Virus record (IMG/VR): IMGVR_UViG_3300048839_001287
Coordinates: 1 to 58,045 of that record
Strand: one strand, 5' to 3'
Length of the DNA stretch: 58,045 nucleotides
Origin: a virus
How positions within the stretch are numbered: the stretch's first letter is position 1; the number at the start of each line of letters is the position of its first letter. The notes beneath the pieces were generated by a model. The model was not told where the DNA came from. It made no database searches and was given only the letters and a program-made list of their open reading frames with translations. The translations under genes were made by a program, and so were the position numbers. Positions 1 to 58,045 of the stretch are shown here, in pieces.

Positions 1-102
1 GATGAATCTGAAACCATTATTACTGTAAAAGATGTCTTTGGAAATATTATTTTTTATCTACATCTTAAAGGTGAATATGAAGTTAAAGTAGATAAATTAT
101 GA
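1..102 (+). CDS. Partial unknown protein (C-terminal end)
   Basis: The reading frame is open from the first base of the window and ends in TGA at 100-102, leaving 33 residues of a gene that starts to the left. The visible tail is rich in beta-branched and charged residues (ends YEVKVDKL), with no motif I recognise. Its stop overlaps the start of the next gene as ATGA (99-102), the coupling used by many genes on this strand. That supports it being a real gene end. Confidence 0.55.
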   Translation, partial: DESETIITVKDVFGNIIFYLHLKGEYEVKVDKL

Positions 103-242
103 TAAAGATATTATTTCAATTGCCAAATTTAGTAGGCAAACTGGCAGTAAAAACTTTGGTAGAAGCTTTGGCCTTTATTCGTGAATGTTACGAACAAGGA
201 GGACAAGCAAAAATTGAAAGAGATGAAAAAACCAAAGATTAA
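99..242 (+). CDS. Small unknown protein (47 aa)
   Basis: A 47-residue frame starts at the ATGA overlap with the preceding gene end. It has a hydrophobic first half (MIKILFQLPNLVGKLAV) and a charged tail (IERDEKTKD), so it could be a small membrane-associated or amphipathic helical protein. It overlaps the next gene by 20 bases. I recognise no family. Support comes only from the coupled start and the tight packing with its neighbours. Confidence 0.5.
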   Translation: MIKILFQLPNLVGKLAVKTLVEALAFIRECYEQGGQAKIERDEKTKD

Positions 243-411
243 AGACGTAATCGTCGAAGACAAAAAAACCGGCCTTTTAATTATTTACCAACCAAAACCG
301 GAAAAAGGTTTACCGCCAAAACCCAGCAAGTTTCAAGAGTGGTTGGAGGAAATAGCAGAAGAACGGTTGGAAAATGAAGCCATAGATTGGGCTACAACCG
401 ATTTTGACTAA
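223..411 (+). CDS. Small unknown charged protein (62 aa)
   Basis: I chose the ATG at 223. An in-frame GTG at 181 would add 14 residues but would lie deep inside the previous gene. The protein is Lys/Glu/Pro-rich with an acidic C-terminus (ends WATTDFD). There is a beta-like patch (GLLIIYQP) and a likely amphipathic helix (FQEWLEEIAEERLE). No catalytic motif is visible. It is the last longer gene before the tRNA cluster. Confidence 0.5.
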   Translation: MKKPKIKDVIVEDKKTGLLIIYQPKPEKGLPPKPSKFQEWLEEIAEERLENEAIDWATTDFD

Positions 412-421
412 TAATAATAAT

Positions 422-484
422 ATGGGAATATTTGTTTTACTTATCATGATTTGGCTGCAATTTGTAGTCAATGACAAAAAATAA
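422..484 (+). CDS. Possible 20-residue membrane micropeptide
   Basis: The frame ATG-TAA encodes a single hydrophobic segment (MGIFVLLIMIWLQFVV) followed by NDKK, the shape of a one-pass membrane micropeptide. It fills the gap between the previous gene and tRNA-Met, starting 10 bases after the previous stop. Length alone does not prove coding, but hydrophobic core plus charged tail is unlikely by chance in a gap of about 80 bases. Confidence 0.35.
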   Translation: MGIFVLLIMIWLQFVVNDKK

Positions 485-490
485 CATCGT

Positions 491-563
491 TGGCCTGAAG
501 CTCAATTGGTAGAGCAGTGGGCTCATAACCCAAAGGAAGCTGGTTCAAATCCAGTCGGGCCAA
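491..563 (+). tRNA. tRNA with CAT anticodon (Met)
   Basis: A full cloverleaf can be drawn. The acceptor stem TGGCCTG/CGGGCCA has 7 pairs including one G-U. The D stem is GCTC/GAGC. The anticodon stem has four pairs plus a G-A at its base, with loop CTCATAA giving anticodon CAT at 524-526. The T stem is GCTGG/CCAGT around loop TTCAAAT, and the discriminator is A. CCA is not encoded. CAT could also be a tRNA-Ile2 whose C34 is modified to lysidine; sequence alone does not exclude this. It lies 9 bases before the split tRNA-Arg. Confidence 0.9.
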
Positions 564-606
564 CAGTGTTTCGGCCTCATAGTTCAAGGGATAGAACCGC
601 GGTCTT

Positions 607-1347
607 TAAGCTATAATAGGAGCACATAGTTAGTAATAATTATGTGAATTCTGGCTGTTCAGGAAAGTCTAAAAATAACAAGCCATGGTCAAATTCCCAG
701 TGGCAATTTCTGCATAACTGAATTATGTTATTGCGAGCATTTGCTTCGCCTACCGTTTGGTCTTCAGAAAATGAAGATAGTGGTTTTATATGACATAATT
801 CTACATGCTTGTCATAACCACAGTTTGCACATGGGAGCTTTATTAAATCCTTGTATTTGCTTCTTGCAAGTCCTCGGATATGAGCATTTTTACTGGAAGT
901 GTGAAGATTAGTTAAACATTTTCTGTTCCAGTATTCTTTTAAAGGAAGAGTTTGAAAATAATCATAACGAGTTTCTGTATATTCTTTATGGTGTTTTTCA
1001 CATAATGTGTGTCGGTAACTCTTTACTGGTTTACCACATTTAGTGCAAGTTTTCTTAGTTTTCCTTTTAGGATAAAGCTTATTCGTAACAATTGCAGCAC
1101 AAGAACTAGAACAAAACTTTGGATTGTTTGTCTCTTTGTTGCAGTTAATACAGTTATTCATGATAATCGTGAGCTTATTTATTTAATAAATGAGTGCAGA
1201 GACTGTACGCCAGACACCCCACCATATAAAATGAGGGTGAAGAGACAGTCCAGACCACAAATATACACAAAATAATCGAACAACGAGGTTTTATTTTAAT
1301 ATAAGTTAAAGTTCGAGTGTATAGCGATGAAAATCGTAGTCGGTAAG
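607..1347 (+). ncRNA. Group I self-splicing intron in tRNA-Arg
   Basis: The intron follows a U (606) and ends with a G (1347), as group I introns do. Core elements are readable. An R-like element (1194-1205, GTGCAGAGACTG) and an S-like element (1240-1251, AAGAGACAGTCC) form P7 by pairing GACTGT (1201-1206) with ACAGTC (1245-1250). CACCC (1215-1219) and GGGTG (1235-1239) between them form P8. CACATA/TATGTG just before the HNH gene looks like a P2 hairpin. P1 pairing could only be drawn weakly. The repeat TAAGCTA occurs at both ends (607-613, 1344-1350). Insertion after U34 is also where cyanobacterial tRNA-Leu introns sit. Confidence 0.82.
640..1161 (-). CDS. HNH homing endonuclease (in intron, antisense)
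   Basis: This 173-residue protein has zinc-binding pairs at the N-terminus (CINC, CSSSC, CTKC, CEKHH) and a C-terminal HNH nuclease core: CANCG, then LCHIKPLSSF with the catalytic His, then NNIIQLCRNCHWEFDHG. It should cut intronless tRNA genes and spread the intron. It lies wholly inside the group I intron but on the opposite strand to the tRNA, so it is not translated from the unspliced tRNA transcript and needs its own promoter. It is the only left-pointing gene in the first 23.9 kb. ATG at 1161 is the natural start. Confidence 0.88.
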   Translation of the reverse strand: MNNCINCNKETNNPKFCSSSCAAIVTNKLYPKRKTKKTCTKCGKPVKSYRHTLCEKHHKEYTETRYDYFQTLPLKEYWNRKCLTNLHTSSKNAHIRGLARSKYKDLIKLPCANCGYDKHVELCHIKPLSSFSEDQTVGEANARNNIIQLCRNCHWEFDHGLLFLDFPEQPEFT

Positions 1348-1385
1348 CTAAACCGCTAATTCCAGTTCGAGTCTGGATGGGGCTA

Positions 1386-1524
1386 CTAATAAAAAATAAA
1401 AAAGAATTTTATACCTTTCTAAAGCTTTAAGAAGCCCTGCATTTTAGGTGGGAAGATCTGTACTACGTGTACAGTAGAGAGGAAGAGGGCGGTTCTGAGA
1501 ACTGCCCACTTAAAAAAAATTAAA
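1386..1524 (+). other. Intergenic stretch with two strong hairpins
   Basis: No gene is visible here. The sequence contains CTGTAC-TACGT-GTACAG (about 1456-1472) and a longer hairpin near 1486-1507 (GGGCGGTT/AACTGCCC with one G-U pair), followed by CACTT and a run of A, not T. This is a poor terminator in either direction. It could be a small structured RNA, a processing signal for the tRNA transcript, or a 5' leader of the gene at 1525. It does not fold as a standard tRNA. Confidence 0.35.
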
Positions 1525-1752
1525 ATGGACCCGAATCAAAAATATCCTTATAACAGAGAGCAACTAGATACCTTAATTAGAATGTATAATCACGCATATG
1601 CGATAATGATTTTACAAAAAATTAAAAAGGGGATAAAACCAGAGGAAATAAAAGCCGAAGAAGAGGCTTTATTTTCACAGGCCCAAAAAGAATTTAATGA
1701 AAATGGCGGGTTAGACAATACCTTTAAAATGTTAGAAGAGGAAACAAAATGA
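1525..1752 (+). CDS. Unknown small helical protein (75 aa)
   Basis: ATG start 12 bases after the hairpin region. The protein is mostly charged helix (IKKGIKPEEIKAEEEALF), with an N-terminal YNREQLDTLIRMYNHAY segment and a C-terminal MLEEETK. I recognise no family. It is coupled to the next gene by ATGA overlap. It resembles the small acidic proteins common in early phage regions, but no function can be assigned. Confidence 0.55.
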   Translation: MDPNQKYPYNREQLDTLIRMYNHAYAIMILQKIKKGIKPEEIKAEEEALFSQAQKEFNENGGLDNTFKMLEEETK

Positions 1753-1967
1753 TAGAAGGATATAAAAGAATCCATATGACGGGATTTGCAATAACATTTA
1801 TTTTTTTGCTGATCTTTCGGTTCTTAATTGATTGGAAAAAGATGCAGAAAAATGAATGGGCAGAGATTGCCTTTATTGCGTTTTTTTGGGAATACTATTT
1901 AATTAAAACAATATGGGAATTATTCCAGAATTTAATTTTAGGACTTCGCGCGAAAACGCGGAAATAA
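1749..1967 (+). CDS. Small membrane protein (72 aa)
   Basis: One clear transmembrane segment (FAITFIFLLIFRFLI, residues 13-27) is followed by a short basic stretch (DWKKMQK). A second hydrophobic region (EIAFIAFFWEYYLIKTIWELF) may be another membrane or re-entrant helix. The C-terminus is basic (RAKTRK), suggesting a cytoplasmic tail. It overlaps the preceding gene by ATGA and the next by 55 bases. No family recognised. Confidence 0.55.
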   Translation: MIEGYKRIHMTGFAITFIFLLIFRFLIDWKKMQKNEWAEIAFIAFFWEYYLIKTIWELFQNLILGLRAKTRK

Positions 1968-2212
1968 AATTCGCAGAATTAATTGATCATATGGGAAATC
2001 TAACTCCAGGCGCATATGTAGGAGTTATGCTCCCATTTTCTACAAACATAGAAGACGATATTCTTCTTGTCTTGCGAGAAGATTACCGCACTGTTTACAG
2101 AAAAAAAAATAATTTGATCTGGGAAGATACATCATCCGGTCTTACCAGACAAGCAACAGAAACAATTGAAACTCTTGCAAGGAAGAATTTCGATTGGTCT
2201 AATTGGACATAA
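1913..2212 (+). CDS. Unknown protein (99 aa)
   Basis: The ATG at 1913 lies inside the end of the membrane-protein gene, and the stop is two bases before tRNA-Leu. The protein mixes beta-like (GAYVGVMLPFS, DDILLVLREDY) and helical (TRQATETIETLARKNF) parts, consistent with a small globular fold. I see no motif that assigns a function. The 55-base start overlap is long for this genome, so the true start could be the internal Met at residue 27. Confidence 0.5.
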   Translation: MGIIPEFNFRTSRENAEIKFAELIDHMGNLTPGAYVGVMLPFSTNIEDDILLVLREDYRTVYRKKNNLIWEDTSSGLTRQATETIETLARKNFDWSNWT

Positions 2213-2213
2213 C

Positions 2214-2297
2214 GGGGTTGTGCTGGAACTGGAATACAGGATGGTCTTAAAAACCATTGCCCAGAAGGGATTGGGGGTTCGAATCTCCCCTGCCCCA
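2214..2297 (+). tRNA. tRNA-Leu(UAA)
   Basis: The anticodon arm ATGGT-CTTAAAA-ACCAT gives anticodon TAA (2247-2249). A long variable arm (CCC-AGAA-GGG, 2260-2269) and a GGAA-containing D loop are typical of class II tRNA-Leu. The T arm is GGGGG-TTCGAAT-CTCCC, and the acceptor is GGGGTTG/CTGCCCC with a U-G and one U-U mismatch. The discriminator is A. Like tRNA-Arg(UCU), it decodes an A/T-ending codon (UUA) favoured by this genome. Any reading frame through it belongs to the flanking genes only by chance. Confidence 0.88.
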
Positions 2298-2315
2298 CTA
2301 AAATTAACTAATATT

Positions 2316-2645
2316 ATGACAGAACAAGAACAACGAAGCAAGGAATATTACGGGTTGCTGTACTTTATTTGTGTGGCAGAAGAAATACTACAAATACTGG
2401 CAAAAAACTCTATTATTACGCATCAAAGAGAAGTGGAAGATTATTGGAAAAAAATGCAAGGAATAGCTTTTGAAAAATACGCGGAAATTCAAAGAAAGGG
2501 AAAAATTTCCTCAGAAACTTTAGATAAAATACTCAAAGACTTTTATCTAAAGAACTACAGAAATTACTTTGAAGCCAGGTTTTTCCGTCCCGAGGTTATT
2601 CCACAACTGGATAGAGTACTAACCCTGCTAAAAATTAAATCATGA
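2316..2645 (+). CDS. Unknown helical protein (109 aa)
   Basis: I chose the ATG at 2316. A longer in-frame start at 2166 would run through tRNA-Leu. The product is almost all helix (YYGLLYFICVAEEILQILAK, REVEDYWKKMQGIAFEKYAEIQ) with a basic C-terminal part (FYLKNYRNYFEARFFRPE). It overlaps the following gene as ATGA. No family recognised. Confidence 0.5.
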   Translation: MTEQEQRSKEYYGLLYFICVAEEILQILAKNSIITHQREVEDYWKKMQGIAFEKYAEIQRKGKISSETLDKILKDFYLKNYRNYFEARFFRPEVIPQLDRVLTLLKIKS

Positions 2646-2920
2646 CGCAACAACAAAACATAAGAAGAGAGGACCGCTCTCTTCATATAAAAGAATTGGT
2701 AGAAAAGAAACATCTTAAAGTTTTGCGCGAAAGGCGTACTAATAAAGCTTTGAATGTTTCTTATACAGAAGATGGATTAAAATTTACCATGAATAAAACT
2801 GGTAGATATATTTTTGATCCGGAAAAAAATTATGTGGAAGAATTTAATCCACGGGAATTTAAAGATCCACACCTTCAAAAATGCGAGGTTATTTGGATCA
2901 TGAAAGCCACTAAACTTTAG
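2642..2920 (+). CDS. Unknown basic protein (92 aa)
   Basis: The N-terminus is strongly basic (IRREDRSLHIKELVEKKHLKVLRERRTNK), followed by a beta-like part with DGLKFTMNKTGRYIF and VEEFNPREFKDP. It could bind nucleic acid, but no known domain is visible. The gene ends inside a terminator stem (the stop TAG lies at 2918-2920), so it probably closes the first small-gene unit. Confidence 0.5.
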   Translation: MTQQQNIRREDRSLHIKELVEKKHLKVLRERRTNKALNVSYTEDGLKFTMNKTGRYIFDPEKNYVEEFNPREFKDPHLQKCEVIWIMKATKL

Positions 2921-2931
2921 TGGTATTTTTT
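2907..2931 (+). terminator. Rho-independent terminator
   Basis: CCACTAA (2907-2913) pairs with TTAGTGG (2917-2923) around a three-base loop, followed at once by TATTTTTT. The stop codon of the preceding gene is part of the stem. The next gene starts 17 bases further on with no obvious promoter, so termination may be partial. Confidence 0.75.
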
Positions 2932-2947
2932 CATTAAAGAAATTAGT

Positions 2948-3451
2948 ATGAAATATGCAATTATGGCTATTCTTGTGTTGTTTACGTCGTTAGGTAACGG
3001 CAACTCAACAAGTAAAGAAAGTCCGGTACTGTACCAAGCTACACTTACAGAAGTATTGGTAACAGCAAAAAAATACACCAAAGAAGAGCTTGCCGCAGCA
3101 GAAAAATGCGTGTGCGGAGAAGCCGAAGGACAATCATTAACAGGCAAAATAGCCGTGATGAACGTCATTCAAAATAGAATGGAAAGAAGAAATAAAAATC
3201 TTCTTGAAGTTGTGTACCGTAAAGGCCAATTTGATGGTATGAAATCAAAAAGACCTATTACAGCAGAATGCAAAAAAGCAGTACGTATGGCTCTATTTGA
3301 AGACATACGAATCTTACCAAAGGATGTCGTGTATTTCCATAATAAGGATATAGCGACGGATAAAGGTTGGATAAACAAATTGTATAAAACAAAAATTCGT
3401 TGGGGGCAAATTGAAGACCACGAATTTTTCTCATTCATAGACAAACCATGA
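2948..3451 (+). CDS. SleB-like secreted cell-wall hydrolase
   Basis: Residues 1 to about 20 form a signal peptide (MKYAIMAILVLFTSLG). The rest matches the Hydrolase_2 / SleB family of lytic transglycosylase-like enzymes. The catalytic region is CGEAEGQSLTGKIAVMNVI with candidate glutamates E58 and E60, then QNRM, a GQFDGM segment, VVYFHN and a final HEFF. These enzymes cut peptidoglycan glycan strands. Placement on the replication side, far from the holin/lysin genes at 54-55 kb, with its own export signal, suggests a separate role. Candidates are wall remodelling, superinfection exclusion or lysis by the export pathway. The first two are inference. Confidence 0.75.
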   Translation: MKYAIMAILVLFTSLGNGNSTSKESPVLYQATLTEVLVTAKKYTKEELAAAEKCVCGEAEGQSLTGKIAVMNVIQNRMERRNKNLLEVVYRKGQFDGMKSKRPITAECKKAVRMALFEDIRILPKDVVYFHNKDIATDKGWINKLYKTKIRWGQIEDHEFFSFIDKP

Positions 3452-3684
3452 GGCAATTACCTAGATATCAAATGTGGCTTCTCAATTTTGTTGAACTACT
3501 TGAAATTCTCATAAGTATTGTTTCTTTTACATACGTTCGCCCTTCGTGGGCATTAAAAATCCACGCAAAATGTTTACTAAGAAAGCAAAAGAACTGCTCA
3601 AAGCGCTTATTGAAAGAAACGCAGAGGACATCAGTCGAGAATACAACCAAAGCGGTTTATCTTGGGAAGAGAGACGCCTTTTAA
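3448..3684 (+). CDS. Possible small membrane protein with long overlap
   Basis: The start overlaps the hydrolase stop as ATGA, suggesting translational coupling. The N-terminal half has a hydrophobic helix (MWLLNFVELLEILISIVSF, residues 9-27) followed by a basic stretch. The C-terminal half (LLRKQKNCSKRLLKETQRTS) overlaps the next gene by 115 bases in another frame and may be a chance extension. A small membrane partner of the wall hydrolase is possible but only inferred from position. Confidence 0.4.
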   Translation: MRQLPRYQMWLLNFVELLEILISIVSFTYVRPSWALKIHAKCLLRKQKNCSKRLLKETQRTSVENTTKAVYLGKRDAF

Positions 3685-3743
3685 AAAAATCGGTAGAAGA
3701 TGCTAAAAAGAAAGAAGAAGAGAATAAAAGACCTCGAACCTAA
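3570..3743 (+). CDS. Unknown charged coiled protein (57 aa)
   Basis: I chose the ATG at 3570; a GTG at 3546 is possible. The product is a short, very charged helix (AKELLKALIERNAEDI, SWEERRLLKKSVEDAKKKEEE), probably a coiled coil. It overlaps both neighbours (115 bases upstream, 44 downstream), so only one frame may be the main coding one in part of this stretch. No family recognised. Confidence 0.45.
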   Translation: MFTKKAKELLKALIERNAEDISREYNQSGLSWEERRLLKKSVEDAKKKEEENKRPRT

Positions 3744-4086
3744 GGTGGGGTCTCTTATTCCAATTTATTTGGATTATAAAAACCAACTTAAATTTGAAGG
3801 TTTTGCCAAATTAATAAGAAAGGAGCCACAAATTTCTCTAACATTCTTTGCTGATAACGAAGAGTTTTCAGAAGAGTGGCATCCGAATATCTATGTAGCA
3901 GAAAGATGGCTTGTGGAATTTACTTCATGGCAAAAAACCATTTTTCGTACTCATAGGTGGATTAGAAGATTAGTGAGACCAGCTACGAGAATAAGGAAAG
4001 GCGGAGATAGCGTAATGTCGTTATATACCACCTATGATCAAAACATTGAAGAGGAAATATTACCAGAAACAGATTTTTGGGAATGA
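3700..4086 (+). CDS. Unknown protein (128 aa)
   Basis: The N-terminus is basic (MLKRKKKRIKDLEPK), followed by a beta-rich middle (GSLIPIYLDYKNQLKFEGFAKLI) and an Arg-rich segment (RTHRWIRRLVRPATRIRKGG). The order of strands recalls a small SH3-like or PH-like barrel, but I cannot name a family. It ends with an ATGA overlap with the next gene. Confidence 0.55.
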   Translation: MLKRKKKRIKDLEPKVGSLIPIYLDYKNQLKFEGFAKLIRKEPQISLTFFADNEEFSEEWHPNIYVAERWLVEFTSWQKTIFRTHRWIRRLVRPATRIRKGGDSVMSLYTTYDQNIEEEILPETDFWE

Positions 4087-4376
4087 AACAATTATACGAA
4101 GACTTTAAAAAAAGCATTGTGGATTACTATCAGGCCATTCCAAAAGGAATTTATAAGTTCCCGCCGGATTATTGGATATTACATTTTACACATAGTTTAG
4201 AATGTAAAGAGCTGGTAAAAACCAAAAATGATGTTTATATAAATACAAGAAGTATTGACGGAGAAAAAATTCGAGTCAGATGGAACGCCCTAATCCCAGA
4301 ACAGCTTATGTATATAGCACAAACATTGGAAGATGATATACAAAATAAACAAAAAGACAATAGCAATAAGCTCTAA
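4083..4376 (+). CDS. Unknown protein (97 aa)
   Basis: I chose the ATG at 4083, coupled by ATGA to the preceding gene. Residues such as YYQAIPKGIYKFPPDYWILHF and a Lys/Asn-rich tail give no known motif. Its last 44 bases overlap the DNA polymerase start, which suggests the two are translated together. Confidence 0.5.
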   Translation: MKQLYEDFKKSIVDYYQAIPKGIYKFPPDYWILHFTHSLECKELVKTKNDVYINTRSIDGEKIRVRWNALIPEQLMYIAQTLEDDIQNKQKDNSNKL

Positions 4377-6306
4377 AGAAGAGTGTCTTTCATTTTTGGA
4401 AAAAACTAAAACGGTAGGACTTGATATTGAAACTACGAAAAAATACCAAGGAAAGGTTTATGGAAACAGAGAAGGTTTAGACCCTTATACTTCAGAAATC
4501 ATAATGCTTCAATTTGGTAATGAAACAACTCAATATATTTTAGACACCAGGGTTGTAGACAAAAAAATAGTTATTGAGATTCTCGAAAAAATTAACGAGA
4601 AACCTATAATCGGACACAACTTAAAGTTCGAGTATAAACACATTCTTCATAATTATGGTGTTCGTTTGAAAGATTTAAATGATACCATGATAGCCGAATC
4701 AGTTATTGAATGTGGAGATACTAGAGGCAAGTTAGGCTTGAAACAACTTGCTGTAAAATATCTTGGAGAAGAGTGGGAGCAGGAAATTGATAAATCAACA
4801 AGAATCCAATTTTTGGATATTGGTGATAAAGAATTCTCAGAAGAACAATTAATATATGGTGCATTGGATATTGTAATGCCGTGTTCCATTATTAAAGCGC
4901 AAAAGAGAAAACTTCAGTATCTTGACCTACAAGATACGTTTTCTTTTGAGAAACAGTTTATTCCTGTTCTTGGAGAAATGGAATATAACGGTAAATATAT
5001 CAATCGAACAAAATGGATGGATATTTATCGTAAAAATCTTGAGCGGTTTTATTCCTATGAAAAACAGCTTAATACGGCTTTAGAATCTAACCCAGATATG
5101 TTTGCTCCTTTTCTTGATGATGGTAAAGCAAATATATTGTGGACATCTTCTAAACAAGTTATTCCAGTAATGCAAACTATTGGAGTAGATACTTGGGTAA
5201 AAGATAAGATAAAAACTAAGAAAACCGGAAAGGCTTCCTATAAACATTCTGTTGAGGCAAAACACCTCAGAAAATATCTTCATCTTGATTTGGTAAAAAT
5301 GTATCTCAAATATAAAACTCTTGAGAAATATGTTACCAGTTATGGGGAAAAGTTTCTTGATAATGTGAATCCTATCACAGGAAGAATTCATCCTGATTTT
5401 TGGCAAATTGTAAACACAGGAAGAACTTCTTGTCAAAATCCAAATCTTCAGAATATTACTTCTGGAGAATTTAGAGATTGCTTTACTGCTACTGATGAGG
5501 AACATAAATTAGTGTGTTGCGATTTTTCTTCGCAGGAGCCGAGGGTAACAGCCCACTATTGCCAAGATCCTGCTTTAATGGAATTATTCCTTAAAGGAGA
5601 CGGGGATACACATAGTTTGATTGCCCGCAAAGTATTTGAGGTTATAGAAAACAAGCCTCAAATTATTGATAAGCATAATGAAGGTTGGTCAGAGAAGTTT
5701 AATATGACCAAAAGAAAAGTAGGTAAAACTATTAATCTTGGTCTTGATTATGGTAAATCTGCATTTTCATTAAAAGCCGATCTTGGTATTACTCAAGAAG
5801 AAGCAGAGGATATTTACAACGCCGTAAGGAATGCCTTTCCATTAAAAGAAAAATATTTTGAAAAAAAGAGAGTAGAAACTTTTAAGAATGGGTATGTATT
5901 AATCGATCCAATTATTAAAAGAAAGTCTTTTGTAAAAGCTTCGTTGAATCGTTATAAATATTTATCGAAGAAAAAAGATAAATCAGATGAAGAAAGATCT
6001 GAATTATTCTCTATTGAAGGCTCTTTGCAAAGAGATAGTAACAACTATCCTACCCAAGGAACGGCGGCTTCTATGACAAAACAAGCTTTGATTCTGATTT
6101 ATCAGTGGCAAGATAAAAATAAAGCTTGGAATAAATTTAAAGTTGTGAATGCTGTTCACGATGAAATAGTTGTAGAAAGTACTATTGATTATACTGAAAA
6201 GGCGGCCAAAGTAGTTCAATGGGCCATGATCAAAGCAGGAAAAATATTTTGTTCTACTATCCCAATGGTAGCAGAACCAATCATATCAGATAAATGGGAA
6301 CATTAA
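4333..6306 (+). CDS. polA: Family A DNA polymerase with 3'-5' exonuclease
   Basis: This is the replicative polymerase of the phage. The N-terminal proofreading domain starts with GLDIETT (D31, E33), followed by IIGHNLKFE and YGALDI. The polymerase domain has motif A at CCDFSSQEPR (catalytic D397), motif B at KRKVGKTINLGLDYG (K465 region) and motif C at VHDE (H609-E611). At 657 residues it is shorter than E. coli Pol I because the 5' nuclease is missing. That activity is encoded separately at 21802-22563. Several crAss-like groups use PolA. It shares its start with the end of the previous gene. Confidence 0.96.
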   Translation: MIYKINKKTIAISSKEECLSFLEKTKTVGLDIETTKKYQGKVYGNREGLDPYTSEIIMLQFGNETTQYILDTRVVDKKIVIEILEKINEKPIIGHNLKFEYKHILHNYGVRLKDLNDTMIAESVIECGDTRGKLGLKQLAVKYLGEEWEQEIDKSTRIQFLDIGDKEFSEEQLIYGALDIVMPCSIIKAQKRKLQYLDLQDTFSFEKQFIPVLGEMEYNGKYINRTKWMDIYRKNLERFYSYEKQLNTALESNPDMFAPFLDDGKANILWTSSKQVIPVMQTIGVDTWVKDKIKTKKTGKASYKHSVEAKHLRKYLHLDLVKMYLKYKTLEKYVTSYGEKFLDNVNPITGRIHPDFWQIVNTGRTSCQNPNLQNITSGEFRDCFTATDEEHKLVCCDFSSQEPRVTAHYCQDPALMELFLKGDGDTHSLIARKVFEVIENKPQIIDKHNEGWSEKFNMTKRKVGKTINLGLDYGKSAFSLKADLGITQEEAEDIYNAVRNAFPLKEKYFEKKRVETFKNGYVLIDPIIKRKSFVKASLNRYKYLSKKKDKSDEERSELFSIEGSLQRDSNNYPTQGTAASMTKQALILIYQWQDKNKAWNKFKVVNAVHDEIVVESTIDYTEKAAKVVQWAMIKAGKIFCSTIPMVAEPIISDKWEH

Positions 6307-6518
6307 CATTAAATGACAAACAACTGCACATTATACAAATAGCAGTTGCTTTAACTTTCTATCAGGAAGCCAAAGTAGCTGGTATACAAGAAGATGGTCC
6401 AGTTGTTTATTTAGACAATTGGACAAGCCTAAATTTTGTTAGTCCTTATCAAATTGTGCAAACTAAAAGAAACATCCAAATTCAAAAAAAGATTAAATGG
6501 TTACAGATAGAAGAGTAA
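6294..6518 (+). CDS. Unknown small protein (74 aa)
   Basis: ATG at 6294 overlaps the polymerase end by 13 bases. The product has an N-terminal helix (LHIIQIAVALTFYQEAKVAG) and a basic C-terminal part (TKRNIQIQKKIKWLQ). No known motif. Position directly behind the polymerase makes a role in replication possible, but nothing in the sequence shows it. Confidence 0.5.
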   Translation: MGTLTLNDKQLHIIQIAVALTFYQEAKVAGIQEDGPVVYLDNWTSLNFVSPYQIVQTKRNIQIQKKIKWLQIEE

Positions 6519-6748
6519 GCAGAGACGAATTAAGAAAAATCTCTGCGGATTATGATATATTGCAGACCATGTTTCCAGAAGAGCTTTTTACGGATTGGCT
6601 ACGTCGGACAGATGAACCCGATGTGTTCCATAAAAAGGGAAGGAGCAGTGTAGCCTATCTAGACTTAGGGAAGGCTTCCTGTATAAGGAAAATGGACAAA
6701 AACCTAAAAAAAAGATGCAAGAAAGAGGGCACGAAGATTACGGAATGA
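6497..6748 (+). CDS. Unknown small protein (83 aa)
   Basis: A charged protein (VTDRRVSRDELRKISADYD) with a basic C-terminus (RKMDKNLKKRCKKEG). It overlaps the previous gene by 22 bases and is coupled by ATGA to the IF3-like gene. The end of its frame gives the IF3-like gene its likely start. I cannot assign a family. Confidence 0.5.
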   Translation: MVTDRRVSRDELRKISADYDILQTMFPEELFTDWLRRTDEPDVFHKKGRSSVAYLDLGKASCIRKMDKNLKKRCKKEGTKITE

Positions 6749-7182
6749 TTAGAATCATTCCCGATAAACTCCAATTAGGAGTTGATTACACTAAAACCAT
6801 GTCCTTCGATGACGCACAAAGATTAGCTGATAGACTCGGCCTTGATCTTGTGTGTGTCAACGAAGCCGCTTTAATATATACAATTACAAACGAAGAAAAG
6901 TTCCTTTATGCTGAAAAGAAAAGAAAGAAAAATAAGCCAAAGGAGCAAAAAACAATAAAAATTAAAGCGGGTATTTCTTCTGCTGATTTAGCTAGAAAAT
7001 TAGAAAATATACTAGAATTCAAAAAAGAAGGACATCCAGTAAAGATTGAGTGGTTCATTCCACAAAGAATGAAAAATGATGTTAATATTACAGCCTTCAA
7101 ATCTTTTTTAACTGTTTTATCTAGCCATTTTCTTGTCAAAATTCCAGAAACGATCGAGATAAAAACCATTTTATATATATGA
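6745..7182 (+). CDS. Translation initiation factor IF3-like protein
   Basis: I chose the ATG at 6745 (ATGA overlap); a longer start at 6715 is in frame. The 145-residue product follows the IF3 plan. The N-domain (1-55) has a strand-helix pattern with MSFDDAQRLADRLGLDLVCV, matching the AREAGLDLVEV region of IF3, then EKFLYAEKKRKK, matching YGKFRYEQKKK. After the Lys-rich linker, the C-domain (68-145) starts TIKIKAGISSADLARKL and continues through HPVKIEWFIPQRM, aligning with IKLRP, the helix and VKVTLRFRGREM of IF3. IF3 binds the 30S subunit, blocks 50S joining and checks the start codon. The C-domain is more diverged than the N-domain. Confidence 0.75.
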   Translation: MIRIIPDKLQLGVDYTKTMSFDDAQRLADRLGLDLVCVNEAALIYTITNEEKFLYAEKKRKKNKPKEQKTIKIKAGISSADLARKLENILEFKKEGHPVKIEWFIPQRMKNDVNITAFKSFLTVLSSHFLVKIPETIEIKTILYI

Positions 7183-7595
7183 ACGTAGTTCTTGACAAAA
7201 AGGTTCCTAGACTTATCGCAGTCTATGGAACATTGAGAAAGGGGTGGGGAAACCATCGATTGATAGCCGACGCGGAATTTGTAGGAAAGGGGAAAACCAA
7301 GGAAGACCTGGTGCTTACCCAATCTGGAATTCCCTATGTCTCAAGACAAAAGGTTGGAAATCCGGATTACCCAGCCAGCAAAGTAACAGTGGAAATCTAC
7401 CGCGTCACCGACCCATGGATGATGAATTCACTGGATAGTCTTGAAGGGCATCCAGAGTGGTATTTTCGCAGCCCCGTTGAAGTTGAGTTGGAAGATGGCA
7501 ATGAACTCGTAGCAGAGATTTATCTGAACGAGCGCTCTGTCGGTAGACCAAACGCATCCGGCGACTTCGGAAAACCCATCTTCAGTGAAGAGTAG
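7179..7595 (+). CDS. Gamma-glutamylcyclotransferase-like (AIG2/GGCT)
   Basis: 138 residues with the family signature near the N-terminus: VYGTLRKGWGNHRLI, then YPASKVTVEIYRV, then LDSLEGHPEWYFR with the usual catalytic Glu region. These enzymes release gamma-glutamyl groups as pyroglutamate. The gene is coupled by ATGA to the IF3-like gene but is far richer in G+C (31 of 60 bases in the line starting at 7261) than its AT-rich neighbours. It resembles the amidoligase genes at 12.5-21.5 kb in this. GGCT-like enzymes accompany amidoligases in other phages, so it probably belongs to that pathway. Confidence 0.8.
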   Translation: MNVVLDKKVPRLIAVYGTLRKGWGNHRLIADAEFVGKGKTKEDLVLTQSGIPYVSRQKVGNPDYPASKVTVEIYRVTDPWMMNSLDSLEGHPEWYFRSPVEVELEDGNELVAEIYLNERSVGRPNASGDFGKPIFSEE

Positions 7596-8661
7596 AGAAG
7601 AGATCCAAACAAAGGCCCTGTCTAAATGGTTATCCATTAGGCGGGGTCTTATTGTTTTGCCAACCGGAACAGGAAAATCAAAGGTTGCGATTGATGCTAT
7701 AAAGGCAATAAATCCAAAAAATATTTTGATTGTTGTTCCAACTACAAAGCTAAGAGATATCTCTTGGCCAGCAGAATTAAAGAAATGGGGAATAAGAAGA
7801 AAAATCAAAATTGTATGTTATGTATCTTTACCTAAAATAGTCAATGAAAAATTTGATTTGATTATATTAGATGAAGCGCATAGAATTACTGAAAGAAATA
7901 AAGAATTCTTCAAAAACAATAAATACAAATACTTAATGGGATTAACAGCAACGAATCCCAGAGATAAGTACGACCTTATCAAAGATATTTGTCCCGTTAT
8001 TCATCAAATTGATTTAGATGATGCTATTAAAGCTAATGCAGTATCAGATTATGAAATAAATATTATCTATATTAATCTTGATGCTAAAGATAAGTACATA
8101 GAAGCTGGAAACAAAAAAGCCAGATTTATGACCACAGAAAAAGGTCATTATGATTATCTTACCAAGACTATGAACAAGATTCGTTTCATGCGTAAAGATG
8201 TACCAGAATTTATGTACATGCAGCGTATGAGGTTCATATATAATTTGCGATCGAAAACAACGTACGCAAAAAAGTTTATAGAAGAATTGGACTATAATAG
8301 GTTATTAGTTTTTTGTGGCTCAATTGATCAAGCAAACTATATAACTGATAAAGTTTATCACAGTCAATCAGACGATGTTAATTTGAAGAAATTTATTCAA
8401 GGAGACATCAATATATTGGCATCCGTAAAAGCTTTAAATGAAGGAATGAACATTCCTAATGTAGACACTGCTTTTATTGTACAGCTTAACTCTAAAGAGT
8501 TGGATTTAGTACAAAGAATAGGCCGTGTATTAAGAACAGATAAGGATCAAATAGCCAAGATATATATTTTGGTTGCACTTGATACACAAGATGAGGTTTG
8601 GGCAAATAAAGCAACTGCTTATTTCGACCAAACAAAAATAACTAAAATATATGGAGGATAG
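7585..8661 (+). CDS. SF2 DEAD/SNF2-type helicase
   Basis: Starts with GTG at 7585, overlapping the previous stop by 11 bases. Motifs in order: Q-like region, Walker A PTGTGKS (26-32), VPTTKL (Ia), DEAH (96-99), LTAT (III), LLVFCGS (IV), then VKALNEGMNIP (V) and QRIGRVLR (310-317, VI). At 358 residues it is a compact two-domain helicase of the type found in crAss-like replication modules, possibly used in fork remodelling or recombination. Its neighbours are the polymerase and DnaB-like helicase. Confidence 0.93.
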   Translation: MKSREEIQTKALSKWLSIRRGLIVLPTGTGKSKVAIDAIKAINPKNILIVVPTTKLRDISWPAELKKWGIRRKIKIVCYVSLPKIVNEKFDLIILDEAHRITERNKEFFKNNKYKYLMGLTATNPRDKYDLIKDICPVIHQIDLDDAIKANAVSDYEINIIYINLDAKDKYIEAGNKKARFMTTEKGHYDYLTKTMNKIRFMRKDVPEFMYMQRMRFIYNLRSKTTYAKKFIEELDYNRLLVFCGSIDQANYITDKVYHSQSDDVNLKKFIQGDINILASVKALNEGMNIPNVDTAFIVQLNSKELDLVQRIGRVLRTDKDQIAKIYILVALDTQDEVWANKATAYFDQTKITKIYGG

Positions 8662-8893
8662 AGAAGACCTTTCTAAAGCATGTATGGACATTGTCAGGAC
8701 TTTTAAAAGAGTCCATGATGATTATCTGGGAAACGCTTTATGTGGAAGAATTGTTTTATTAGATAGACCGACAAGCCGATCCTACAGGATATTTAATATG
8801 CCCAAAGAAAGATTTGATGTTGTGTCTATATTCCCCGGAAAGGGAATAGCGATCATAAATCCGGTAATTGATTATCACGATGAAGAAAACTGA
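8651..8893 (+). CDS. Unknown protein (80 aa)
   Basis: ATG at 8651 inside the helicase end. The protein has an N-terminal helix (DLSKACMDIVRTFKRVHDDYLG) and a C-terminal beta part ending in VIDYHDEEN. No recognised family. It sits between the SF2 helicase and the putative helicase-loader region. Confidence 0.5.
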   Translation: MEDREDLSKACMDIVRTFKRVHDDYLGNALCGRIVLLDRPTSRSYRIFNMPKERFDVVSIFPGKGIAIINPVIDYHDEEN

Positions 8894-9140
8894 AGAAGTA
8901 TTACAGGCAATCGCTATATTAGAGGAGGATTGCCGATATGTGCCAGAGATATGTTTTATAATCTCAACAATTACTCATTTCTATTTTATTGACAGGGAAG
9001 GCTTTTTTGGTCATTCAATGGATAAATATACAAAACAGATTGAAATGTTATGTGATTATAAAGAAATTGAATGGCTATTAAACAGATATGTACCAAGCCA
9101 TGACAGAGAACTTTTGCAAGGACTTGTGCCAGTTGACTGA
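8880..9140 (+). CDS. Unknown protein (86 aa)
   Basis: I chose the ATG at 8880; a TTG at 8868 is in frame. Helical, with a hydrophobic Cys-containing part (DCRYVPEICFIISTITHFYFI) that may be a buried core rather than a membrane segment. It overlaps both neighbours. No family recognised. Confidence 0.45.
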   Translation: MKKTEEVLQAIAILEEDCRYVPEICFIISTITHFYFIDREGFFGHSMDKYTKQIEMLCDYKEIEWLLNRYVPSHDRELLQGLVPVD

Positions 9141-9576
9141 AAAAACTGGCATTGTTCAACAAATGATAAGACGAGGGCTTGTCTTTATAGATGACCAAGG
9201 GGAATATAAAATTTCTGCTAAAGGTTATGAAATATTAGGCAAGCCCTCTGCACTTGAGGATTTACCAGCTTTTATTGAAAAATATAGAAGCTTATTTCCG
9301 AAAGCAGTAAGAAGTGGAGGTTATTTAGTTAAAGGATCAAAATCTGGGTGTGTTAGAAAAATGAGAAAGTTCATTGAAACTCATCCAGACTATAACAGAG
9401 ATTTAATTATAGCCGCCACTCAAAATTACATAAATAGAAAACAAAGGGAAAATTGGCAATTTATGTCGTTATCCCACAACTTTATTGAAAAAGACGGGAC
9501 CAGTCAATTAGAAGCAGAATGTGAAAACTTATTGGCCGGAATAGATACGTCTGATGATTTTACAAAAGACGCATGA
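9088..9576 (+). CDS. Possible replisome organiser / helicase-associated protein
   Basis: 162 residues. The N-terminal half looks like a winged-helix fragment (IVQQMIRRGLVFIDDQGEYKISAKGYEILG). The C-terminal half has helices ending in DLIIAATQNYINRKQRENWQFM and a SQLEAECENLL segment. Similar layouts occur in phage proteins that load DnaB-like helicases, and one small gene separates it from the DnaB-like gene here. The role is inferred from position and layout, not from a definite motif. An internal ATG at 9100 is also possible. Confidence 0.45.
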   Translation: MYQAMTENFCKDLCQLTEKTGIVQQMIRRGLVFIDDQGEYKISAKGYEILGKPSALEDLPAFIEKYRSLFPKAVRSGGYLVKGSKSGCVRKMRKFIETHPDYNRDLIIAATQNYINRKQRENWQFMSLSHNFIEKDGTSQLEAECENLLAGIDTSDDFTKDA

Positions 9577-9896
9577 CAGAAATAGAAAACATTTTAAATG
9601 GAATTCCATATAATTTTTTAGTGGAAAATCCAGACAAACAATATGAAGATATTAAACTAATCCGGATCTTACAGGAAAAAGTCTATGATGGAATTGTACA
9701 TAAGGAAGCAATTCTTATGCACAAAGAGCGAGACCAGTTTCTTAGGTGTGTATGGGCTTTAGACTTTGTACATAACAAAGTGCTATTTGAAGAAATTAAC
9801 AAAATAGACGCAAAAGATGTCGTTTTGTTAATTCTAAAAAGCTTAAACATAAATGACACCATTACCACTATCGAACGCCATAAAGAAGATTCTTGA
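9573..9896 (+). CDS. Unknown protein (107 aa)
   Basis: Coupled by ATGA to the gene before and overlapping the DnaB-like gene by 44 bases. Mostly helical (QYEDIKLIRILQEKVYDGIVHKEAIL), no cysteine cluster and no nucleotide-binding motif. Position between the putative loader and helicase suggests a replication accessory role, which is inference only. Confidence 0.5.
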   Translation: MTEIENILNGIPYNFLVENPDKQYEDIKLIRILQEKVYDGIVHKEAILMHKERDQFLRCVWALDFVHNKVLFEEINKIDAKDVVLLILKSLNINDTITTIERHKEDS

Positions 9897-10833
9897 GAAT
9901 AAAGGGAGAGCAGATAAAGGATTATCCAACACATTAAATTGGAATTTTCCTTCCTTTGAGAAATATCTTCCTGGTATTGAGAGAGAAAAATTTTACTGCA
10001 TAACTGCAAACACTAGCGTTGGTAAATCTAAGCTGGCTAAATTTATGTTTATCTTCTCCCCATTTGAAAGGTGGAGAAAGCATAGAAACGAAAAGGTAAA
10101 TATATTGTATTACAGTTTAGAAGAATCCAAAACTTACTTCATTCTAAATGCAATATCATTTTATCTTTTTGTGGTTCACGGAGTAAAGAAATCTAGTAAA
10201 GAACTTCTGTCTCTTACATCACCCTTAGATGATAGGATTATTGATTTAATAAAAGACATTAGTCCAATTATAGAGGAGCTTTTATCAGTAGTAACAGTTG
10301 TAGATGATCTTAGAAGACCATCAGAAATTTTTGATCATGCAACCAAGAATCTTATAGAGGATGAAAATGCCTACAACATCATTATTGTAGACCACCTTTC
10401 ATTATTGGATACTGATAGAGACACACCAACTGTTAGAGATGCAATGATAAAGTTTACTTCCAAGTATGCTTTATATCTTAGAGATAAGAAACAGTGTAGT
10501 ATTTGTGTTGTACAGCAACAGGCCGCAGAACAAGAAAGTCTTGACCATTTTATGGAAAAGAAACTTGAACCATCTTTAAATGGTTTAGGAGATGCAAAAG
10601 TATGTGGCAGAGATTACAATGTTGTTTTGGGATTATTTGCCCCAGCAAGACATAGTATTCCAAAATACAGGGGTTATGATGTTCTCAAATTAGGAGATTC
10701 TTATAGGTCTCTTATTATCTTAAAGGACAGAGAAGGTGAAGCAAATATATTTGATCACCTTTATTTTGATGGAAGAGTAAATTATTTTGCTGAACTTCCA
10801 AAAGCAAATGAATTGAATTATTCTATATTATAA
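9853..10833 (+). CDS. dnaB: DnaB-like replicative helicase
   Basis: 326 residues covering the RecA-like ATPase domain of DnaB without a full N-terminal domain. Walker A is TANTSVGKSK (51-60). YYSLEES is the H1a-like region, with the usual catalytic Glu pattern. Walker B is NIIIVDHLSLL, ICVVQQQA is the H3 region, and LKDREGE precedes the arginine-finger area. It should unwind DNA at the fork as a hexamer. The lack of an N-terminal primase-binding domain is common among crAss-like helicases. The primase is encoded separately at 14972. Confidence 0.85.
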   Translation: MTPLPLSNAIKKILENKGRADKGLSNTLNWNFPSFEKYLPGIEREKFYCITANTSVGKSKLAKFMFIFSPFERWRKHRNEKVNILYYSLEESKTYFILNAISFYLFVVHGVKKSSKELLSLTSPLDDRIIDLIKDISPIIEELLSVVTVVDDLRRPSEIFDHATKNLIEDENAYNIIIVDHLSLLDTDRDTPTVRDAMIKFTSKYALYLRDKKQCSICVVQQQAAEQESLDHFMEKKLEPSLNGLGDAKVCGRDYNVVLGLFAPARHSIPKYRGYDVLKLGDSYRSLIILKDREGEANIFDHLYFDGRVNYFAELPKANELNYSIL

Positions 10834-10840
10834 ATAGAGA

Positions 10841-11605
10841 ATGAGTATTATATTACCAAAAACAAAAATTGCCGTAGAAGGCGATAATCCTAGGTCCATT
10901 TTATTGTATGGGCCAGAAAAGGTAGGGAAAACCGTCTTTGCATCAAGCTTAGAGGGGGCCTTACTTATTGATCTTGAAGACGGATCAGATTACGTAGAAG
11001 CCATGAAGCTTAAGGTTAATAACTTAAACGAATTACAACAAGTTGGTGGACAAATTCTTAAAGAAAATTGTCCTTACAAGTATGTTATTGTCGATAGTTT
11101 AACAGAGCTTGAATCCTGGCTTGAGTGGGAAGCCACTGAAGATTATATGAACAGTGTTATTGGTCGTTGGTTTAATCGTACAGTAGATAAAGACACATGG
11201 AGACCAACAAGACCAAAAGAAACACCGCCGACTCTCCCGAGAGAAGAGTGGAAAAGTGTTTTATCCCTTGGAGATGGTGCAGGATATCTTTGGCTTCGTA
11301 TAGCCTTTAAAAGATGGCATGCAAAAATTAAAAAACTTGCTCCACATATCATCTATATAGGTCATATGAGAGACAAGATTGAAAACAAAGAAGGGATAGA
11401 AGTCACATCAAAAGAACTTGATTTAACAGGCAAAGTAAGAAGAATTGCTTGTCAATCCGTTGATGCTATTGGCTATATGTTTAGAGACAAATCTGGTAAT
11501 CTTAAAATCAGTTTTGTAAATAACGAAGAGCTTGCATCCGGATCAAGAAACGAGCATCTGAAAGGCAAAATTATTGATGCTGACTGGAAAAATATCTTTG
11601 TATGA
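10841..11605 (+). CDS. RecA/Sak4-like recombination ATPase
   Basis: 254 residues with Walker A GPEKVGKT (24-31), a helix with FASSLEGALLIDLEDG, Walker B KYVIVDSLTELE and a switch-like IIYIGHMRDK. This is the layout of the AAA_24 / Sak4 group of phage single-strand annealing or recombination ATPases, a conserved gene in crAss-like genomes. Two genes downstream is a probable SSB, the usual partner of Sak4 proteins. A 130-170 region rich in Arg/Pro/Trp is a lineage insertion. Confidence 0.78.
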   Translation: MSIILPKTKIAVEGDNPRSILLYGPEKVGKTVFASSLEGALLIDLEDGSDYVEAMKLKVNNLNELQQVGGQILKENCPYKYVIVDSLTELESWLEWEATEDYMNSVIGRWFNRTVDKDTWRPTRPKETPPTLPREEWKSVLSLGDGAGYLWLRIAFKRWHAKIKKLAPHIIYIGHMRDKIENKEGIEVTSKELDLTGKVRRIACQSVDAIGYMFRDKSGNLKISFVNNEELASGSRNEHLKGKIIDADWKNIFV

Positions 11606-11883
11606 AAGAAGTAATCGCTTTACTAAGAGAGGCGATAAATATACTAGAAAGTGCTGAAGGTGGCCCAGTCTTGGGGTCTAAAAAGAAAAAGTCGTACAAT
11701 GCCAAATTTATTGTGCGAAAACAAACCGAAAAAGCTCTTTTAGTACAATTCTTAGAACCGGCTCCTACCGAAGAAGTATGGTTGCCAAAAAAAGTAGTAG
11801 ATAATTTAAAAGAAATTGAGGCGGAAATATACACAGCGTATTTACCTCAATGGCTTATTGACGAAAAAATAAATAACCGATAA
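11602..11883 (+). CDS. Unknown small protein between ATPase and SSB (93 aa)
   Basis: Coupled by ATGA to the RecA-like ATPase. An N-terminal helix (MKEVIALLREAINILESAEGG) and a basic Lys-rich patch (LGSKKKKSYNAKF) precede a beta-like part with VWLPKKVVDNL. It may be an accessory of the recombination pair, since it sits between them. No family recognised. Confidence 0.5.
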   Translation: MKEVIALLREAINILESAEGGPVLGSKKKKSYNAKFIVRKQTEKALLVQFLEPAPTEEVWLPKKVVDNLKEIEAEIYTAYLPQWLIDEKINNR

Positions 11884-11884
11884 T

Positions 11885-12451
11885 ATGAATAATTTTTCAT
11901 TCGATAATACAACCAAAGAATTTTTGAACCGCTCTTTTAAAGAGCCGGGTATTTACCACAATAACATTATTGCGGGTATTGAAGTCGGAAAACCAGAAGT
12001 AGGTTCTCCGTATATTGACATCAATATTGAGAACACAGAACATGGATATACCTTGAGAGAGCGTTATTTTGCTCCCGGAGATACCGTACCTTCTTGGACT
12101 ACTCCAGAGAAGGAAATCCAAAAACTGAAAGCAACTATTAAACATATTATGGCAAGATTTGTTCCTGCCGAAGAAATGCTCTTTGAGGCCTCCAGTTTTA
12201 TCGATATGTGTAATCAAGTCAAAGAAAGACTTGATAAGTATGCGGTAGAACCAAAAAAACGGTTCTCTATCAAAACTGTATATGACAGAAACTTCACGTA
12301 TATTGTGTTGGCTCCGTATCCGCCATTTATGGCAGCAGAAAACGACCAACCTCTCAAGTATTCTGAATCAGAAACAAAAAGAAACTTCCCTGATCTTGTA
12401 GAGGAAGATAATATGCAGCAACCGGAAATGGATGATGCGCCAAAATTTTAA
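11885..12451 (+). CDS. Probable single-strand DNA-binding protein
   Basis: 188 residues: a central beta-rich region with charged and aromatic residues (GYTLRERYFAP, KRFSIKTVYDRNFTYIVLAPY) and an acidic tail ending MDDAPKF. That tail resembles the acidic hydrophobic-ended tails by which SSBs bind partner proteins. Position after the Sak4-like ATPase and just before a terminator fits the SSB of this replication unit. The OB fold itself cannot be confirmed by eye. Confidence 0.6.
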   Translation: MNNFSFDNTTKEFLNRSFKEPGIYHNNIIAGIEVGKPEVGSPYIDINIENTEHGYTLRERYFAPGDTVPSWTTPEKEIQKLKATIKHIMARFVPAEEMLFEASSFIDMCNQVKERLDKYAVEPKKRFSIKTVYDRNFTYIVLAPYPPFMAAENDQPLKYSESETKRNFPDLVEEDNMQQPEMDDAPKF

Positions 12452-12469
12452 TTAATTCACAAACAAATA

Positions 12470-12495
12470 GGGGGCTCCGGCCCCCTTTCTTATTT
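12470..12495 (+). terminator. Strong terminator with UCCG loop
   Basis: GGGGGC (12470-12475) pairs with GCCCCC (12480-12485) around TCCG, which belongs to the very stable UNCG tetraloop group, followed by TTTCTTATTT. It separates the AT-rich replication unit from the amide-bond gene cluster, whose first ATG follows at once (12496). The downstream cluster must therefore use read-through or a promoter inside the SSB gene. Confidence 0.85.
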
Positions 12496-13416
12496 ATGCA
12501 AAAATCGAAAATATTTCAAGAGAAACAAAGAGGTTGGGGTGTTATCCAAAGAGGAGATTTTAATCCAAAAGCAAGCATTATTGTTCGTTCCACTTCTTTT
12601 GGGTGGGGATGTGCCCAAGAAGTTAGAGACGCGTCAATCGACTTCAGTCAAGAAGCCGAAACCGAACTCAAAAGAATGTGGATTTATTCCTATATCCCTA
12701 TTACTGGTAAAGAGATTCCGGAATTGGTTACTCAATGGATTGGCCTGTTAAACGACGAAATGAAAAAAGTGCAAGTAGAAAATGCCCCATCTTTTTTTGA
12801 GATTCTCGGCGTTTTTACTGCTGATCAGTTGTATAGCCATGAAGGTTACGGCTACCAAAAAGAGCTCGATAATTGGGTAGTCGTAAAGCAACTGATTCCA
12901 AAACGTTCCGAGCTGAAGCCTGAAATAAAATGGGCTAAATTCATGAACCTGGCCCTTTACACACTGGTGCGCTATCTGTACAGATCAGAATACATCCGAA
13001 CTCCACCTACGACAATCAAAATCTGGGAAAAAAATCCGGACTTGACATTTTTAGAGACAATGTGGTTGGCACAACAAACAACCATTGGAATGAAAATCAA
13101 CAGCACATTTTCAATCCATACGTATGATTCTTTGCCAAAAGAATCTATAGAAAAAGTTTTACAAGATTTGACAACAGGTTCAATCTTGCTGGCTTTTGGG
13201 AATAAGTTTTACGATACAAGGTTAATTTCTCAGCCCTTAGTCAACCGGATGGCATCAAATAGTGGAAGATATCCGAATAATGACCTCATGGCTTACGCAA
13301 TGTGTCTGTTGGACAAAGAATTTGCGGAGAGAAAAAATGATTACGAAATCATGAAAGAAGCAATTACAGAAAGAAAATTTCCTGTACTGCTTGAACTGTT
13401 AAAAAAATACAAATGA
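12496..13416 (+). CDS. Unknown protein at head of amidoligase cluster (306 aa)
   Basis: The ATG lies immediately after the terminator. The product is aromatic-rich and helical (FMNLALYTLVRYLYRSEYI, WEKNPDLTFLETMWLAQQ), with a basic start (SKIFQEKQRGWGVIQRG). No ATP-grasp, Ntn or glutamine-synthetase signature is visible. Its G+C content is nearer to the amidoligase genes than to the replication genes (27 of 60 bases in the line starting at 12961), and it is coupled by ATGA to the class I glutaminase. I infer that it works with that pathway, but the activity is unknown. Confidence 0.6.
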   Translation: MQKSKIFQEKQRGWGVIQRGDFNPKASIIVRSTSFGWGCAQEVRDASIDFSQEAETELKRMWIYSYIPITGKEIPELVTQWIGLLNDEMKKVQVENAPSFFEILGVFTADQLYSHEGYGYQKELDNWVVVKQLIPKRSELKPEIKWAKFMNLALYTLVRYLYRSEYIRTPPTTIKIWEKNPDLTFLETMWLAQQTTIGMKINSTFSIHTYDSLPKESIEKVLQDLTTGSILLAFGNKFYDTRLISQPLVNRMASNSGRYPNNDLMAYAMCLLDKEFAERKNDYEIMKEAITERKFPVLLELLKKYK

Positions 13417-14108
13417 GAAGAAAAAAGCTGGTCGGCATCCCACCGACATTAAACAACAATTTGGGAGTATCTCGGGAGTATCATGAATTTTTCAGTTATT
13501 TTGGCAATGTTATTATATTGCCCACGAGCAAAGAACTCATAGATATTGATCTTCTCGTACTCCCGGGAGGTGCCGATGTTTGCCCCAGCCGTTACTCAGT
13601 TGATCGGTTTTTCTCTTATGGAGGAAATCCAAACAGATTTTATGAGTGGTTTGATACGCAGGTACTCCCTGGTTACATTCAAAGAGCAATAAACAGGGAA
13701 ATGGGAATTTTTGGTATTTGCCGAGGACTGCAAACCCTCAATGTCGCTCTTGGAGGAACTCTTTACCAACATCTGTTGGACGAAGTGTATAATCCAGAGT
13801 TAGACAGAAGCAAATTGACACAAACCGGAATTGTGCTGGATACAGCAAAGGACGTATGGAACGGGCCGAGAGAAATCAAATTTAATTCAATGCACCATCA
13901 GGCTATCCGCCAATTGGGTGATGGATTAGTTCCGACTATTCTCTCAAAAAACCCGGTTACTGCAACAGAGCACTATGAACCCTTCAAAGTCATTGAAGGA
14001 ATCAGACACAAGACAGGGAAAATCTGGGGGGTACAATACCATCCAGAAGAAATCTACGACGCATTTTCCAACAAAATAATTAATCATATTCTTTATGAAA
14101 AACTTTAA
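13413..14108 (+). CDS. Class I glutamine amidotransferase (peptidase C26-like)
   Basis: 231 residues with the alpha/beta-hydrolase-like class I fold: LVLPGGADVCPSRY, the nucleophile elbow GICRGLQ (C103), NSMHHQAIRQLG and GVQYHPEE with the catalytic His and Glu. This matches the gamma-glutamyl-GABA hydrolase branch, which cuts gamma-glutamyl amides. In this cluster it could release ammonia for a ligase or trim gamma-glutamyl products. Coupled by ATGA to the unknown gene and overlapping the COOH-NH2 ligase by 14 bases. Confidence 0.88.
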   Translation: MRRKKLVGIPPTLNNNLGVSREYHEFFSYFGNVIILPTSKELIDIDLLVLPGGADVCPSRYSVDRFFSYGGNPNRFYEWFDTQVLPGYIQRAINREMGIFGICRGLQTLNVALGGTLYQHLLDEVYNPELDRSKLTQTGIVLDTAKDVWNGPREIKFNSMHHQAIRQLGDGLVPTILSKNPVTATEHYEPFKVIEGIRHKTGKIWGVQYHPEEIYDAFSNKIINHILYEKL

Positions 14109-14967
14109 TGAAGTCACAGTTGGCTCCGATGTCGAAGTGTTTCTCACAACAAACGGCTTACCAATTTCAGCGGTTGGCCTTATTGATGGAGGAAAAGAGA
14201 ATCCGGTAGAATTTTTACCGGGGTTCGGTCTCCAACGCGACAATGTGATGGCCGAATACAACATTCCGGCTTTCCCGATTGAAGAGAGGCACCTTTGGCC
14301 CGAGTACCACAAAACTGCTCTGGAACACATCAAAACAATAGTCCCGCCATTCCTGCAAGTAACTGTTCGCCCTAGCCTGGAATTCCCGGAAGAAGCTCTT
14401 CAGGACCCAGAGTCGTGCGAATTCGGCTGCTCGCCCTTCGTGGACATCTGGAAACAAAACCCAGGAATGGTGACACAAGAAACAATTGTTGCCGGAGACG
14501 TTGGTAACCTTCGCTTTTGCGGGGGGCATATCCATTTCGGATGGCAAGGAGCTTCCATCGGCTGGGATAAACCCAGCGAAAAAGTTACCGACGAAGAAGA
14601 AATTTTAAAAAAACTTTTCTGGGCCAGCTTATGCGACATTTTCCTCTGGATTCCTTCACACTTCGAGGACACCGATGATATCCGCCGTCAATACTACGGC
14701 AAACCCGGGAAAGTCCGGTACAAAGAGTACGGTGTTGAGTATCGTTCTTTGAGCAACTACTTCGTTGCTTCAGAAGAACTGCTCAACAAAGTCATGCAAC
14801 GCATTCAGGCAATGCATGATTATGCAAATACCGTACACCCGAGCGATTGGGCCGCCCACTTCGAAGAAAACCGGAAAATGATTGAAATGTTTGTAGCAGC
14901 AAAAGACAAAAAAGCTGCTGCCGAACAGTGCAATCTGGCTTGCCGGTTTAATCTGCAAATCGCCTAA
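14095..14967 (+). CDS. PhiEco32-type COOH-NH2 ligase (glutamine-synthetase-like)
   Basis: 290 residues that follow the phiEco32-like COOH-NH2 ligase type 2 family. Features are an acidic start VGSDVEVFL, then NVMAEYNIPAFP, LRFCGGHIHFGW (metal/ATP site His) and YGVEYRSLSNY near the C-terminus. These enzymes use the glutamine-synthetase fold to join a carboxyl group to an amine with ATP. It is preceded by a glutaminase and separated by three genes from the ATP-grasp ligase. The line starting at 14221 is 53% G+C by hand count (32 of 60), against 25% in primase (15 of 60, line 15541). Confidence 0.82.
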   Translation: MKNFNEVTVGSDVEVFLTTNGLPISAVGLIDGGKENPVEFLPGFGLQRDNVMAEYNIPAFPIEERHLWPEYHKTALEHIKTIVPPFLQVTVRPSLEFPEEALQDPESCEFGCSPFVDIWKQNPGMVTQETIVAGDVGNLRFCGGHIHFGWQGASIGWDKPSEKVTDEEEILKKLFWASLCDIFLWIPSHFEDTDDIRRQYYGKPGKVRYKEYGVEYRSLSNYFVASEELLNKVMQRIQAMHDYANTVHPSDWAAHFEENRKMIEMFVAAKDKKAAAEQCNLACRFNLQIA

Positions 14968-14971
14968 AAAA

Positions 14972-16012
14972 ATGGACTACAGCATCAGAGAAGATTTAAA
15001 CTTCTCAAGTATTCGACAAACAATTTCTGATGAAGAAATCTATGCTGGATATATAGGTGCTCCCATCCAACTAGACACAAAGTACTGTTCTGTCTTTCGT
15101 TCAAATGATATGATTCCTTCATTATCCTTTTATGTGACTCCGAATCACTGGGTAATGCATAAAGATTTTGGACGAAACGACAGAGCAGGAAATGTATTTG
15201 ATTTTGTACGAAAGCTGTATCAATTAGAAAATAATTGGCAAGCAGCAGTACAAATAAATAAGGATTTTGGTTTAGGTTTATTGAATAATACAAAAACCTC
15301 TCCAAAACCTTCTGTTCCTATAAAGAGGATGGAGAGCAAAAAATTACAAAATATTGAAAAGATATTAAGGTATAAACCAAGACCTTTTTTTGAAAGAGAT
15401 TTATTTTATTGGAGTAAATTCAACGTAGACTTGAATATACTTAAACATTTCAATGTGCATACAGCGGACATTGTTTTTATTAACAATGTTCCTATATGGG
15501 TCTACGAAATAACAAACCCTATATATGTGTACACTTTTACTGATAAATTTAAATTTTATCGACCACTTACTAAAAATAAGGACGGTAAATTTTTATCCAG
15601 TAAAAATATTGGAGAAGTATATGCTGGTTATGAACAACTTCCCAGAAATGGAGAAGAACTTATCATCACCAAAGCTATGAAAGATGTTATGGTTCTTTAT
15701 AGTTTAGGAATTAATGCTATTGCTCCTAACGGAGAAACATACGCATTTGATCCATTAATAATAAAGAATTTAGAACAGCGGTTCAAAAAAATTTTTATAA
15801 TGTTGGATAATGATTGGCATAAGCCAGTAGAAGATAATACTGGAATTAATGCCATGAAAAAGTTTACTGAAAAATATCCAACAATATTACCATTAATTAT
15901 TCCAGACCAATTAAAATGTACAGATATAGCAGAGGTCATGGATGAATATGGTGTTTCATTTACAAAACAAGTACTAAATCATGTTAGAAAAAATTCAAGG
16001 AAATTTTCATAA
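14972..16012 (+). CDS. DnaG-type primase (TOPRIM)
   Basis: 346 residues. The N-terminal part has GAPIQLDTKYCSVFRSND and HKDFGRND, the catalytic-core side of the primase. The TOPRIM domain shows GEELIITKAMKDVMVL with conserved Glu at 228-229 and IMLDND (D279, D281). The zinc finger of full DnaG is missing, as in other crAss-like primases. The AT-rich sequence matches the polymerase/helicase genes, not the G+C-rich amidoligase genes on either side. It makes RNA primers for PolA. Confidence 0.85.
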   Translation: MDYSIREDLNFSSIRQTISDEEIYAGYIGAPIQLDTKYCSVFRSNDMIPSLSFYVTPNHWVMHKDFGRNDRAGNVFDFVRKLYQLENNWQAAVQINKDFGLGLLNNTKTSPKPSVPIKRMESKKLQNIEKILRYKPRPFFERDLFYWSKFNVDLNILKHFNVHTADIVFINNVPIWVYEITNPIYVYTFTDKFKFYRPLTKNKDGKFLSSKNIGEVYAGYEQLPRNGEELIITKAMKDVMVLYSLGINAIAPNGETYAFDPLIIKNLEQRFKKIFIMLDNDWHKPVEDNTGINAMKKFTEKYPTILPLIIPDQLKCTDIAEVMDEYGVSFTKQVLNHVRKNSRKFS

Positions 16013-16637
16013 AATTATCGAAGCTTTTCAACAAACAGAGGACTGGAAAAAGTTAAAAGATTTTATTGGCAAAAACAATATTTTGCCGACAAAAGATAAA
16101 ATTTTTTATGCTTTTGAATTGTGTCCTATGGAAAAAATAAATGTGGTAGTTATAGGGCAAGATCCTTATCATACTCCAGGAGCAGCCCACGGATTGGCTT
16201 TTTCTGTCCCACAAGAATATTCTCAAGTGCCGCCGTCCCTTTTAAACATCAAAAAAGAAATTGCCGATGATATCTATGGAACAAAAGATGTAGATATCAT
16301 AAATAATGATTTATCATATCTTGCTGCCCAAGGGGTTTTACTTTTAAATACATCCTTAACTACTATTCCTGGTGTTGCTGGTGCGCACAAGAAGGAGTGG
16401 GAAAATTTTACAGCACATGTAATGAAACATTTGGGGCAACTTGAAAATGTTGTCTTTATGTTGTGGGGAAAACACGCACAAGAGTTAGAAGGTTTTATTA
16501 ACCATAAAACCAACCTGGTTCTTCGTGCTGCTCATCCATCTCCTTTTTCTGCAAACAAAGGGTTTTTGGGTTGTAAACATTTCTCTAAGGCAAACGAGTA
16601 CTTAAAAACAAAAAATAAACCAGAAATCGTATGGTAA
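15981..16637 (+). CDS. ung: Uracil-DNA glycosylase (family 1)
   Basis: 218 residues with every family 1 landmark: GQDPYH with catalytic Asp61, LAFSVP, LLLNTSLTT, LWGKHAQE and the loop HPSPFS with His185. It removes uracil from DNA. UDG is one of the conserved crAss-like replication genes. It overlaps the primase end by 32 bases and shares low G+C with it. Confidence 0.97.
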   Translation: MLEKIQGNFHKIIEAFQQTEDWKKLKDFIGKNNILPTKDKIFYAFELCPMEKINVVVIGQDPYHTPGAAHGLAFSVPQEYSQVPPSLLNIKKEIADDIYGTKDVDIINNDLSYLAAQGVLLLNTSLTTIPGVAGAHKKEWENFTAHVMKHLGQLENVVFMLWGKHAQELEGFINHKTNLVLRAAHPSPFSANKGFLGCKHFSKANEYLKTKNKPEIVW

Positions 16638-17644
16638 CGATACCAAATACATTGAAAAATAAGGCTAATGAAAAAATAAGGAAATTTCTCCGGAAATATT
16701 CTTTATTATTAAAAAAACTACATCCAAACTTGGCTGCTTCTTACAGAAAAGAAAATATTCAAATAGAAGGTAACTGGGCAAAACAGTTTCGCCTTGTACT
16801 AGAGCAATATGTTCGAAATGAGGAGGCCGAAAATTGGCAGGATTTTATCCAATTGGTGATTGATCTGAAGTTTCATGATTTGTACAAACAGATTGAAAAA
16901 GCAGAGTTGATTTGCTATAAAGAAGAAATTAAACCACCAAAAAAACAAAAAACTAATTTTAATCAGCAGGAAAATATTTTATCTTTATTGTTGACCAAAT
17001 TCTTACATTGTTCATCTATTGAAGAAAAAGACGAAGTAAGAAAAGAAATGCACAGAGCTTTGTTTTCAATTTTCCAAGACTTGAAAACAATGAGAGAAAT
17101 TGTGCCAAGTTTAGAACAATATTCAAATTTGGTAGAGCTAAAGATGTCAATTAATAGAATCTCAAAAATGGCCAGCAGAAATTCAGATGAACTTATTTAT
17201 CTCATACAAAATGAAATCAAAAGAATATCGAGCGTTACAAATCCGATCAAGACACCCATCCCATCGAATCCTTCGCAGAACATCCATTTTAAAACAGGTA
17301 AGCCGGGGTCTGTCGGTGATTATTCGAATGGGTTCGACAACGACATTGTCAGTAGACGAAAAGACGTTACAACTGAACCCATTCGAAGGGGTCCAGGCTT
17401 GCGCGAACAAACTAGAGATGAAGCGGTTATTTACGAAGTTCCAAGTTCAGACTCCACCTTGGGTTTTTATTCCGAGGAACCTGGCATCAGAACAAGCACT
17501 GCAAGTCCTGAAAGAAATCAATGGACGAGAGTTGAACGAGAGTTCTATGCTAGTCTTCAAGACCGTCAATCACTCACGTGGCCGGGGAATGATGCTGTTG
17601 GATTGGAACCAAGTCAGGGAATTCCTGACGAAACCAAGGACTAA
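16631..17644 (+). CDS. Unknown protein, helical N-part with suspicious C-tail
   Basis: The first ~205 residues are charged and helical (KNKANEKIRKFLRKYS, VEEKDEVRKEMHRALF style), ending near SDELIYLIQNEIKRIS. From about 17240 on, the frame runs through the ATP-grasp gene in another frame and becomes Ser/Thr/Pro/Arg-rich without hydrophobic pattern. That tail is probably non-native sequence translated past a recombination point. There is no stop between 17240 and 17644 in this frame. The real protein may end early in a relative lacking the downstream cassette. Confidence 0.5.
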   Translation: MVTIPNTLKNKANEKIRKFLRKYSLLLKKLHPNLAASYRKENIQIEGNWAKQFRLVLEQYVRNEEAENWQDFIQLVIDLKFHDLYKQIEKAELICYKEEIKPPKKQKTNFNQQENILSLLLTKFLHCSSIEEKDEVRKEMHRALFSIFQDLKTMREIVPSLEQYSNLVELKMSINRISKMASRNSDELIYLIQNEIKRISSVTNPIKTPIPSNPSQNIHFKTGKPGSVGDYSNGFDNDIVSRRKDVTTEPIRRGPGLREQTRDEAVIYEVPSSDSTLGFYSEEPGIRTSTASPERNQWTRVEREFYASLQDRQSLTWPGNDAVGLEPSQGIPDETKD

Positions 17645-18050
17645 AGATTACATTGTCGAAAAATTTGTTTCACACACAAAAGAATACCGTATCCATGTGT
17701 CTTCTTTGGGCAGATGTTTTTACACCTGTCGAAAAATGTTGAAACAGGACGCTACTGAAAGATGGTTCAGAAATTCCAAAAACTCCGTGTGGATTTTGGA
17801 AGACAACCCTCTTTTCGATAAGCCTATTACATGGAACGCAATTGTTCAAGACTGTCTTAAAGCCCTCAATGCTTTAGGTCTCGATACTTGTGCTTTCGAC
17901 GTAAAAGTAAACAAGAAAGGAGAGTGGAGTATTCTGGAAGGTAACTCAGCACCTTCTTTTGGAGACTGTACAATAGACAATCCCACGATTGTTGCACAAA
18001 GATACATAGAAGAATTTAAAGATTTAATAATCGAAAAAAGCAAAAAGTAA
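17187..18050 (+). CDS. ATP-grasp ligase of the amidoligase cluster
   Basis: 287 residues; ATG at 17187, with 17211 equally possible. The N-part has VIIRMGSTTTL and CANKLEMKRLF (substrate/ATP region of ATP-grasp), followed by FKTVNHSRGRGM (glycine-rich loop), then YIVEKFV and YRIHVSS. The C-terminal ATP/Mg site has CAFDVKVNKKGEW and LEGNSAPS (the usual E-x-N motif). It should make a carboxyl-phosphate and join it to an amine. It overlaps the upstream gene by 458 bases in another frame, at the G+C shift. It is joined by TAATG to the class II glutamine amidotransferase. Confidence 0.8.
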   Translation: MNLFISYKMKSKEYRALQIRSRHPSHRILRRTSILKQVSRGLSVIIRMGSTTTLSVDEKTLQLNPFEGVQACANKLEMKRLFTKFQVQTPPWVFIPRNLASEQALQVLKEINGRELNESSMLVFKTVNHSRGRGMMLLDWNQVREFLTKPRTKDYIVEKFVSHTKEYRIHVSSLGRCFYTCRKMLKQDATERWFRNSKNSVWILEDNPLFDKPITWNAIVQDCLKALNALGLDTCAFDVKVNKKGEWSILEGNSAPSFGDCTIDNPTIVAQRYIEEFKDLIIEKSKK

Positions 18051-19786
18051 TGTGCGGAATTTTCGGATATTCGGGGCCGTCCCCCGATTTAGATAAGGTT
18101 AGGGTGCTTGGCATCCAAAACGACACAAGAGGGGGAAACGGATGTGGAATTTACATAGATGGGACACTTCACAAATCCGTTACACCCCCGAAATTCGGAG
18201 ATTGGGTGAAGACCGTCCGTCTTCCCCAACCAACCAAAGTAGGCACAACGTTCGGACATTGCCGGAAGGCAACAGTTGGAGCCGTCTCATTGGACAATAC
18301 GCATCCATTTGAAATCCGCGGCACCAATAACCGGGTAAAACTGGTTGGTATGCACAACGGTACGATTTCAAACTGGTCGGAACTGTGCGAAAAGCACAAC
18401 ATTGACAGCCACCAAGACATTCAAGTAGACTCTGTTGGTCTACTGTCTTTGTTGGCTCAACTTCCCAAAGGAGACTTCTCAATTTTAGAAGAGTATGTTG
18501 GTGCTGCTGCTCTGGCATGGGTTTATTCTTCTAAACCGAACGAGCTGTATCTATTTCACGGGAAGTCCCCGAGATACAAAAACTCTACGATAGAATCGGA
18601 AGAACGCCCGCTCTATTTTTGGGATATCTCAAAAGAGAAGAAAGGCGAAGAAATCGTAGACACAGGAAAAGTGGGAATCTACTTCTCAAGTATCAAAGAT
18701 TCTCTTATGCTTATTGGAGCCTTAGAGAATGAAGTAGAAGATCTCCCGCATAACAAAGTTTTCGTCATTGAAAATGGAAAGATGCGTGAAATTCGGGAAA
18801 TCAACAGAGCAAAAGCTGCCCAAGAAGAATGGTCAACTACTGGCACTAGTTACGACTACAGCGACAAGAGGACTTATGGCATGGGGGGGACAAATTATAA
18901 CGACGTTACCAATTTTACTCACAAAACCTATTACCCACCATCCGGAAAAAAGATTCCCGATCCTACCAAGTTTGTTAAGATAATACAAAACAGCGACAAA
19001 TTTCTTCTGCTCAAAAATGAGCCGGAAATACCTATCAGCAACACGTACGGAAAGGTATACTTTCATAAGGGCTTGTACTGGAGAGCGGGGTTTCCTGTTC
19101 ATAGTCGTTTTGCTGTTTTTGATTCTTCTATCAATAGCGCCCCATTTATGATGGATATACCGTTTTATGTTGACATAGACGGTACAGTACTTACCATGAA
19201 AGAAGGGGCCGCTAGACAGCTTACTCCATACTATTTCTACAGAGGCTACCTGATGGAAAACAGAGAAAAGTATGAGGGGCTTTGTCGGGAGATCGAAAAC
19301 TTTACTACAGTTAGCGCAACAATGTATAAAACGTGCTACCTAAAACGAGTACATCCAAGACAGTTTGTTGCATGGTCAGAAAGTAGTTACGGTAATAGTA
19401 CAAACGACGGCAAAATTTTGTTGCCGGATATAACTAAGGTTGAACACGGTAATTGGTGGAACTGCGTAGCAAATGGGGCTGTTTATCCGTTATTCTCCAA
19501 CAAAGTTTATCATTTTGAAGACGGACAGTTGAATATGATCGAAGAGCGAGAAAGCTACAACGGTCTTATCATTAGTCCAGAAGATTATGAACAAACCGAA
19601 GCAACTGATGTGGAAGAATTCGAACAAGCTGCCGCGGATCTTTGTAAAGAATTTACAGAACAGTTGGAGGATTTTATATCTGATAACTACGCGATTTTCG
19701 AGTCCAAAGAAGAAAACGATACAGTAATGAGAATGATTGTGTTGAAAAAAATTGTCGAAGGAGTAATTAAATACCAAGAACAATAA
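18050..19786 (+). CDS. Class II glutamine amidotransferase (Ntn hydrolase)
   Basis: The N-terminus MCGIFGYSG places the catalytic Cys at position 2 after Met removal, as in the purF/glmS/asnB glutaminase domain. RGGNGCG, HCRKAT (usual HxR), HPFEIRG and MHNGTISNW (GNxxN-type loop) follow. Residues 1 to about 250 are the glutaminase. The remaining ~320 residues, with KVYFHKGLYWRAGFP and acidic C-terminal stretches, match nothing I know. It should supply ammonia to an amidoligase. TAATG overlaps on both sides point to stoichiometric synthesis with the ATP-grasp and Amidoligase_2 proteins. Confidence 0.88.
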   Translation: MCGIFGYSGPSPDLDKVRVLGIQNDTRGGNGCGIYIDGTLHKSVTPPKFGDWVKTVRLPQPTKVGTTFGHCRKATVGAVSLDNTHPFEIRGTNNRVKLVGMHNGTISNWSELCEKHNIDSHQDIQVDSVGLLSLLAQLPKGDFSILEEYVGAAALAWVYSSKPNELYLFHGKSPRYKNSTIESEERPLYFWDISKEKKGEEIVDTGKVGIYFSSIKDSLMLIGALENEVEDLPHNKVFVIENGKMREIREINRAKAAQEEWSTTGTSYDYSDKRTYGMGGTNYNDVTNFTHKTYYPPSGKKIPDPTKFVKIIQNSDKFLLLKNEPEIPISNTYGKVYFHKGLYWRAGFPVHSRFAVFDSSINSAPFMMDIPFYVDIDGTVLTMKEGAARQLTPYYFYRGYLMENREKYEGLCREIENFTTVSATMYKTCYLKRVHPRQFVAWSESSYGNSTNDGKILLPDITKVEHGNWWNCVANGAVYPLFSNKVYHFEDGQLNMIEERESYNGLIISPEDYEQTEATDVEEFEQAAADLCKEFTEQLEDFISDNYAIFESKEENDTVMRMIVLKKIVEGVIKYQEQ

Positions 19787-21468
19787 TGGAAGTAATAACC
19801 TTTTTTGGCGGCACTGCGAATAGAACACAGTGCCGCTACATTAAGGGGAGTTTCTACGAAATTGGAAAAGAAGCCTACATGGTAGATGGCCAATGGCACA
19901 GAGTTAATAACAGCAAAATTGGGTACGACATGATTTCCAAAGAATGGAGATTAATGGAAAGTATGCCCATAAACTACAAAAAAGTTTTGTTGAACATTGA
20001 CCCTGTAACAAATATGCCTTACTATGGCTACAGACCGATTGAAAAAGAAGAGGCTTTTCTGTTCGTTACAGTTTCGCGCACCATTCCGGGGTCGAAAAAT
20101 AACGAAACGGTATCAAAGCACATCGAAGCCTTAATCAATCGTGGCGCCGATTCAGCAGAAGCTGCCCAACAATACCTAGTGTATACGTCGAAAAACAGAA
20201 AAGAAACCTTGCCAAGAGATGAGTGGTTTAAGGCTAACTTTTTACCAAAACTGCAAAAAACTCTTGAAGAGTTGGAAGAGTCTGAATACATGAATTACAG
20301 TCAAATTCTTTGCGAAGAACAGTTGGCCGTTAAACTTGGTCATGTGGAAGACCCGAAAACCGGGATTTTCTATCAAAAAGATCGTTTGACAAATACAGAA
20401 AAGCAAAGAATAAGTAAAATCATGACTTATTCCTTGCAGTACTATGGTCGTGCCTACACAACGGTAGGACACAAAGACGAAGAGCAAACAAGGGAATACA
20501 GCGAAATTTACAGCAGAAAGATTTCAGGAAAACCCGCCGACAAAGTATTACAGAAGTTTATTCCTTACACGTTTGGAATTGAACACGAGACCATTCGTGG
20601 CTTTATACCGGAACCCAGACTTCCCTGGTTAGGTCTTATTCCTTTAAGGGATGGGTCGCTTGAAACTGGAGATGGGCCCGCCGGAATTGAGTATACATCT
20701 GTACCAATGGAGGGGGAATATGGAATTCGTTTATTGCGAAAACAAGCAGAATACCTCAAGAAAAGCTGCGTAGTAAATAACAAATGTGCTTGGCATATCC
20801 ATTTTTCCGGGTTCCCCAGAACTTGGTCTTATGTTAGCAAACTGTATTCTACATGCAAGTTACTCGAAGATGAAATGTATTCCTTGTTCCCAAGATACAA
20901 AAGGCATTCCAGGGAAATCATTGGCTCTCAAAAAGAGTATACGGCTCCTTTGCCCGCTGGATTAGACAGGCCCAGAAACATGTTCAATTATCTTTCTGGA
21001 GGAATGGACGAAACCAGAGCAGAATTCGAGGGGCAAAAATTTGAGGGGGAAATAAAGCACATTAACATAAGACACCATCCCAATGGTGATCAAAAATGGA
21101 ATCGTGCAGCCAGATATCATTGGATAAACTTTGAGCCCATCATTTTTTCTCCGGCGCAAACAATTGAGTTCAGACTTCACACTCCTACGGTTAACTTCCA
21201 AAAGATGGTAGCATGGTTACTGATTTGTTCTGCAATTCTACGTTACGCAGAAATCATGCTTGTAGCTCCATTGACAAAAAAACTGTCGTTGGAAACTGTA
21301 ATCAAAGAAGTAATCGATACCAAATGGCTCCAAGAGTGGGTACTTCGTTACATTGAAACAAGGAAAAGTTGGTTCGTGAATGGAACCGATGAAACAGGAG
21401 AGAAAGAAATTGCCTATGATAAAGTCTTTTCTATCTCGACTGTTGGAGAAAAAATATCTGTTGAATGA
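19786..21468 (+). CDS. Amidoligase_2 family ligase
   Basis: 560 residues. The ligase core is in the second half: FGIEHET (263-269), RDGSLE (288-293), IEYTSVP (301-307), HIHFSG (337-342), then WINFEP and TIEFRLHTPT (459-467). These Glu, His and Arg residues form the glutamine-synthetase-like ATP/metal site of the Amidoligase_2 family. The N-terminal 250 residues are a separate charged domain with EELEESEYMN and no known match. Amidoligases form amide bonds on peptides or small molecules. Last enzyme of the cluster; coupled by ATGA to a nuclease gene. Confidence 0.88.
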   Translation: MEVITFFGGTANRTQCRYIKGSFYEIGKEAYMVDGQWHRVNNSKIGYDMISKEWRLMESMPINYKKVLLNIDPVTNMPYYGYRPIEKEEAFLFVTVSRTIPGSKNNETVSKHIEALINRGADSAEAAQQYLVYTSKNRKETLPRDEWFKANFLPKLQKTLEELEESEYMNYSQILCEEQLAVKLGHVEDPKTGIFYQKDRLTNTEKQRISKIMTYSLQYYGRAYTTVGHKDEEQTREYSEIYSRKISGKPADKVLQKFIPYTFGIEHETIRGFIPEPRLPWLGLIPLRDGSLETGDGPAGIEYTSVPMEGEYGIRLLRKQAEYLKKSCVVNNKCAWHIHFSGFPRTWSYVSKLYSTCKLLEDEMYSLFPRYKRHSREIIGSQKEYTAPLPAGLDRPRNMFNYLSGGMDETRAEFEGQKFEGEIKHINIRHHPNGDQKWNRAARYHWINFEPIIFSPAQTIEFRLHTPTVNFQKMVAWLLICSAILRYAEIMLVAPLTKKLSLETVIKEVIDTKWLQEWVLRYIETRKSWFVNGTDETGEKEIAYDKVFSISTVGEKISVE

Positions 21469-21827
21469 AAAACAACAAGAGCAGGGGAAACACGTGGGAA
21501 AGAACCATCGTGAAGTACCTAAAAGAGTTGGGGTATGAAGGGATCAACACTTGTCGTGCAGAATCTAAACTGCGCGATAATCAAAAGGTTGATATATGTA
21601 GTTTGCCTGGGTGGAATATCCAAGCAAAGACCCTTCATACCCCGGTACATCCGGAAAAGATTTTATCTGTAATGCCGGAGGAAGATGCAGTTAATGTCAT
21701 CTTTTTTAAAAAAACGAAGAAAATGGGAAAAAGATTTATGCCAGAAGGAGAATACGCAATTCTTAATCTTGCAGACTTTTTAGAAATAATGAAAAGTATA
21801 GATGAAAAAACGAACAGCACTCATTGA
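21465..21827 (+). CDS. PD-(D/E)XK resolvase-like nuclease
   Basis: 120 residues with an N-terminal RGNTWERTIVKYLKELGYE, then a VDICSL strand and WNIQAKT (Q/E-x-K), the archaeal Holliday-junction-resolvase type core. It could resolve branched replication DNA. It follows the amidoligase gene by ATGA overlap and precedes the FEN nuclease with a 26-base overlap. Its closeness to FEN suggests it belongs with DNA processing rather than amide chemistry. Confidence 0.75.
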   Translation: MKNNKSRGNTWERTIVKYLKELGYEGINTCRAESKLRDNQKVDICSLPGWNIQAKTLHTPVHPEKILSVMPEEDAVNVIFFKKTKKMGKRFMPEGEYAILNLADFLEIMKSIDEKTNSTH

Positions 21828-22563
21828 TGCAGATGGAATCGCATATAAGATTGCCGCTGCCAATGAAACACTTGACTCATATAACGACATAGAAAATCTG
21901 GTTCATGAATATATGAACTTTTTATTTTCTAATACAGAGGCTACACACGCCGTTTGCTTCATTAAAGGAGCAGGAAATTTTCGAAAAGATATTGCTAAAA
22001 TTAGGCCATATAAAGGAAATAGAAATCCTAAAAGAATAAAATGGTTAGAGGCAGTCTATCATATTCTAGAAAAAGAATATTTAGCTATTGCATCTAATGG
22101 AGCAGAGGCCGATGATTATATTGCTTCTTATGCGAAACAGCTAAAAGATTCTAGTGAAGACTATATTATATGTAGTCACGACAAAGACTTAAAACAAATA
22201 TGTGGTAAACATTTTGATTTAAATGATTTTGATTTTATAGATATAGATGAAAAAGATGCGGCCTATAGATTGTATCTGCAAATCCTATGTGGAGACAGCA
22301 GTGACAATATCCAAGGGATTCCCAAAGTAGGTATAAAAACTGCGGCAAAAATATTAGACGCAGGAGAACAGGCACCGAATGGGTATTTGGTTTCTTGTAT
22401 AATGGCCTATAAAGATTTTTACGGAGAGTCGTGGCCAATGTTATTCGCGGAAAACTATCAATTAGTATATCTACTTAACAACATAGATTTAAGCGAACCA
22501 ATTGAAAACGGGAAATTTATAGACGTAAATGAAAAACTACAAAACATGGAGGGGGCCGGATGA
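21802..22563 (+). CDS. FEN-type 5'-3' exonuclease
   Basis: 253 residues with the metal-binding Asp pattern of phage 5' nucleases: TALIDADG at the N-terminus, KGNRNPKR helical arch, GAEADDYIASY, ICSHDKDLKQI and the helix-hairpin-helix region GDSSDNIQGIPKVGIKTAAKIL. This supplies the 5' nuclease that the PolA here lacks, removing RNA primers. Overlaps the gene on each side. Confidence 0.92.
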   Translation: MKKRTALIDADGIAYKIAAANETLDSYNDIENLVHEYMNFLFSNTEATHAVCFIKGAGNFRKDIAKIRPYKGNRNPKRIKWLEAVYHILEKEYLAIASNGAEADDYIASYAKQLKDSSEDYIICSHDKDLKQICGKHFDLNDFDFIDIDEKDAAYRLYLQILCGDSSDNIQGIPKVGIKTAAKILDAGEQAPNGYLVSCIMAYKDFYGESWPMLFAENYQLVYLLNNIDLSEPIENGKFIDVNEKLQNMEGAG

Positions 22564-23101
22564 TAATAATTCGTCAACGCTCTTTCTTTTGCCAATAACT
22601 AATATGCAATTAGGGGATTTCTATTCTCATAATTTCATAAACACCTTTGTTGGGGATGATGAGTTGGCAGAAGAAACCAAAGATAAAATACTGGTTGTTA
22701 TTAAACCAGATAATAAAATAAAATTAGAAACATTCATGGAAAATCGAGTAAGAAAGAATAAACTTTACTTATTCGAATACGATATGGATGATTATCTTAT
22801 TATTGTTTTTGATGTCCCTATGATATGGGGACCAGTACTTTATCTGTTTAAACAAGGAAAATACTCGCAATTCCCCGAAGAGTATAAACAAGCTTATTTT
22901 CCAAAGATAAGCCCCATTACTAAAAGGGAATCTTTAATCCATAAAATATTATACAAACATGAGGATGCTTTCCGTTTCCTTGAAATGAAGTATGATATTG
23001 TTATTCCAAGACATCAAGAAGCATGGTCAAAACCACGCTGTCATGAAGAAATATTTAGATTTAACGAAAACAATTCAATACTATGTTGGACCAAGAATTA
23101 A
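22529..23101 (+). CDS. Unknown protein (190 aa)
   Basis: No recognised family. Features: LFLLPITNMQLGDF, a DDELAEETKDKILVVIKPDN strand-helix and a C-terminal charged part with a YDIVIPRHQEAW segment. It overlaps the exonuclease by 35 bases. A DNA metabolism role is only suggested by its place. Confidence 0.5.
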   Translation: MKNYKTWRGPDDNNSSTLFLLPITNMQLGDFYSHNFINTFVGDDELAEETKDKILVVIKPDNKIKLETFMENRVRKNKLYLFEYDMDDYLIIVFDVPMIWGPVLYLFKQGKYSQFPEEYKQAYFPKISPITKRESLIHKILYKHEDAFRFLEMKYDIVIPRHQEAWSKPRCHEEIFRFNENNSILCWTKN

Positions 23102-23535
23102 AAAACTTTGTGTTAATACAACTTGAGGGATTGCTTGGGAATCAATTCGTCCCTTTTGCAAACCACGGTAGCCATAACTATAGAAACGGTGTGGCGCATA
23201 CAATAACACGAATCAACGGCAGAGGAAATTCTGTACGTGGATACAGGGAATATGCAGAGGAAGAAGGCAATGCCATCAACCTCAATGAAGAGGCCCGCCT
23301 TGTTTACACAGAAAAGGGTGTGGATAATATCCTGAAAAACATTAACATTGTTAAAAAAGAGCTGGTCAAATTGGAAGAAGAATTTCTTTCCATAAAAGAA
23401 AAGGTCAAAGAAAAAGGGGTATATGACCCCAAAACAGAAAGGCTCGAAGAAATGCTGGTTCTTTTGAGGGAAAAAAACACAGACCCAGCCATTATTGTGG
23501 ACAAACTGTTGAAAGCAGTAAATAGTGGCTGGTAA
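23083..23535 (+). CDS. Unknown coiled-coil protein (150 aa)
   Basis: Residues about 85-115 form a strong coiled coil (IVKKELVKLEEEFLSIKEKV). The N-terminal half has Gly/Arg/His-rich turns (NHGSHNYRNGVAHTITRINGRG). Higher G+C than the previous gene (26 of 60 bases in the line starting at 23281). No known family; possibly a regulator or binding protein. Confidence 0.5.
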   Translation: MLDQELKNFVLIQLEGLLGNQFVPFANHGSHNYRNGVAHTITRINGRGNSVRGYREYAEEEGNAINLNEEARLVYTEKGVDNILKNINIVKKELVKLEEEFLSIKEKVKEKGVYDPKTERLEEMLVLLREKNTDPAIIVDKLLKAVNSGW

Positions 23536-23732
23536 TGGGGCAAGAATACGGTGTATTTGTAACTAAAGACGGCAAATCTTGGGGGATGTATTTCAAAGGC
23601 ACTAATGCTTATCAAGCTGCTATGAAAAATAGGGTTTTGCTTTTCAGTTTTGGAAAAAAAACCGGAGACGGGATGCTTTGGCAAAACATGCCTTTTTTAA
23701 CAAGAATTATTGCCGAAACATTTAAGCCATGA
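23535..23732 (+). CDS. Unknown small protein (65 aa)
   Basis: Joined by TAATG to the coiled-coil gene. A small beta-type sequence (YGVFVTKDGKSWGMYFKG) with helix (AYQAAMKNRVLLFSFG). No family recognised. Its ATGA overlap with the next gene supports translation. Confidence 0.45.
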   Translation: MGQEYGVFVTKDGKSWGMYFKGTNAYQAAMKNRVLLFSFGKKTGDGMLWQNMPFLTRIIAETFKP

Positions 23733-23911
23733 GAAAAGCATTTTTCATTTCAAAAAAAACTGTCTTGACGTACATAGAATATGATTACAAAGGAAGAAAA
23801 CCAATTCCCACAGTTGAGGTTCTTCTGTTTGAACATAATTGTGAACGTCGAGAGGCAAGAAGAATAAAGGGAATCATTTTTGAAGCAATAAAAAAGGGTG
23901 CTCCTGTTTAG
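23729..23911 (+). CDS. Unknown small basic protein, last rightward gene (60 aa)
   Basis: Basic, with beta-like KAFFISKKTVLTYIEYDYKGRKP and helical ERREARRIKGIIFEAIKKG. The stop codon TAG is inside the hairpin loop of the terminator that closes the rightward unit. No family recognised. Confidence 0.5.
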   Translation: MRKAFFISKKTVLTYIEYDYKGRKPIPTVEVLLFEHNCERREARRIKGIIFEAIKKGAPV

Positions 23912-23925
23912 GGGCACCCTTTCCT
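23891..23925. terminator. Two-way terminator between converging units
   Basis: GGGTGC (23896-23901) pairs with GCACCC (23914-23919), extendable inward to nine pairs with two G-T pairs and a six-base loop. Five A bases precede it and TTTCCTTT follows, so a U-rich run is made in either direction. It separates rightward genes (left) from the giant leftward proteins (right), and the stop of the last rightward gene lies inside it. Confidence 0.8.
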
Positions 23926-23956
23926 TTCCGAGTCATATAAAAAATTTAAATGACCG

Positions 23957-26900
23957 CTATTTATCAAACAATTGAACTCCTGAAGAATAAATTTTATGTG
24001 CTTGAGTTGTGCCGGGTAAAAACTGCGCCGTTTCTCTAAGAATTCTAGAGTCTCCAGAGTACACACCAGATTTAATTTCATCTTCTCCTAACATTAATTT
24101 CCAAGTGGCATCCATTAGTTGTGTTGCATCACTGAATAATGACATGGCTGGAATTGGCCTCTTGATAAGCGTTTCCATCGCCGACGGATTAGAGTAAAAC
24201 AAAATGTCTGTTTGAACTCTAAGTAATTCATTAATCATAATATTCGTAAGGAAACTTCTGTCGTCATCGTCTTCTCCTTCTGTAGCATGTTTCAAAGCGG
24301 CTAAGGCTATTGTTGCAGTTATAAGAAGTAAAGTTTCATTGACGTTGGCAGATAAGTTTGCATAATCTACATCATCAAACTTATACTGTTCACCCATAAA
24401 AACTCCCTGCTGGTCTGCCTTTTTAATTACATGGCCTAACAACATTCTTCTAACTAACTCTCTACCCATCAGCATACTTTGCTTTGACCAATCTAGTCCT
24501 GTTCCATTAGCATAAGCAAATACACTAAAACCACTGCGATAACGCCCTTTTCTTTTATAACCCAAAGAATAATCCTCGTACTCTTTACCAAATCTATTGA
24601 AAAATCCTTCAAACATCCAGGTTCTAAATTGCGCTAACAATCTGCCTATAGAAGTTTTCTTTACCATCAACGGAGATTCTGGGTCATAGTTACCGTGGGT
24701 TTTCTTAATGGCCTGGTCTATCCTTACTTTAAAATCAAGAATAAAGTCTCTAGGCTCTTTTCCAAACTCAGCAGTATTCCATTTCCCATCATTTCCAAAA
24801 GCTTCCCACATTGGCCTTTGTTTACCATTATTATCAGTAATGGTTTCTTTCAACATCATAGCAATCATTACAGGGGCCTGGTTAATATACTCGCTTCGTT
24901 TTTGCATCTGGTAAGGACTAAGAAAACGCAGTCTGTTTATACCTAAAAGGGACTTTGAAGTAGCTTTATACATTTCATCAGAAGCATCCTTTAAAACATC
25001 CATTCTGTCCATAAGATTTCTAATCTTTAAAGCAGTAGGATGATTATATGAATTGAATGAAAAGTTTCTTAAAACACTTCTCATTACCATTGCCATAGCT
25101 TTTTTATATTCTTGTTCTCCAAATAGTCGTCCGTCTCCAGCCTCAATAATATTTGAAACAAGACCAAAACCCATGTTAGCTATACCAGATAAAATGTTCC
25201 ATCCCATTGACTTTAACTGCATCCAACGAATAGCACCATTGACCACACCAGAACCAGTAAGAACCCCACCAAGATATTCTAATTGGCCCTCAAGAATTTT
25301 CTTGTTACTATCATAAACAGACTTAATCATTAAGCCGTTCTTATAGTCTTCTTCGTTTTGAGTAAGAAGAGTTTCGATTTTTTTCTTTTGTGCTAACTCT
25401 TCACTAGTTAACAATTTCTTTTCACTCTTAAGTTCTACGTCTTGTTCGCGTAAACCATAAAACCTACGAAGAGCAAAATCAAGCATGTTTTTATAGTTAT
25501 CTAGGCCATCCTTTACAGCTAACTCTCCAGCAGTATTATGTAATGGTGCACCAGAAGAATTAGTATGCACTTCTTTTCTGGTTTGAAATTGTTGCTCAAG
25601 AAGTTTAACATAGTCTTCTATAGCTGCTTTATGGTGAAAAGAATAAGTAGTAAAAGCATACAGTTTAAGAATCTTACCCAAATCAAACGACTTGTTTTGT
25701 GCCATTTCATGTAAGATGTCTTTTTCCAAGGCTTTCTTTTCCAACACATTAGGAACACGTTTGTTAGTAAGTTGAAACTCAATAACAGCCGTTTTCATTT
25801 TTTGTTCTACCTCTGCTTTATGATTAGACATCATATGAAAACGAATATTTTTTTCGTCTTCTCCAGTAACAGGATCAATATCAGCAGTACTTGTGTCAGA
25901 TAAATCTTCACTACGAAGAATCTCTTTCATTGAATCCCATAATCCAATAGCAGCTAACTTGCCAGAATTATCAGAGCCAAGCTTTTCCACTAAGGTTTTT
26001 TTAATTGTAGGAATAGTATTCAAACGAATGTTTCTTCTTACGTCATGGGGCAAAAGAGCGTTCAATTGGTAAAGAGTTTCTGCCATAAAATCATAGAACT
26101 CAAAAAGATCATTATCCTTTTCTATAATTTCAAAGTTAGGATCATACCATTTAGTTTTTGCTCCTGTGGCACCATATTTTTTAGGTACAGCATAAGTTCT
26201 ATGTTGTCCTTGGATTCTTAATTTATTTCCCTTATGGTCTAAAATAATCTTATTATCTACTACTTTTGCTGCCGCCCAATAAGGAGAGTTGATTTTATCC
26301 CACTGGTCCATTAACTCGTCTTTTTCAGCAATAGTTGTTATCGGGTCACTATAAATACGGTCTTTGGCTAATTCATAATCAAACTCAAATTCCTCTACTT
26401 TCTTTTCCAGTCTTGCGATTAACTTGTCGTATCCCTTTTGTCCAAGAGCTTCTAATAAATCTTTCTTGTGTGTATCAACATCAACAGCAGTAAAAATTTC
26501 ATTGTTATAACGATAAACACCGGACTTTTTAGTTTTAGGAAAAAGCTTGCGAACATCAAACATGATTTCGTTATTTCTTCTCCATCTAAAATAAGCGTCC
26601 CAATGTTTAGGTTTGTTTGTTGATTCCGCTACTCTAAGTAATTTATCTTTTTCATCAAAATAATCTACAGAATAGCGCATCACCATATCTCCAGTCTCTT
26701 TTCCGTTAGAGTCTTTTTGTTTAAAGATAGAGTAAATATCTTTAGAGTTAATAGCCATCAACTTTGGACGAATCTTTTCTACAAGCTCATCGACCTTTTC
26801 ATTAATACTTGCAGAATCCATTCTTGCCTTTGTACTCTGATTTTTAATAGCAATGGCTAAAGACTGAAGCATAGGGTCTTTTGTTTCCGCCAAAGAAATA

Positions 26901-27964
26901 ACTTGCCCCATAATGCTGCCTATATCAGTAATAGCTTTGTAAATATCAGGAGTATTTAAAAGAGTGCCTGTATGTTTTTGTACAAAACCAGTAATAACAT
27001 CTTCCTGGTATTCTCTAAGTAAAGCAGAATAATGATCCATTCTTTGCTTATAATAAGCAAAGCCGTTTACCCAGTTTCCAGAAACACTTTGATAGCCATA
27101 TTTTAATCTATCAGACTGCAACTCAATATCATCAAATAAGATATGAGATTCTCCATCAGATAAATTAAAGTCACCTGCTTTTTGCCAGAATCGCATAATT
27201 CTTTGTAGATACGCAATTGTACCAACATCCATAGTTGGTTGCTTAAAGGCCCCTTCTACTTCTTTTAAATGCTCTTCAGCAAAATTTAACAGCGTTTCAA
27301 GATCTTTTGTTTTAGACAGTGCTTTAAGATTTTGATCTATATTTTCAATCTGATTGTATAGTTTTGCAATCTTAGCATCAATATTCTTTACGCCTACTTT
27401 ATTGTTTGCAGCTTTTGCGTCTTTTTTCTTTTGGAATTCTTGGCTTAATCTTTTATACAGTTCGCTTTTTTGTTTCTTAAAAGTTTCTCTTAAAGCGCCA
27501 AAACGATTCATTTTAGAAGAAGAAACGATAAGATCATCATACTCATATTCTCCGTCTCGATCAAAAGCTCCTTGAATTTTTACTACATTATCTTTAAGAA
27601 CAGGAACTTTATATTTGATCCCAGTAGGAGTTTGTATTTTTATTGGATTACCCAAAACAGGCAAATCAAATATCCTGTTTATCTTTTTAATTGACAATAC
27701 TCCTTGGGTATAAGAATTACTTCCAGATGCTTTTTGATTTACATAATAGTATCCTTTAGCATTATTCTTTCTGATACCTTGTTTTGCACTAACAGCTTCA
27801 TCAAGATAATGTTGCACAGTTCTATTGACGTCGATTCTTCCTTCTTCATTAAAAACAGGAGGAAGGGTAGTTCCGACTACCCCATCAAATTCTCCTCTTT
27901 CAAGTAACTGCTGCATTTCTTCAGCAGTATATTCTTTACCATTGTATGTATATGTACAAGCCAT
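23957..27964 (-). CDS. Giant virion protein downstream of the RNA polymerase (1335 aa)
   Basis: Last gene of the leftward unit, overlapping the polymerase stop by one base (TAATG). The start resembles other giant crAss-type proteins (MACTYTYNGKEYTAEEM). The middle is long alternating helix and coiled coil (residues about 160-260 and 830-900). The C-terminal ~150 residues have hydrophobic segments (LLLITATIALAALKHA) followed by DDDD. In crAss-like phages the giant proteins next to the DFDGD-type polymerase gene are packaged and injected with it. This one is probably a second polymerase-associated or ejection protein, but I can point to no catalytic motif. Confidence 0.7.
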   Translation of the reverse strand: MACTYTYNGKEYTAEEMQQLLERGEFDGVVGTTLPPVFNEEGRIDVNRTVQHYLDEAVSAKQGIRKNNAKGYYYVNQKASGSNSYTQGVLSIKKINRIFDLPVLGNPIKIQTPTGIKYKVPVLKDNVVKIQGAFDRDGEYEYDDLIVSSSKMNRFGALRETFKKQKSELYKRLSQEFQKKKDAKAANNKVGVKNIDAKIAKLYNQIENIDQNLKALSKTKDLETLLNFAEEHLKEVEGAFKQPTMDVGTIAYLQRIMRFWQKAGDFNLSDGESHILFDDIELQSDRLKYGYQSVSGNWVNGFAYYKQRMDHYSALLREYQEDVITGFVQKHTGTLLNTPDIYKAITDIGSIMGQVISLAETKDPMLQSLAIAIKNQSTKARMDSASINEKVDELVEKIRPKLMAINSKDIYSIFKQKDSNGKETGDMVMRYSVDYFDEKDKLLRVAESTNKPKHWDAYFRWRRNNEIMFDVRKLFPKTKKSGVYRYNNEIFTAVDVDTHKKDLLEALGQKGYDKLIARLEKKVEEFEFDYELAKDRIYSDPITTIAEKDELMDQWDKINSPYWAAAKVVDNKIILDHKGNKLRIQGQHRTYAVPKKYGATGAKTKWYDPNFEIIEKDNDLFEFYDFMAETLYQLNALLPHDVRRNIRLNTIPTIKKTLVEKLGSDNSGKLAAIGLWDSMKEILRSEDLSDTSTADIDPVTGEDEKNIRFHMMSNHKAEVEQKMKTAVIEFQLTNKRVPNVLEKKALEKDILHEMAQNKSFDLGKILKLYAFTTYSFHHKAAIEDYVKLLEQQFQTRKEVHTNSSGAPLHNTAGELAVKDGLDNYKNMLDFALRRFYGLREQDVELKSEKKLLTSEELAQKKKIETLLTQNEEDYKNGLMIKSVYDSNKKILEGQLEYLGGVLTGSGVVNGAIRWMQLKSMGWNILSGIANMGFGLVSNIIEAGDGRLFGEQEYKKAMAMVMRSVLRNFSFNSYNHPTALKIRNLMDRMDVLKDASDEMYKATSKSLLGINRLRFLSPYQMQKRSEYINQAPVMIAMMLKETITDNNGKQRPMWEAFGNDGKWNTAEFGKEPRDFILDFKVRIDQAIKKTHGNYDPESPLMVKKTSIGRLLAQFRTWMFEGFFNRFGKEYEDYSLGYKRKGRYRSGFSVFAYANGTGLDWSKQSMLMGRELVRRMLLGHVIKKADQQGVFMGEQYKFDDVDYANLSANVNETLLLITATIALAALKHATEGEDDDDRSFLTNIMINELLRVQTDILFYSNPSAMETLIKRPIPAMSLFSDATQLMDATWKLMLGEDEIKSGVYSGDSRILRETAQFLPGTTQAHKIYSSGVQLFDK

Positions 27965-30900
27965 TAGTTACATTTTTTACTTATAATACCCTCTTTCATT
28001 AAAAGTTCCAGCTCTTTCATCATTGTCATTTGCATGTCAAGTCGTTCTGCGGCCTCTTGTTTTTTAACCATGGCTGTGTCGTATTCTGCTAATAAATCAG
28101 GTCTGTTTTTTGCTAACCACGGACGGGGGTTAGAAGTTACTGGAAAACCCATAACTTGTGGTAATTCATTATGAGGAATAAACACTTCTTCATTTTTAAA
28201 TATTAATCTCAAATGACCCCTTTTGGTTCCAGAAGCAACCATATCATCAGAAACATCAACAACCTGCTCTTTATTTTTATTGCTTAACATAACCAATTGC
28301 GACTTAGTTGTTTGATAAAACTTGCCAGTATTAACCCACTCTTTGCTGAAAACAACATTACCAGGAATAGGACCGGCTTGTATAAACATATCCATCATTT
28401 CCAAACCTGTGTAACCGTTTAAAGATTTAGTTTCAACATTTCGATAAGCAACTTTAAAACTTTTATCTGGATTGTTCTTAGCTGCGGCATATAGCTTTTT
28501 AATGTTGTTAACAATTTGTTGAGGAGGGATTGACTTAAGTCCCTTATTATCCTTTACTCGTAAATCTTTTGTGGGTAACGCATAAGCATTGCCTTGTAAC
28601 CCCTCTCCTTGCCCATACTTAGCACCAAACTTTTCAACAGCAATTTTAGCTGCGCCAGCCCCGTGCCTTCCTTCTGGATTACTACCAAAAACAAAAACTG
28701 TCTTAGCATCAGGAATTATATCTCCTTCATAGTATAAAACATTTGGATCAATATTGGCAGTAACTTGAGGTTGAGAATTAAACAACTCTCCAAAGGTATT
28801 ATAATCATTAACATCCTTTGCTACAGCGTCAACAGCTTCGTTTCCTTGAACACCAGAGTGGCCTCTTACCCAATAATAAGAAACTTTACCCGGCCTCTTC
28901 ATAATCTCATCAACCAACTTGTCAGCAATAATCCTAATGTTATTATCTCCAGCAAAGTTACCTTTCGAGAAAGCTTCATTACCATAGATTTTTTTATCTA
29001 GAAGAGCCTTATCAAGTTTAACATACTGGGAAACTTTTTGATGAATTTCTTCTTGCTGTTTTGGTGTAAGAGTTTTCCAAAAATCTTTATAACCTTTTTC
29101 CGAAAGATGTGTGTTGTCAGTAACTCTCATTATAATTCTGGAAAGAATCCAAAGTTGAACACCTTCTAAGTCTTGGTAGATTTGTACAAACTCGAAAGAA
29201 GGAGTATTCTGAATAGCTACAAGAGAACCATAAAGTTCCATAACACCATTAGAAGGATCGCCTTTTATTTCTTCGCCAAGTTCTTTAGACATCTTTTCTA
29301 AACCGCCCTCAAACTTGTTGTAGTGGCCTGAGATCGAATGTTCTTTATCCCCGTGCTTCAGATATACACCGAAGCCTAATTTGCCCGCCTGCTTAATATC
29401 AGAGCCATCTACGAAGACCTGAAGAGGTTTATCTGGGGAACTAAATCGTGCTTGTGTTTGAATTGGTTGTTTTTGTTCTGGCTGCTTAATGTTTGCTTCG
29501 ATACGACTCTCAATAAGAGTTGTAATATCCTTAACAACATTTGCAGAAACTTCATCAGAGAAAGTGATGCCAATAGCCTTCAACAAGTCACTAATCAATT
29601 CTACAAACTTCTCAAACAATCCTTTGTCATTTAACTTTTCTTGGAAAGCAGGAGAAGTCATTCCTAAAGCAAAAAATTCTCTTAAGTTATGGGCACCATA
29701 AAGTGCACTAGCCTCTTCTCTGGTTAAGTTATCCCCATTCGTTTTTATATAAGCCTTGACATCGGTATCTTGTGATAACCCATATTCATCAAGAACAGCT
29801 TTCCTATATGTTTCTTGAAGTTTACTTAATCGAGCTATAATCGTTTTTTGTTGTGCCGTTAACTGATTTGGATTAATCCTATACTTATGTATGAGGTCGG
29901 TAGTCAAGCCATGGGTTAATTCATGCAGAACAACTTCTTCCAGCATACTTCTATTTTCTGCTTTGGAAGCATTGATTATAATGTTAACCTTATTATTAGT
30001 GCCATAAGTAGTTCTGGCAAGATATGGTGCTGTCGGATCATCAATAACTGAAATAGACCACTCAATACCTGTCTTATCAATAATATCTAAAATATTTTCA
30101 GCATACTCACGATAACCAAGGTTAGTTGTAAGAGACTTAATATTTTCAAGAACATCTTTGATTACAGGTAAAGACCCGTCCCCCAATTCCAGTTCTTCTA
30201 TCAACTGATTATAGTTTGGTTCCGCACTGGGAGTTATAGCTTTAATAACTTTTGCGGGTGCGGGAGCTTTTTGACTATTTCTTACTTTCTTGGCATCTTT
30301 AAGTCTAGTGTCATTATTAACAACAGAAGAAGACTCTGTGTTCCAAGAGTATTCTCTTATAGAGGCCACGTGTTTTTTACCTATAAATCTTGTGCCAAGA
30401 ACGGGGATTCTTTCATATTCATTACCACCAACATAAGCAAACAGATGCCATCCTTGGGGGACATCTGGATCTTTAAAAGAAATAAATTCAGTTAGCCATT
30501 CTCCGCCTTCTCTTTCAACAGTATATTCTTCCAGTTGATCTGGATTTATAGCAATAAAGTCTACCTCTTTTAGTTTAGTAATAGGTTGTTGTTTTCCTTC
30601 TGGAGTAACTAAATTAAAATGTTCAACTTCTCCCCTAGTAATACTACCAGGATTATGCTGTACGAATTGTTTTGTATATTTGCTATACTGATATGGATTT
30701 TCTTTTTTCATTACAACTTCCACATCCTTGCTATTAGCAAATGTAATTTTATTCATCGCTTCAGCAAATCCTATCTTTTGCAGATATTCTACAGGAATAT
30801 ACTTTACATATTGAGAAGCTTCTTGTAAGCCACCAGTCATATAAGCATAAAGAATTAACTCCCTACCCAAGTCCTGGGTAGTCATTGTCTTTCCATTAAA

Positions 30901-33900
30901 TTCGCCAATTGGAATTGGATGTACAAGCAACTCCATGAAGGAAGCATACAGATTTAGTTCATCATAGTTTTCAGCAGTTGCAGCATTGAACGTAACAGTA
31001 CTAGGTAAATCTCCTTTTCCAAGTCTTGGTCTTAATCTATTTAAGAAAGCATTATTCTTGAAGAATTCCTGATCTTTAGATGCCAACAATATAGCCGCCA
31101 AAGAATAATGTTCAAACGTATCCTCTCCGGTTTTTACATCAAATAAAAGCCTGCGCCTTTCTACACTAGCTGATTCAGTACCAAGATTAAGGGCAGCCGC
31201 ATTTGAAAACAGATAGGCTTTCAAGTCTTTCCAAACTTTTTCATAGTAATCTGCCTTTGCTTGTGGCGGAAGATTCATTTTACCAGTAACCTGAAGAATC
31301 TCTTCCATCTGCACTTGAATAGCATCTTGGTGGAATGGGAACAATTGTCTCCACAATCTATTATTAAGCAACAAAGCATTCTTAGTTGCATGACCATTGA
31401 TAGTATTAAATTGAACATTTACATGAGCACCAAATCGAGTATAACGCCCAAGTACAGTATGCCCGTTAACTATAGGAGAAACATCTAAAGAATAAATAGA
31501 CTCTTCTTTAGTCATACTAGAAAATATTGATTTGCCAACACCAGCAGAGTCGGTATTGATAGCAGACTGAATCTTTTTCAACTCTATACCATATGGTTGA
31601 AGGAAAAGAAACTTAGCAAGAAGAGCCGCCTGTTTCTTTTTATAATCAGGATAAGCTTCCCCCTGTTCGATCATTGCCATCATTTCTGCTGACCCAATAT
31701 TATCAGACTGCTCTACTAGTTTATCAATAATCTGTTGCTTTTCTTCTGGACTGGCTTTTAAGAACGCTTGTCCATAGTATTGTCCAAATAATTCATTTCT
31801 CACTCTTATTGCAGCCCCAACTTCATATTCTTTCAAAGAGTTGGTCGCCTTACTTAGTTTGTCTACATACTCAAAAATAATATCTTGGGAAATAAATGGG
31901 GCAACAACAGATTCATCAAAACCAAGTTGATTAAGGATACGAATAACATCATACGTGTAGTTATTCACATTGATCTTATCCATGATCTGTTCCTTCTCAT
32001 TATCCACAGCAGCCGACTGATAAGCAGCAATTACATCAGACTTATAACGTTTAGTAGTACCAAGAACATATTTACCAGATAAATCACCGCTCGATCTAAT
32101 ATTACCAAACACAATTGGCATTGGTGGCAAACTTTCCTCATCAAAAATAAACTGCTCAGTTAAATAAATTTGTTCACCAGAAACAGCATAAGCATGTTGC
32201 ATTACGGAGTTAAGAACGGAGTCAAGTGAAAATACACCGACACCGCCAACTCTACCAGCCATAGCATTGATAAACTTTTGCTTTTGATATGAATCAGAAA
32301 GAGGAGAAAATATTTTATCACTGTGTTTTCTAGCTGCTCTAGCAGAACTAATTTTTGCAGCAAGATCTTTTCCGCCTTTTAAATCACCATAAGCAAGAGG
32401 GGCATGAATTTGTTGCTGAACCACATCCCTTGGATCTGACATTACTTCAAAGTGAATATCAATAATGTCATTCTGAATACTCTTCTTATAATTACTGATT
32501 TGCTTAACAATATCTTTTCGAAGTAATTCGGCTTCAACTTTATCTAAACCAGCTTCAACAGCAGCATTAATATAATCCATCAAGAAATCTCTTGATTCAT
32601 TAATACCCATATTGTATTTAAGAAAATCACTGAACCTATTAATTTTAAATGTCCCCTCTTCCCCATTAAACATGTGAGTATAGAAGTAATCATTTAAATC
32701 AACAACAGAGTTTGCCTTTTCAACTAAACCTTTTATTGGATCAGCAAAAGAAGCCTTCTTAATATAAGGAGATTTTTCTGCCTTTATAGTTTTAATTTCT
32801 TCTATTAATTGTTTTCTTCCTTTTATTGTTTCGGACATTTCTCCAATCTCATCATACAGTTTATTTATTGCATCATAGATTTTCTGAATTTCTCCGGATT
32901 TATTCTTATTGAACTGAATTAATACTTGCTTTAAAGCTTTTGCATATTGAATTTCTTGTTCATCCTTAATCCACGCACCAAGATGTTCGGCACCAGCCTT
33001 TTCATTTAAAGAAGAGGCGTTAATTCTTTTAAGTTTGGCAATATCATTATCCATTAAGTTTCTAGCATAAGCCTTCAACTTAATAAAGTCTACTTTATCT
33101 GGATTATAAAAAGAACCGGTACCAACCACATTACTAAAGAATGCTCGGAAAGATGTGAACATTCTATCGCCAGCCTTGAACCCAAGTTCAGGAACATATA
33201 AGTCTGAATTAATAGATGTTATAGAAAGAATTTTTTCCTTCTTTAATTTACCAAGAGTTGCTTTAAAATAATCTAGCTTATCATAAGCCTGTTTGAGTTT
33301 GCCGTTTTCTTTTGAGAATATTTCCTGATTATCATCAATCAAAGTTCTCAACTGAATATTTAGCAAATCCAACTTATTCTGAGATTGTTCACTTAATGCC
33401 GAGTAATTTGTATGATGCATATACAAGTAAACCTTATCTACGTCAAAGTCAGAACCCATCTGTACAACAAGTTCTTTTGGCGCCACAATCATGTCACCAT
33501 GTGCTTTAGGCAAAAATCCAACTATTTCAAAATAAGCCATAGAGTTATGGCCTTGAGTTGGAATACGGAAACCAAATGTTTTTAAAAGCTCCTTATCAAA
33601 TTTAGTTGTGTCAAGAAACTTCTTACCATTTTTTTCTACGATAAAACTATCAATCTTTAATGCTTTACCATTATTGTCCAGAAATTTAAAGGGCATAAGA
33701 ATTTGCCCAGGTTTAAATTCTCCGTTTTCTACACGCATTGGCTGTAATCCTAACATTGGATCAAAACCTTCTACAAAAGTAATGTCTGGAGAATCTTTCA
33801 TGGATTCCCACTCCTTGAATTTAAAACCTTCTTCAGTTGCAAGTACGAGAGATTTCCCCGGGAAAGTCATCTTTCTCACTCTATTATCTACAATACTATT

Positions 33901-36900
33901 TAATAAGGCTTGTATTCTATCTGAAGAACTAGACGCCCAAAGAGGCATAACAAAAGAACCGTCGTCTTTAATATCTAAAGCATAAATATCATTTAAAGGA
34001 TAGTTTCTTTTTACAGCTTCATCTATAAGTAAGTTTCTCAACTTTCTTACATCTATTGTACCGTTATTATAACCAAGTTCATATTCCAAATCTCTCGCGG
34101 CTAATTCAAAAAGCTTTTGATAGTTTTTATTATACCTATCAAATTTTTCTTTCATTCCCGGAAGATCGAGAATATTGTTGAATAACAACTTCCTTTCTTG
34201 TGTACCAACATTAATTTCTTTCTTGTCTGCATCGTAAGGAATTTCTTGCTGAATTCTTAAACCGGCCCTAGGCAAAGTACGAACAGCCAGGTGCAGTTTT
34301 TCTGAATTATTGGAAAGGTCTGCTATAACTTCAGAATCAAAGCCACCTTCAGGTTTAACAAGTGTAGGCATATTCTTGTTAGAAGGAGCCCCCACTTTTG
34401 CAGCAGTAAGAAAAGCAGCACGATCAATACCATTCTTTTCCATAAGAATACGCAGCTCATCTAATTCTGTTCCTTTCACCATTGAAGGGGAAAGAGCAAA
34501 AGAAGATGATTTAATATACACGCGCCTGTCAATATTATTATCAAGGTCGATAACATTATTTACATAAACCGGCTTTAATGGTTGAAACACCAATGATTTG
34601 AACAACTTATAATCATCTTCTGAGACAGACTTTTTAATAGCCTCATCATAGTAATGATTACCATTTGCAATCTCTTTGTCTATTACATTTTTAATAGTGT
34701 TATACAAAGCAACAGGCATTTTACCTGTATGCCTTAATATATACATGTGTTCAGTTAAAGTAGTAATCTCCTGTGCATCAGTAGAAGCTATTTTACGATA
34801 ATCACCCGCAGCAGCTAACCCAAGTTTTTCAAAGAAAGCAGCAACAGTTGAGGCCACTTTTCTGTCTTTTATAAACAACTGTTTAAAACTATTGTTCTCT
34901 TGATCGTTAAGATCATAACCGGGGGCCATGTCACCAGCAAGACGTTTACCAACGTTTAAGAAAGTATCACCAACCATAGCTATTCTTTCTTCATCAGTAA
35001 GCCTATTTCTAAAAACAGACTGGTCAATTTCTTCTGGTGTATATAAAGACTCGGTATCTTTAGCCAGTTGTTCTCTTCTTCCCTTTAAAACCCCAGATTT
35101 AAAAAACATTGCTGGATCACCAATAACCATTTGATACATATTGGCATTAGCAAGTAAATAGTTAGCCACATAATCTGTTGCCGCATATTTAACTTTATCA
35201 AGTCTGGTTTTAGCTAATGGGCTCATTGTAGAGTTCATATAAGCTAAATCCATAAAAGCAGGAGGAGTTTCTTCATCTATATAACCTATACCCAATTCTT
35301 TCCACTCTTCCATTTTTTCTTCTACCAACTTAGTAACGTGATTCTTAATCACTTCCTTCATGATAGAAACATATTCCGGTTTTTCTAAAAGATCAGATTT
35401 AAGGGTTCCATCTTCGTTAAACAACGCGGAAACATTATTCAACTCAGGAACCATATAGAACATAAACCAACCCTCTTCCATACCAGCGTCATTCACTTTA
35501 CCGCCTTTAGCTTGATAGTAATGTATACGATTAATTTCTGGAAGAATCATTTGCTCATACAGCAGATCAACCATATTCTGATCTATTGTGCCGTCTGGAG
35601 TAATATTAACTTTAGTCTTGATGGCTTCTACAAGCATCATGGTTGTCTTATCAGACATAGTTGGATACATGAAATAGACTTTACCGTTTCCTTTATTTTG
35701 AAAAGCAGTAATCTTAACTACTTCATGTTCAGCGCTATCCGCTTGTTTCATTTCAGGGCCATCAAAACCAAACTTTTGTTTGATTGCCTCCAGACCCATA
35801 TAATGTAAATCGAAAGCATCCATAAATGGGGTTTCTGGCTTTTCAAGGTCTGGGTTGTTTTTCTTTTCTTTTTGCCATTTATCCAAAGCATTGTGATCAG
35901 CGTATAGTTGATCAAGCCAAGAAGAATTCTGACTAAAGCTAATGTTGCTTAAGGCATCTACTATGCTTATATCTGTTTTCAAGTCCCTTACTCTTTTAAC
36001 ATTATATTTGTTAAGAGCATGAGAATAAACAGTTTCATTACCAGTTCTATGTGAATTGGATAAAACGTAAGAGGAATATTTCGCCTGAACTTCTGCTAAT
36101 CTTTTAAAGGCAGTTTCAGCCAATGGGTTGTTTACAGATATAGGCCTGTCTCCACGAACTTTAAAATTCTCATAAAGAAGTCTAAATGCACCGCCTTTAT
36201 TTTTAAATAGGCCAATAAATTTTCGCGGGGGCCACCCAACTATTTCTGCCCAAGCTTTATCGTCAAGAGTAATACCAACTTCTTCTAACCATTTTCTTCC
36301 TTCGGCTCTCATTTTTGGAAGAGAATTGGCATCACGAACAGCAAACCCCTTTTCCGGATTAATCCACTGTTCGTATTGATTCATCAACCTATTAGTAATC
36401 CTTGGATCAAGAATTAAGTCCGCAGGATCATTTGGATCGGGAACAGTAATTTTATTGTTGATAAAGTTATCATACCACCCATCTTCTATTTGTCTTGCTA
36501 TAGCATTTGCATTAGCATCATAAACAGAAAGATCATAACTACCATCTTTGTTCTGACTCCACATAATAAATTTCATGGAGACATAATGCTTAGACATAGC
36601 AACCACAAACTCTGTCTTTACTTCGTCAGAAGCATTGTCAAGTCTGTTGATGACATTCTGTAACCAGGGGTAGGCCTTTCTAAACTTTTTCAGATGTTTC
36701 ACCATCTGATCGTAGTCTGCCCTTTGTCCAGACAAAAGAGAAATAAGAGTATTGTAAACAGTATCAAATGGTACTCTTTCCACCATATCAGCCGTATATG
36801 CTTTCTTTGGTGCAATAGTGTTATTAGGAGTTATATAAGCATCCTCAATAAAATGGAAAAATCTTCTTAATCTACCAGACATTGTAACTTTTCCGTCGAT

Positions 36901-37566
36901 CTTGAAAGTAGCGTTATCTTCATAACTGCGTTTTTCCATTGATGCCGTATCGTCCAACTCTGTTTCAGATTCTTCTACAGTAATAATATTTAAAGCATTA
37001 ATTTTTTGCTTGGCTAGTCCTGTTAATTGATCAAAGTTTTTAAGGATCTTTTTTATTTCAACAGCTTGTGCTGCATCAGTATCTCTTACTTCTGAAAGTT
37101 TTGCACGGAAATAATCTTTTAATTTTCCAAATAACTCTTCTTCAGAATACTTTTTTTGTTTTCCTTCAATAACATTCTTTACTACAGCATCAGCCATAAA
37201 ATCCACAACAACCTGTTGTTTTGCAACACCAAGATCGGGTATAATTAACTGTGCTAAATTAGTATGTTCTAATTCTTTTTGTACCGCGTCTGACATGCTT
37301 GGGAGCATATCATCTGCTTGCATATCCATAAAACTAAGTACAGACTCAATGGAAGGTTCTGAATAAACAGTCAGTCCATCGACCTGTTCTTTTGTCCAAT
37401 CCCCACCAATATAACCCATAAAGGAGGGAGAATAGGATAACGTGTAAGCAGCATTAGCCGCCGACACGTTACCTTGAAAATGGTCTAACAAACCAGCAAA
37501 TAGTTCGCTTTGAACTTCTTGCCCAGCATATCGACCATGCGTAGGAGTAAATACTTTACAATTCAT
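27964..37566 (-). CDS. crAss-like virion RNA polymerase fused to protease, RNase HI and macro-like domains (3200 aa)
   Basis: Residues 1373-1377 are DFDVD inside GSDFDVDKVYLY, the metal-binding loop of the double-psi-barrel RNA polymerase found in crAss-like virions. That polymerase is thought to enter the cell and transcribe early genes. Further on is HELTH (2548-2552) in a VVLHELTHGL helix, a zinc metalloprotease signature. A complete RNase HI layout follows: D2720 in VFVDGSD, MELYGSL, YQDLEG, H2903 and D2913 in RGHSGVQGNEAVDAV. FVFGSNPEGRHGAGAAK (from about 2958) is a macro-like segment. The first ~1300 residues and the region 1400-2400 are mostly helical with no motif I recognise. Confidence 0.85.
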   Translation of the reverse strand: MNCKVFTPTHGRYAGQEVQSELFAGLLDHFQGNVSAANAAYTLSYSPSFMGYIGGDWTKEQVDGLTVYSEPSIESVLSFMDMQADDMLPSMSDAVQKELEHTNLAQLIIPDLGVAKQQVVVDFMADAVVKNVIEGKQKKYSEEELFGKLKDYFRAKLSEVRDTDAAQAVEIKKILKNFDQLTGLAKQKINALNIITVEESETELDDTASMEKRSYEDNATFKIDGKVTMSGRLRRFFHFIEDAYITPNNTIAPKKAYTADMVERVPFDTVYNTLISLLSGQRADYDQMVKHLKKFRKAYPWLQNVINRLDNASDEVKTEFVVAMSKHYVSMKFIMWSQNKDGSYDLSVYDANANAIARQIEDGWYDNFINNKITVPDPNDPADLILDPRITNRLMNQYEQWINPEKGFAVRDANSLPKMRAEGRKWLEEVGITLDDKAWAEIVGWPPRKFIGLFKNKGGAFRLLYENFKVRGDRPISVNNPLAETAFKRLAEVQAKYSSYVLSNSHRTGNETVYSHALNKYNVKRVRDLKTDISIVDALSNISFSQNSSWLDQLYADHNALDKWQKEKKNNPDLEKPETPFMDAFDLHYMGLEAIKQKFGFDGPEMKQADSAEHEVVKITAFQNKGNGKVYFMYPTMSDKTTMMLVEAIKTKVNITPDGTIDQNMVDLLYEQMILPEINRIHYYQAKGGKVNDAGMEEGWFMFYMVPELNNVSALFNEDGTLKSDLLEKPEYVSIMKEVIKNHVTKLVEEKMEEWKELGIGYIDEETPPAFMDLAYMNSTMSPLAKTRLDKVKYAATDYVANYLLANANMYQMVIGDPAMFFKSGVLKGRREQLAKDTESLYTPEEIDQSVFRNRLTDEERIAMVGDTFLNVGKRLAGDMAPGYDLNDQENNSFKQLFIKDRKVASTVAAFFEKLGLAAAGDYRKIASTDAQEITTLTEHMYILRHTGKMPVALYNTIKNVIDKEIANGNHYYDEAIKKSVSEDDYKLFKSLVFQPLKPVYVNNVIDLDNNIDRRVYIKSSSFALSPSMVKGTELDELRILMEKNGIDRAAFLTAAKVGAPSNKNMPTLVKPEGGFDSEVIADLSNNSEKLHLAVRTLPRAGLRIQQEIPYDADKKEINVGTQERKLLFNNILDLPGMKEKFDRYNKNYQKLFELAARDLEYELGYNNGTIDVRKLRNLLIDEAVKRNYPLNDIYALDIKDDGSFVMPLWASSSSDRIQALLNSIVDNRVRKMTFPGKSLVLATEEGFKFKEWESMKDSPDITFVEGFDPMLGLQPMRVENGEFKPGQILMPFKFLDNNGKALKIDSFIVEKNGKKFLDTTKFDKELLKTFGFRIPTQGHNSMAYFEIVGFLPKAHGDMIVAPKELVVQMGSDFDVDKVYLYMHHTNYSALSEQSQNKLDLLNIQLRTLIDDNQEIFSKENGKLKQAYDKLDYFKATLGKLKKEKILSITSINSDLYVPELGFKAGDRMFTSFRAFFSNVVGTGSFYNPDKVDFIKLKAYARNLMDNDIAKLKRINASSLNEKAGAEHLGAWIKDEQEIQYAKALKQVLIQFNKNKSGEIQKIYDAINKLYDEIGEMSETIKGRKQLIEEIKTIKAEKSPYIKKASFADPIKGLVEKANSVVDLNDYFYTHMFNGEEGTFKINRFSDFLKYNMGINESRDFLMDYINAAVEAGLDKVEAELLRKDIVKQISNYKKSIQNDIIDIHFEVMSDPRDVVQQQIHAPLAYGDLKGGKDLAAKISSARAARKHSDKIFSPLSDSYQKQKFINAMAGRVGGVGVFSLDSVLNSVMQHAYAVSGEQIYLTEQFIFDEESLPPMPIVFGNIRSSGDLSGKYVLGTTKRYKSDVIAAYQSAAVDNEKEQIMDKINVNNYTYDVIRILNQLGFDESVVAPFISQDIIFEYVDKLSKATNSLKEYEVGAAIRVRNELFGQYYGQAFLKASPEEKQQIIDKLVEQSDNIGSAEMMAMIEQGEAYPDYKKKQAALLAKFLFLQPYGIELKKIQSAINTDSAGVGKSIFSSMTKEESIYSLDVSPIVNGHTVLGRYTRFGAHVNVQFNTINGHATKNALLLNNRLWRQLFPFHQDAIQVQMEEILQVTGKMNLPPQAKADYYEKVWKDLKAYLFSNAAALNLGTESASVERRRLLFDVKTGEDTFEHYSLAAILLASKDQEFFKNNAFLNRLRPRLGKGDLPSTVTFNAATAENYDELNLYASFMELLVHPIPIGEFNGKTMTTQDLGRELILYAYMTGGLQEASQYVKYIPVEYLQKIGFAEAMNKITFANSKDVEVVMKKENPYQYSKYTKQFVQHNPGSITRGEVEHFNLVTPEGKQQPITKLKEVDFIAINPDQLEEYTVEREGGEWLTEFISFKDPDVPQGWHLFAYVGGNEYERIPVLGTRFIGKKHVASIREYSWNTESSSVVNNDTRLKDAKKVRNSQKAPAPAKVIKAITPSAEPNYNQLIEELELGDGSLPVIKDVLENIKSLTTNLGYREYAENILDIIDKTGIEWSISVIDDPTAPYLARTTYGTNNKVNIIINASKAENRSMLEEVVLHELTHGLTTDLIHKYRINPNQLTAQQKTIIARLSKLQETYRKAVLDEYGLSQDTDVKAYIKTNGDNLTREEASALYGAHNLREFFALGMTSPAFQEKLNDKGLFEKFVELISDLLKAIGITFSDEVSANVVKDITTLIESRIEANIKQPEQKQPIQTQARFSSPDKPLQVFVDGSDIKQAGKLGFGVYLKHGDKEHSISGHYNKFEGGLEKMSKELGEEIKGDPSNGVMELYGSLVAIQNTPSFEFVQIYQDLEGVQLWILSRIIMRVTDNTHLSEKGYKDFWKTLTPKQQEEIHQKVSQYVKLDKALLDKKIYGNEAFSKGNFAGDNNIRIIADKLVDEIMKRPGKVSYYWVRGHSGVQGNEAVDAVAKDVNDYNTFGELFNSQPQVTANIDPNVLYYEGDIIPDAKTVFVFGSNPEGRHGAGAAKIAVEKFGAKYGQGEGLQGNAYALPTKDLRVKDNKGLKSIPPQQIVNNIKKLYAAAKNNPDKSFKVAYRNVETKSLNGYTGLEMMDMFIQAGPIPGNVVFSKEWVNTGKFYQTTKSQLVMLSNKNKEQVVDVSDDMVASGTKRGHLRLIFKNEEVFIPHNELPQVMGFPVTSNPRPWLAKNRPDLLAEYDTAMVKKQEAAERLDMQMTMMKELELLMKEGIISKKCN

Positions 37567-40500
37567 ATTTTACATTTATTATTTACTTTATTCCTTGTTT
37601 GCCCCATAACAATCATATCATCTTCCCAATCAATCATTTGCTCATCAGATGGATTTAATCCTAAATCTCCAAGAATATCACCTGATTTTGTCTGTATTTC
37701 TTCGTCTGGAAAATCTGGGTCAGGATTTTCATTATCCTCATTCATTGCCCACTCTCCATCATGTTCATTTACCCATTTAATGAAAGCGTTTATATCTGCA
37801 TCAACATCAGGATTAATTCCCATTTCATTTGAATATTCGATGTACTGGCCAAAATCTCCAACAGATTTATATCTGAGGGTAGAATAGTATCTATCATCTG
37901 GAAAAATTAACTCTTCTTCTTGTTTCGCCAATCTTATCTCTGCTAATCCCCTTTCTAAAAAGATCTGCCTGGCGGCTTCTCTCTGAACAGCAGTATACTC
38001 ACCAAGACCATCAACAATGTTAGTAATCTCTTTATCAGACATACCAATCATGTTGTTCATTTCTTTAGTAACCTTGGTTCTATTTGCTTTCGTGTCCTTA
38101 ACAAACTCTAAACCTTTGAATGCCTCTTTAATTGTTGGGGGAGCAACATCGGGTTCAACACTTACTTTCTGGGTAGTGGTTGGAGTAGAAGTCTCCTCTT
38201 CCATTACCACCTTATATTCAATAGAAGGTTGATAAACAAAAGTAAAAGTGTTTCCAATTTGTACTGGTCTTAATCTTGTTTGTAATCCCATTTTGATGAA
38301 ATCAACATAGGAGCCGTCCTCATTTAATTTCTTTGTAAAAAGTTTACCTTCATTCGTAGTAATAAGAACGACAGGGGATTTTTTGTTTTCAGTTAATCGA
38401 CTGATAGAAACATTCAATTTCATTGCCTTAATATGATCTATCAAAAGAGGGCGAAGAGTTTTCTTTACTTCCGCAGGAGTTTCTTTTGATATAGAAAACG
38501 TTTTATCTGCACCACCAACAGCAAAATCAACAGAGTTACCACTAAAGTTTACAAATCTATGTGAAGAACTTAGAGACTCTCCAGCAGTCTTTACAAAAGC
38601 ATCTAACGGAGACATAAAGCCCCTTTCTTTAAAATCATCAAAGATTTTGTCTGGAGTAAAATTATATAAGAAATGTCCAAGATAAGCATAAAGGCCGGCT
38701 TCGGTTGTAATATCAATCCCCATAACATCAATAATCTCATCAATATATGCCTGTATATTAGCATCATATTCTCCTTTATGAGTTGCAATAAAGATTGCAT
38801 TTACCAGAGCCTCTGCCGTTTCGTTATCTATATTTCCAGGCCTTAATGTAAAACCATTCCAACCCCCTTTAGATGGCACAAACAAATAAGGAATACCAGG
38901 ATAAAGTTTCTCTTCATTATTGATTTTTTTAACATCAGTAACATTGTGTCCAACAATATTACTTTCTTTCATAATACCAATCTTTAACGAATCATTATTT
39001 TCAGAAGGGACTAATTCCTCTAGAGTTTGAAAATCTTCTTCTATTTTAAATACGCCACCATATTTATCTGTAATAACGATTTTCTTAGCTCTGCCTGCTA
39101 AAATATTTCTTCTAATATCCATTAACTTTTGAGCGTCTTCCTGCATACCAGCGGCGTCGTTAGCAACACGAAGATTGTTAATAAACTCAATATTATGAAG
39201 ATAAGCAATCACTTTACCATTGTGCTTTACAGCAATAGGAACCATTGCAGTAACAACATCGTTTGCATTGTCAAACCCAAAATGTTTTGCATAACGGTCT
39301 TTGTTGTTTTTAATTTCTCCCCAAGTAGTTGTTTCATTCACTCCACCAGGAAGATAAGTTGGCACGTTATTATCATCAACAACCTCTAATTCAAACTCTG
39401 CTCCAGGATATATAATACTATTATCGAGAATAGTTTCATAGTCATCTATAAATTCATCTGTATCTACTCTGAAAATCTTACCGCCTTCTACACCAGGAAC
39501 CACATCTGCATATACTCTATGTAAGTAAGCAAGAAAATTGTGGGCTGTAAAATGTCTGGCATAATCAGCTTCATAAGGATACTGTGTAAGTTTAGGACTA
39601 TCTTGTAATCCTTTTTCAGCAGCCTCGTCGTAATATTCTTCACCAGCCAAAAGCTTTTCCTCTGTTAGCATAGATTCAGGAATAGCAGCATCATATACTG
39701 TATCTACATTTTCAAGTAATTGCGCAATCTCTTCATCAGATAAATAAATATCTTCAAACTTAATAGCTGATACTTGAGCGGCTACTTCTTGGTCTATTTG
39801 AAAAGTTGGAGCATAAAAAGATTTGATATAAGGAAAAATCTTTTCCATTACTTTTTTGTCTACAGTTTTAGAGATTTCTCTCATTACTGCATAGAAAGCT
39901 CCTGGGCTATTAAAATCGTAATCAGGATTATCTTCTAAGATAAGCTCTGCTGTCTTTTTAAACAGTTCTGTAGAAGCTTGCATAACTTGTAGCTTCTTGG
40001 CAGAACTCATGACAGCAGCCATATCATCTCCTTCCTCATTAATAAGGTTAAAGATTTCCATAGCAGATGAGCGAATACCGGCTTGTTGAGCACTTAGATC
40101 ATTACCCAAAGAAACAACAGTTCCTTTTTGCATCAATACCCATTCTCCATCTTGATTTACATATTGAGCAGGGGAAACAACTTTAAACTTATCACCGTTT
40201 GTGAGAGGATCTTTTATGTCAAAAGCCTGTCCCAACGTATTAAATTCTTCTGTATAAGTATAACCATCGACAGCATTATCAGAAGGATAAACGTACATGA
40301 GATTTCCTTCACGAGTTCCAGTATAAGGCATTTCATTACCAGGAATTGTTTCTTGAGTTGTAATAGAACCATCTGGATTAACGTAGGCAAAAGAAGTCTT
40401 AATCTCTGGTTCAGGAGAAACTTCTTTTTCCTGCTCCAACATCGCATCAATATCTTCATTTTTTGCCTGATTTGTTACAACAGGAGCTTCTGTTTTAGGT

Positions 40501-42791
40501 TCGGCAGGACTCTTTTTTGTCCTCTTCTTCTTTGGTTTTGGAGCCGGTTCTGGGGTCGATGGAGTTTCTGGTACTATCTCTTCTGTTTTTTGCTCTTCTT
40601 TTCGCCACCTATAAGTCATTATCGCATAAGATCCAGTTCCAGAATAACTAAAAACTTTACCTTTAATAATATAAGCACCCTCTTCTTCATCTTCTATTTG
40701 GTAAACAGTACCATCTAAAACAACAGAATCGCCAATTTTTAAGTTGCGCGGCAATTTTCTATCCGGGGAATTGTTGATATTAAAAGCCCCGTCCGGAATT
40801 TCAGGTTTTTTAGATTTATTCACTTTAAACTCATCTAGGTAATCCCAAACACCCTTTTCTTCTAAATAATTAATAACTCCATCCTCAATTTTTGAAAGCT
40901 TTTTGGAAAGTTTAGAATAACCCTCGCCCATAAACTTTTTAGCAGACTTAAAGATACTTTCTTTTTTCTTGGTTTCTTTTTGTTCTGCAACAATTTCTTT
41001 CTGTCTTTTCTCTTTCTTAGCCAAAAACTCTCTTCTTGCCTTTTCAAGTTCTCTTGTATACTTAGTAGAGGAAACAGTTTTTAAAGCTTTCTGTAATTCA
41101 CCAACGGCAACCTCCATTTCTTTTACATCAGCAGCAAACTGATTAGCCTTAGTCTTTAATATATTATCAGCAGGATTAGCTTCTGCGGCAAGTCTAGTTT
41201 GTTCTTCTTGCTCTTTAAGATAATCAAGGCGATCGTTAGCCATGTTCAAAGATTCTCTAGCATAGAAAACCTTAGGTTGTTGCAAAGGGTCGGAATAACG
41301 CGTATCAGATACCCACTGCTTTTCTAACCTTTTAACCAATTCAAGATCCTTTTGCGCATCCTGTTCGCCAGCAGCTACTCTATCTTGAAGAAGATTAATG
41401 AGAGGTTGCATAGTGCCTATCTCCATATTTCTTATAGCAAGCTTTGTAAGATTCGCACGACGAACAATTTCTTGCATATTATCGTCGTTTTGTAAAGCTG
41501 CTTGATGCATAATAGACACAGCTTCTTTTTGAGAATTAATGTCTTTCTCAATAAACTTTTTGGTTTCTTCAACTAAAGCTTGTTGAGTATTGTATTGTTC
41601 TTGTAATTTATTGAGTGACCCTTTCTGATTAGTTAAAGCTGACGAGACAACTCTCTGCCCGGCACCGCCCAAGAAACCAAGAATACCCTCATATTGAGCT
41701 TCTGGTTTCATGAAGTTCATCAAAGTACGGACAAACAAATCTGTATTATCTTGTTCGACCATTATAGGCTTGGTTGCTTGATATTGAGATTCAGTAGAAA
41801 TTATACTTTGTCCAATTTCTTCGGCATACTCGCCCAATCCTTGCAGCAACAAGTCATCAGCAGTAAAAGTTCCAAAAGCCTTCTTATACTTTTGAAGAGG
41901 AGTAATTAGATCTTTACTATCAATTAAGTTTCTAGTATAATTCTTAAAGTTAGAAAGACCAGCAACACCGAGAATATTTGTAACAAGAAAAGCTTTGTTG
42001 GCCATATACATATTACGTCCAGCATCAGCAGCTCTACGAGTTGCTTCGGCGTCAGTTAATTTGTATTTCGTCATTAACTCTTCCTTTGTGTTCTCAAAGG
42101 TCTCAAGAGCCATCATTTTTGATTCGCCTATGTTTGTCCAATAACCAGCACCAACAGCGTTAATCATATTTGCCATTGGTTTAGATACGCGCATAATCTT
42201 TGAATACGCTGCCAATTTCTGTGCATAACTAAGAACCTTAACGGCGCCAGCAGATGGAACAGCAAAACCTACTGCATTATCTATTAAAGATTTTGTAGCA
42301 GAAAAATAGGAAGCCCAGTCACCTAAATCAAAAAATTGGTCTGGATTTTCACGATAAATAGGCATAGACTTATTAGTCCACTTCTTTAACTGTTTGCCCC
42401 AGTTAGAAAGAATGTTACTTTCTACTTCATCAACTCCACGAAGAACATCTAAGTTATTTTTAAACTGCGCCATGTATCCAATATCTTCCATAGCAGTACC
42501 TACAGCCGAAACCAGACCACCGGCTACAGCATTAAAAGCCTGAGCAGCAGCAGACTGATTAGAAGCTCTATAGGCTTCTTGATTCATTCCTGTTTTTAGG
42601 TACCTGTCTTTTTCCTCATCAAATTTAAATTGATCAAATTCAAAAGGCTTGTGTATATTAACAGGACTTGTAGCATTTGGAGCAGATGGGCCTTGAATAG
42701 GAGAATCCTTTAACGGGTTAAACGTTAAATCATATTTAGGTTCCTTTTCTGGAAGATTGGTTAACGGATTAAGTTGGTTATTCATTTCCAA
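37563..42791 (-). CDS. Giant cargo/ejection protein (1742 aa)
   Basis: N-terminal Pro/Asn-rich start, then Ala-rich hydrophobic parts (AFNAVAGGLVSAVGTAMEDIGYM; AVGFAVPSAGAVKVL) suited to membrane insertion during injection. A long coiled coil runs from about 385 to 640. A charged Pro/Lys/Glu linker (TPSTPEPAPKPKKKRTKK) follows around 750, then a large mostly beta/helix C-part. Sits between the 709-residue virion protein and the polymerase in the position of crAss-type ejected cargo proteins. No enzyme motif seen. Confidence 0.68.
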   Translation of the reverse strand: MEMNNQLNPLTNLPEKEPKYDLTFNPLKDSPIQGPSAPNATSPVNIHKPFEFDQFKFDEEKDRYLKTGMNQEAYRASNQSAAAQAFNAVAGGLVSAVGTAMEDIGYMAQFKNNLDVLRGVDEVESNILSNWGKQLKKWTNKSMPIYRENPDQFFDLGDWASYFSATKSLIDNAVGFAVPSAGAVKVLSYAQKLAAYSKIMRVSKPMANMINAVGAGYWTNIGESKMMALETFENTKEELMTKYKLTDAEATRRAADAGRNMYMANKAFLVTNILGVAGLSNFKNYTRNLIDSKDLITPLQKYKKAFGTFTADDLLLQGLGEYAEEIGQSIISTESQYQATKPIMVEQDNTDLFVRTLMNFMKPEAQYEGILGFLGGAGQRVVSSALTNQKGSLNKLQEQYNTQQALVEETKKFIEKDINSQKEAVSIMHQAALQNDDNMQEIVRRANLTKLAIRNMEIGTMQPLINLLQDRVAAGEQDAQKDLELVKRLEKQWVSDTRYSDPLQQPKVFYARESLNMANDRLDYLKEQEEQTRLAAEANPADNILKTKANQFAADVKEMEVAVGELQKALKTVSSTKYTRELEKARREFLAKKEKRQKEIVAEQKETKKKESIFKSAKKFMGEGYSKLSKKLSKIEDGVINYLEEKGVWDYLDEFKVNKSKKPEIPDGAFNINNSPDRKLPRNLKIGDSVVLDGTVYQIEDEEEGAYIIKGKVFSYSGTGSYAIMTYRWRKEEQKTEEIVPETPSTPEPAPKPKKKRTKKSPAEPKTEAPVVTNQAKNEDIDAMLEQEKEVSPEPEIKTSFAYVNPDGSITTQETIPGNEMPYTGTREGNLMYVYPSDNAVDGYTYTEEFNTLGQAFDIKDPLTNGDKFKVVSPAQYVNQDGEWVLMQKGTVVSLGNDLSAQQAGIRSSAMEIFNLINEEGDDMAAVMSSAKKLQVMQASTELFKKTAELILEDNPDYDFNSPGAFYAVMREISKTVDKKVMEKIFPYIKSFYAPTFQIDQEVAAQVSAIKFEDIYLSDEEIAQLLENVDTVYDAAIPESMLTEEKLLAGEEYYDEAAEKGLQDSPKLTQYPYEADYARHFTAHNFLAYLHRVYADVVPGVEGGKIFRVDTDEFIDDYETILDNSIIYPGAEFELEVVDDNNVPTYLPGGVNETTTWGEIKNNKDRYAKHFGFDNANDVVTAMVPIAVKHNGKVIAYLHNIEFINNLRVANDAAGMQEDAQKLMDIRRNILAGRAKKIVITDKYGGVFKIEEDFQTLEELVPSENNDSLKIGIMKESNIVGHNVTDVKKINNEEKLYPGIPYLFVPSKGGWNGFTLRPGNIDNETAEALVNAIFIATHKGEYDANIQAYIDEIIDVMGIDITTEAGLYAYLGHFLYNFTPDKIFDDFKERGFMSPLDAFVKTAGESLSSSHRFVNFSGNSVDFAVGGADKTFSISKETPAEVKKTLRPLLIDHIKAMKLNVSISRLTENKKSPVVLITTNEGKLFTKKLNEDGSYVDFIKMGLQTRLRPVQIGNTFTFVYQPSIEYKVVMEEETSTPTTTQKVSVEPDVAPPTIKEAFKGLEFVKDTKANRTKVTKEMNNMIGMSDKEITNIVDGLGEYTAVQREAARQIFLERGLAEIRLAKQEEELIFPDDRYYSTLRYKSVGDFGQYIEYSNEMGINPDVDADINAFIKWVNEHDGEWAMNEDNENPDPDFPDEEIQTKSGDILGDLGLNPSDEQMIDWEDDMIVMGQTRNKVNNKCKI

Positions 42792-44907
42792 TATTTAAAA
42801 GTTCTTCTTTCGTAAAACTACCATAATCAATCCATTTTCCACCGGATTGAATTTTTACATCAAAGCCGTCTGTAGCTGCGTTATATTCAGATTTAAATTT
42901 AGCCAATACGGGCAACCCGTCTTGAGTTTTTGCCGGCCCATCAAAATACTCGGTGTCCCCCAAAGAATATGCAGCAGCTAATGTTCTATTAGCAAAATAC
43001 TGCGGCTTCATTTTTACTGTTGGAGACGGTTCTACATAAAACTGATCTTCCCCTATTTGAATAACATCTGTACCATATTCCATTGGAGAAGCTACTGTGT
43101 AGTTTGTACCGGCATAAGAAATAGGGCCGGAATCTAGTTTTTTTCTAAACTCTGCACCATCTATAATTGTTGTGTTTCCTTTTCTTTCGGTGCCTCTAAT
43201 TTTTCTACCAATTAATATGGGATTTGTTATTGGTGTTTTATCATCCCTTTTTACAGATTCGTCTGCCCAAATTTCTTCCCATTCTTTCTGTGCTTTAGCA
43301 TCATTAACAACATTATAATATTGTTGTCCGGCAGCATTTAGTTTACTTTCTGAGTCTTGAACCACAAGATTTAGCCAATAATTATCGTCTTTATCATCTA
43401 TTGGAATACCAGCTTCTTGATGACGAATTTTTTGGTTTTCTATTCCTCTTTGTATTTCAGGAGCATCGGCCGTAAGAACATCTCTGTTAAAGGTTCTATT
43501 CCAAGCCTCTAAAATTTTTAGAGAAATAGATGCCCCAATTGTAGAAAATGTTCCTCGTCCTGCCAAAGCATATGAAGCAGCGGCCATTGCATCAGCAGCT
43601 TCGCTGGTGTTTAACTTAAGATACCCAGATTTAACTTTAGCATTCATTATACCTTGTAGAGGATTGTCTTCAAAAGGCATTTGTCTTGCATAAGAAGGTG
43701 TTAAATCTCCAATTGTAAGTTGTTTCTCTAAACTTTTGCTGTATGCAGCAAGATCAAAAGAATCCATTTTCATGTCTTGATCTTTCTTTGTAATATTATC
43801 TTGCTCATAAAAAGTAGCAGCAGCAGAAACAGCGCCACGTATTTTATCTTGAACATACCTATTTTGAATATCAGAGACAGATTGTTGTTCAAAATTTAAC
43901 GGAGTAAGACTTTCTTTTACAAAACTAACTGCTTGTTCTGCCATCTTTTTTGTTTGTTCACCAATTACACCATCAACAGCTACAACATTATCTCCAAGGA
44001 CTTTATTTATATAATGTTGATATTCTTTCGTTGATTTAAATTTAGAAGGATCAGTAAGCTTACCAACAATTTCTCCTTTTCTTTCAAGTAAGTCCGAATT
44101 AGCTTCAAACGTTTGATTTCTTAAGTCTTCATTATAAGCAGCCAATTCTGTGTCTCCCATACGATATGTTTGTAGTCCAGCTTCAAACCCAAGATAATCT
44201 TGTACGCGGGGGTTATTCATCACAAACGGAGTAACTGCTTCAACGATATCTTCTTGGGTTACGCGTTCTCTCATAGAAGAATCCTTAAACCAATACCCGC
44301 CCTTTTTATACCAGCCAGTTGTTTGCGCTAACTTCTCAAGAGGAACTTCCTTTGCAAGCTTTAATGCTTCTTCGTTGACATCAATATACTTAGGAATTCT
44401 TGCTTGTCCAAATTGATTGTAGACTGTATTGCCAAAAGCATCCTGTTTACTGTTCTGCATTACATTTCCATACTTATACAAAAGCTGATCTTTAGCGGCA
44501 TCTTTTAAATAGGAGGGGAGATCAGAATCGTCTACTTTTTTAAATTCTTCCTGAGCTTTTACATAAGCAGTTTGCATTGCACCAATGTCTCCGGCAGGAC
44601 CAAATCGTCTTCCAAATTTTCTAACTTCTCTTTCAATTTCTCCCGCAGACTTTGCCAAGTCTCCTTGATTCATTTGTAAAAGATTGTCTACAAGATCAAT
44701 TTGGTCTTGTCTAGCCTTAGCAGCAAAATCGGTATCTACAGAAAGATTTTGAAATTGTTTCTCTTCTAGTTCCTGTAACTGTGCTTTACTTTGATCATAT
44801 CTCCCCTGTTGTGCTCCAAGCATTGTAACAAGTTCTTCAAAAGGAACTTGAATGGGAGTACCAATTTGTATTGGGTTTAATCCTACATCGAATCTATTAG
44901 TTGCCAT
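42778..44907 (-). CDS. Virion cargo protein (709 aa)
   Basis: Alternating charged helices (QLQELEEKQF, DFAAKARQDQIDLVDNLLQ) in the N-terminal third and a beta-rich C-terminal 120 residues (FYVEPSPTVKMKPQ). The start overlaps the previous gene by 11 bases and the end overlaps the next by 14. In crAss-like genomes the genes between the muzzle protein and the RNA polymerase encode proteins packed inside the head. This is inferred from position; no motif decides it. Confidence 0.6.
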   Translation of the reverse strand: MATNRFDVGLNPIQIGTPIQVPFEELVTMLGAQQGRYDQSKAQLQELEEKQFQNLSVDTDFAAKARQDQIDLVDNLLQMNQGDLAKSAGEIEREVRKFGRRFGPAGDIGAMQTAYVKAQEEFKKVDDSDLPSYLKDAAKDQLLYKYGNVMQNSKQDAFGNTVYNQFGQARIPKYIDVNEEALKLAKEVPLEKLAQTTGWYKKGGYWFKDSSMRERVTQEDIVEAVTPFVMNNPRVQDYLGFEAGLQTYRMGDTELAAYNEDLRNQTFEANSDLLERKGEIVGKLTDPSKFKSTKEYQHYINKVLGDNVVAVDGVIGEQTKKMAEQAVSFVKESLTPLNFEQQSVSDIQNRYVQDKIRGAVSAAATFYEQDNITKKDQDMKMDSFDLAAYSKSLEKQLTIGDLTPSYARQMPFEDNPLQGIMNAKVKSGYLKLNTSEAADAMAAASYALAGRGTFSTIGASISLKILEAWNRTFNRDVLTADAPEIQRGIENQKIRHQEAGIPIDDKDDNYWLNLVVQDSESKLNAAGQQYYNVVNDAKAQKEWEEIWADESVKRDDKTPITNPILIGRKIRGTERKGNTTIIDGAEFRKKLDSGPISYAGTNYTVASPMEYGTDVIQIGEDQFYVEPSPTVKMKPQYFANRTLAAAYSLGDTEYFDGPAKTQDGLPVLAKFKSEYNAATDGFDVKIQSGGKWIDYGSFTKEELLNIGNE

Positions 44908-46534
44908 TTTCGTTCTTTTTAAAATATTGTCCTTGCTCTAAAGCAGCCATTAATGCTGGAATATCTTTTGCTGTGATCCCATAATTAGCAAAAATATCAT
45001 CAAGCATACCTAGTTTCAATTTTTGTTCGATTTGTCTGTTTGAATAGTCCCCTACATTAGCCATAGATTGGAACATATTTCCAAGTCCTTGGCGCCTAAG
45101 ATTTCTTGTCTGTGCTCTATTCTGTGCGTTCTGCACATCTACGCCAGCCATAATTTGTGCGTTCTGACTATCTCTTTGGAGATTAAAAGAAGCCGCGGCA
45201 TGATCAATATTAGTATCGTAATTAAATTTATTTCTTGCTATTGCAGATTCTCTTTCACCATAACCAGATAAAGCAGCCAATCTATTAATTGTGTCAGTGT
45301 TACTACCAGAGTAATTTCTAAGGACAGTATTTAAAGCTGTTCTATTAGCAATTTTCTCTTGCGTGGGATTGTAATAGTTTTTCTCAAATTGAGTACCAAC
45401 AAGTCTTGGTCTATCTTTCTCTGGGCGAGAAATTAAACCTTCAAGAGCAGAATAAATACCACCAGACATTGCTGCGAATTTAGAAAGCTGCTCTCCATCT
45501 TTAGGAAGAATTCCAGTTAAAGGTTCCCTTACTCTCTTATTGCTTACTTCATAAGCAGGAGGAGCATTGCCTTCCCACATATCCATATTAGCATCAACCA
45601 TACCAGGATTCATACTAACTTCTCCATACTCATCTTGCCCAATCACATAATTAGGATTAGCAACATTATTAGGTAAAATTTCATCCGTTGGACCAACAAG
45701 GATATTTGGGATTTGTCCAGAAGGATTATCTCTCATTTCTTGGAATGTAGCCAATCTATTTTGGAAATACCCATCAAGACCAGGAAGACCACCAGGAAGA
45801 ATAGGGCCGCCATTAAAAAAATAACGGGGGTTAACAGTTTCACCCGAAGAATATTTTACAGGTTGTTCCATCCCTATGTTATCTCTTTCCAACAGCAGTG
45901 GGTCAATAGTTTGCATAATATTCTCATAAGAGGAACCAGAGGCCGCCTGTTGGTTTATTGTAGCAATAATTTTGTTATGATTATTTCGCCGCTCTTCAAT
46001 AGCTTTTGTTGCGGCAACATTATCGCTTTCTGTTCTTTTTAACATTAATTCTTTTGTTCTTCTGGCAATCATATCGTTTAACCCAGTAAGTTTTTTGTTC
46101 GTTCTTTTATCCACTGTTGCAAAAGTAGTTTTAGTTTCATTAGGATTTGTGGTTATCTTACCAAGTTTATCATAACCTATTCTATCAGATTTTACAATCC
46201 CACCGTTGGCAAAAATATCAATGCCTCCTTGCTCATGCCGAGGGCCCTTAGCAATAAAAAGAGCCTGTCCTTTTTCTGTATCAGAAATAGTTTCGCCCCC
46301 CTCTATATTTACTTTATTTATTTTGCCTCCCATTGCCATTAATCCTTGAGAGTTTACGTTTTGATACAAGTTCCTTGTGTCAGAAGGTTTAGAGGCGTTT
46401 TGTATTGCAGTAGTAATTAAACTACCGGCTGTTCCAGCAATAGCTAAATAAGGACTTACCGCCCCCAGTCCTCCTAAAGTATTAAAAATTGGAGCAAGGT
46501 CACCGCCTATAGATTTTTTTATTTTATTTTTCAT
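44897..46534 (-). CDS. Virion cargo/structural protein (545 aa)
   Basis: Ala/Gly-rich hydrophobic N-terminus (YLAIAGTAGSLITTAIQ) followed by a Met-Gly-Gly segment (GLMAMGGKINKVNIEGGE) and GPRHEQGGIDIFANGG. Such GG-containing N-terminal segments are common in crAss-type cargo proteins. The C-terminal half is helical and Asn/Gln-rich (NAQIMAGVDVQNAQNRAQ). Overlaps the 1324-residue gene by ATGA. No enzymatic motif. Confidence 0.6.
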   Translation of the reverse strand: MKNKIKKSIGGDLAPIFNTLGGLGAVSPYLAIAGTAGSLITTAIQNASKPSDTRNLYQNVNSQGLMAMGGKINKVNIEGGETISDTEKGQALFIAKGPRHEQGGIDIFANGGIVKSDRIGYDKLGKITTNPNETKTTFATVDKRTNKKLTGLNDMIARRTKELMLKRTESDNVAATKAIEERRNNHNKIIATINQQAASGSSYENIMQTIDPLLLERDNIGMEQPVKYSSGETVNPRYFFNGGPILPGGLPGLDGYFQNRLATFQEMRDNPSGQIPNILVGPTDEILPNNVANPNYVIGQDEYGEVSMNPGMVDANMDMWEGNAPPAYEVSNKRVREPLTGILPKDGEQLSKFAAMSGGIYSALEGLISRPEKDRPRLVGTQFEKNYYNPTQEKIANRTALNTVLRNYSGSNTDTINRLAALSGYGERESAIARNKFNYDTNIDHAAASFNLQRDSQNAQIMAGVDVQNAQNRAQTRNLRRQGLGNMFQSMANVGDYSNRQIEQKLKLGMLDDIFANYGITAKDIPALMAALEQGQYFKKNENGN

Positions 46535-49500
46535 CTTACACTATATCTTTTTAAAGTCTCAAGAATATTGGTTACAAGTTTTATATCTCTTTCATTTGGA
46601 TTATAATACAATCTAATGCCGCAATATTTATCTCGCATCCTTGCCATTTCATAAATATTTTTGTTGTTAGAGACCGAGTCCGGATTTACTACCTTATCGG
46701 TAAAGTAATCATTAGATAAAACATCCCAATCTTTACTAAACATGGGGACATTATAATTTACTCTTTGATCAAAGAAACTATTTATTCTCCATGTAGACTC
46801 TTTTCTGCCAGCAAGAAGGGGTGTATTAATTGATTCGTAGATTGCGCTTAAATCTTGTACACCAAGATTATGATAACCACTTATCTGGTTATCATTGTAA
46901 ACAACCAATCCATTAAATGTAACATCGTTTACATTATTATATTGGTCTCCTGAAACTTCTTTTGAATTGGAAAGATAACTAATGCTATCAGTTACCCATG
47001 TGTGTACAGGATTTTTATTAACGATAAAATCAACAACGTGCGGTTTCTTATTGCCGTAGTAGGACAAGTAGTTTTTGTTTCCATGTTTCCAAACGGTATT
47101 ATCTCTTGTGGTAAAATAATTGATTGCTCCTGAATAAGCAAATTTAGGTAAATAAGAATGGAACGAAGTCCATGTATTAGTTGTTAGTTTAAAACTAATG
47201 GTAAATGATTTATTTTCAAAATACTCTGCGTCGTCGAAATCTACAGATTGAAAAGTTCTACCGGTATCAGAAACGAGAACATCTCCTCTCCACTTTAATT
47301 CTCCAGGCCCTATATATTTGTAATCTCTTTTGTGCAGTATATATCGTTTATGTCTAGGATCATAAACAGCAATATAACCAATTCCATATCGGCCTGTTGG
47401 ATATTGATAAGGGTATTCTTCATTATGTAAAGACTGCCATTGAGCCGCAAATTCTAAACCAAGATTTTCTTGAAACCAGTTGTTCATTCCAAGCGCACTA
47501 ATCTCTTTCAAATCATTCAAACCACTTAAGAAGAAAACTTTGTTTTGATTACGATCAACAAACATTGTACCATACTCTGTACTAACTCTAGCAAACTCGT
47601 CTTTCCCCCCACCATAACCATTGTCAGAAGTAGCAAGCTTTCTTGGTTTTAAAGATAAAAATTCACCACTACCAATAAATATTGCAGCTTCATTTGACTG
47701 GAGAACTTGATCCTTTGTTGGAAATAAGTAAAGAGATCTTTCTGTTCTTACATATAGATTGTCCATGTGAACAAACATATCTGTAATGGCCACATCTTCT
47801 CCATAGATATTTCTAAAATCATTGGCCAAAATAATCCTGTAACCATCATCAAAAGAAGAAGGATCAGTACTAGTTGAATACCATACTCTGTTGGGGTTTG
47901 TTTCTAGACATCTAGCACAGCATTCATAACGACGACTAATAGCTGGGTAAAAATTCTCTACATTTAACTTGGAATAGTCTTCATTGTAGAAATAATTCTC
48001 TGGACATGGAACATCTTTGTACACATATTTTCCATCAACTAGATCGGTTAACTTGTTCAATATGTATTGCCCAATATCTCCGCCTTTAAAATAACTATTA
48101 CATACACCATCAGTAGCGTGGCGCATAAACATATTTAATTCACTCTCTACCCAAAACCCAGAATCATAAGTACCTCGGGCCACCTCTTCATTTTCTTCGT
48201 TATCTCCCCCAGTTTGATGAAGATCTATGTAATCTATACGACTTATAAATGTGTCGCCGCCATATATTTCTGGAGAAATTGCTCCTGATAAAATACTGTT
48301 ATGTAATCTACTGTATACTAAAGCATATAAATCGACATTTACTTCCCGTTCTATTTTATTAGTTACATAAAAGGCATTTCGGAAAGAACCGGAATTTGCG
48401 TAATCACTTGATGCTAGATTATTATCTAAAGCGTATAAATTCGCCCAATTAAAACAGGACCTATTTTGAACTTCACCATCAAAAGGAAAATTATTAATCT
48501 GCTGGGCGGAAGAATTAGGAGTAAGGTAAATATTGGTTGAATAAGCTCTATTATACGTAGATGCGCCTGTAACGTCTAATTCGTCCCAGATACTTCTGAA
48601 CACATTTATTGTTGCGTCCGGAGCGTTTAAAAATCCTGCGCCATATTCAAAAATTAAAAATCCCCCGCCATTAGTATTGTATTTATGATTAAATTTAAAG
48701 TAGTCTCCATTAAGATATTCTTTCCTTATTAAAGTCTTTGGAGAAATAAACTTCATAATACTTTCCTCATAAGGAGTGCCCGTATCAATGTTTAATTGCC
48801 CACCAAAAATACCTTCATTGACATTTAACCGAAATTCACCATAGTTATTTATGTAAGTCATTACTCCTGAATCCAAAACAGTGCGATTAAAATCATCACG
48901 TTTTACATACACAAAATAATGCCCAACAATATCTTCATGAGGATATTCTACTCCATCAAATTGAATACCTAGAATACCGAGTTCCCCGTTACCATCAAGG
49001 CCCTGACTAAAATGACGAATCAATCTCCTATCAGGAAATCTATGGTGACGAATAGATTCCCCAGCCAGATCACCATACAAATATTCTCCATCACAATCAG
49101 TATCTAATGGATATTCAGCAGTTGCTCTCCAAAAGGCCATTGTACCATCAAGACGGGCCGTGTTTTGCCAACGCCATCTTCTTACCGTATCTCCTTCTTG
49201 AATATTAGAGTCGACATGTTTTACATCAGCAAGATCAACCGTAGTGCCTACCGTATCCAGTTGCATATCTAATATATCAGAAGCTCTACCAGGAATATGA
49301 AAAGCAGGAGAATGATAACCAGATTTAAACACATATACAATACCAAAAGCATAAACTTCGTCTGCTGCAAATCCTCTCGTCTGATACCAGCTTGCAGGAT
49401 TCTTAGGATTTCCTTCTTCAAATTGATTGTAAGCAGGAATTCTTTTTACAGTATATTTAGAAGTAATATTATTAGCAAATCTTTGGAACCCACAAAAATT

Positions 49501-50505
49501 ATAATTAGGACTTGTTGTATTTGCTAAAACAAGCCGGTTATCTATCTGTGCATGATAGGCGACAGTTTCGATATATGGCCTTGGGGTTTGAATATCTAAT
49601 AAAGAGCCAATGGTATAGTTAGACACATCTCCAGTATAGATATATTCAACGGACGTATTTGTAATGGGAATTTCAGGAGTATAATATACATTTGTTACAG
49701 TTGCTAATCCTTCAGTAGATTCAATACCAGCTATTCTAATAAAAGCATAACGTTGATCAACACTCTCAATTTGAAGTCTAATTGATTTATTTGTTGCTCT
49801 GACACCATTTGGCCTGATACCAGTTTCACTATTCCAAGCACCATCTATTACATCAAACTCAGATGAAATGTTTTCATCATAAATAGCAACAGGATTTGTT
49901 ACATAAGACCACTCTATTTCATTATAAGCCGCATCTAAGTACTGAACAGCAAATTGATAAACGCCAACTTGAAGTCTGCCACCACCATCATTTACAGAAA
50001 CCAGATTAATGTTAGGATATGTTATAGGCGGAAAGTGATTAGCAAGATCGCAACTAAATTCTCCGTCAACAAAATAATCTTCAATGCGATCTAAATTAAT
50101 AGAGCGGTAAGAATTGTTTTTATCAGTAAAATAAATGATGTTATCACATCCTCTAATTACTCTGGATAAAACAGAAATGGGCCATTTTTTCTTAAACCCC
50201 AAACAAGTTGTTCTCACCTTTTCTTCAAAGGAACAACCAGTTTGAATACCTATTATAGAAGTTTCATCATCAGTAATAAAGAGTACATACTTATCGTTTC
50301 CGATAAATCTGGAACCTATTACCTCAAAACCTTCTTCAAGTTCTAGGCATAAAGTGTTTCCGGCCTCTGTCGATAAAGAACCTATTTCACCTTCGTGGGT
50401 TTCATTAACAGCATTGAGAGCAAACCTATAGGTATTCTCTGGTTGATTAATAAAATCAGTGTCAGTAAATAAGCCGACCGCTATATTTTGAGTGGTACGC
50501 TCCAT
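46531..50505 (-). CDS. Tail stabilisation / muzzle protein (P22 gp10-like, 1324 aa)
   Basis: The start (RTTQNIAVGLFTDTDFINQPENTYRFALNAV) and the SLSTEAGNTLCLEL segment match the crAss-type tail stabilisation protein, which forms the muzzle closing the tail. The rest is beta-rich with repeating WxY-like blades, as in P22 gp10-type propellers. Many cysteines (CCARCLETNP; CPENYFYNED; CSFEEK) may be structural. It overlaps the tail protein start by one base (TAATG). Confidence 0.78.
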   Translation of the reverse strand: MERTTQNIAVGLFTDTDFINQPENTYRFALNAVNETHEGEIGSLSTEAGNTLCLELEEGFEVIGSRFIGNDKYVLFITDDETSIIGIQTGCSFEEKVRTTCLGFKKKWPISVLSRVIRGCDNIIYFTDKNNSYRSINLDRIEDYFVDGEFSCDLANHFPPITYPNINLVSVNDGGGRLQVGVYQFAVQYLDAAYNEIEWSYVTNPVAIYDENISSEFDVIDGAWNSETGIRPNGVRATNKSIRLQIESVDQRYAFIRIAGIESTEGLATVTNVYYTPEIPITNTSVEYIYTGDVSNYTIGSLLDIQTPRPYIETVAYHAQIDNRLVLANTTSPNYNFCGFQRFANNITSKYTVKRIPAYNQFEEGNPKNPASWYQTRGFAADEVYAFGIVYVFKSGYHSPAFHIPGRASDILDMQLDTVGTTVDLADVKHVDSNIQEGDTVRRWRWQNTARLDGTMAFWRATAEYPLDTDCDGEYLYGDLAGESIRHHRFPDRRLIRHFSQGLDGNGELGILGIQFDGVEYPHEDIVGHYFVYVKRDDFNRTVLDSGVMTYINNYGEFRLNVNEGIFGGQLNIDTGTPYEESIMKFISPKTLIRKEYLNGDYFKFNHKYNTNGGGFLIFEYGAGFLNAPDATINVFRSIWDELDVTGASTYNRAYSTNIYLTPNSSAQQINNFPFDGEVQNRSCFNWANLYALDNNLASSDYANSGSFRNAFYVTNKIEREVNVDLYALVYSRLHNSILSGAISPEIYGGDTFISRIDYIDLHQTGGDNEENEEVARGTYDSGFWVESELNMFMRHATDGVCNSYFKGGDIGQYILNKLTDLVDGKYVYKDVPCPENYFYNEDYSKLNVENFYPAISRRYECCARCLETNPNRVWYSTSTDPSSFDDGYRIILANDFRNIYGEDVAITDMFVHMDNLYVRTERSLYLFPTKDQVLQSNEAAIFIGSGEFLSLKPRKLATSDNGYGGGKDEFARVSTEYGTMFVDRNQNKVFFLSGLNDLKEISALGMNNWFQENLGLEFAAQWQSLHNEEYPYQYPTGRYGIGYIAVYDPRHKRYILHKRDYKYIGPGELKWRGDVLVSDTGRTFQSVDFDDAEYFENKSFTISFKLTTNTWTSFHSYLPKFAYSGAINYFTTRDNTVWKHGNKNYLSYYGNKKPHVVDFIVNKNPVHTWVTDSISYLSNSKEVSGDQYNNVNDVTFNGLVVYNDNQISGYHNLGVQDLSAIYESINTPLLAGRKESTWRINSFFDQRVNYNVPMFSKDWDVLSNDYFTDKVVNPDSVSNNKNIYEMARMRDKYCGIRLYYNPNERDIKLVTNILETLKRYSVR

Positions 50506-51350
50506 TATAGATATTTTGAATTGTCAAAAACGAGATGTTCGGGGCTGGCCAAATTACCAAATGCACTCCAAAATGTGTTAGAGTGTGGGCCTAAACGCAT
50601 AAGTTGATTTTTTAGATTTTCTAATCCACCAATATCTGGGAGTTTGCTTTCTCCTCTTGCTTTTGCTGCGGCCACTTCCCAACGACCAAGATAATGCATG
50701 TAACGTCTTTCGCTTTCCCTAGTATTTTCATCTACATTGTTCCACTTACTTTCCCATATTTTTGACATGCAATATAAACGAATAGCGTCAATTATGTTTT
50801 CATCATAAGGGATAAGGAACTGTCCATTATCATTTATAGGGAAATACATACCGGCCACAGCAATGTAGCCCTTCTCCATATTAAGTACAATATCTCCATT
50901 GGGCATTACCACATACTTTACTTCCGTATCACAAATTAATTGGGGGGAATTTTCACAAAGAATAGATAAAGTGAATGGAGTAGTGGATGGAACCGCCGGA
51001 GTCCAAACATTAATATAAGATGAGTTCATGAAGCTAGCCACTGACTGTTGTGTAATACCACATTCAGGACAAGTATCTACATAAACTGTAATTTCATCGA
51101 CATCCGAATTATCCAAAGTTCCTTTATATAAAACCTGAAAAAGCCAACGAAGTCCTTTAGGCAAACAAGCCTTGTAGTTTTTTACTTCTACAAAGCTTAT
51201 CTTTTGTTCGTAAGTTTCAGCTACGTACACCTTTTCCATGGCTTTGCTGGCCCACTTTTCTACACTGCCCACATCTACGTGGTCTTCTTCTATAATATCA
51301 TAAACGTCAGCTATTGCCACATTTAAGGGCACGTATTCTGTGTATTTCAT
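50505..51350 (-). CDS. P22 gp4-like tail tubular protein (281 aa)
   Basis: N-terminal helical VAIADVYDIIEEDHVDVGSV and KAMEKVYVAETYEQ, followed by a beta domain with CPECG. The C-terminal part has IDAIRLYCMSKIWESKW and RYMHYLGRWEVAAAKARG. This helical ends-plus-beta-insert layout is that of the P22 gp4-like ring proteins of podoviruses. Between an IHF-like gene and the muzzle gene, as in other crAss-like genomes. Confidence 0.68.
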   Translation of the reverse strand: MKYTEYVPLNVAIADVYDIIEEDHVDVGSVEKWASKAMEKVYVAETYEQKISFVEVKNYKACLPKGLRWLFQVLYKGTLDNSDVDEITVYVDTCPECGITQQSVASFMNSSYINVWTPAVPSTTPFTLSILCENSPQLICDTEVKYVVMPNGDIVLNMEKGYIAVAGMYFPINDNGQFLIPYDENIIDAIRLYCMSKIWESKWNNVDENTRESERRYMHYLGRWEVAAAKARGESKLPDIGGLENLKNQLMRLGPHSNTFWSAFGNLASPEHLVFDNSKYL

Positions 51351-51838
51351 TTTATTCTAAATTCTCTAATCAAAAAATTGGTTAATCCGTATTTTCTTAT
51401 ATGACTAAGAATACTACCTTCCGCGTCTTTTCTTCTGGTTCTAACCAAAATTAACTTCCAGATTGTTTTATCTAATAAGTATGCATTCCATCTTTGCCAG
51501 TACAAAAGAAAAAAATACCCACCATGTTCTAAATTTTCATGGTATATGTTTTTACCAAATTCTTTTGTTTTATTAAAATCTACTAATTTTCTTCTATGCT
51601 TATAACGCATTATTCTTATACTTCCTAATCTATTAAATAACTTAACGGGCTCTCCTTTTTTTAAACGATCTATTACTACATCTGCATATATGTCCATTAT
51701 TTGTTGATAACGTTCTTTTGTAATATGCCCGGGTTTGTTAGGATTATCGTTTCCCTCTAAATAATAATAAGAATCGTAAACAGTAAGAGTTTTTTTCCTT
51801 TTTTGGTGACTAGGAAACATATGATCTAATAAACTCAT
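51347..51838 (-). CDS. crAss-type IHF-like protein (163 aa)
   Basis: The middle has the HU/IHF pattern: ITKERYQQIMDIYADVVIDRLKKGEPVKLFNRLGSIRIMRYK, where helix-turn then strand-GxxxI corresponds to the GE-V-L-x-x-F/LG-x-F/I arm of HU. Extra basic N- and C-terminal segments (SHQKRKKTLT; RTRRKDAEG) are typical of the crAss-type subunits, which lie among the tail genes. It may compact or bend phage DNA near the portal or in the head. ATGA overlaps at both ends. Confidence 0.65.
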   Translation of the reverse strand: MSLLDHMFPSHQKRKKTLTVYDSYYYLEGNDNPNKPGHITKERYQQIMDIYADVVIDRLKKGEPVKLFNRLGSIRIMRYKHRRKLVDFNKTKEFGKNIYHENLEHGGYFFLLYWQRWNAYLLDKTIWKLILVRTRRKDAEGSILSHIRKYGLTNFLIREFRIK

Positions 51839-52539
51839 ACTTCATTATTAGGCGCAGGAGAATTAGAATTATTAACAGCATCAACTATTTTTCCTTCTCT
51901 CCTAGCTAAACGATCTTCAATGTACTCGTATATATATGTATTCAAATCTGGCTCAATTGGAAACTCTGAATTAAAAACATCAAAACAAGGTTCTCCACTT
52001 GTATTTACACAATCAGTAATATCGGCAAGATCGGCAGGATCAACCCATAAAGCATTTACAATTACAAGAGGCAAATCAGTTGTTCCAAACACATAAAGAT
52101 AACCGTCAAATAATTGATATCCAATTCTATTAGGTACTCTGCTTGCCCCATTTTCTTGCTTGAGCCGCATGGGATTAATTTTCCCAAAATGCATAGAACC
52201 ATCAATAGTAGTTACATCCATGATAGCTTTATTACCACGCATGAACATATTAGGAATCTTAAACTTAGATTTTAAAACATAGCAATCAAGGCCTTTTGGA
52301 ATACAAGAACAGTCAAAATATTTTGTCTTTTCCAGTGGCACACAAATAGGAATCTTATTAAGCTCAGAAGTTGTTTCTCCTTTCTTAATTCTACGAGATA
52401 AAAATAAAGCTCTAGCATCTACTAATAGCTTATAAATAGAAAGATCAGATAAGTCCATATAGGAATCATCTGAATATTTGCGCATCATTTCTCTTACATG
52501 ATCTATATGCGCTTTTACACTTCTTAATTCATTAATCAT
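51835..52539 (-). CDS. crAss-like structural (ring/tail) protein (234 aa)
   Basis: N-terminal coiled helices (SVKAHIDHVREMMRKYS), central beta domain with CSCIPKGLDCYVLKSKF and DGYLYVFG, acidic C-terminus. It lies between nuclease and IHF-like genes, a place held by a conserved structural gene in crAss-like genomes. Which ring or hub subunit it is cannot be told from the sequence. Confidence 0.55.
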   Translation of the reverse strand: MINELRSVKAHIDHVREMMRKYSDDSYMDLSDLSIYKLLVDARALFLSRRIKKGETTSELNKIPICVPLEKTKYFDCSCIPKGLDCYVLKSKFKIPNMFMRGNKAIMDVTTIDGSMHFGKINPMRLKQENGASRVPNRIGYQLFDGYLYVFGTTDLPLVIVNALWVDPADLADITDCVNTSGEPCFDVFNSEFPIEPDLNTYIYEYIEDRLARREGKIVDAVNNSNSPAPNNEV

Positions 52540-53321
52540 TGTTCAAGCTTTACTCTGTCTTTTAATATTGCTTCTATTTGTTTTTGCATATTTGGTATTC
52601 CAATGCTCAAGGCCTTTTCATTATATTCATTAAACCATACAATTTTACAAGCATTTATCTTTATATCAGTATATTTTTCTACAATATGTTTGTACAAATT
52701 TAACTGTAGGCCATAATAATTAGCGTCTGTCTTAGGCATGTAAGATAAGGAACCTAAAAACATTTCTGGTTTCCATTTATTATATGGTTGGAACCTAAAA
52801 TTCTTGTTGGTTTTCCAATCATAGAATTCTACTGATTGATTCCTTTGGTTATAAAAAGCTTGATCTACTACGCCCCTAATTCCGCACTCAGGATCACATA
52901 CCCAAAATTCAGAGCGAATAGGAACTAGATGCATGTTGCTTTTGTGAAAATCTTCTACTTGTTTCTTTAAAACAACTAAATGTTTATTAAATTGGTCTAT
53001 TTGTTCTGCATTTAAAATAGCCATAAAATCATAAACATCATCTTCTCCTTTTGTTACATCGTAACCATATAATTTTGATAAATGATTATGTACAACAATA
53101 CCTTTTACAGAACCCCACTTTCGGCTGAATTCCCATTCATTTAAAACTTCTTCTACCGTTCTGTTGTCTCTGTCTGCAATCTTTTTCGCCATCTTTTCTT
53201 GATCAAATGGAACCACATATTGATCAATAGCTTTGTATACAGAAATATATGGAAGAACGTTTTGTACTCCCCAATTGTTCGCTCTTTTTAGTTCAAAAGC
53301 CAGTTGTTCTATATTCATCAT
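52536..53321 (-). CDS. PD-(D/E)XK nuclease (crAss-type)
   Basis: 261 residues. The core is EFWVCDPECGIRGVVDQAFYN (G-x-x-D-x) followed by VEFYDWKTNK (D-W-K), then YMPKTDANYYGLQLNLYKHIVE, the Q-x-x-x-Y helix of the RecB/Cas4 group. It is thus an active-looking nuclease. crAss genomes keep such a gene near the tail block, perhaps acting in genome maturation or host DNA breakdown. ATGA overlaps to both neighbours. Confidence 0.8.
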   Translation of the reverse strand: MMNIEQLAFELKRANNWGVQNVLPYISVYKAIDQYVVPFDQEKMAKKIADRDNRTVEEVLNEWEFSRKWGSVKGIVVHNHLSKLYGYDVTKGEDDVYDFMAILNAEQIDQFNKHLVVLKKQVEDFHKSNMHLVPIRSEFWVCDPECGIRGVVDQAFYNQRNQSVEFYDWKTNKNFRFQPYNKWKPEMFLGSLSYMPKTDANYYGLQLNLYKHIVEKYTDIKINACKIVWFNEYNEKALSIGIPNMQKQIEAILKDRVKLEQ

Positions 53322-54226
53322 GGCATGGAAATTAAAATAGGAAGTTTTCCTTTATCAAGAATCACACCACAATTAATAATTGGATTTGGTCCTTTTTTGC
53401 CGTAAGCAAAGGCATAAGAATCTTTGCATATTCCACAACCAATTTGAACAGCAAAAATAGAATTCTTGTTTCCAGAAACGTATTCAATATAAGACTTTGA
53501 ATGACGATGTCCTTGTACTACTGATTGTAAATATTGTTTATATTTAGCATTAGCAGAAGCAGATTCACCGTGATCAAAATAAACCCCATGAATTTCAATA
53601 TCTTCAACAAATAACCATCCCGGAGTTTGTAATACTTCTGATAGGTTTCTTACCCATTTAGAAGAAAGACCAGAACTAAAAGTCTTTCTTGATGCCATTC
53701 TATCGTGGTTACCGATAGTAACAAAAGCCTCTGGAAAAACTTTATACCAATCCTGTATTCTATTTATAGCATATTCAAGTTCTTGTCCAGCACCTAAACC
53801 ATCTGGATCACTATCATGATAAGAAGAATAGTGATTATCAATTACGTCTCCTATAAATACAACAGAACCACAATCAAATCTTTCTTGCTGCTCTCTACAA
53901 AAATACAAATAGTCGTCCAAACAAAATGGTTCGTGAAGATCTCCTACAATTAAAATGTTGTCAGGATTTCCCTTGTATGGAGTTGGCAAAGAAGTTCTTT
54001 TGCTGTATATTTTATTCTTTCTATTTTGTTTTTTCCACTCTAAAAATTCTTGGAACAAAGGATCTTGATTATTTGGTTGGTGTCTCCTTGCCAACTTTCT
54101 TACATAATCAGCCTTTTCTCTTTGGCTTGCGCCCTGTTTCAATTTATATATATCGGCTAAATCAGCCCATGGCATATTTTTGCCTAAAGTTTTAATATGT
54201 TGTAAAAATTGTTCTTTATTTGTCAT
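53318..54226 (-). CDS. Calcineurin-like metallophosphoesterase
   Basis: I chose the ATG at 54226. A TTG at 54244 lies on the promoter -7 box and is not likely. Motifs in order: GDLH (95-98), GDVID (126-130), GNHD (172-175) and GHRH near the end, with VYFDHGES between. These bind two metals and hydrolyse phosphoesters. The ~80-residue N-terminal helix-rich part may bind DNA or protein. This conserved crAss-like gene is the first behind a promoter in the leftward structural unit. Confidence 0.85.
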   Translation of the reverse strand: MTNKEQFLQHIKTLGKNMPWADLADIYKLKQGASQREKADYVRKLARRHQPNNQDPLFQEFLEWKKQNRKNKIYSKRTSLPTPYKGNPDNILIVGDLHEPFCLDDYLYFCREQQERFDCGSVVFIGDVIDNHYSSYHDSDPDGLGAGQELEYAINRIQDWYKVFPEAFVTIGNHDRMASRKTFSSGLSSKWVRNLSEVLQTPGWLFVEDIEIHGVYFDHGESASANAKYKQYLQSVVQGHRHSKSYIEYVSGNKNSIFAVQIGCGICKDSYAFAYGKKGPNPIINCGVILDKGKLPILISMP

Positions 54227-54241
54227 AGATATAATTTCCTG

Positions 54242-54249
54242 CAAATATA
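54242..54249 (-). promoter_or_regulatory. Bacteroidetes-type -7 promoter element
   Basis: On the left-pointing strand the sequence TATATTTG matches the TAnnTTTG -7 consensus of Bacteroidetes. Upstream only a TTG about 26 bases away is seen, farther than usual for the -33 box. Transcription would start a few bases before the phosphoesterase ATG (54226), giving a very short leader. It lies between the lysis-cassette terminator and the nuclease/tail genes, where a promoter is needed. Confidence 0.5.
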
Positions 54250-54294
54250 CAAAATAAATTTAAGAACCGTTTTTTCAATTTAAGGTTATATAAA

Positions 54295-54322
54295 TAAAAA
54301 AGGCACACCCATTAGATGTGCC
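54295..54322 (-). terminator. Rho-independent terminator of the lysis unit
   Basis: Read leftward: GGCACA and TGTGCC pair around nine bases, followed by TTTTTTATTT. It follows the lysin stop (54343) by about 20 bases and precedes the promoter of the phosphoesterase unit. Confidence 0.8.
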
Positions 54323-54342
54323 CCAAAACCAGAAAAACATTC

Positions 54343-54783
54343 TTACTCTGGATGCTTTCTATAACTCAACACCCTAGCTTTTTCATAAGGAGAAATGCTT
54401 ACGGAGTCTCCTTGGTTACCACCGAGAACCCACACATATTTATCATTTTCTCTGACGTAAAATCCAACGTGTCCTTTCCATGAGTCGGGGGATTCCCTCC
54501 AAAAAATAACTATGTCTCCAATAGACGGTGTGTCAGTGGCGGTTCCGTAATTCATCCATGATCTTGCGGTTGCATCTATACCCTCTACTTTGTCTAACGC
54601 AAAGACAGTCTTGATTACGTCATTTGCAAAAGCACTGCACCAGCTAATTTCATCATTATTAGCCCATACAATAAGTTGTTTTAAATAACTTAAAATAGTT
54701 GGACTATTATTTGATTTTCCAGGAAACTCCTTTATACCAATTCTTTTGAGCCCTTCCGTTATTACTTTTATATTACTTTCCAT
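54343..54783 (-). CDS. Cysteine-peptidase endolysin
   Basis: 146 residues: catalytic Cys49 in EISWCSAF, the ATARSWMNYG segment, GDIVIF and GHVGFYV with His105, followed by VLGGNQGDSVSI. This is the NlpC/P60-CHAP-like amidase/peptidase family of phage lysins, which cuts peptidoglycan stem peptides. No signal peptide, so release needs the holin encoded just upstream (TAATG-type overlap at 54783). Followed by a terminator. Confidence 0.85.
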   Translation of the reverse strand: MESNIKVITEGLKRIGIKEFPGKSNNSPTILSYLKQLIVWANNDEISWCSAFANDVIKTVFALDKVEGIDATARSWMNYGTATDTPSIGDIVIFWRESPDSWKGHVGFYVRENDKYVWVLGGNQGDSVSISPYEKARVLSYRKHPE

Positions 54784-55016
54784 TATTTAGATTTTTTCCA
54801 TAAAACATTAATACCCAAATCAATTGTGGTAGCTCCAATAAGTATTTTTAATACGCCGGCAAAAATATTAACAATTTCTGAGTCGCACGTAAATTTATCT
54901 GTAAAAGCGCACATAGCCAATACTATCAAACATAATAACCAAGTTAGCATCAACAATAAAACCCAGAAATCTCCTCTGGTGGCTTTCTCACTAAGTAGAC
55001 TAAATAATGAGCTCAT
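54783..55016 (-). CDS. Holin-like membrane protein (77 aa)
   Basis: Two hydrophobic helices (FWVLLLMLTWLLCLIVLAMCAF; IFAGVLKILIGATTIDLGINVL) and a short basic end (WKKSK). Size, two membrane spans and the place immediately before the lysin fit a holin. Overlaps the upstream gene by ATGA. Confidence 0.7.
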   Translation of the reverse strand: MSSLFSLLSEKATRGDFWVLLLMLTWLLCLIVLAMCAFTDKFTCDSEIVNIFAGVLKILIGATTIDLGINVLWKKSK

Positions 55017-55339
55017 TTCAATTCAATTCTTTCAATTCTTTTACTTAAAATTTCTAACATCGTACCTAAATGTACGTTGTTAATTTCTAATTCTGTGGAA
55101 ATCTTAATTAGGTTCTTATCTACGTTCTCTATCTTTACTTTAAGATTCTCTGTCTCTTTAGCATAAAGTCTTTCATGTATTTCCCTTTGACGAATTAGTT
55201 CTTCGATAGAAGCCTCTAAAACAGCAATCTTCTGTTTTAAAATACTTACTTCTCCCTTCAGATTAAACCAAAAAGCAATAATACCAACAATAGTGCCAAG
55301 TACATATAAAAAAAATTCCACGTTTTCAAACTGTTCCAT
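55013..55339 (-). CDS. Membrane-anchored coiled-coil lysis protein (108 aa)
   Basis: N-terminal membrane helix (FFLYVLGTIVGIIAFWF) followed by a long coiled coil (LKQKIAVLEASIEELIRQREIHERL; LKVKIENVDKNLIKISTELE). This resembles haemolysin XhlA-like lysis accessory proteins and could act as spanin or antiholin with the neighbouring holin and lysin. Confidence 0.6.
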   Translation of the reverse strand: MEQFENVEFFLYVLGTIVGIIAFWFNLKGEVSILKQKIAVLEASIEELIRQREIHERLYAKETENLKVKIENVDKNLIKISTELEINNVHLGTMLEILSKRIERIELK

Positions 55340-55340
55340 G

Positions 55341-56309
55341 TTAACAAGTAGTTATTGTTGGTGATGCATATACAGAACAAAGCTCGTTTAAACAGAACTT
55401 TGCTGGCCCAAAACATGGGTTAGTAATTGTATATGTATAACCAACACCAACCTCATACTCTATGTCAACGGTTCCTCCCCCATTATCGGTTAACCAATCT
55501 TGAAGGTCTGTCTCTAATTGAAGAGCATCTGCCTCTTCGTCTGTATCATAAGGAAAATTAAATTGTTCGGGGTAATAAAAATTGGAGATGAAGGTTCCAT
55601 CTGTCAATTGTATTGAATTAATATTATTACCTTCTGCCACTACTCCGGAATAACAAAGTACATTTCCAGTACAGTTAGCTGTTACTCTAATTGTAAATTG
55701 CGCGACTTTGTAACATTCTCTGCAACTCTGATCAAATCCTGGCAGCGAGTCAGCATATCCGCCGTATTGAAATTGATATATTCCAACTCCGGCTGTAGAA
55801 GGATTAAATGTATCATCAGTAATATCATTGGTCGTACCACCATTACCATATCCCGAATAGGTTTCTACAACTACTCTATTAGCCCAACCAACGTTAGAAG
55901 AACCGGCAGTACTTGGGGCATCATCACCCCACTCATCATATATATTTAAAGCTGTGTTATTAGTCACAAGAAACCCCCTTGTAGTACTTATTCCCGAATC
56001 AAAAGCCGGAGCAATAGGAACTACAAAGTTTACATTTTGTTCGGCACAAGCCCCAATAACGTCTACAGTAAAAGTCCAACTATAATAACCACCTGTATGC
56101 TCTTCCGACAAAAAAGAAAAATCTGATACAGTGTTTCCAATAGCAGGGAATTCTCCTGGCGGATCAGCCGGAGTATCTGCAAATTGTGCGAGATTATCTA
56201 CATCCCCATCAAATGTTTCACTATACCCATTATAAGTATAAGAGGTTGTTGCTCCTGTAGGAAGAAGAACACCGGTTAAAAACGAAGAAAGACTTTTTCT
56301 ACAGCTCAT
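55341..56309 (-). CDS. Cys-rich beta virion or surface protein (322 aa)
   Basis: Beta-rich, Gly/Thr/Asn/Asp-rich and low in Lys, with many cysteines (GACAEQN, QSCRECYK, ANCTGNVLCYS, NPCFGPAKFCLNELC). Repeated WTFTVDV/IRVTANC-like strands recall immunoglobulin-like virion domains. It precedes the lysis cassette and follows tail-appendage genes, so a head or tail surface decoration is likely. No signal peptide is visible. Family not recognised. Confidence 0.5.
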   Translation of the reverse strand: MSCRKSLSSFLTGVLLPTGATTSYTYNGYSETFDGDVDNLAQFADTPADPPGEFPAIGNTVSDFSFLSEEHTGGYYSWTFTVDVIGACAEQNVNFVVPIAPAFDSGISTTRGFLVTNNTALNIYDEWGDDAPSTAGSSNVGWANRVVVETYSGYGNGGTTNDITDDTFNPSTAGVGIYQFQYGGYADSLPGFDQSCRECYKVAQFTIRVTANCTGNVLCYSGVVAEGNNINSIQLTDGTFISNFYYPEQFNFPYDTDEEADALQLETDLQDWLTDNGGGTVDIEYEVGVGYTYTITNPCFGPAKFCLNELCSVYASPTITTC

Positions 56310-56974
56310 AGCCTAATCCAATTTATTTTGTGTTTATTCGGAGATTTTCTATTCCCTCCGAAGTTACATGTAATCTCTTTCTGGTTAACTAAAGAATGGT
56401 TGAATGGAACTTCAAAATAGTTTACTATATTACCATCGGTAAAACTAAACTTATATTTTTTATTGTCCCAATCTATTGTCAAATTAATCAGCCCAATAGC
56501 GTTTTTTGATAACTCTAAAGCGACTTCTTTATCTTGATAAGCCACACCAGATTTTACAACAGGGATTATTCTTTTAGAGTCTACATGACAATAAGCACAA
56601 AGTTCATACTTATTTGTGTCTATATTTTTTCTAAATCCCCACATAGCGGCATCAATTAAATGGTTTAAATAATTGAAAGAAATACCGCCACCTTTATTCC
56701 AATCTCTCTGATCTATACTTTGAAGATCATAATGAGACTCTTCTGTAAATTTCACTTGCCAAGCAAACTGAGATTTCTTTTTCCAGAAATGAGGAATATG
56801 GAGTAACCAACCATTAATCCAATATTCTTTCCCTCCTTTGTAACAAACTAAAGTCTTAAGATTTTGGTTTGCTGCTTTATATAATCCATTTTCTTCTTGC
56901 CAGCCCCTATTTAATAGATATAAAGTTAAAGCCACAAAGGCTGCACCAGCAATTATTAGTAATCCAGTTAGCAT
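56306..56974 (-). CDS. Membrane-anchored unknown protein (222 aa)
   Basis: N-terminal membrane helix (LTGLLIIAGAAFVALTLYLL) and a soluble part with CYKGGKEYWING and a CAYCHVDSK Cys/His cluster, rich in Trp. The C-part is beta-like (NKKYKFSFTDGNIV). It overlaps the next gene by ATGA. Might be a lectin-like or envelope-associated protein, judged only by fold-like pattern. Confidence 0.5.
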   Translation of the reverse strand: MLTGLLIIAGAAFVALTLYLLNRGWQEENGLYKAANQNLKTLVCYKGGKEYWINGWLLHIPHFWKKKSQFAWQVKFTEESHYDLQSIDQRDWNKGGGISFNYLNHLIDAAMWGFRKNIDTNKYELCAYCHVDSKRIIPVVKSGVAYQDKEVALELSKNAIGLINLTIDWDNKKYKFSFTDGNIVNYFEVPFNHSLVNQKEITCNFGGNRKSPNKHKINWIRL

Positions 56975-57060
56975 AAGTTATTTTTTAAACGTGTTAAAAG
57001 ACCCTTCAATTTTTTAAAGAATCTGCGTAGTCCCATTAATTCGTCTTCAATTACTGTCAT
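56968..57060 (-). CDS. Micropeptide coupled on both sides (30 aa)
   Basis: The start ATG overlaps the stop of the preceding 213-residue gene as ATGA (57060-57057), and its stop TAA overlaps the start of the 222-residue gene by seven bases. The product is basic and amphipathic (LMGLRRFFKKLKGLLTRLKNN) and could bind membranes or nucleic acid. Too short for many gene finders, but coupling at both ends argues it is real. Confidence 0.5.
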   Translation of the reverse strand: MTVIEDELMGLRRFFKKLKGLLTRLKNNLC

Positions 57061-57698
57061 TGTTCAACCAGCCGGTATTTTCCAGTAATATCTTCCCAAA
57101 CAGTCTTCCCTTTATCGTTGGCACCGAGCTTAAATACCGGGACTGGAACACTGTTGATCTCCAAAATCATGGTATTATCAGACCTGCGTTCTACCGAGTA
57201 AAAGATATTGTTGTCTGCAACTTGTCGGAGACGAAGGCTTTCGTTTTGACGCTGAAACAACTCGTAGCTGCCTTGGTTGGCACCGTCCATTACAAATCTA
57301 AAAGTAGATAATACGCGGCCTTGTCCTTCAAATCCTGGATAGAAATAGTCACGAGTTGCTTTCTCAAGAGTAATGCCCCCGATGGAAGCGTAGAGGTTTT
57401 TCAGGTCACGAACCTTGGCTTTGAGTACCCGGCTACCCAGGATGTAAGACACAGCGGCACCACCTACCTCTTGGTTGAGGTTGATGTATTGAGCCAGGAT
57501 AAATTGCTTGGTCTGTGCCGTGTCACCAATCGCAGTAGGATTGATGTTTAGATTACGACCAACAGGTGTATACTGGATGTCACGTGCTTCATAAAAAGCA
57601 CCGTCTTGCCAGATGAGATAAGAAGTGTCTTTAGTTACTTTCTGAGCGAAAAGATTTGCTGCGAACAGCGACAGAATAATAATTAGAATGTTTTTCAT
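57057..57698 (-). CDS. Exported unknown protein (213 aa)
   Basis: Clear signal peptide (MKNILIIILSLFAANLFAQ, cut before K or at AQ-K). The mature part is beta/helix mixed (SYLIWQDGAFYEARDI; GRVLSTFRFVMDG; VERRSDNTMILEINSVPVPVFKLG). High G+C by eye (34 of 60 bases in the line starting at 57421), unlike the AT-rich virion genes. An exported phage protein near the tail genes could be a cell-surface factor or a secreted modification of the host. No family recognised. Confidence 0.6.
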   Translation of the reverse strand: MKNILIIILSLFAANLFAQKVTKDTSYLIWQDGAFYEARDIQYTPVGRNLNINPTAIGDTAQTKQFILAQYINLNQEVGGAAVSYILGSRVLKAKVRDLKNLYASIGGITLEKATRDYFYPGFEGQGRVLSTFRFVMDGANQGSYELFQRQNESLRLRQVADNNIFYSVERRSDNTMILEINSVPVPVFKLGANDKGKTVWEDITGKYRLVEQ

Positions 57699-57738
57699 AG
57701 TTTGATAAAGTTTTTGATTTTTTTGTAAATACAGTAAA

Positions 57739-58045
57739 TTATGTTTTACAATGCCAGGTAGCTGTGACGGCTGTACTCGTTACTGCTGCCCCTGTCATAT
57801 CGTAAAATCGAACTGTGAAATTAGTGGCGTCTATGGTGTGAACGGTGACAACGTAAGGCGTTGTTCCTGTAACTGTCACCTGTACGCTGGTGGGTGTGGT
57901 GACCATGCCGTGGGCTACCACTATGTCTCCGCTGGCGTCGGTGCTGGTGGAGATGGCGGCATATTTTTCTGCCGTTTCAATCAGCTTCCCAGCGGAGGTT
58001 ACGGAAATACTTTTAGCCGGTGTGCCGGTAATGTTGCCGGAGCCG
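57739..58045 (-). CDS. Tail-appendage protein, C-terminal end (partial)
   Basis: The frame is open from the right window edge to TAA at 57739, giving 101 residues. Repeating Thr/Val/Gly-rich beta strands (TTPTSVQVTVTGTTPYVVTV, IDATNFTVRFYD, AAVTSTAVTAT) and a final WHCKT are typical of C-terminal tips of phage tail fibres or receptor-binding proteins. The rest lies outside the window. A GTG at 57921 is internal, not the start. Confidence 0.65.
   Translation of the reverse strand, partial: GSGNITGTPAKSISVTSAGKLIETAEKYAAISTSTDASGDIVVAHGMVTTPTSVQVTVTGTTPYVVTVHTIDATNFTVRFYDMTGAAVTSTAVTATWHCKT

Follow-up and report, generated by a model that had tools for sequence, protein, structure and literature searches.

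A set of amidoligase genes in phages of the phiEco32, LUZ24 and RIO-1 types has been published under the name of 'peptidoglycan modification' cassette or module, and modification of the cell envelope has been proposed as its role (PMC5498523, PMC11945000, PMC10580990), the idea being credited there to an Iyer et al. paper and to Hardies et al. 2013. In the crAss-like phages phi14:2 and cr108_1 the genes of the cassette have already been annotated one by one. A phage amidoligase gene set was reportedly predicted by Iyer et al. in 2009, in unrelated phages. We found no tested activity of any cassette enzyme in the literature. In the Puu, ergothioneine (EgtA/EgtC) and butirosin (BtrJ/BtrG) pathways, a glutamyl group is added by a ligase of the glutamine synthetase (GS), GCS or ATP-grasp type and removed again by a C26 enzyme, a class II glutamine amidotransferase (GAT-II) or a gamma-glutamyl cyclotransferase (GGCT). 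The phage set may follow the same logic of adding and then removing glutamyl groups, and we know of none of these pathways that unites three ligases with GAT-II, C26 and GGCT enzymes.

The locus studied here lies in a viral DNA of 58,045 nucleotides (IMGVR_UViG_3300048839_001287), called the window below. It is a crAss-like version of the described cassette, of which few annotated examples exist in a crAss-like setting, and it is real, intact and well conserved. It is not peculiar to this phage: phi14:2 and cr108_1 have an annotated set of the same kind, and the set has been published for podoviruses. The proposed relation to phiEco32-type phages stands: phiEco32 (gp77, gp80, gp83, gp84 and gp86), UFV-P2 (gp21, 23, 25, 28 and 29) and PSA-HP1, with its seven-gene cassette (PMC5498523), encode the same enzyme families on a single strand near the primase gene. 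Nevertheless, the proteins of the window are only about 20-35% identical to those of phiEco32/LUZ24/RIO-1-like cassettes, the set encloses genes for a primase and a uracil-DNA glycosylase, and the GGCT gene is found 5 kb upstream of it. In place of the C26 enzyme of the window, phiEco32 and UFV-P2 encode an unassigned protein, its gene lying between those of the COOH-NH2 ligase and Amidoligase_2. The nearest annotated relatives are phi14:2 and cr108_1, with 37 and 36% identity in the ATP-grasp ligase, respectively. They share with the window a long Amidoligase_2 with an N-terminal extension and a uracil-DNA glycosylase beside the set, whereas the phi14:2 cluster lacks the C26 gene that the window has and cr108_1 lacks a GGCT gene near the set.

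Phage identity and genome context

The assignment of the window to a crAss-like phage, already made in the preliminary description, is supported by a CrAss_Ring_2 tail ring protein (PF25702, 1.7e-20; 51838..52539, minus strand), by giant proteins matching phrog_15100 (1e-153) and phrog_16227 (8e-104), and by the relatedness to phi14:2 and cr108_1. These two Crassvirales, together with Leptolyngbya phage Lbo-JY46, are the closest annotated relatives for both the ATP-grasp ligase and Amidoligase_2. A nucleotide search of the region against phages gave zero matches. The record is probably a fragment of the genome, as neither a terminase gene nor one for the major capsid protein was identified in its 58 kb. 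One of the giant proteins, of 3200 amino acids (27964-37566, minus strand), carries an RNase H domain (residues 2714-2918) besides its virion structural match to phrog_16227. A 146-amino-acid protein (54346-54783, minus strand) is encoded by a stand-alone gene that matches the end of the baseplate hub/tail lysozyme family (phrog_1259).

Gene content of the locus

All genes of the cluster are on the plus strand. The five enzymes reported earlier were recovered as open reading frames at the same positions, with matches to Pfam or PHROG families and with catalytic motifs kept. Upstream of them, a gene at 12496..13416 encodes a 306-amino-acid partner, which held-out profile searches and alignment place as a divergent member of a family that we call P. 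It is followed by the C26 enzyme, which has a class I GATase fold and is likely a gamma-glutamyl hydrolase (13413..14108; Peptidase_C26, PF07722, 9.6e-26), and by a COOH-NH2 ligase of phiEco32 type 2, a glutamine-synthetase/GCS-like enzyme (14095..14967; PF14395, 3.1e-6, above the cut-off; phrog_3815, 9e-48). Next come a DNA primase (14972..16012; phrog_12622, 1.6e-37) and a uracil-DNA glycosylase (15981..16637; PF03167, 1.4e-14). Beyond a 337-codon reading frame (16631..17644), the set continues with a RimK-like ATP-grasp ligase (17187..18050; phrog_2599, 1.4e-26), a GAT-II enzyme of the Ntn type bearing Cys2 and an extended C-terminal part (18050..19786; GATase_6, PF13522, 9.4e-12) and Amidoligase_2 (19786..21468; PF12224, 1.1e-6, above the cut-off; phrog_2443, 5e-27). 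The GGCT-like enzyme noticed previously at 7179 is borne out by a GGACT/AIG2-like match (7179..7595; PF06094, 8e-17; phrog_2520) with intact YGTLRKG and LDSLEG motifs.

The enzymes are all present, but the primase and the uracil-DNA glycosylase, both unmentioned before, sit within the 12496-21468 interval and interrupt the cluster. The primase belongs to the replication module and falls outside the amide-bond pathway. In crAss-like phages the usual order is primase, GGCT, ATP-grasp, (P), C26, COOH-NH2 ligase, GAT-II, Amidoligase_2 and uracil-DNA glycosylase, compared to which the window is rearranged. The TAATG joins on either side of the GAT-II gene (18048-18052 and 19784-19788) are real, yet the single complex deduced from them is unsupported. 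Because most neighbouring genes of the window overlap or abut, such joins indicate an operon rather than a complex, and across the loci compared the ATP-grasp and GAT-II genes are adjacent in only 21 of 79 cases.

The 337-codon frame had no family match above the cut-off in Pfam, PHROG or NCBIfam, and tblastn against phages gave nothing useful. At its 3' end it runs about 430-460 nt into the ATP-grasp gene, in a different reading frame. The start of the ATP-grasp gene, whose encoded N-terminus was aligned with the phi14:2 counterpart, is probably at 17187 or 17211. The open run in the other frame of the overlap measures 143 codons, the longest inside the genes tested (the next reaches 86), which may reflect overlapping genes or else a frameshift.

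Active sites and family relationships

The set of families together with their active-site motifs makes up the complete amide-bond enzyme set that had been proposed. GICRG and YHPEE are kept in the C26 enzyme, as are the motif groups of the other enzymes (MCGIFG/HNGT; GSDVEVF/GGHIHFG/YRSLS; GIEHE/WHIHFSG/IEFRLH; RGRG/EYRIHV/EGNSAPS). Degeneration of active sites, raised earlier as a possible objection, was not seen: in columns at least 93% conserved among relatives, nearly all positions carry the consensus residue in the window, C72 of the ATP-grasp ligase being the one exception. The ATP-grasp ligase is sub-threshold in Pfam. In NCBIfam it comes closest to the RimK-type alpha-L-glutamate ligases, matching TIGR00768 at 2.8e-6, far under the curated cut-off. 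For the COOH-NH2 ligase, 306 phage records were retrieved by tblastn. Neither this ligase nor Amidoligase_2 has a sequence-detectable PDB relative, and their substrates are therefore not readable from relatives. The GAT-II domain matches PurF and GlmS profiles.

The preliminary description counted the C26 enzyme as one of two glutaminases, which is doubtful. Its best PDB relatives are Lin1909, 7d4r-type proteins and PuuD, i.e., gamma-glutamyl-amine hydrolases, with GuaA/CarA-type proteins much weaker. In NCBIfam, TrpG/PabA-type subunits lead, all far under their cut-off, and gamma-glutamyl-GABA hydrolase is one of the many class I GATases matched. Enzymes of the GGCT family strip gamma-glutamyl groups as well and act on gamma-glutamyl amines, which adds to the doubt. 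By its relatives, the C26 enzyme likely fits gamma-glutamyl amide hydrolysis better than ammonia supply.

Occurrence of the cassette in other phages

Gene sets were compared across Crassvirales and phiEco32 relatives, a check that had been suggested at the outset. Viral contigs were fetched with the ATP-grasp ligase alone or the COOH-NH2 ligase alone and combined with phage records; after removal of redundancy, 125 loci were obtained, of which the 82 of at least 17 kb served for the counts. Since each contig was picked by one gene, the co-occurrence of the other genes is a result and not an effect of selection. The four core enzymes (ATP-grasp, COOH-NH2 ligase, GAT-II and Amidoligase_2) occur together in 78 of the 82 loci, contigs that may share descent, far more often than expected by chance. 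They are always on a single strand and span 6.3 kb at the median. The cassette is present in phi14:2, cr108_1, Lbo-JY46, phiEco32, UFV-P2, CVT22, KZY1 and LAh_6, and is spread across many unrelated phages of Gram-negative hosts.

The GAT-II and Amidoligase_2 genes are neighbours almost without exception (79/81 loci), and the C26 and COOH-NH2 ligase genes are adjacent in 47 of 65. The C26 enzyme is found in 65/82 loci and GGCT in 57/82. A mutual replacement of the two was ruled out, both being absent from four loci with about five expected under independence. Among relatives, a primase frequently and a uracil-DNA glycosylase often neighbour the cassette. A second GAT-II-type reading frame directly follows Amidoligase_2 on its 3' side in some loci, among them L018, L021, L024, L034, L051 and L055. 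Genes for a nicotinate phosphoribosyltransferase and a PRPP synthetase, a duo resembling an NAD-restoring pair, adjoin the cassette in Lbo-JY46 (L004:8549-12758) and in Aeromonas phage LAh_6 (L174:3563-6701). An anti-phage defence reading of the window was dropped, PADLOC having given no match.

Proposed chemistry and target

We consider it probable that the locus is a phage amidoligase cassette with the class of chemistry outlined here, a judgement that concerns the enzymes and leaves the target aside. As far as families can tell, glutamate-type units would be both added and trimmed. The three ligases would make successive amide bonds from glutamate-type building blocks, and the GAT-II enzyme would either supply ammonia to Amidoligase_2 or unblock its product. 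The C26 and GGCT enzymes may then remove or edit gamma-glutamyl groups, as their counterparts do in the Puu, ergothioneine and butirosin pathways.

The target is a more tentative matter. Peptides of the host envelope, possibly changed early in infection, e.g., against superinfection, are the leading candidate, one to which we give somewhat less than an even chance. An envelope target is in line with the hosts, since the named ones among the matches listed are all Gram-negative or cyanobacterial. Against it, the genes sit in an early replication module with primase, helicase and polymerase, apart from the lysis genes, and no obvious envelope-targeting or Mur-ligase domain was seen on any cassette enzyme.

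The product could instead be a small molecule that stays free, for example a gamma-glutamyl amine or a short peptide of non-ribosomal origin; it would affect the metabolism or the defence of the host and leave macromolecules unmodified. PuuD, a relative of the C26 enzyme, does work on small gamma-glutamyl amines, as GGCT generally does, and the nicotinate phosphoribosyltransferase and PRPP synthetase genes of LAh_6 and Lbo-JY46 lie close to the cassette. Such NAD-type neighbours were, however, seen only in these two phages and not in the window, and the loci have no constant transporter, carrier or tailoring enzyme. We regard a free product as rather unlikely.

Tagging of a host or phage protein with glutamate-type residues, in the manner of RimK on ribosomal protein S6, appears less likely still. 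Although PHROG and NCBIfam both render the ATP-grasp ligase RimK-like, the NCBIfam match (2.8e-6) is weak and far under the curated cut-off, and one ligase suffices for RimK, a need that three ligases and several trimming enzymes exceed. The literature does propose that phage ATP-grasp ligases modify peptides or proteins, and a fast-evolving partner would be compatible with a substrate or an adaptor. Hypermodification of DNA bases, to which the replication-module position with its frequent primase and often nearby uracil-DNA glycosylase might point, is very improbable, as the cluster contains no base-modification enzyme that we could see and the DNA of the LUZ24-like phage U17, which has the set, is cut by 11 of 16 restriction enzymes (PMC11945000).

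Laboratory phages with the set exist among the phiEco32-like phages of E. coli and the LUZ24-like phages of Pseudomonas, so that deletion combined with mass spectrometry is practical.

The partner family

What is new here is that the partner gene appears to belong to a fast-changing family which accompanies the cassette and whose members are in some cases joined to the C26 enzyme, a modest addition to a cassette already described. The 306-amino-acid protein itself had no match in Pfam, PHROG or NCBIfam, and tblastn against phage records gave nothing useful. The P family comprises fast-evolving proteins of about 215-390 amino acids in crAss-like relatives. Of the 23 loci with a member, 20 have it next to the gene for the C26 enzyme or for the COOH-NH2 ligase, and the window is one of them. 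A P profile built without the protein of the window, and with fusion proteins trimmed to exclude their C26 half, found it with E=1e-4 and then 4e-6, later and more diluted rounds being weaker (0.0075 and 0.0013). Its score against the final profile is 16.2 bits, while the best of 2000 shuffles reaches 9.1. It has the conserved Cys and an RYLY motif, and all 23 aligned members, itself among them, share an invariant Cys and an invariant Arg. These profile results suggest a divergent member of the P family and not the orphan that had been described.

In two crAss-like contigs (L028:7356-8888 and L030:11608-13113) the C26 enzyme continues at its C-terminus into a P domain, a fusion that ties the two functionally; the partner may assist this enzyme or the COOH-NH2 ligase. 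The four nearly obligate core enzymes, the pairing of GAT-II with Amidoligase_2 and the P family fused to C26 form a defined protein set for co-expression. A single-sequence AlphaFold model of the 306-amino-acid protein was too poor for use (pLDDT 41), and the model of a P relative from another locus (L023) is confident (pLDDT 81, pTM 0.83). A Foldseek search of the latter against the PDB gave nothing with E <0.001, and its strong viral structure matches are only four crAss-like proteins.

Outside Crassvirales, the signs of P in the cassettes of phiEco32 and LUZ24 are suggestive only. After removal of CFGC zinc motifs and of the P clusters from crAss-like phages, an N-terminal C[FYW]G motif occurs in 10/77 cassette-adjacent clusters of unassigned proteins vs. 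1/166 other clusters of the same loci (p=5e-5). In a ranking of 243 clusters by their similarity to the P profile from crAss-like phages, cassette-adjacent clusters took 16 of the first 20 places (p=5e-6). In LAh_6, gp112 and gp113 have CF and IRN motifs, and a 266-amino-acid protein of this phage (the length of gp113) gives a weak Foldseek match to the P model (prob 0.60, E 0.22). Direct comparison of the P profile with partners from phiEco32, LUZ24 and LAh_6 reached E 0.017 for the best set and 0.012 for the best single protein, values not clearly better than the best of 60 control sets (0.027), so that we take the homology as suggestive only. Pairwise hhalign of single unassigned proteins across cassettes linked only close pairs. 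P may be an overlooked general subunit of the cassette, including phiEco32 gp87/gp88 and the LUZ24-like and LAh_6 partners, and work directly with the C26 enzyme, a proposal that we put at roughly one chance in three. Cassette partner genes often come as tandem pairs (L003:11674-13590, L017:8074-9400, L174:13720-15485), which are apparently paralogues in cr108_1 and L017.

Follow-up and report, generated by a model that had tools for sequence, protein, structure and literature searches.

A giant crAss-like phage RNA polymerase with a zincin module, a variable C-terminal slot and paired terminal cysteines

The 3200-aa protein encoded on the minus strand of the window – the whole 58,045-bp virus record analysed here – is probably the catalytic subunit of a crAss-like phage virion RNA polymerase (RNAP), the reading that best explains the protein as a whole. 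As shown for its homologues, the enzyme would be packaged together with the DNA and, once ejected into the host cell, transcribe the early genes. We further propose, with confidence that stands about midway, that the crassvirus virion RNAP is ejected as a disulfide-chained train, with reducible links standing in for peptide fusion.

The assignment rests on the polymerase core: residues 979-1384 match the crystal structure of the phi14:2 virion RNAP (6vr4, E=1.8e-22), and the DxDxD motif (DFDVD, aa 1373) lies within this homologous core. The preliminary description had named an RNA polymerase on the strength of DFDVD, and its single occurrence, the structure match and its presence in the clade alignment all bear this out (Table 1). 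A direct search with the full-length query returned no close relative. The Flavobacterium phages FpV4/Fpv3 align over 80% of aa 1-2400 with 26% identity. The same description had held that its reading would fall if relatives lacked the motifs; the relatives keep the catalytic residues of the RNAP, zincin and RNase HI domains.

Giant phage RNA polymerases are known to be injected through a narrow tail. In the window, the plus strand carries the replication side and the minus strand the virion side, with virion structural PHROGs matching a 1324-aa ORF as well as other window ORFs. The minus-strand order of 1324-545-709-1742-3200-1335 aa resembles that of phi14:2 g071-g065, the 1742-3200-1335 aa stretch corresponding to the gp67-gp66-gp65 cluster; the gp65-like ORF has blastp homologues in cr116 gp48, cr112 gp5 and FpV4 gp33, and the gp67-like ORF was assigned from its position, size and terminal cysteine. 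That the polymerase is a virion protein, as originally stated, is here derived from synteny with phi14:2 g067-g066-g065 and crAss001 gp47/gp49/gp50: the sequence record notes give MS/MS identification of phi14:2 g067-g065, and crAss001 gp47, gp49 and gp50 are present in virions (PMC10172136). By analogy with these relatives, from which packaging and ejection are inferred, the window RNAP is very likely packaged in the virion. Elsewhere in the window, tRNA-Met(cat) and tRNA-Leu(taa) genes lie at 491-564 and 2214-2298, and the plus-strand side encodes a COOH-NH2 ligase (14095-14967), a class II glutamine amidotransferase-like protein (18050-19786) and an amidoligase (19786-21468), a combination that suggests a peptide- or protein-ligation pathway.

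Table 1. Location of the polymerase gene, its partner genes and the domains and residues discussed in the text
Feature	Position in window	Strand	Basis
Virion RNAP catalytic-subunit gene, 3200 aa, phi14:2 gp66 homologue	27964..37566	(-)	ORF calling, ATG start; 6vr4 E=1.8e-22; FpV4 gp32
gp67-like upstream partner, 1742 aa, sole Cys = residue 1740 (37572-37574)	37563..42791	(-)	synteny; Cys census
gp65-like downstream partner, 1335 aa, sole Cys = residue 3 (27956-27958)	23957..27964	(-)	blastp; Cys census
RNAP core aligned to 6vr4, aa 979-1384	33415..34632	(-)	6vr4 match; clade alignment
DFDVD metal-binding motif, aa 1373-1377	33436..33450	(-)	single copy; clade alignment
Zincin domain, aa 2440-2700	29467..30249	(-)	HExxH and third-ligand conservation; profile matches to N4 vRNAP, ejection proteins
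HELTH zinc motif, aa 2548-2552	29911..29925	(-)	single copy in ORF
E2630, predicted third zinc ligand (NLREFF)	29677..29679	(-)	Glu in 65/67 aligned relatives
RNase HI domain, aa 2714-2918	28813..29427	(-)	PF00075 4e-11; relatives
RNase HI catalytic D2720	29407..29409	(-)	invariant in all relatives
RNase HI catalytic E2777	29236..29238	(-)	invariant
RNase HI catalytic D2799	29170..29172	(-)	invariant
RNase HI H2903	28858..28860	(-)	invariant wherever alignment reaches
RNase HI catalytic D2913	28828..28830	(-)	invariant wherever alignment reaches
A1S_2505 domain, macro-like candidate, aa 2957-3077	28336..28698	(-)	NF049995 5.9e-29; phrog_2072; DarG comparison
Cys3, N-terminal cysteine of RNAP	37558..37560	(-)	one of two Cys in 3200 aa
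Cys3199, C-terminal cysteine of RNAP	27970..27972	(-)	one of two Cys in 3200 aa

C-terminal to the polymerase there appears to be a conserved gluzincin of the type found in ejected phage proteins. In a survey of 80 RNAP loci, where the background frequency of HExxH was 0.107 per 1000 aa overall, the motif was found 765-1254 aa (median 925) past DxDxD in 67/79 RNAP ORFs, and 65 of 67 relatives (97%) have a glutamate aligned to E2630; H2548, E2549 and H2552 together with the downstream E2630 give the HExxH-plus-Glu signature of a gluzincin. The zinc protease first recognised from HELTH is thereby supported, while its wider nature as a general ejection-protein module had been overlooked. A zincin profile built from 41 members matches an internal virion protein (2.2e-12) and the tetrameric ejection protein gp48 (3.3e-7). 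It also matches ~3500-aa virion RNA polymerase chains (5e-7), in which HELVH occupies the corresponding position and which, from their size and name, we take to be the N4 enzyme. Judged by these profiles, the zincin is homologous to zincins of the N4 virion RNAP and of podovirus ejection proteins. The polymerase of the N4 enzyme is of the T7-like single-subunit type and unrelated; the zincin would therefore be a module of ejected proteins rather than of one polymerase family, and its sharing marks a common ejected-protein module. SprT-like Pfam models match 14 of the 41 zincin members (best 1.6e-6), and the window zincin by itself gave no match.

Downstream of the zincin lies an RNase HI domain. 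PF00075 matches aa 2714-2918 with 43.7 bits against a gathering cut-off of 25.8 (E=4e-11), and the full residue set listed in the preliminary description (D-E-D-H-D, Table 1) is present and invariant in aligned relatives; with 25-33 of 160 bits the domain does not reach the NCBIfam RnhA equivalog cut-off and is not filed as RnhA itself. We had initially taken the fusion to be unique to the window, with 124 records lacking a fused copy, a view overturned by searching with the RNase HI domain as seed: eight more contigs carry it as an RNAP fusion (L173, L175, L176, L177, L179, L180, L181 and L190; L179 and L181 appear to be nearly the same), and L178 carries it unfused. The RNase HI of L175 is 44% identical to that of the window, and elsewhere the two proteins align over just a 50-aa RNAP segment at 39%; given such divergent polymerases, the RNase HI module would move between them. 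An active site conserved between sequences this far apart speaks for a functional enzyme, which most likely would clear RNA-DNA hybrids left by the polymerase as it transcribes the incoming DNA.

The last domain contains GSNPEGRHGAGAAK at aa 2961 and matches NCBIfam A1S_2505 (NF049995, 5.9e-29, aa 2957-3077). The segment had been described as macro-like, an assignment that we could not establish: A1S_2505 is present and its bacterial fusion partners are of the ADP-ribose type, but none of the 64 A1S members matches PF01661 (Macro) or any other Pfam family, and the absence of matches to MacroD-type profiles led us to reject a MacroD-type macrodomain. Against DarG/ALC1-type macrodomains, hhalign gave a sub-threshold probability of 25.6% (P=7e-4, with controls at P 0.1-0.6), in an alignment that pairs the N..G..G.G.A loop and, on visual inspection, places the PTKD motif in register as well; 2/64 members match PADLOC DarG. 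No macro or DarG genes were found in the jumbo phages with stand-alone A1S. The bacterial fusions join A1S_2505 to ADP-ribosylglycohydrolase (PF03747, 4e-32), YpsA SLOG (PF06908, 2e-13) and DUF4326 (the loci are L249 4987-6339, L220 5968-6954 and L218 5956-6675). The DarG profile similarity and these partners support an ADP-ribose role, and a macro identity is plausible but unproven; most likely the domain would be a DarG-like ADP-ribose binder or hydrolase that counters host ADP-ribosylation. The window copy shares 52-77% identity (median 63.5%) with those in RNAPs whose cores are 20-42% identical (median 26%), and among 35 RNAPs the domain lies ahead of the core in 10 and behind it in 25; on this evidence A1S_2505 is a module that moves between RNAPs.

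Pfam and NCBIfam scans of 47 tails C-terminal to the zincin detected a RecD2/Pif1-like helicase in 17, A1S_2505 in seven, NADAR in four, and DUF7831, cpYpsA SLOG, AlkB-like and GP30.3 domains in two each, with RNase H in the window tail alone. Judged from these contents, the region after the zincin is a variable slot, swapped between phages and here apparently holding RNase HI and A1S_2505, whose recurrence marks them as payload modules and not as peculiarities of a single genome; the earlier reading of the C-terminal domains, right about RNase HI, had missed the slot. NADAR domains occur within the giant RNAP ORFs of relatives (G018 6772-7131, G010 30175-30450 and other tails). With its RNase HI, helicase and ADP-ribose-type domains, the slot offers a catalogue of functions delivered alongside the first polymerase, probably directed against R-loops and ADP-ribosylating defences.

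The preliminary description, whose RNA polymerase, zinc-protease and RNase HI identities are supported, had overlooked the cysteines. The RNAP has exactly two in 3200 aa, where ~14 would be expected at a background frequency of 0.45%. Its partners have one each, at residue 1740/1742 of the gp67-like protein (third from the C-terminus) and residue 3 of the gp65-like protein, and the phi14:2 proteins are arranged likewise (gp67 1797/1797; gp66 3 and 2179; gp65 3). Internal cysteines are absent from 76/117 RNAP ORFs, and some reference RNAPs have a few. Across 159 adjacent-ORF junctions, cysteine is present on both sides in 92, on neither in 59 and discordant in eight; after thinning to 83 loci with <60% core identity the numbers are 66, 45 and six (Fisher p=1.7e-25, not an exact probability, the loci being still related). 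Cysteine-paired junctions span 23957-42791 in the window and are also seen in L098, L173, L175, L281 and others. Upstream of the gp67-like gene, two ORFs of 709 and 545 aa (42778-46534; candidate ejection cargo) have no cysteine, and the 1324-aa structural protein (46531-50505) has 14.

Neither gene order nor strand nor splitting of the genes alters the pattern, and three comparisons separate protein-level from DNA-level causes. First, Steigviridae (cr112, frurule, crAss001 and DAC15) keep it with the gp67-like protein encoded on the opposite strand. Second, ~13 loci have an RNAP that is divided within its catalytic core into two ORFs (L092, L093, L098, L099, L104, L107, L109-L111, L113, L119, L124 and L158); in those inspected, the first half ends in a KKC[DE]-like cysteine tail, the second begins with MAC or similar, and a ferritin-like gene lies between (PF00210, 1.1e-12, tested on L098). 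Third, the crAss-like RNAP gene of L175 (3194-13672), in which ~12 TGA codons lie in frame and are apparently recoded, belongs to a four-ORF chain with paired cysteines at every inner junction. Where neighbouring genes are fused, the cysteine is absent at the fused end, and it is likewise missing from the outer ends of the chain, the gp67-like N-terminus and the gp65-like C-terminus. We found no description of the pattern in the papers searched, which does not establish its absence from the literature.

How are the terminal cysteines best rationalised? Their retention across opposite-strand, split, four-piece and fused cases would follow if they form mutual links between neighbouring chains, for which disulfides are, we infer, the simplest chemistry. 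Terminal disulfides would chain gp67, RNAP and gp65 head to tail in the virion, and the chain would pass through the tail as a single string in fixed order and separate in the reducing cytoplasm. The crAss001 study analysed both reduced and non-reduced samples, and other disulfides in the virions are the ones it reports (PMC10172136). It is possible, though we doubt it, that the cysteines are not mutually linked and instead bind metal, dock the proteins separately on the portal or cargo, or act as packaging tags: the N-terminal cysteine does lie in a tag seen repeatedly (MACxYxxNG, MxxCPN), which might serve for docking, but a general tag would be expected on every cargo protein and at both ends, whereas the outer ends lack cysteine and fusion removes it from the fused end. 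It is very improbable that translational coupling, or a DNA motif at gene junctions, produced the cysteines as a side effect. While stop and start codons often overlap or nearly so, TGT and TGC are both used, the spacing ranges from -10 to +80 nt, and the pattern survives an intervening ferritin gene; we rejected a DNA-level cause as contradicted by the opposite-strand cases. Disulfide-linked chains would offer a specific answer to the question of how cargo of several megadaltons is kept in order, passed through the tail and put together again. The pairing is the part of our analysis likeliest to surprise a specialist, and it is testable in the existing isolates phi14:2 and crAss001.

The roles of the two predicted C-terminal enzymes also admit other readings. 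The zincin may act on the polymerase chain or on a host target, cleaving it as a processing protease after entry into the cell, a reading to which we give slightly less than even weight: HExxH and the third-ligand glutamate are conserved, and metalloprotease domains of polyvalent proteins have been proposed to free partner domains (PMC5512222), but the phi14:2 polymerase works without an HExxH. Similarly, stand-alone RNase HI genes in phages (L172, in an RNAP-clade record, and L178) would fit an enzyme that removes replication primers, or transcripts of the host, instead of polymerase-made hybrids. We consider this rather unlikely for the fused enzyme, as RNase HI recurs specifically inside injected RNAP genes, at differing positions, which suggests that it acts during early transcription or before it.

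The protein can be set against several known systems. The N4 virion RNA polymerase is likewise a giant injected RNAP with a homologous zincin C-terminal to the polymerase, and differs in its polymerase type. phi14:2 gp66 (PDB 6VR4) shares the catalytic core, the gp67-gp66-gp65 order and terminal Cys3 and Cys2179; unlike the window protein, it is 2180 aa long and lacks HExxH and an A1S match, and PF00075 has no match anywhere in the phi14:2 genome. The closest named relative, Fipvunavirus FpV4 gp32, has a zincin (HEVIH) at the same place and a C-terminal KNCN, but fuses the gp67-like protein and the RNAP in one 4287-aa chain without RNase HI or A1S. For the transcription block of crAss-like phages, Yutin 2021 (PMC7886860) described large multidomain RNAP proteins in which the additional domains vary, PDDEXK being one example; its text does not mention a metalloprotease, zincin, RNase H or macro domain. 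Finally, the polyvalent proteins of Iyer 2017 (PMC5512222; crAss, RNase H and macro domain are not mentioned in that text) are also long, injected and combine a metalloprotease with varied effector domains, whereas here the backbone that carries them would be a two-barrel RNAP, of the double-psi beta-barrel kind.
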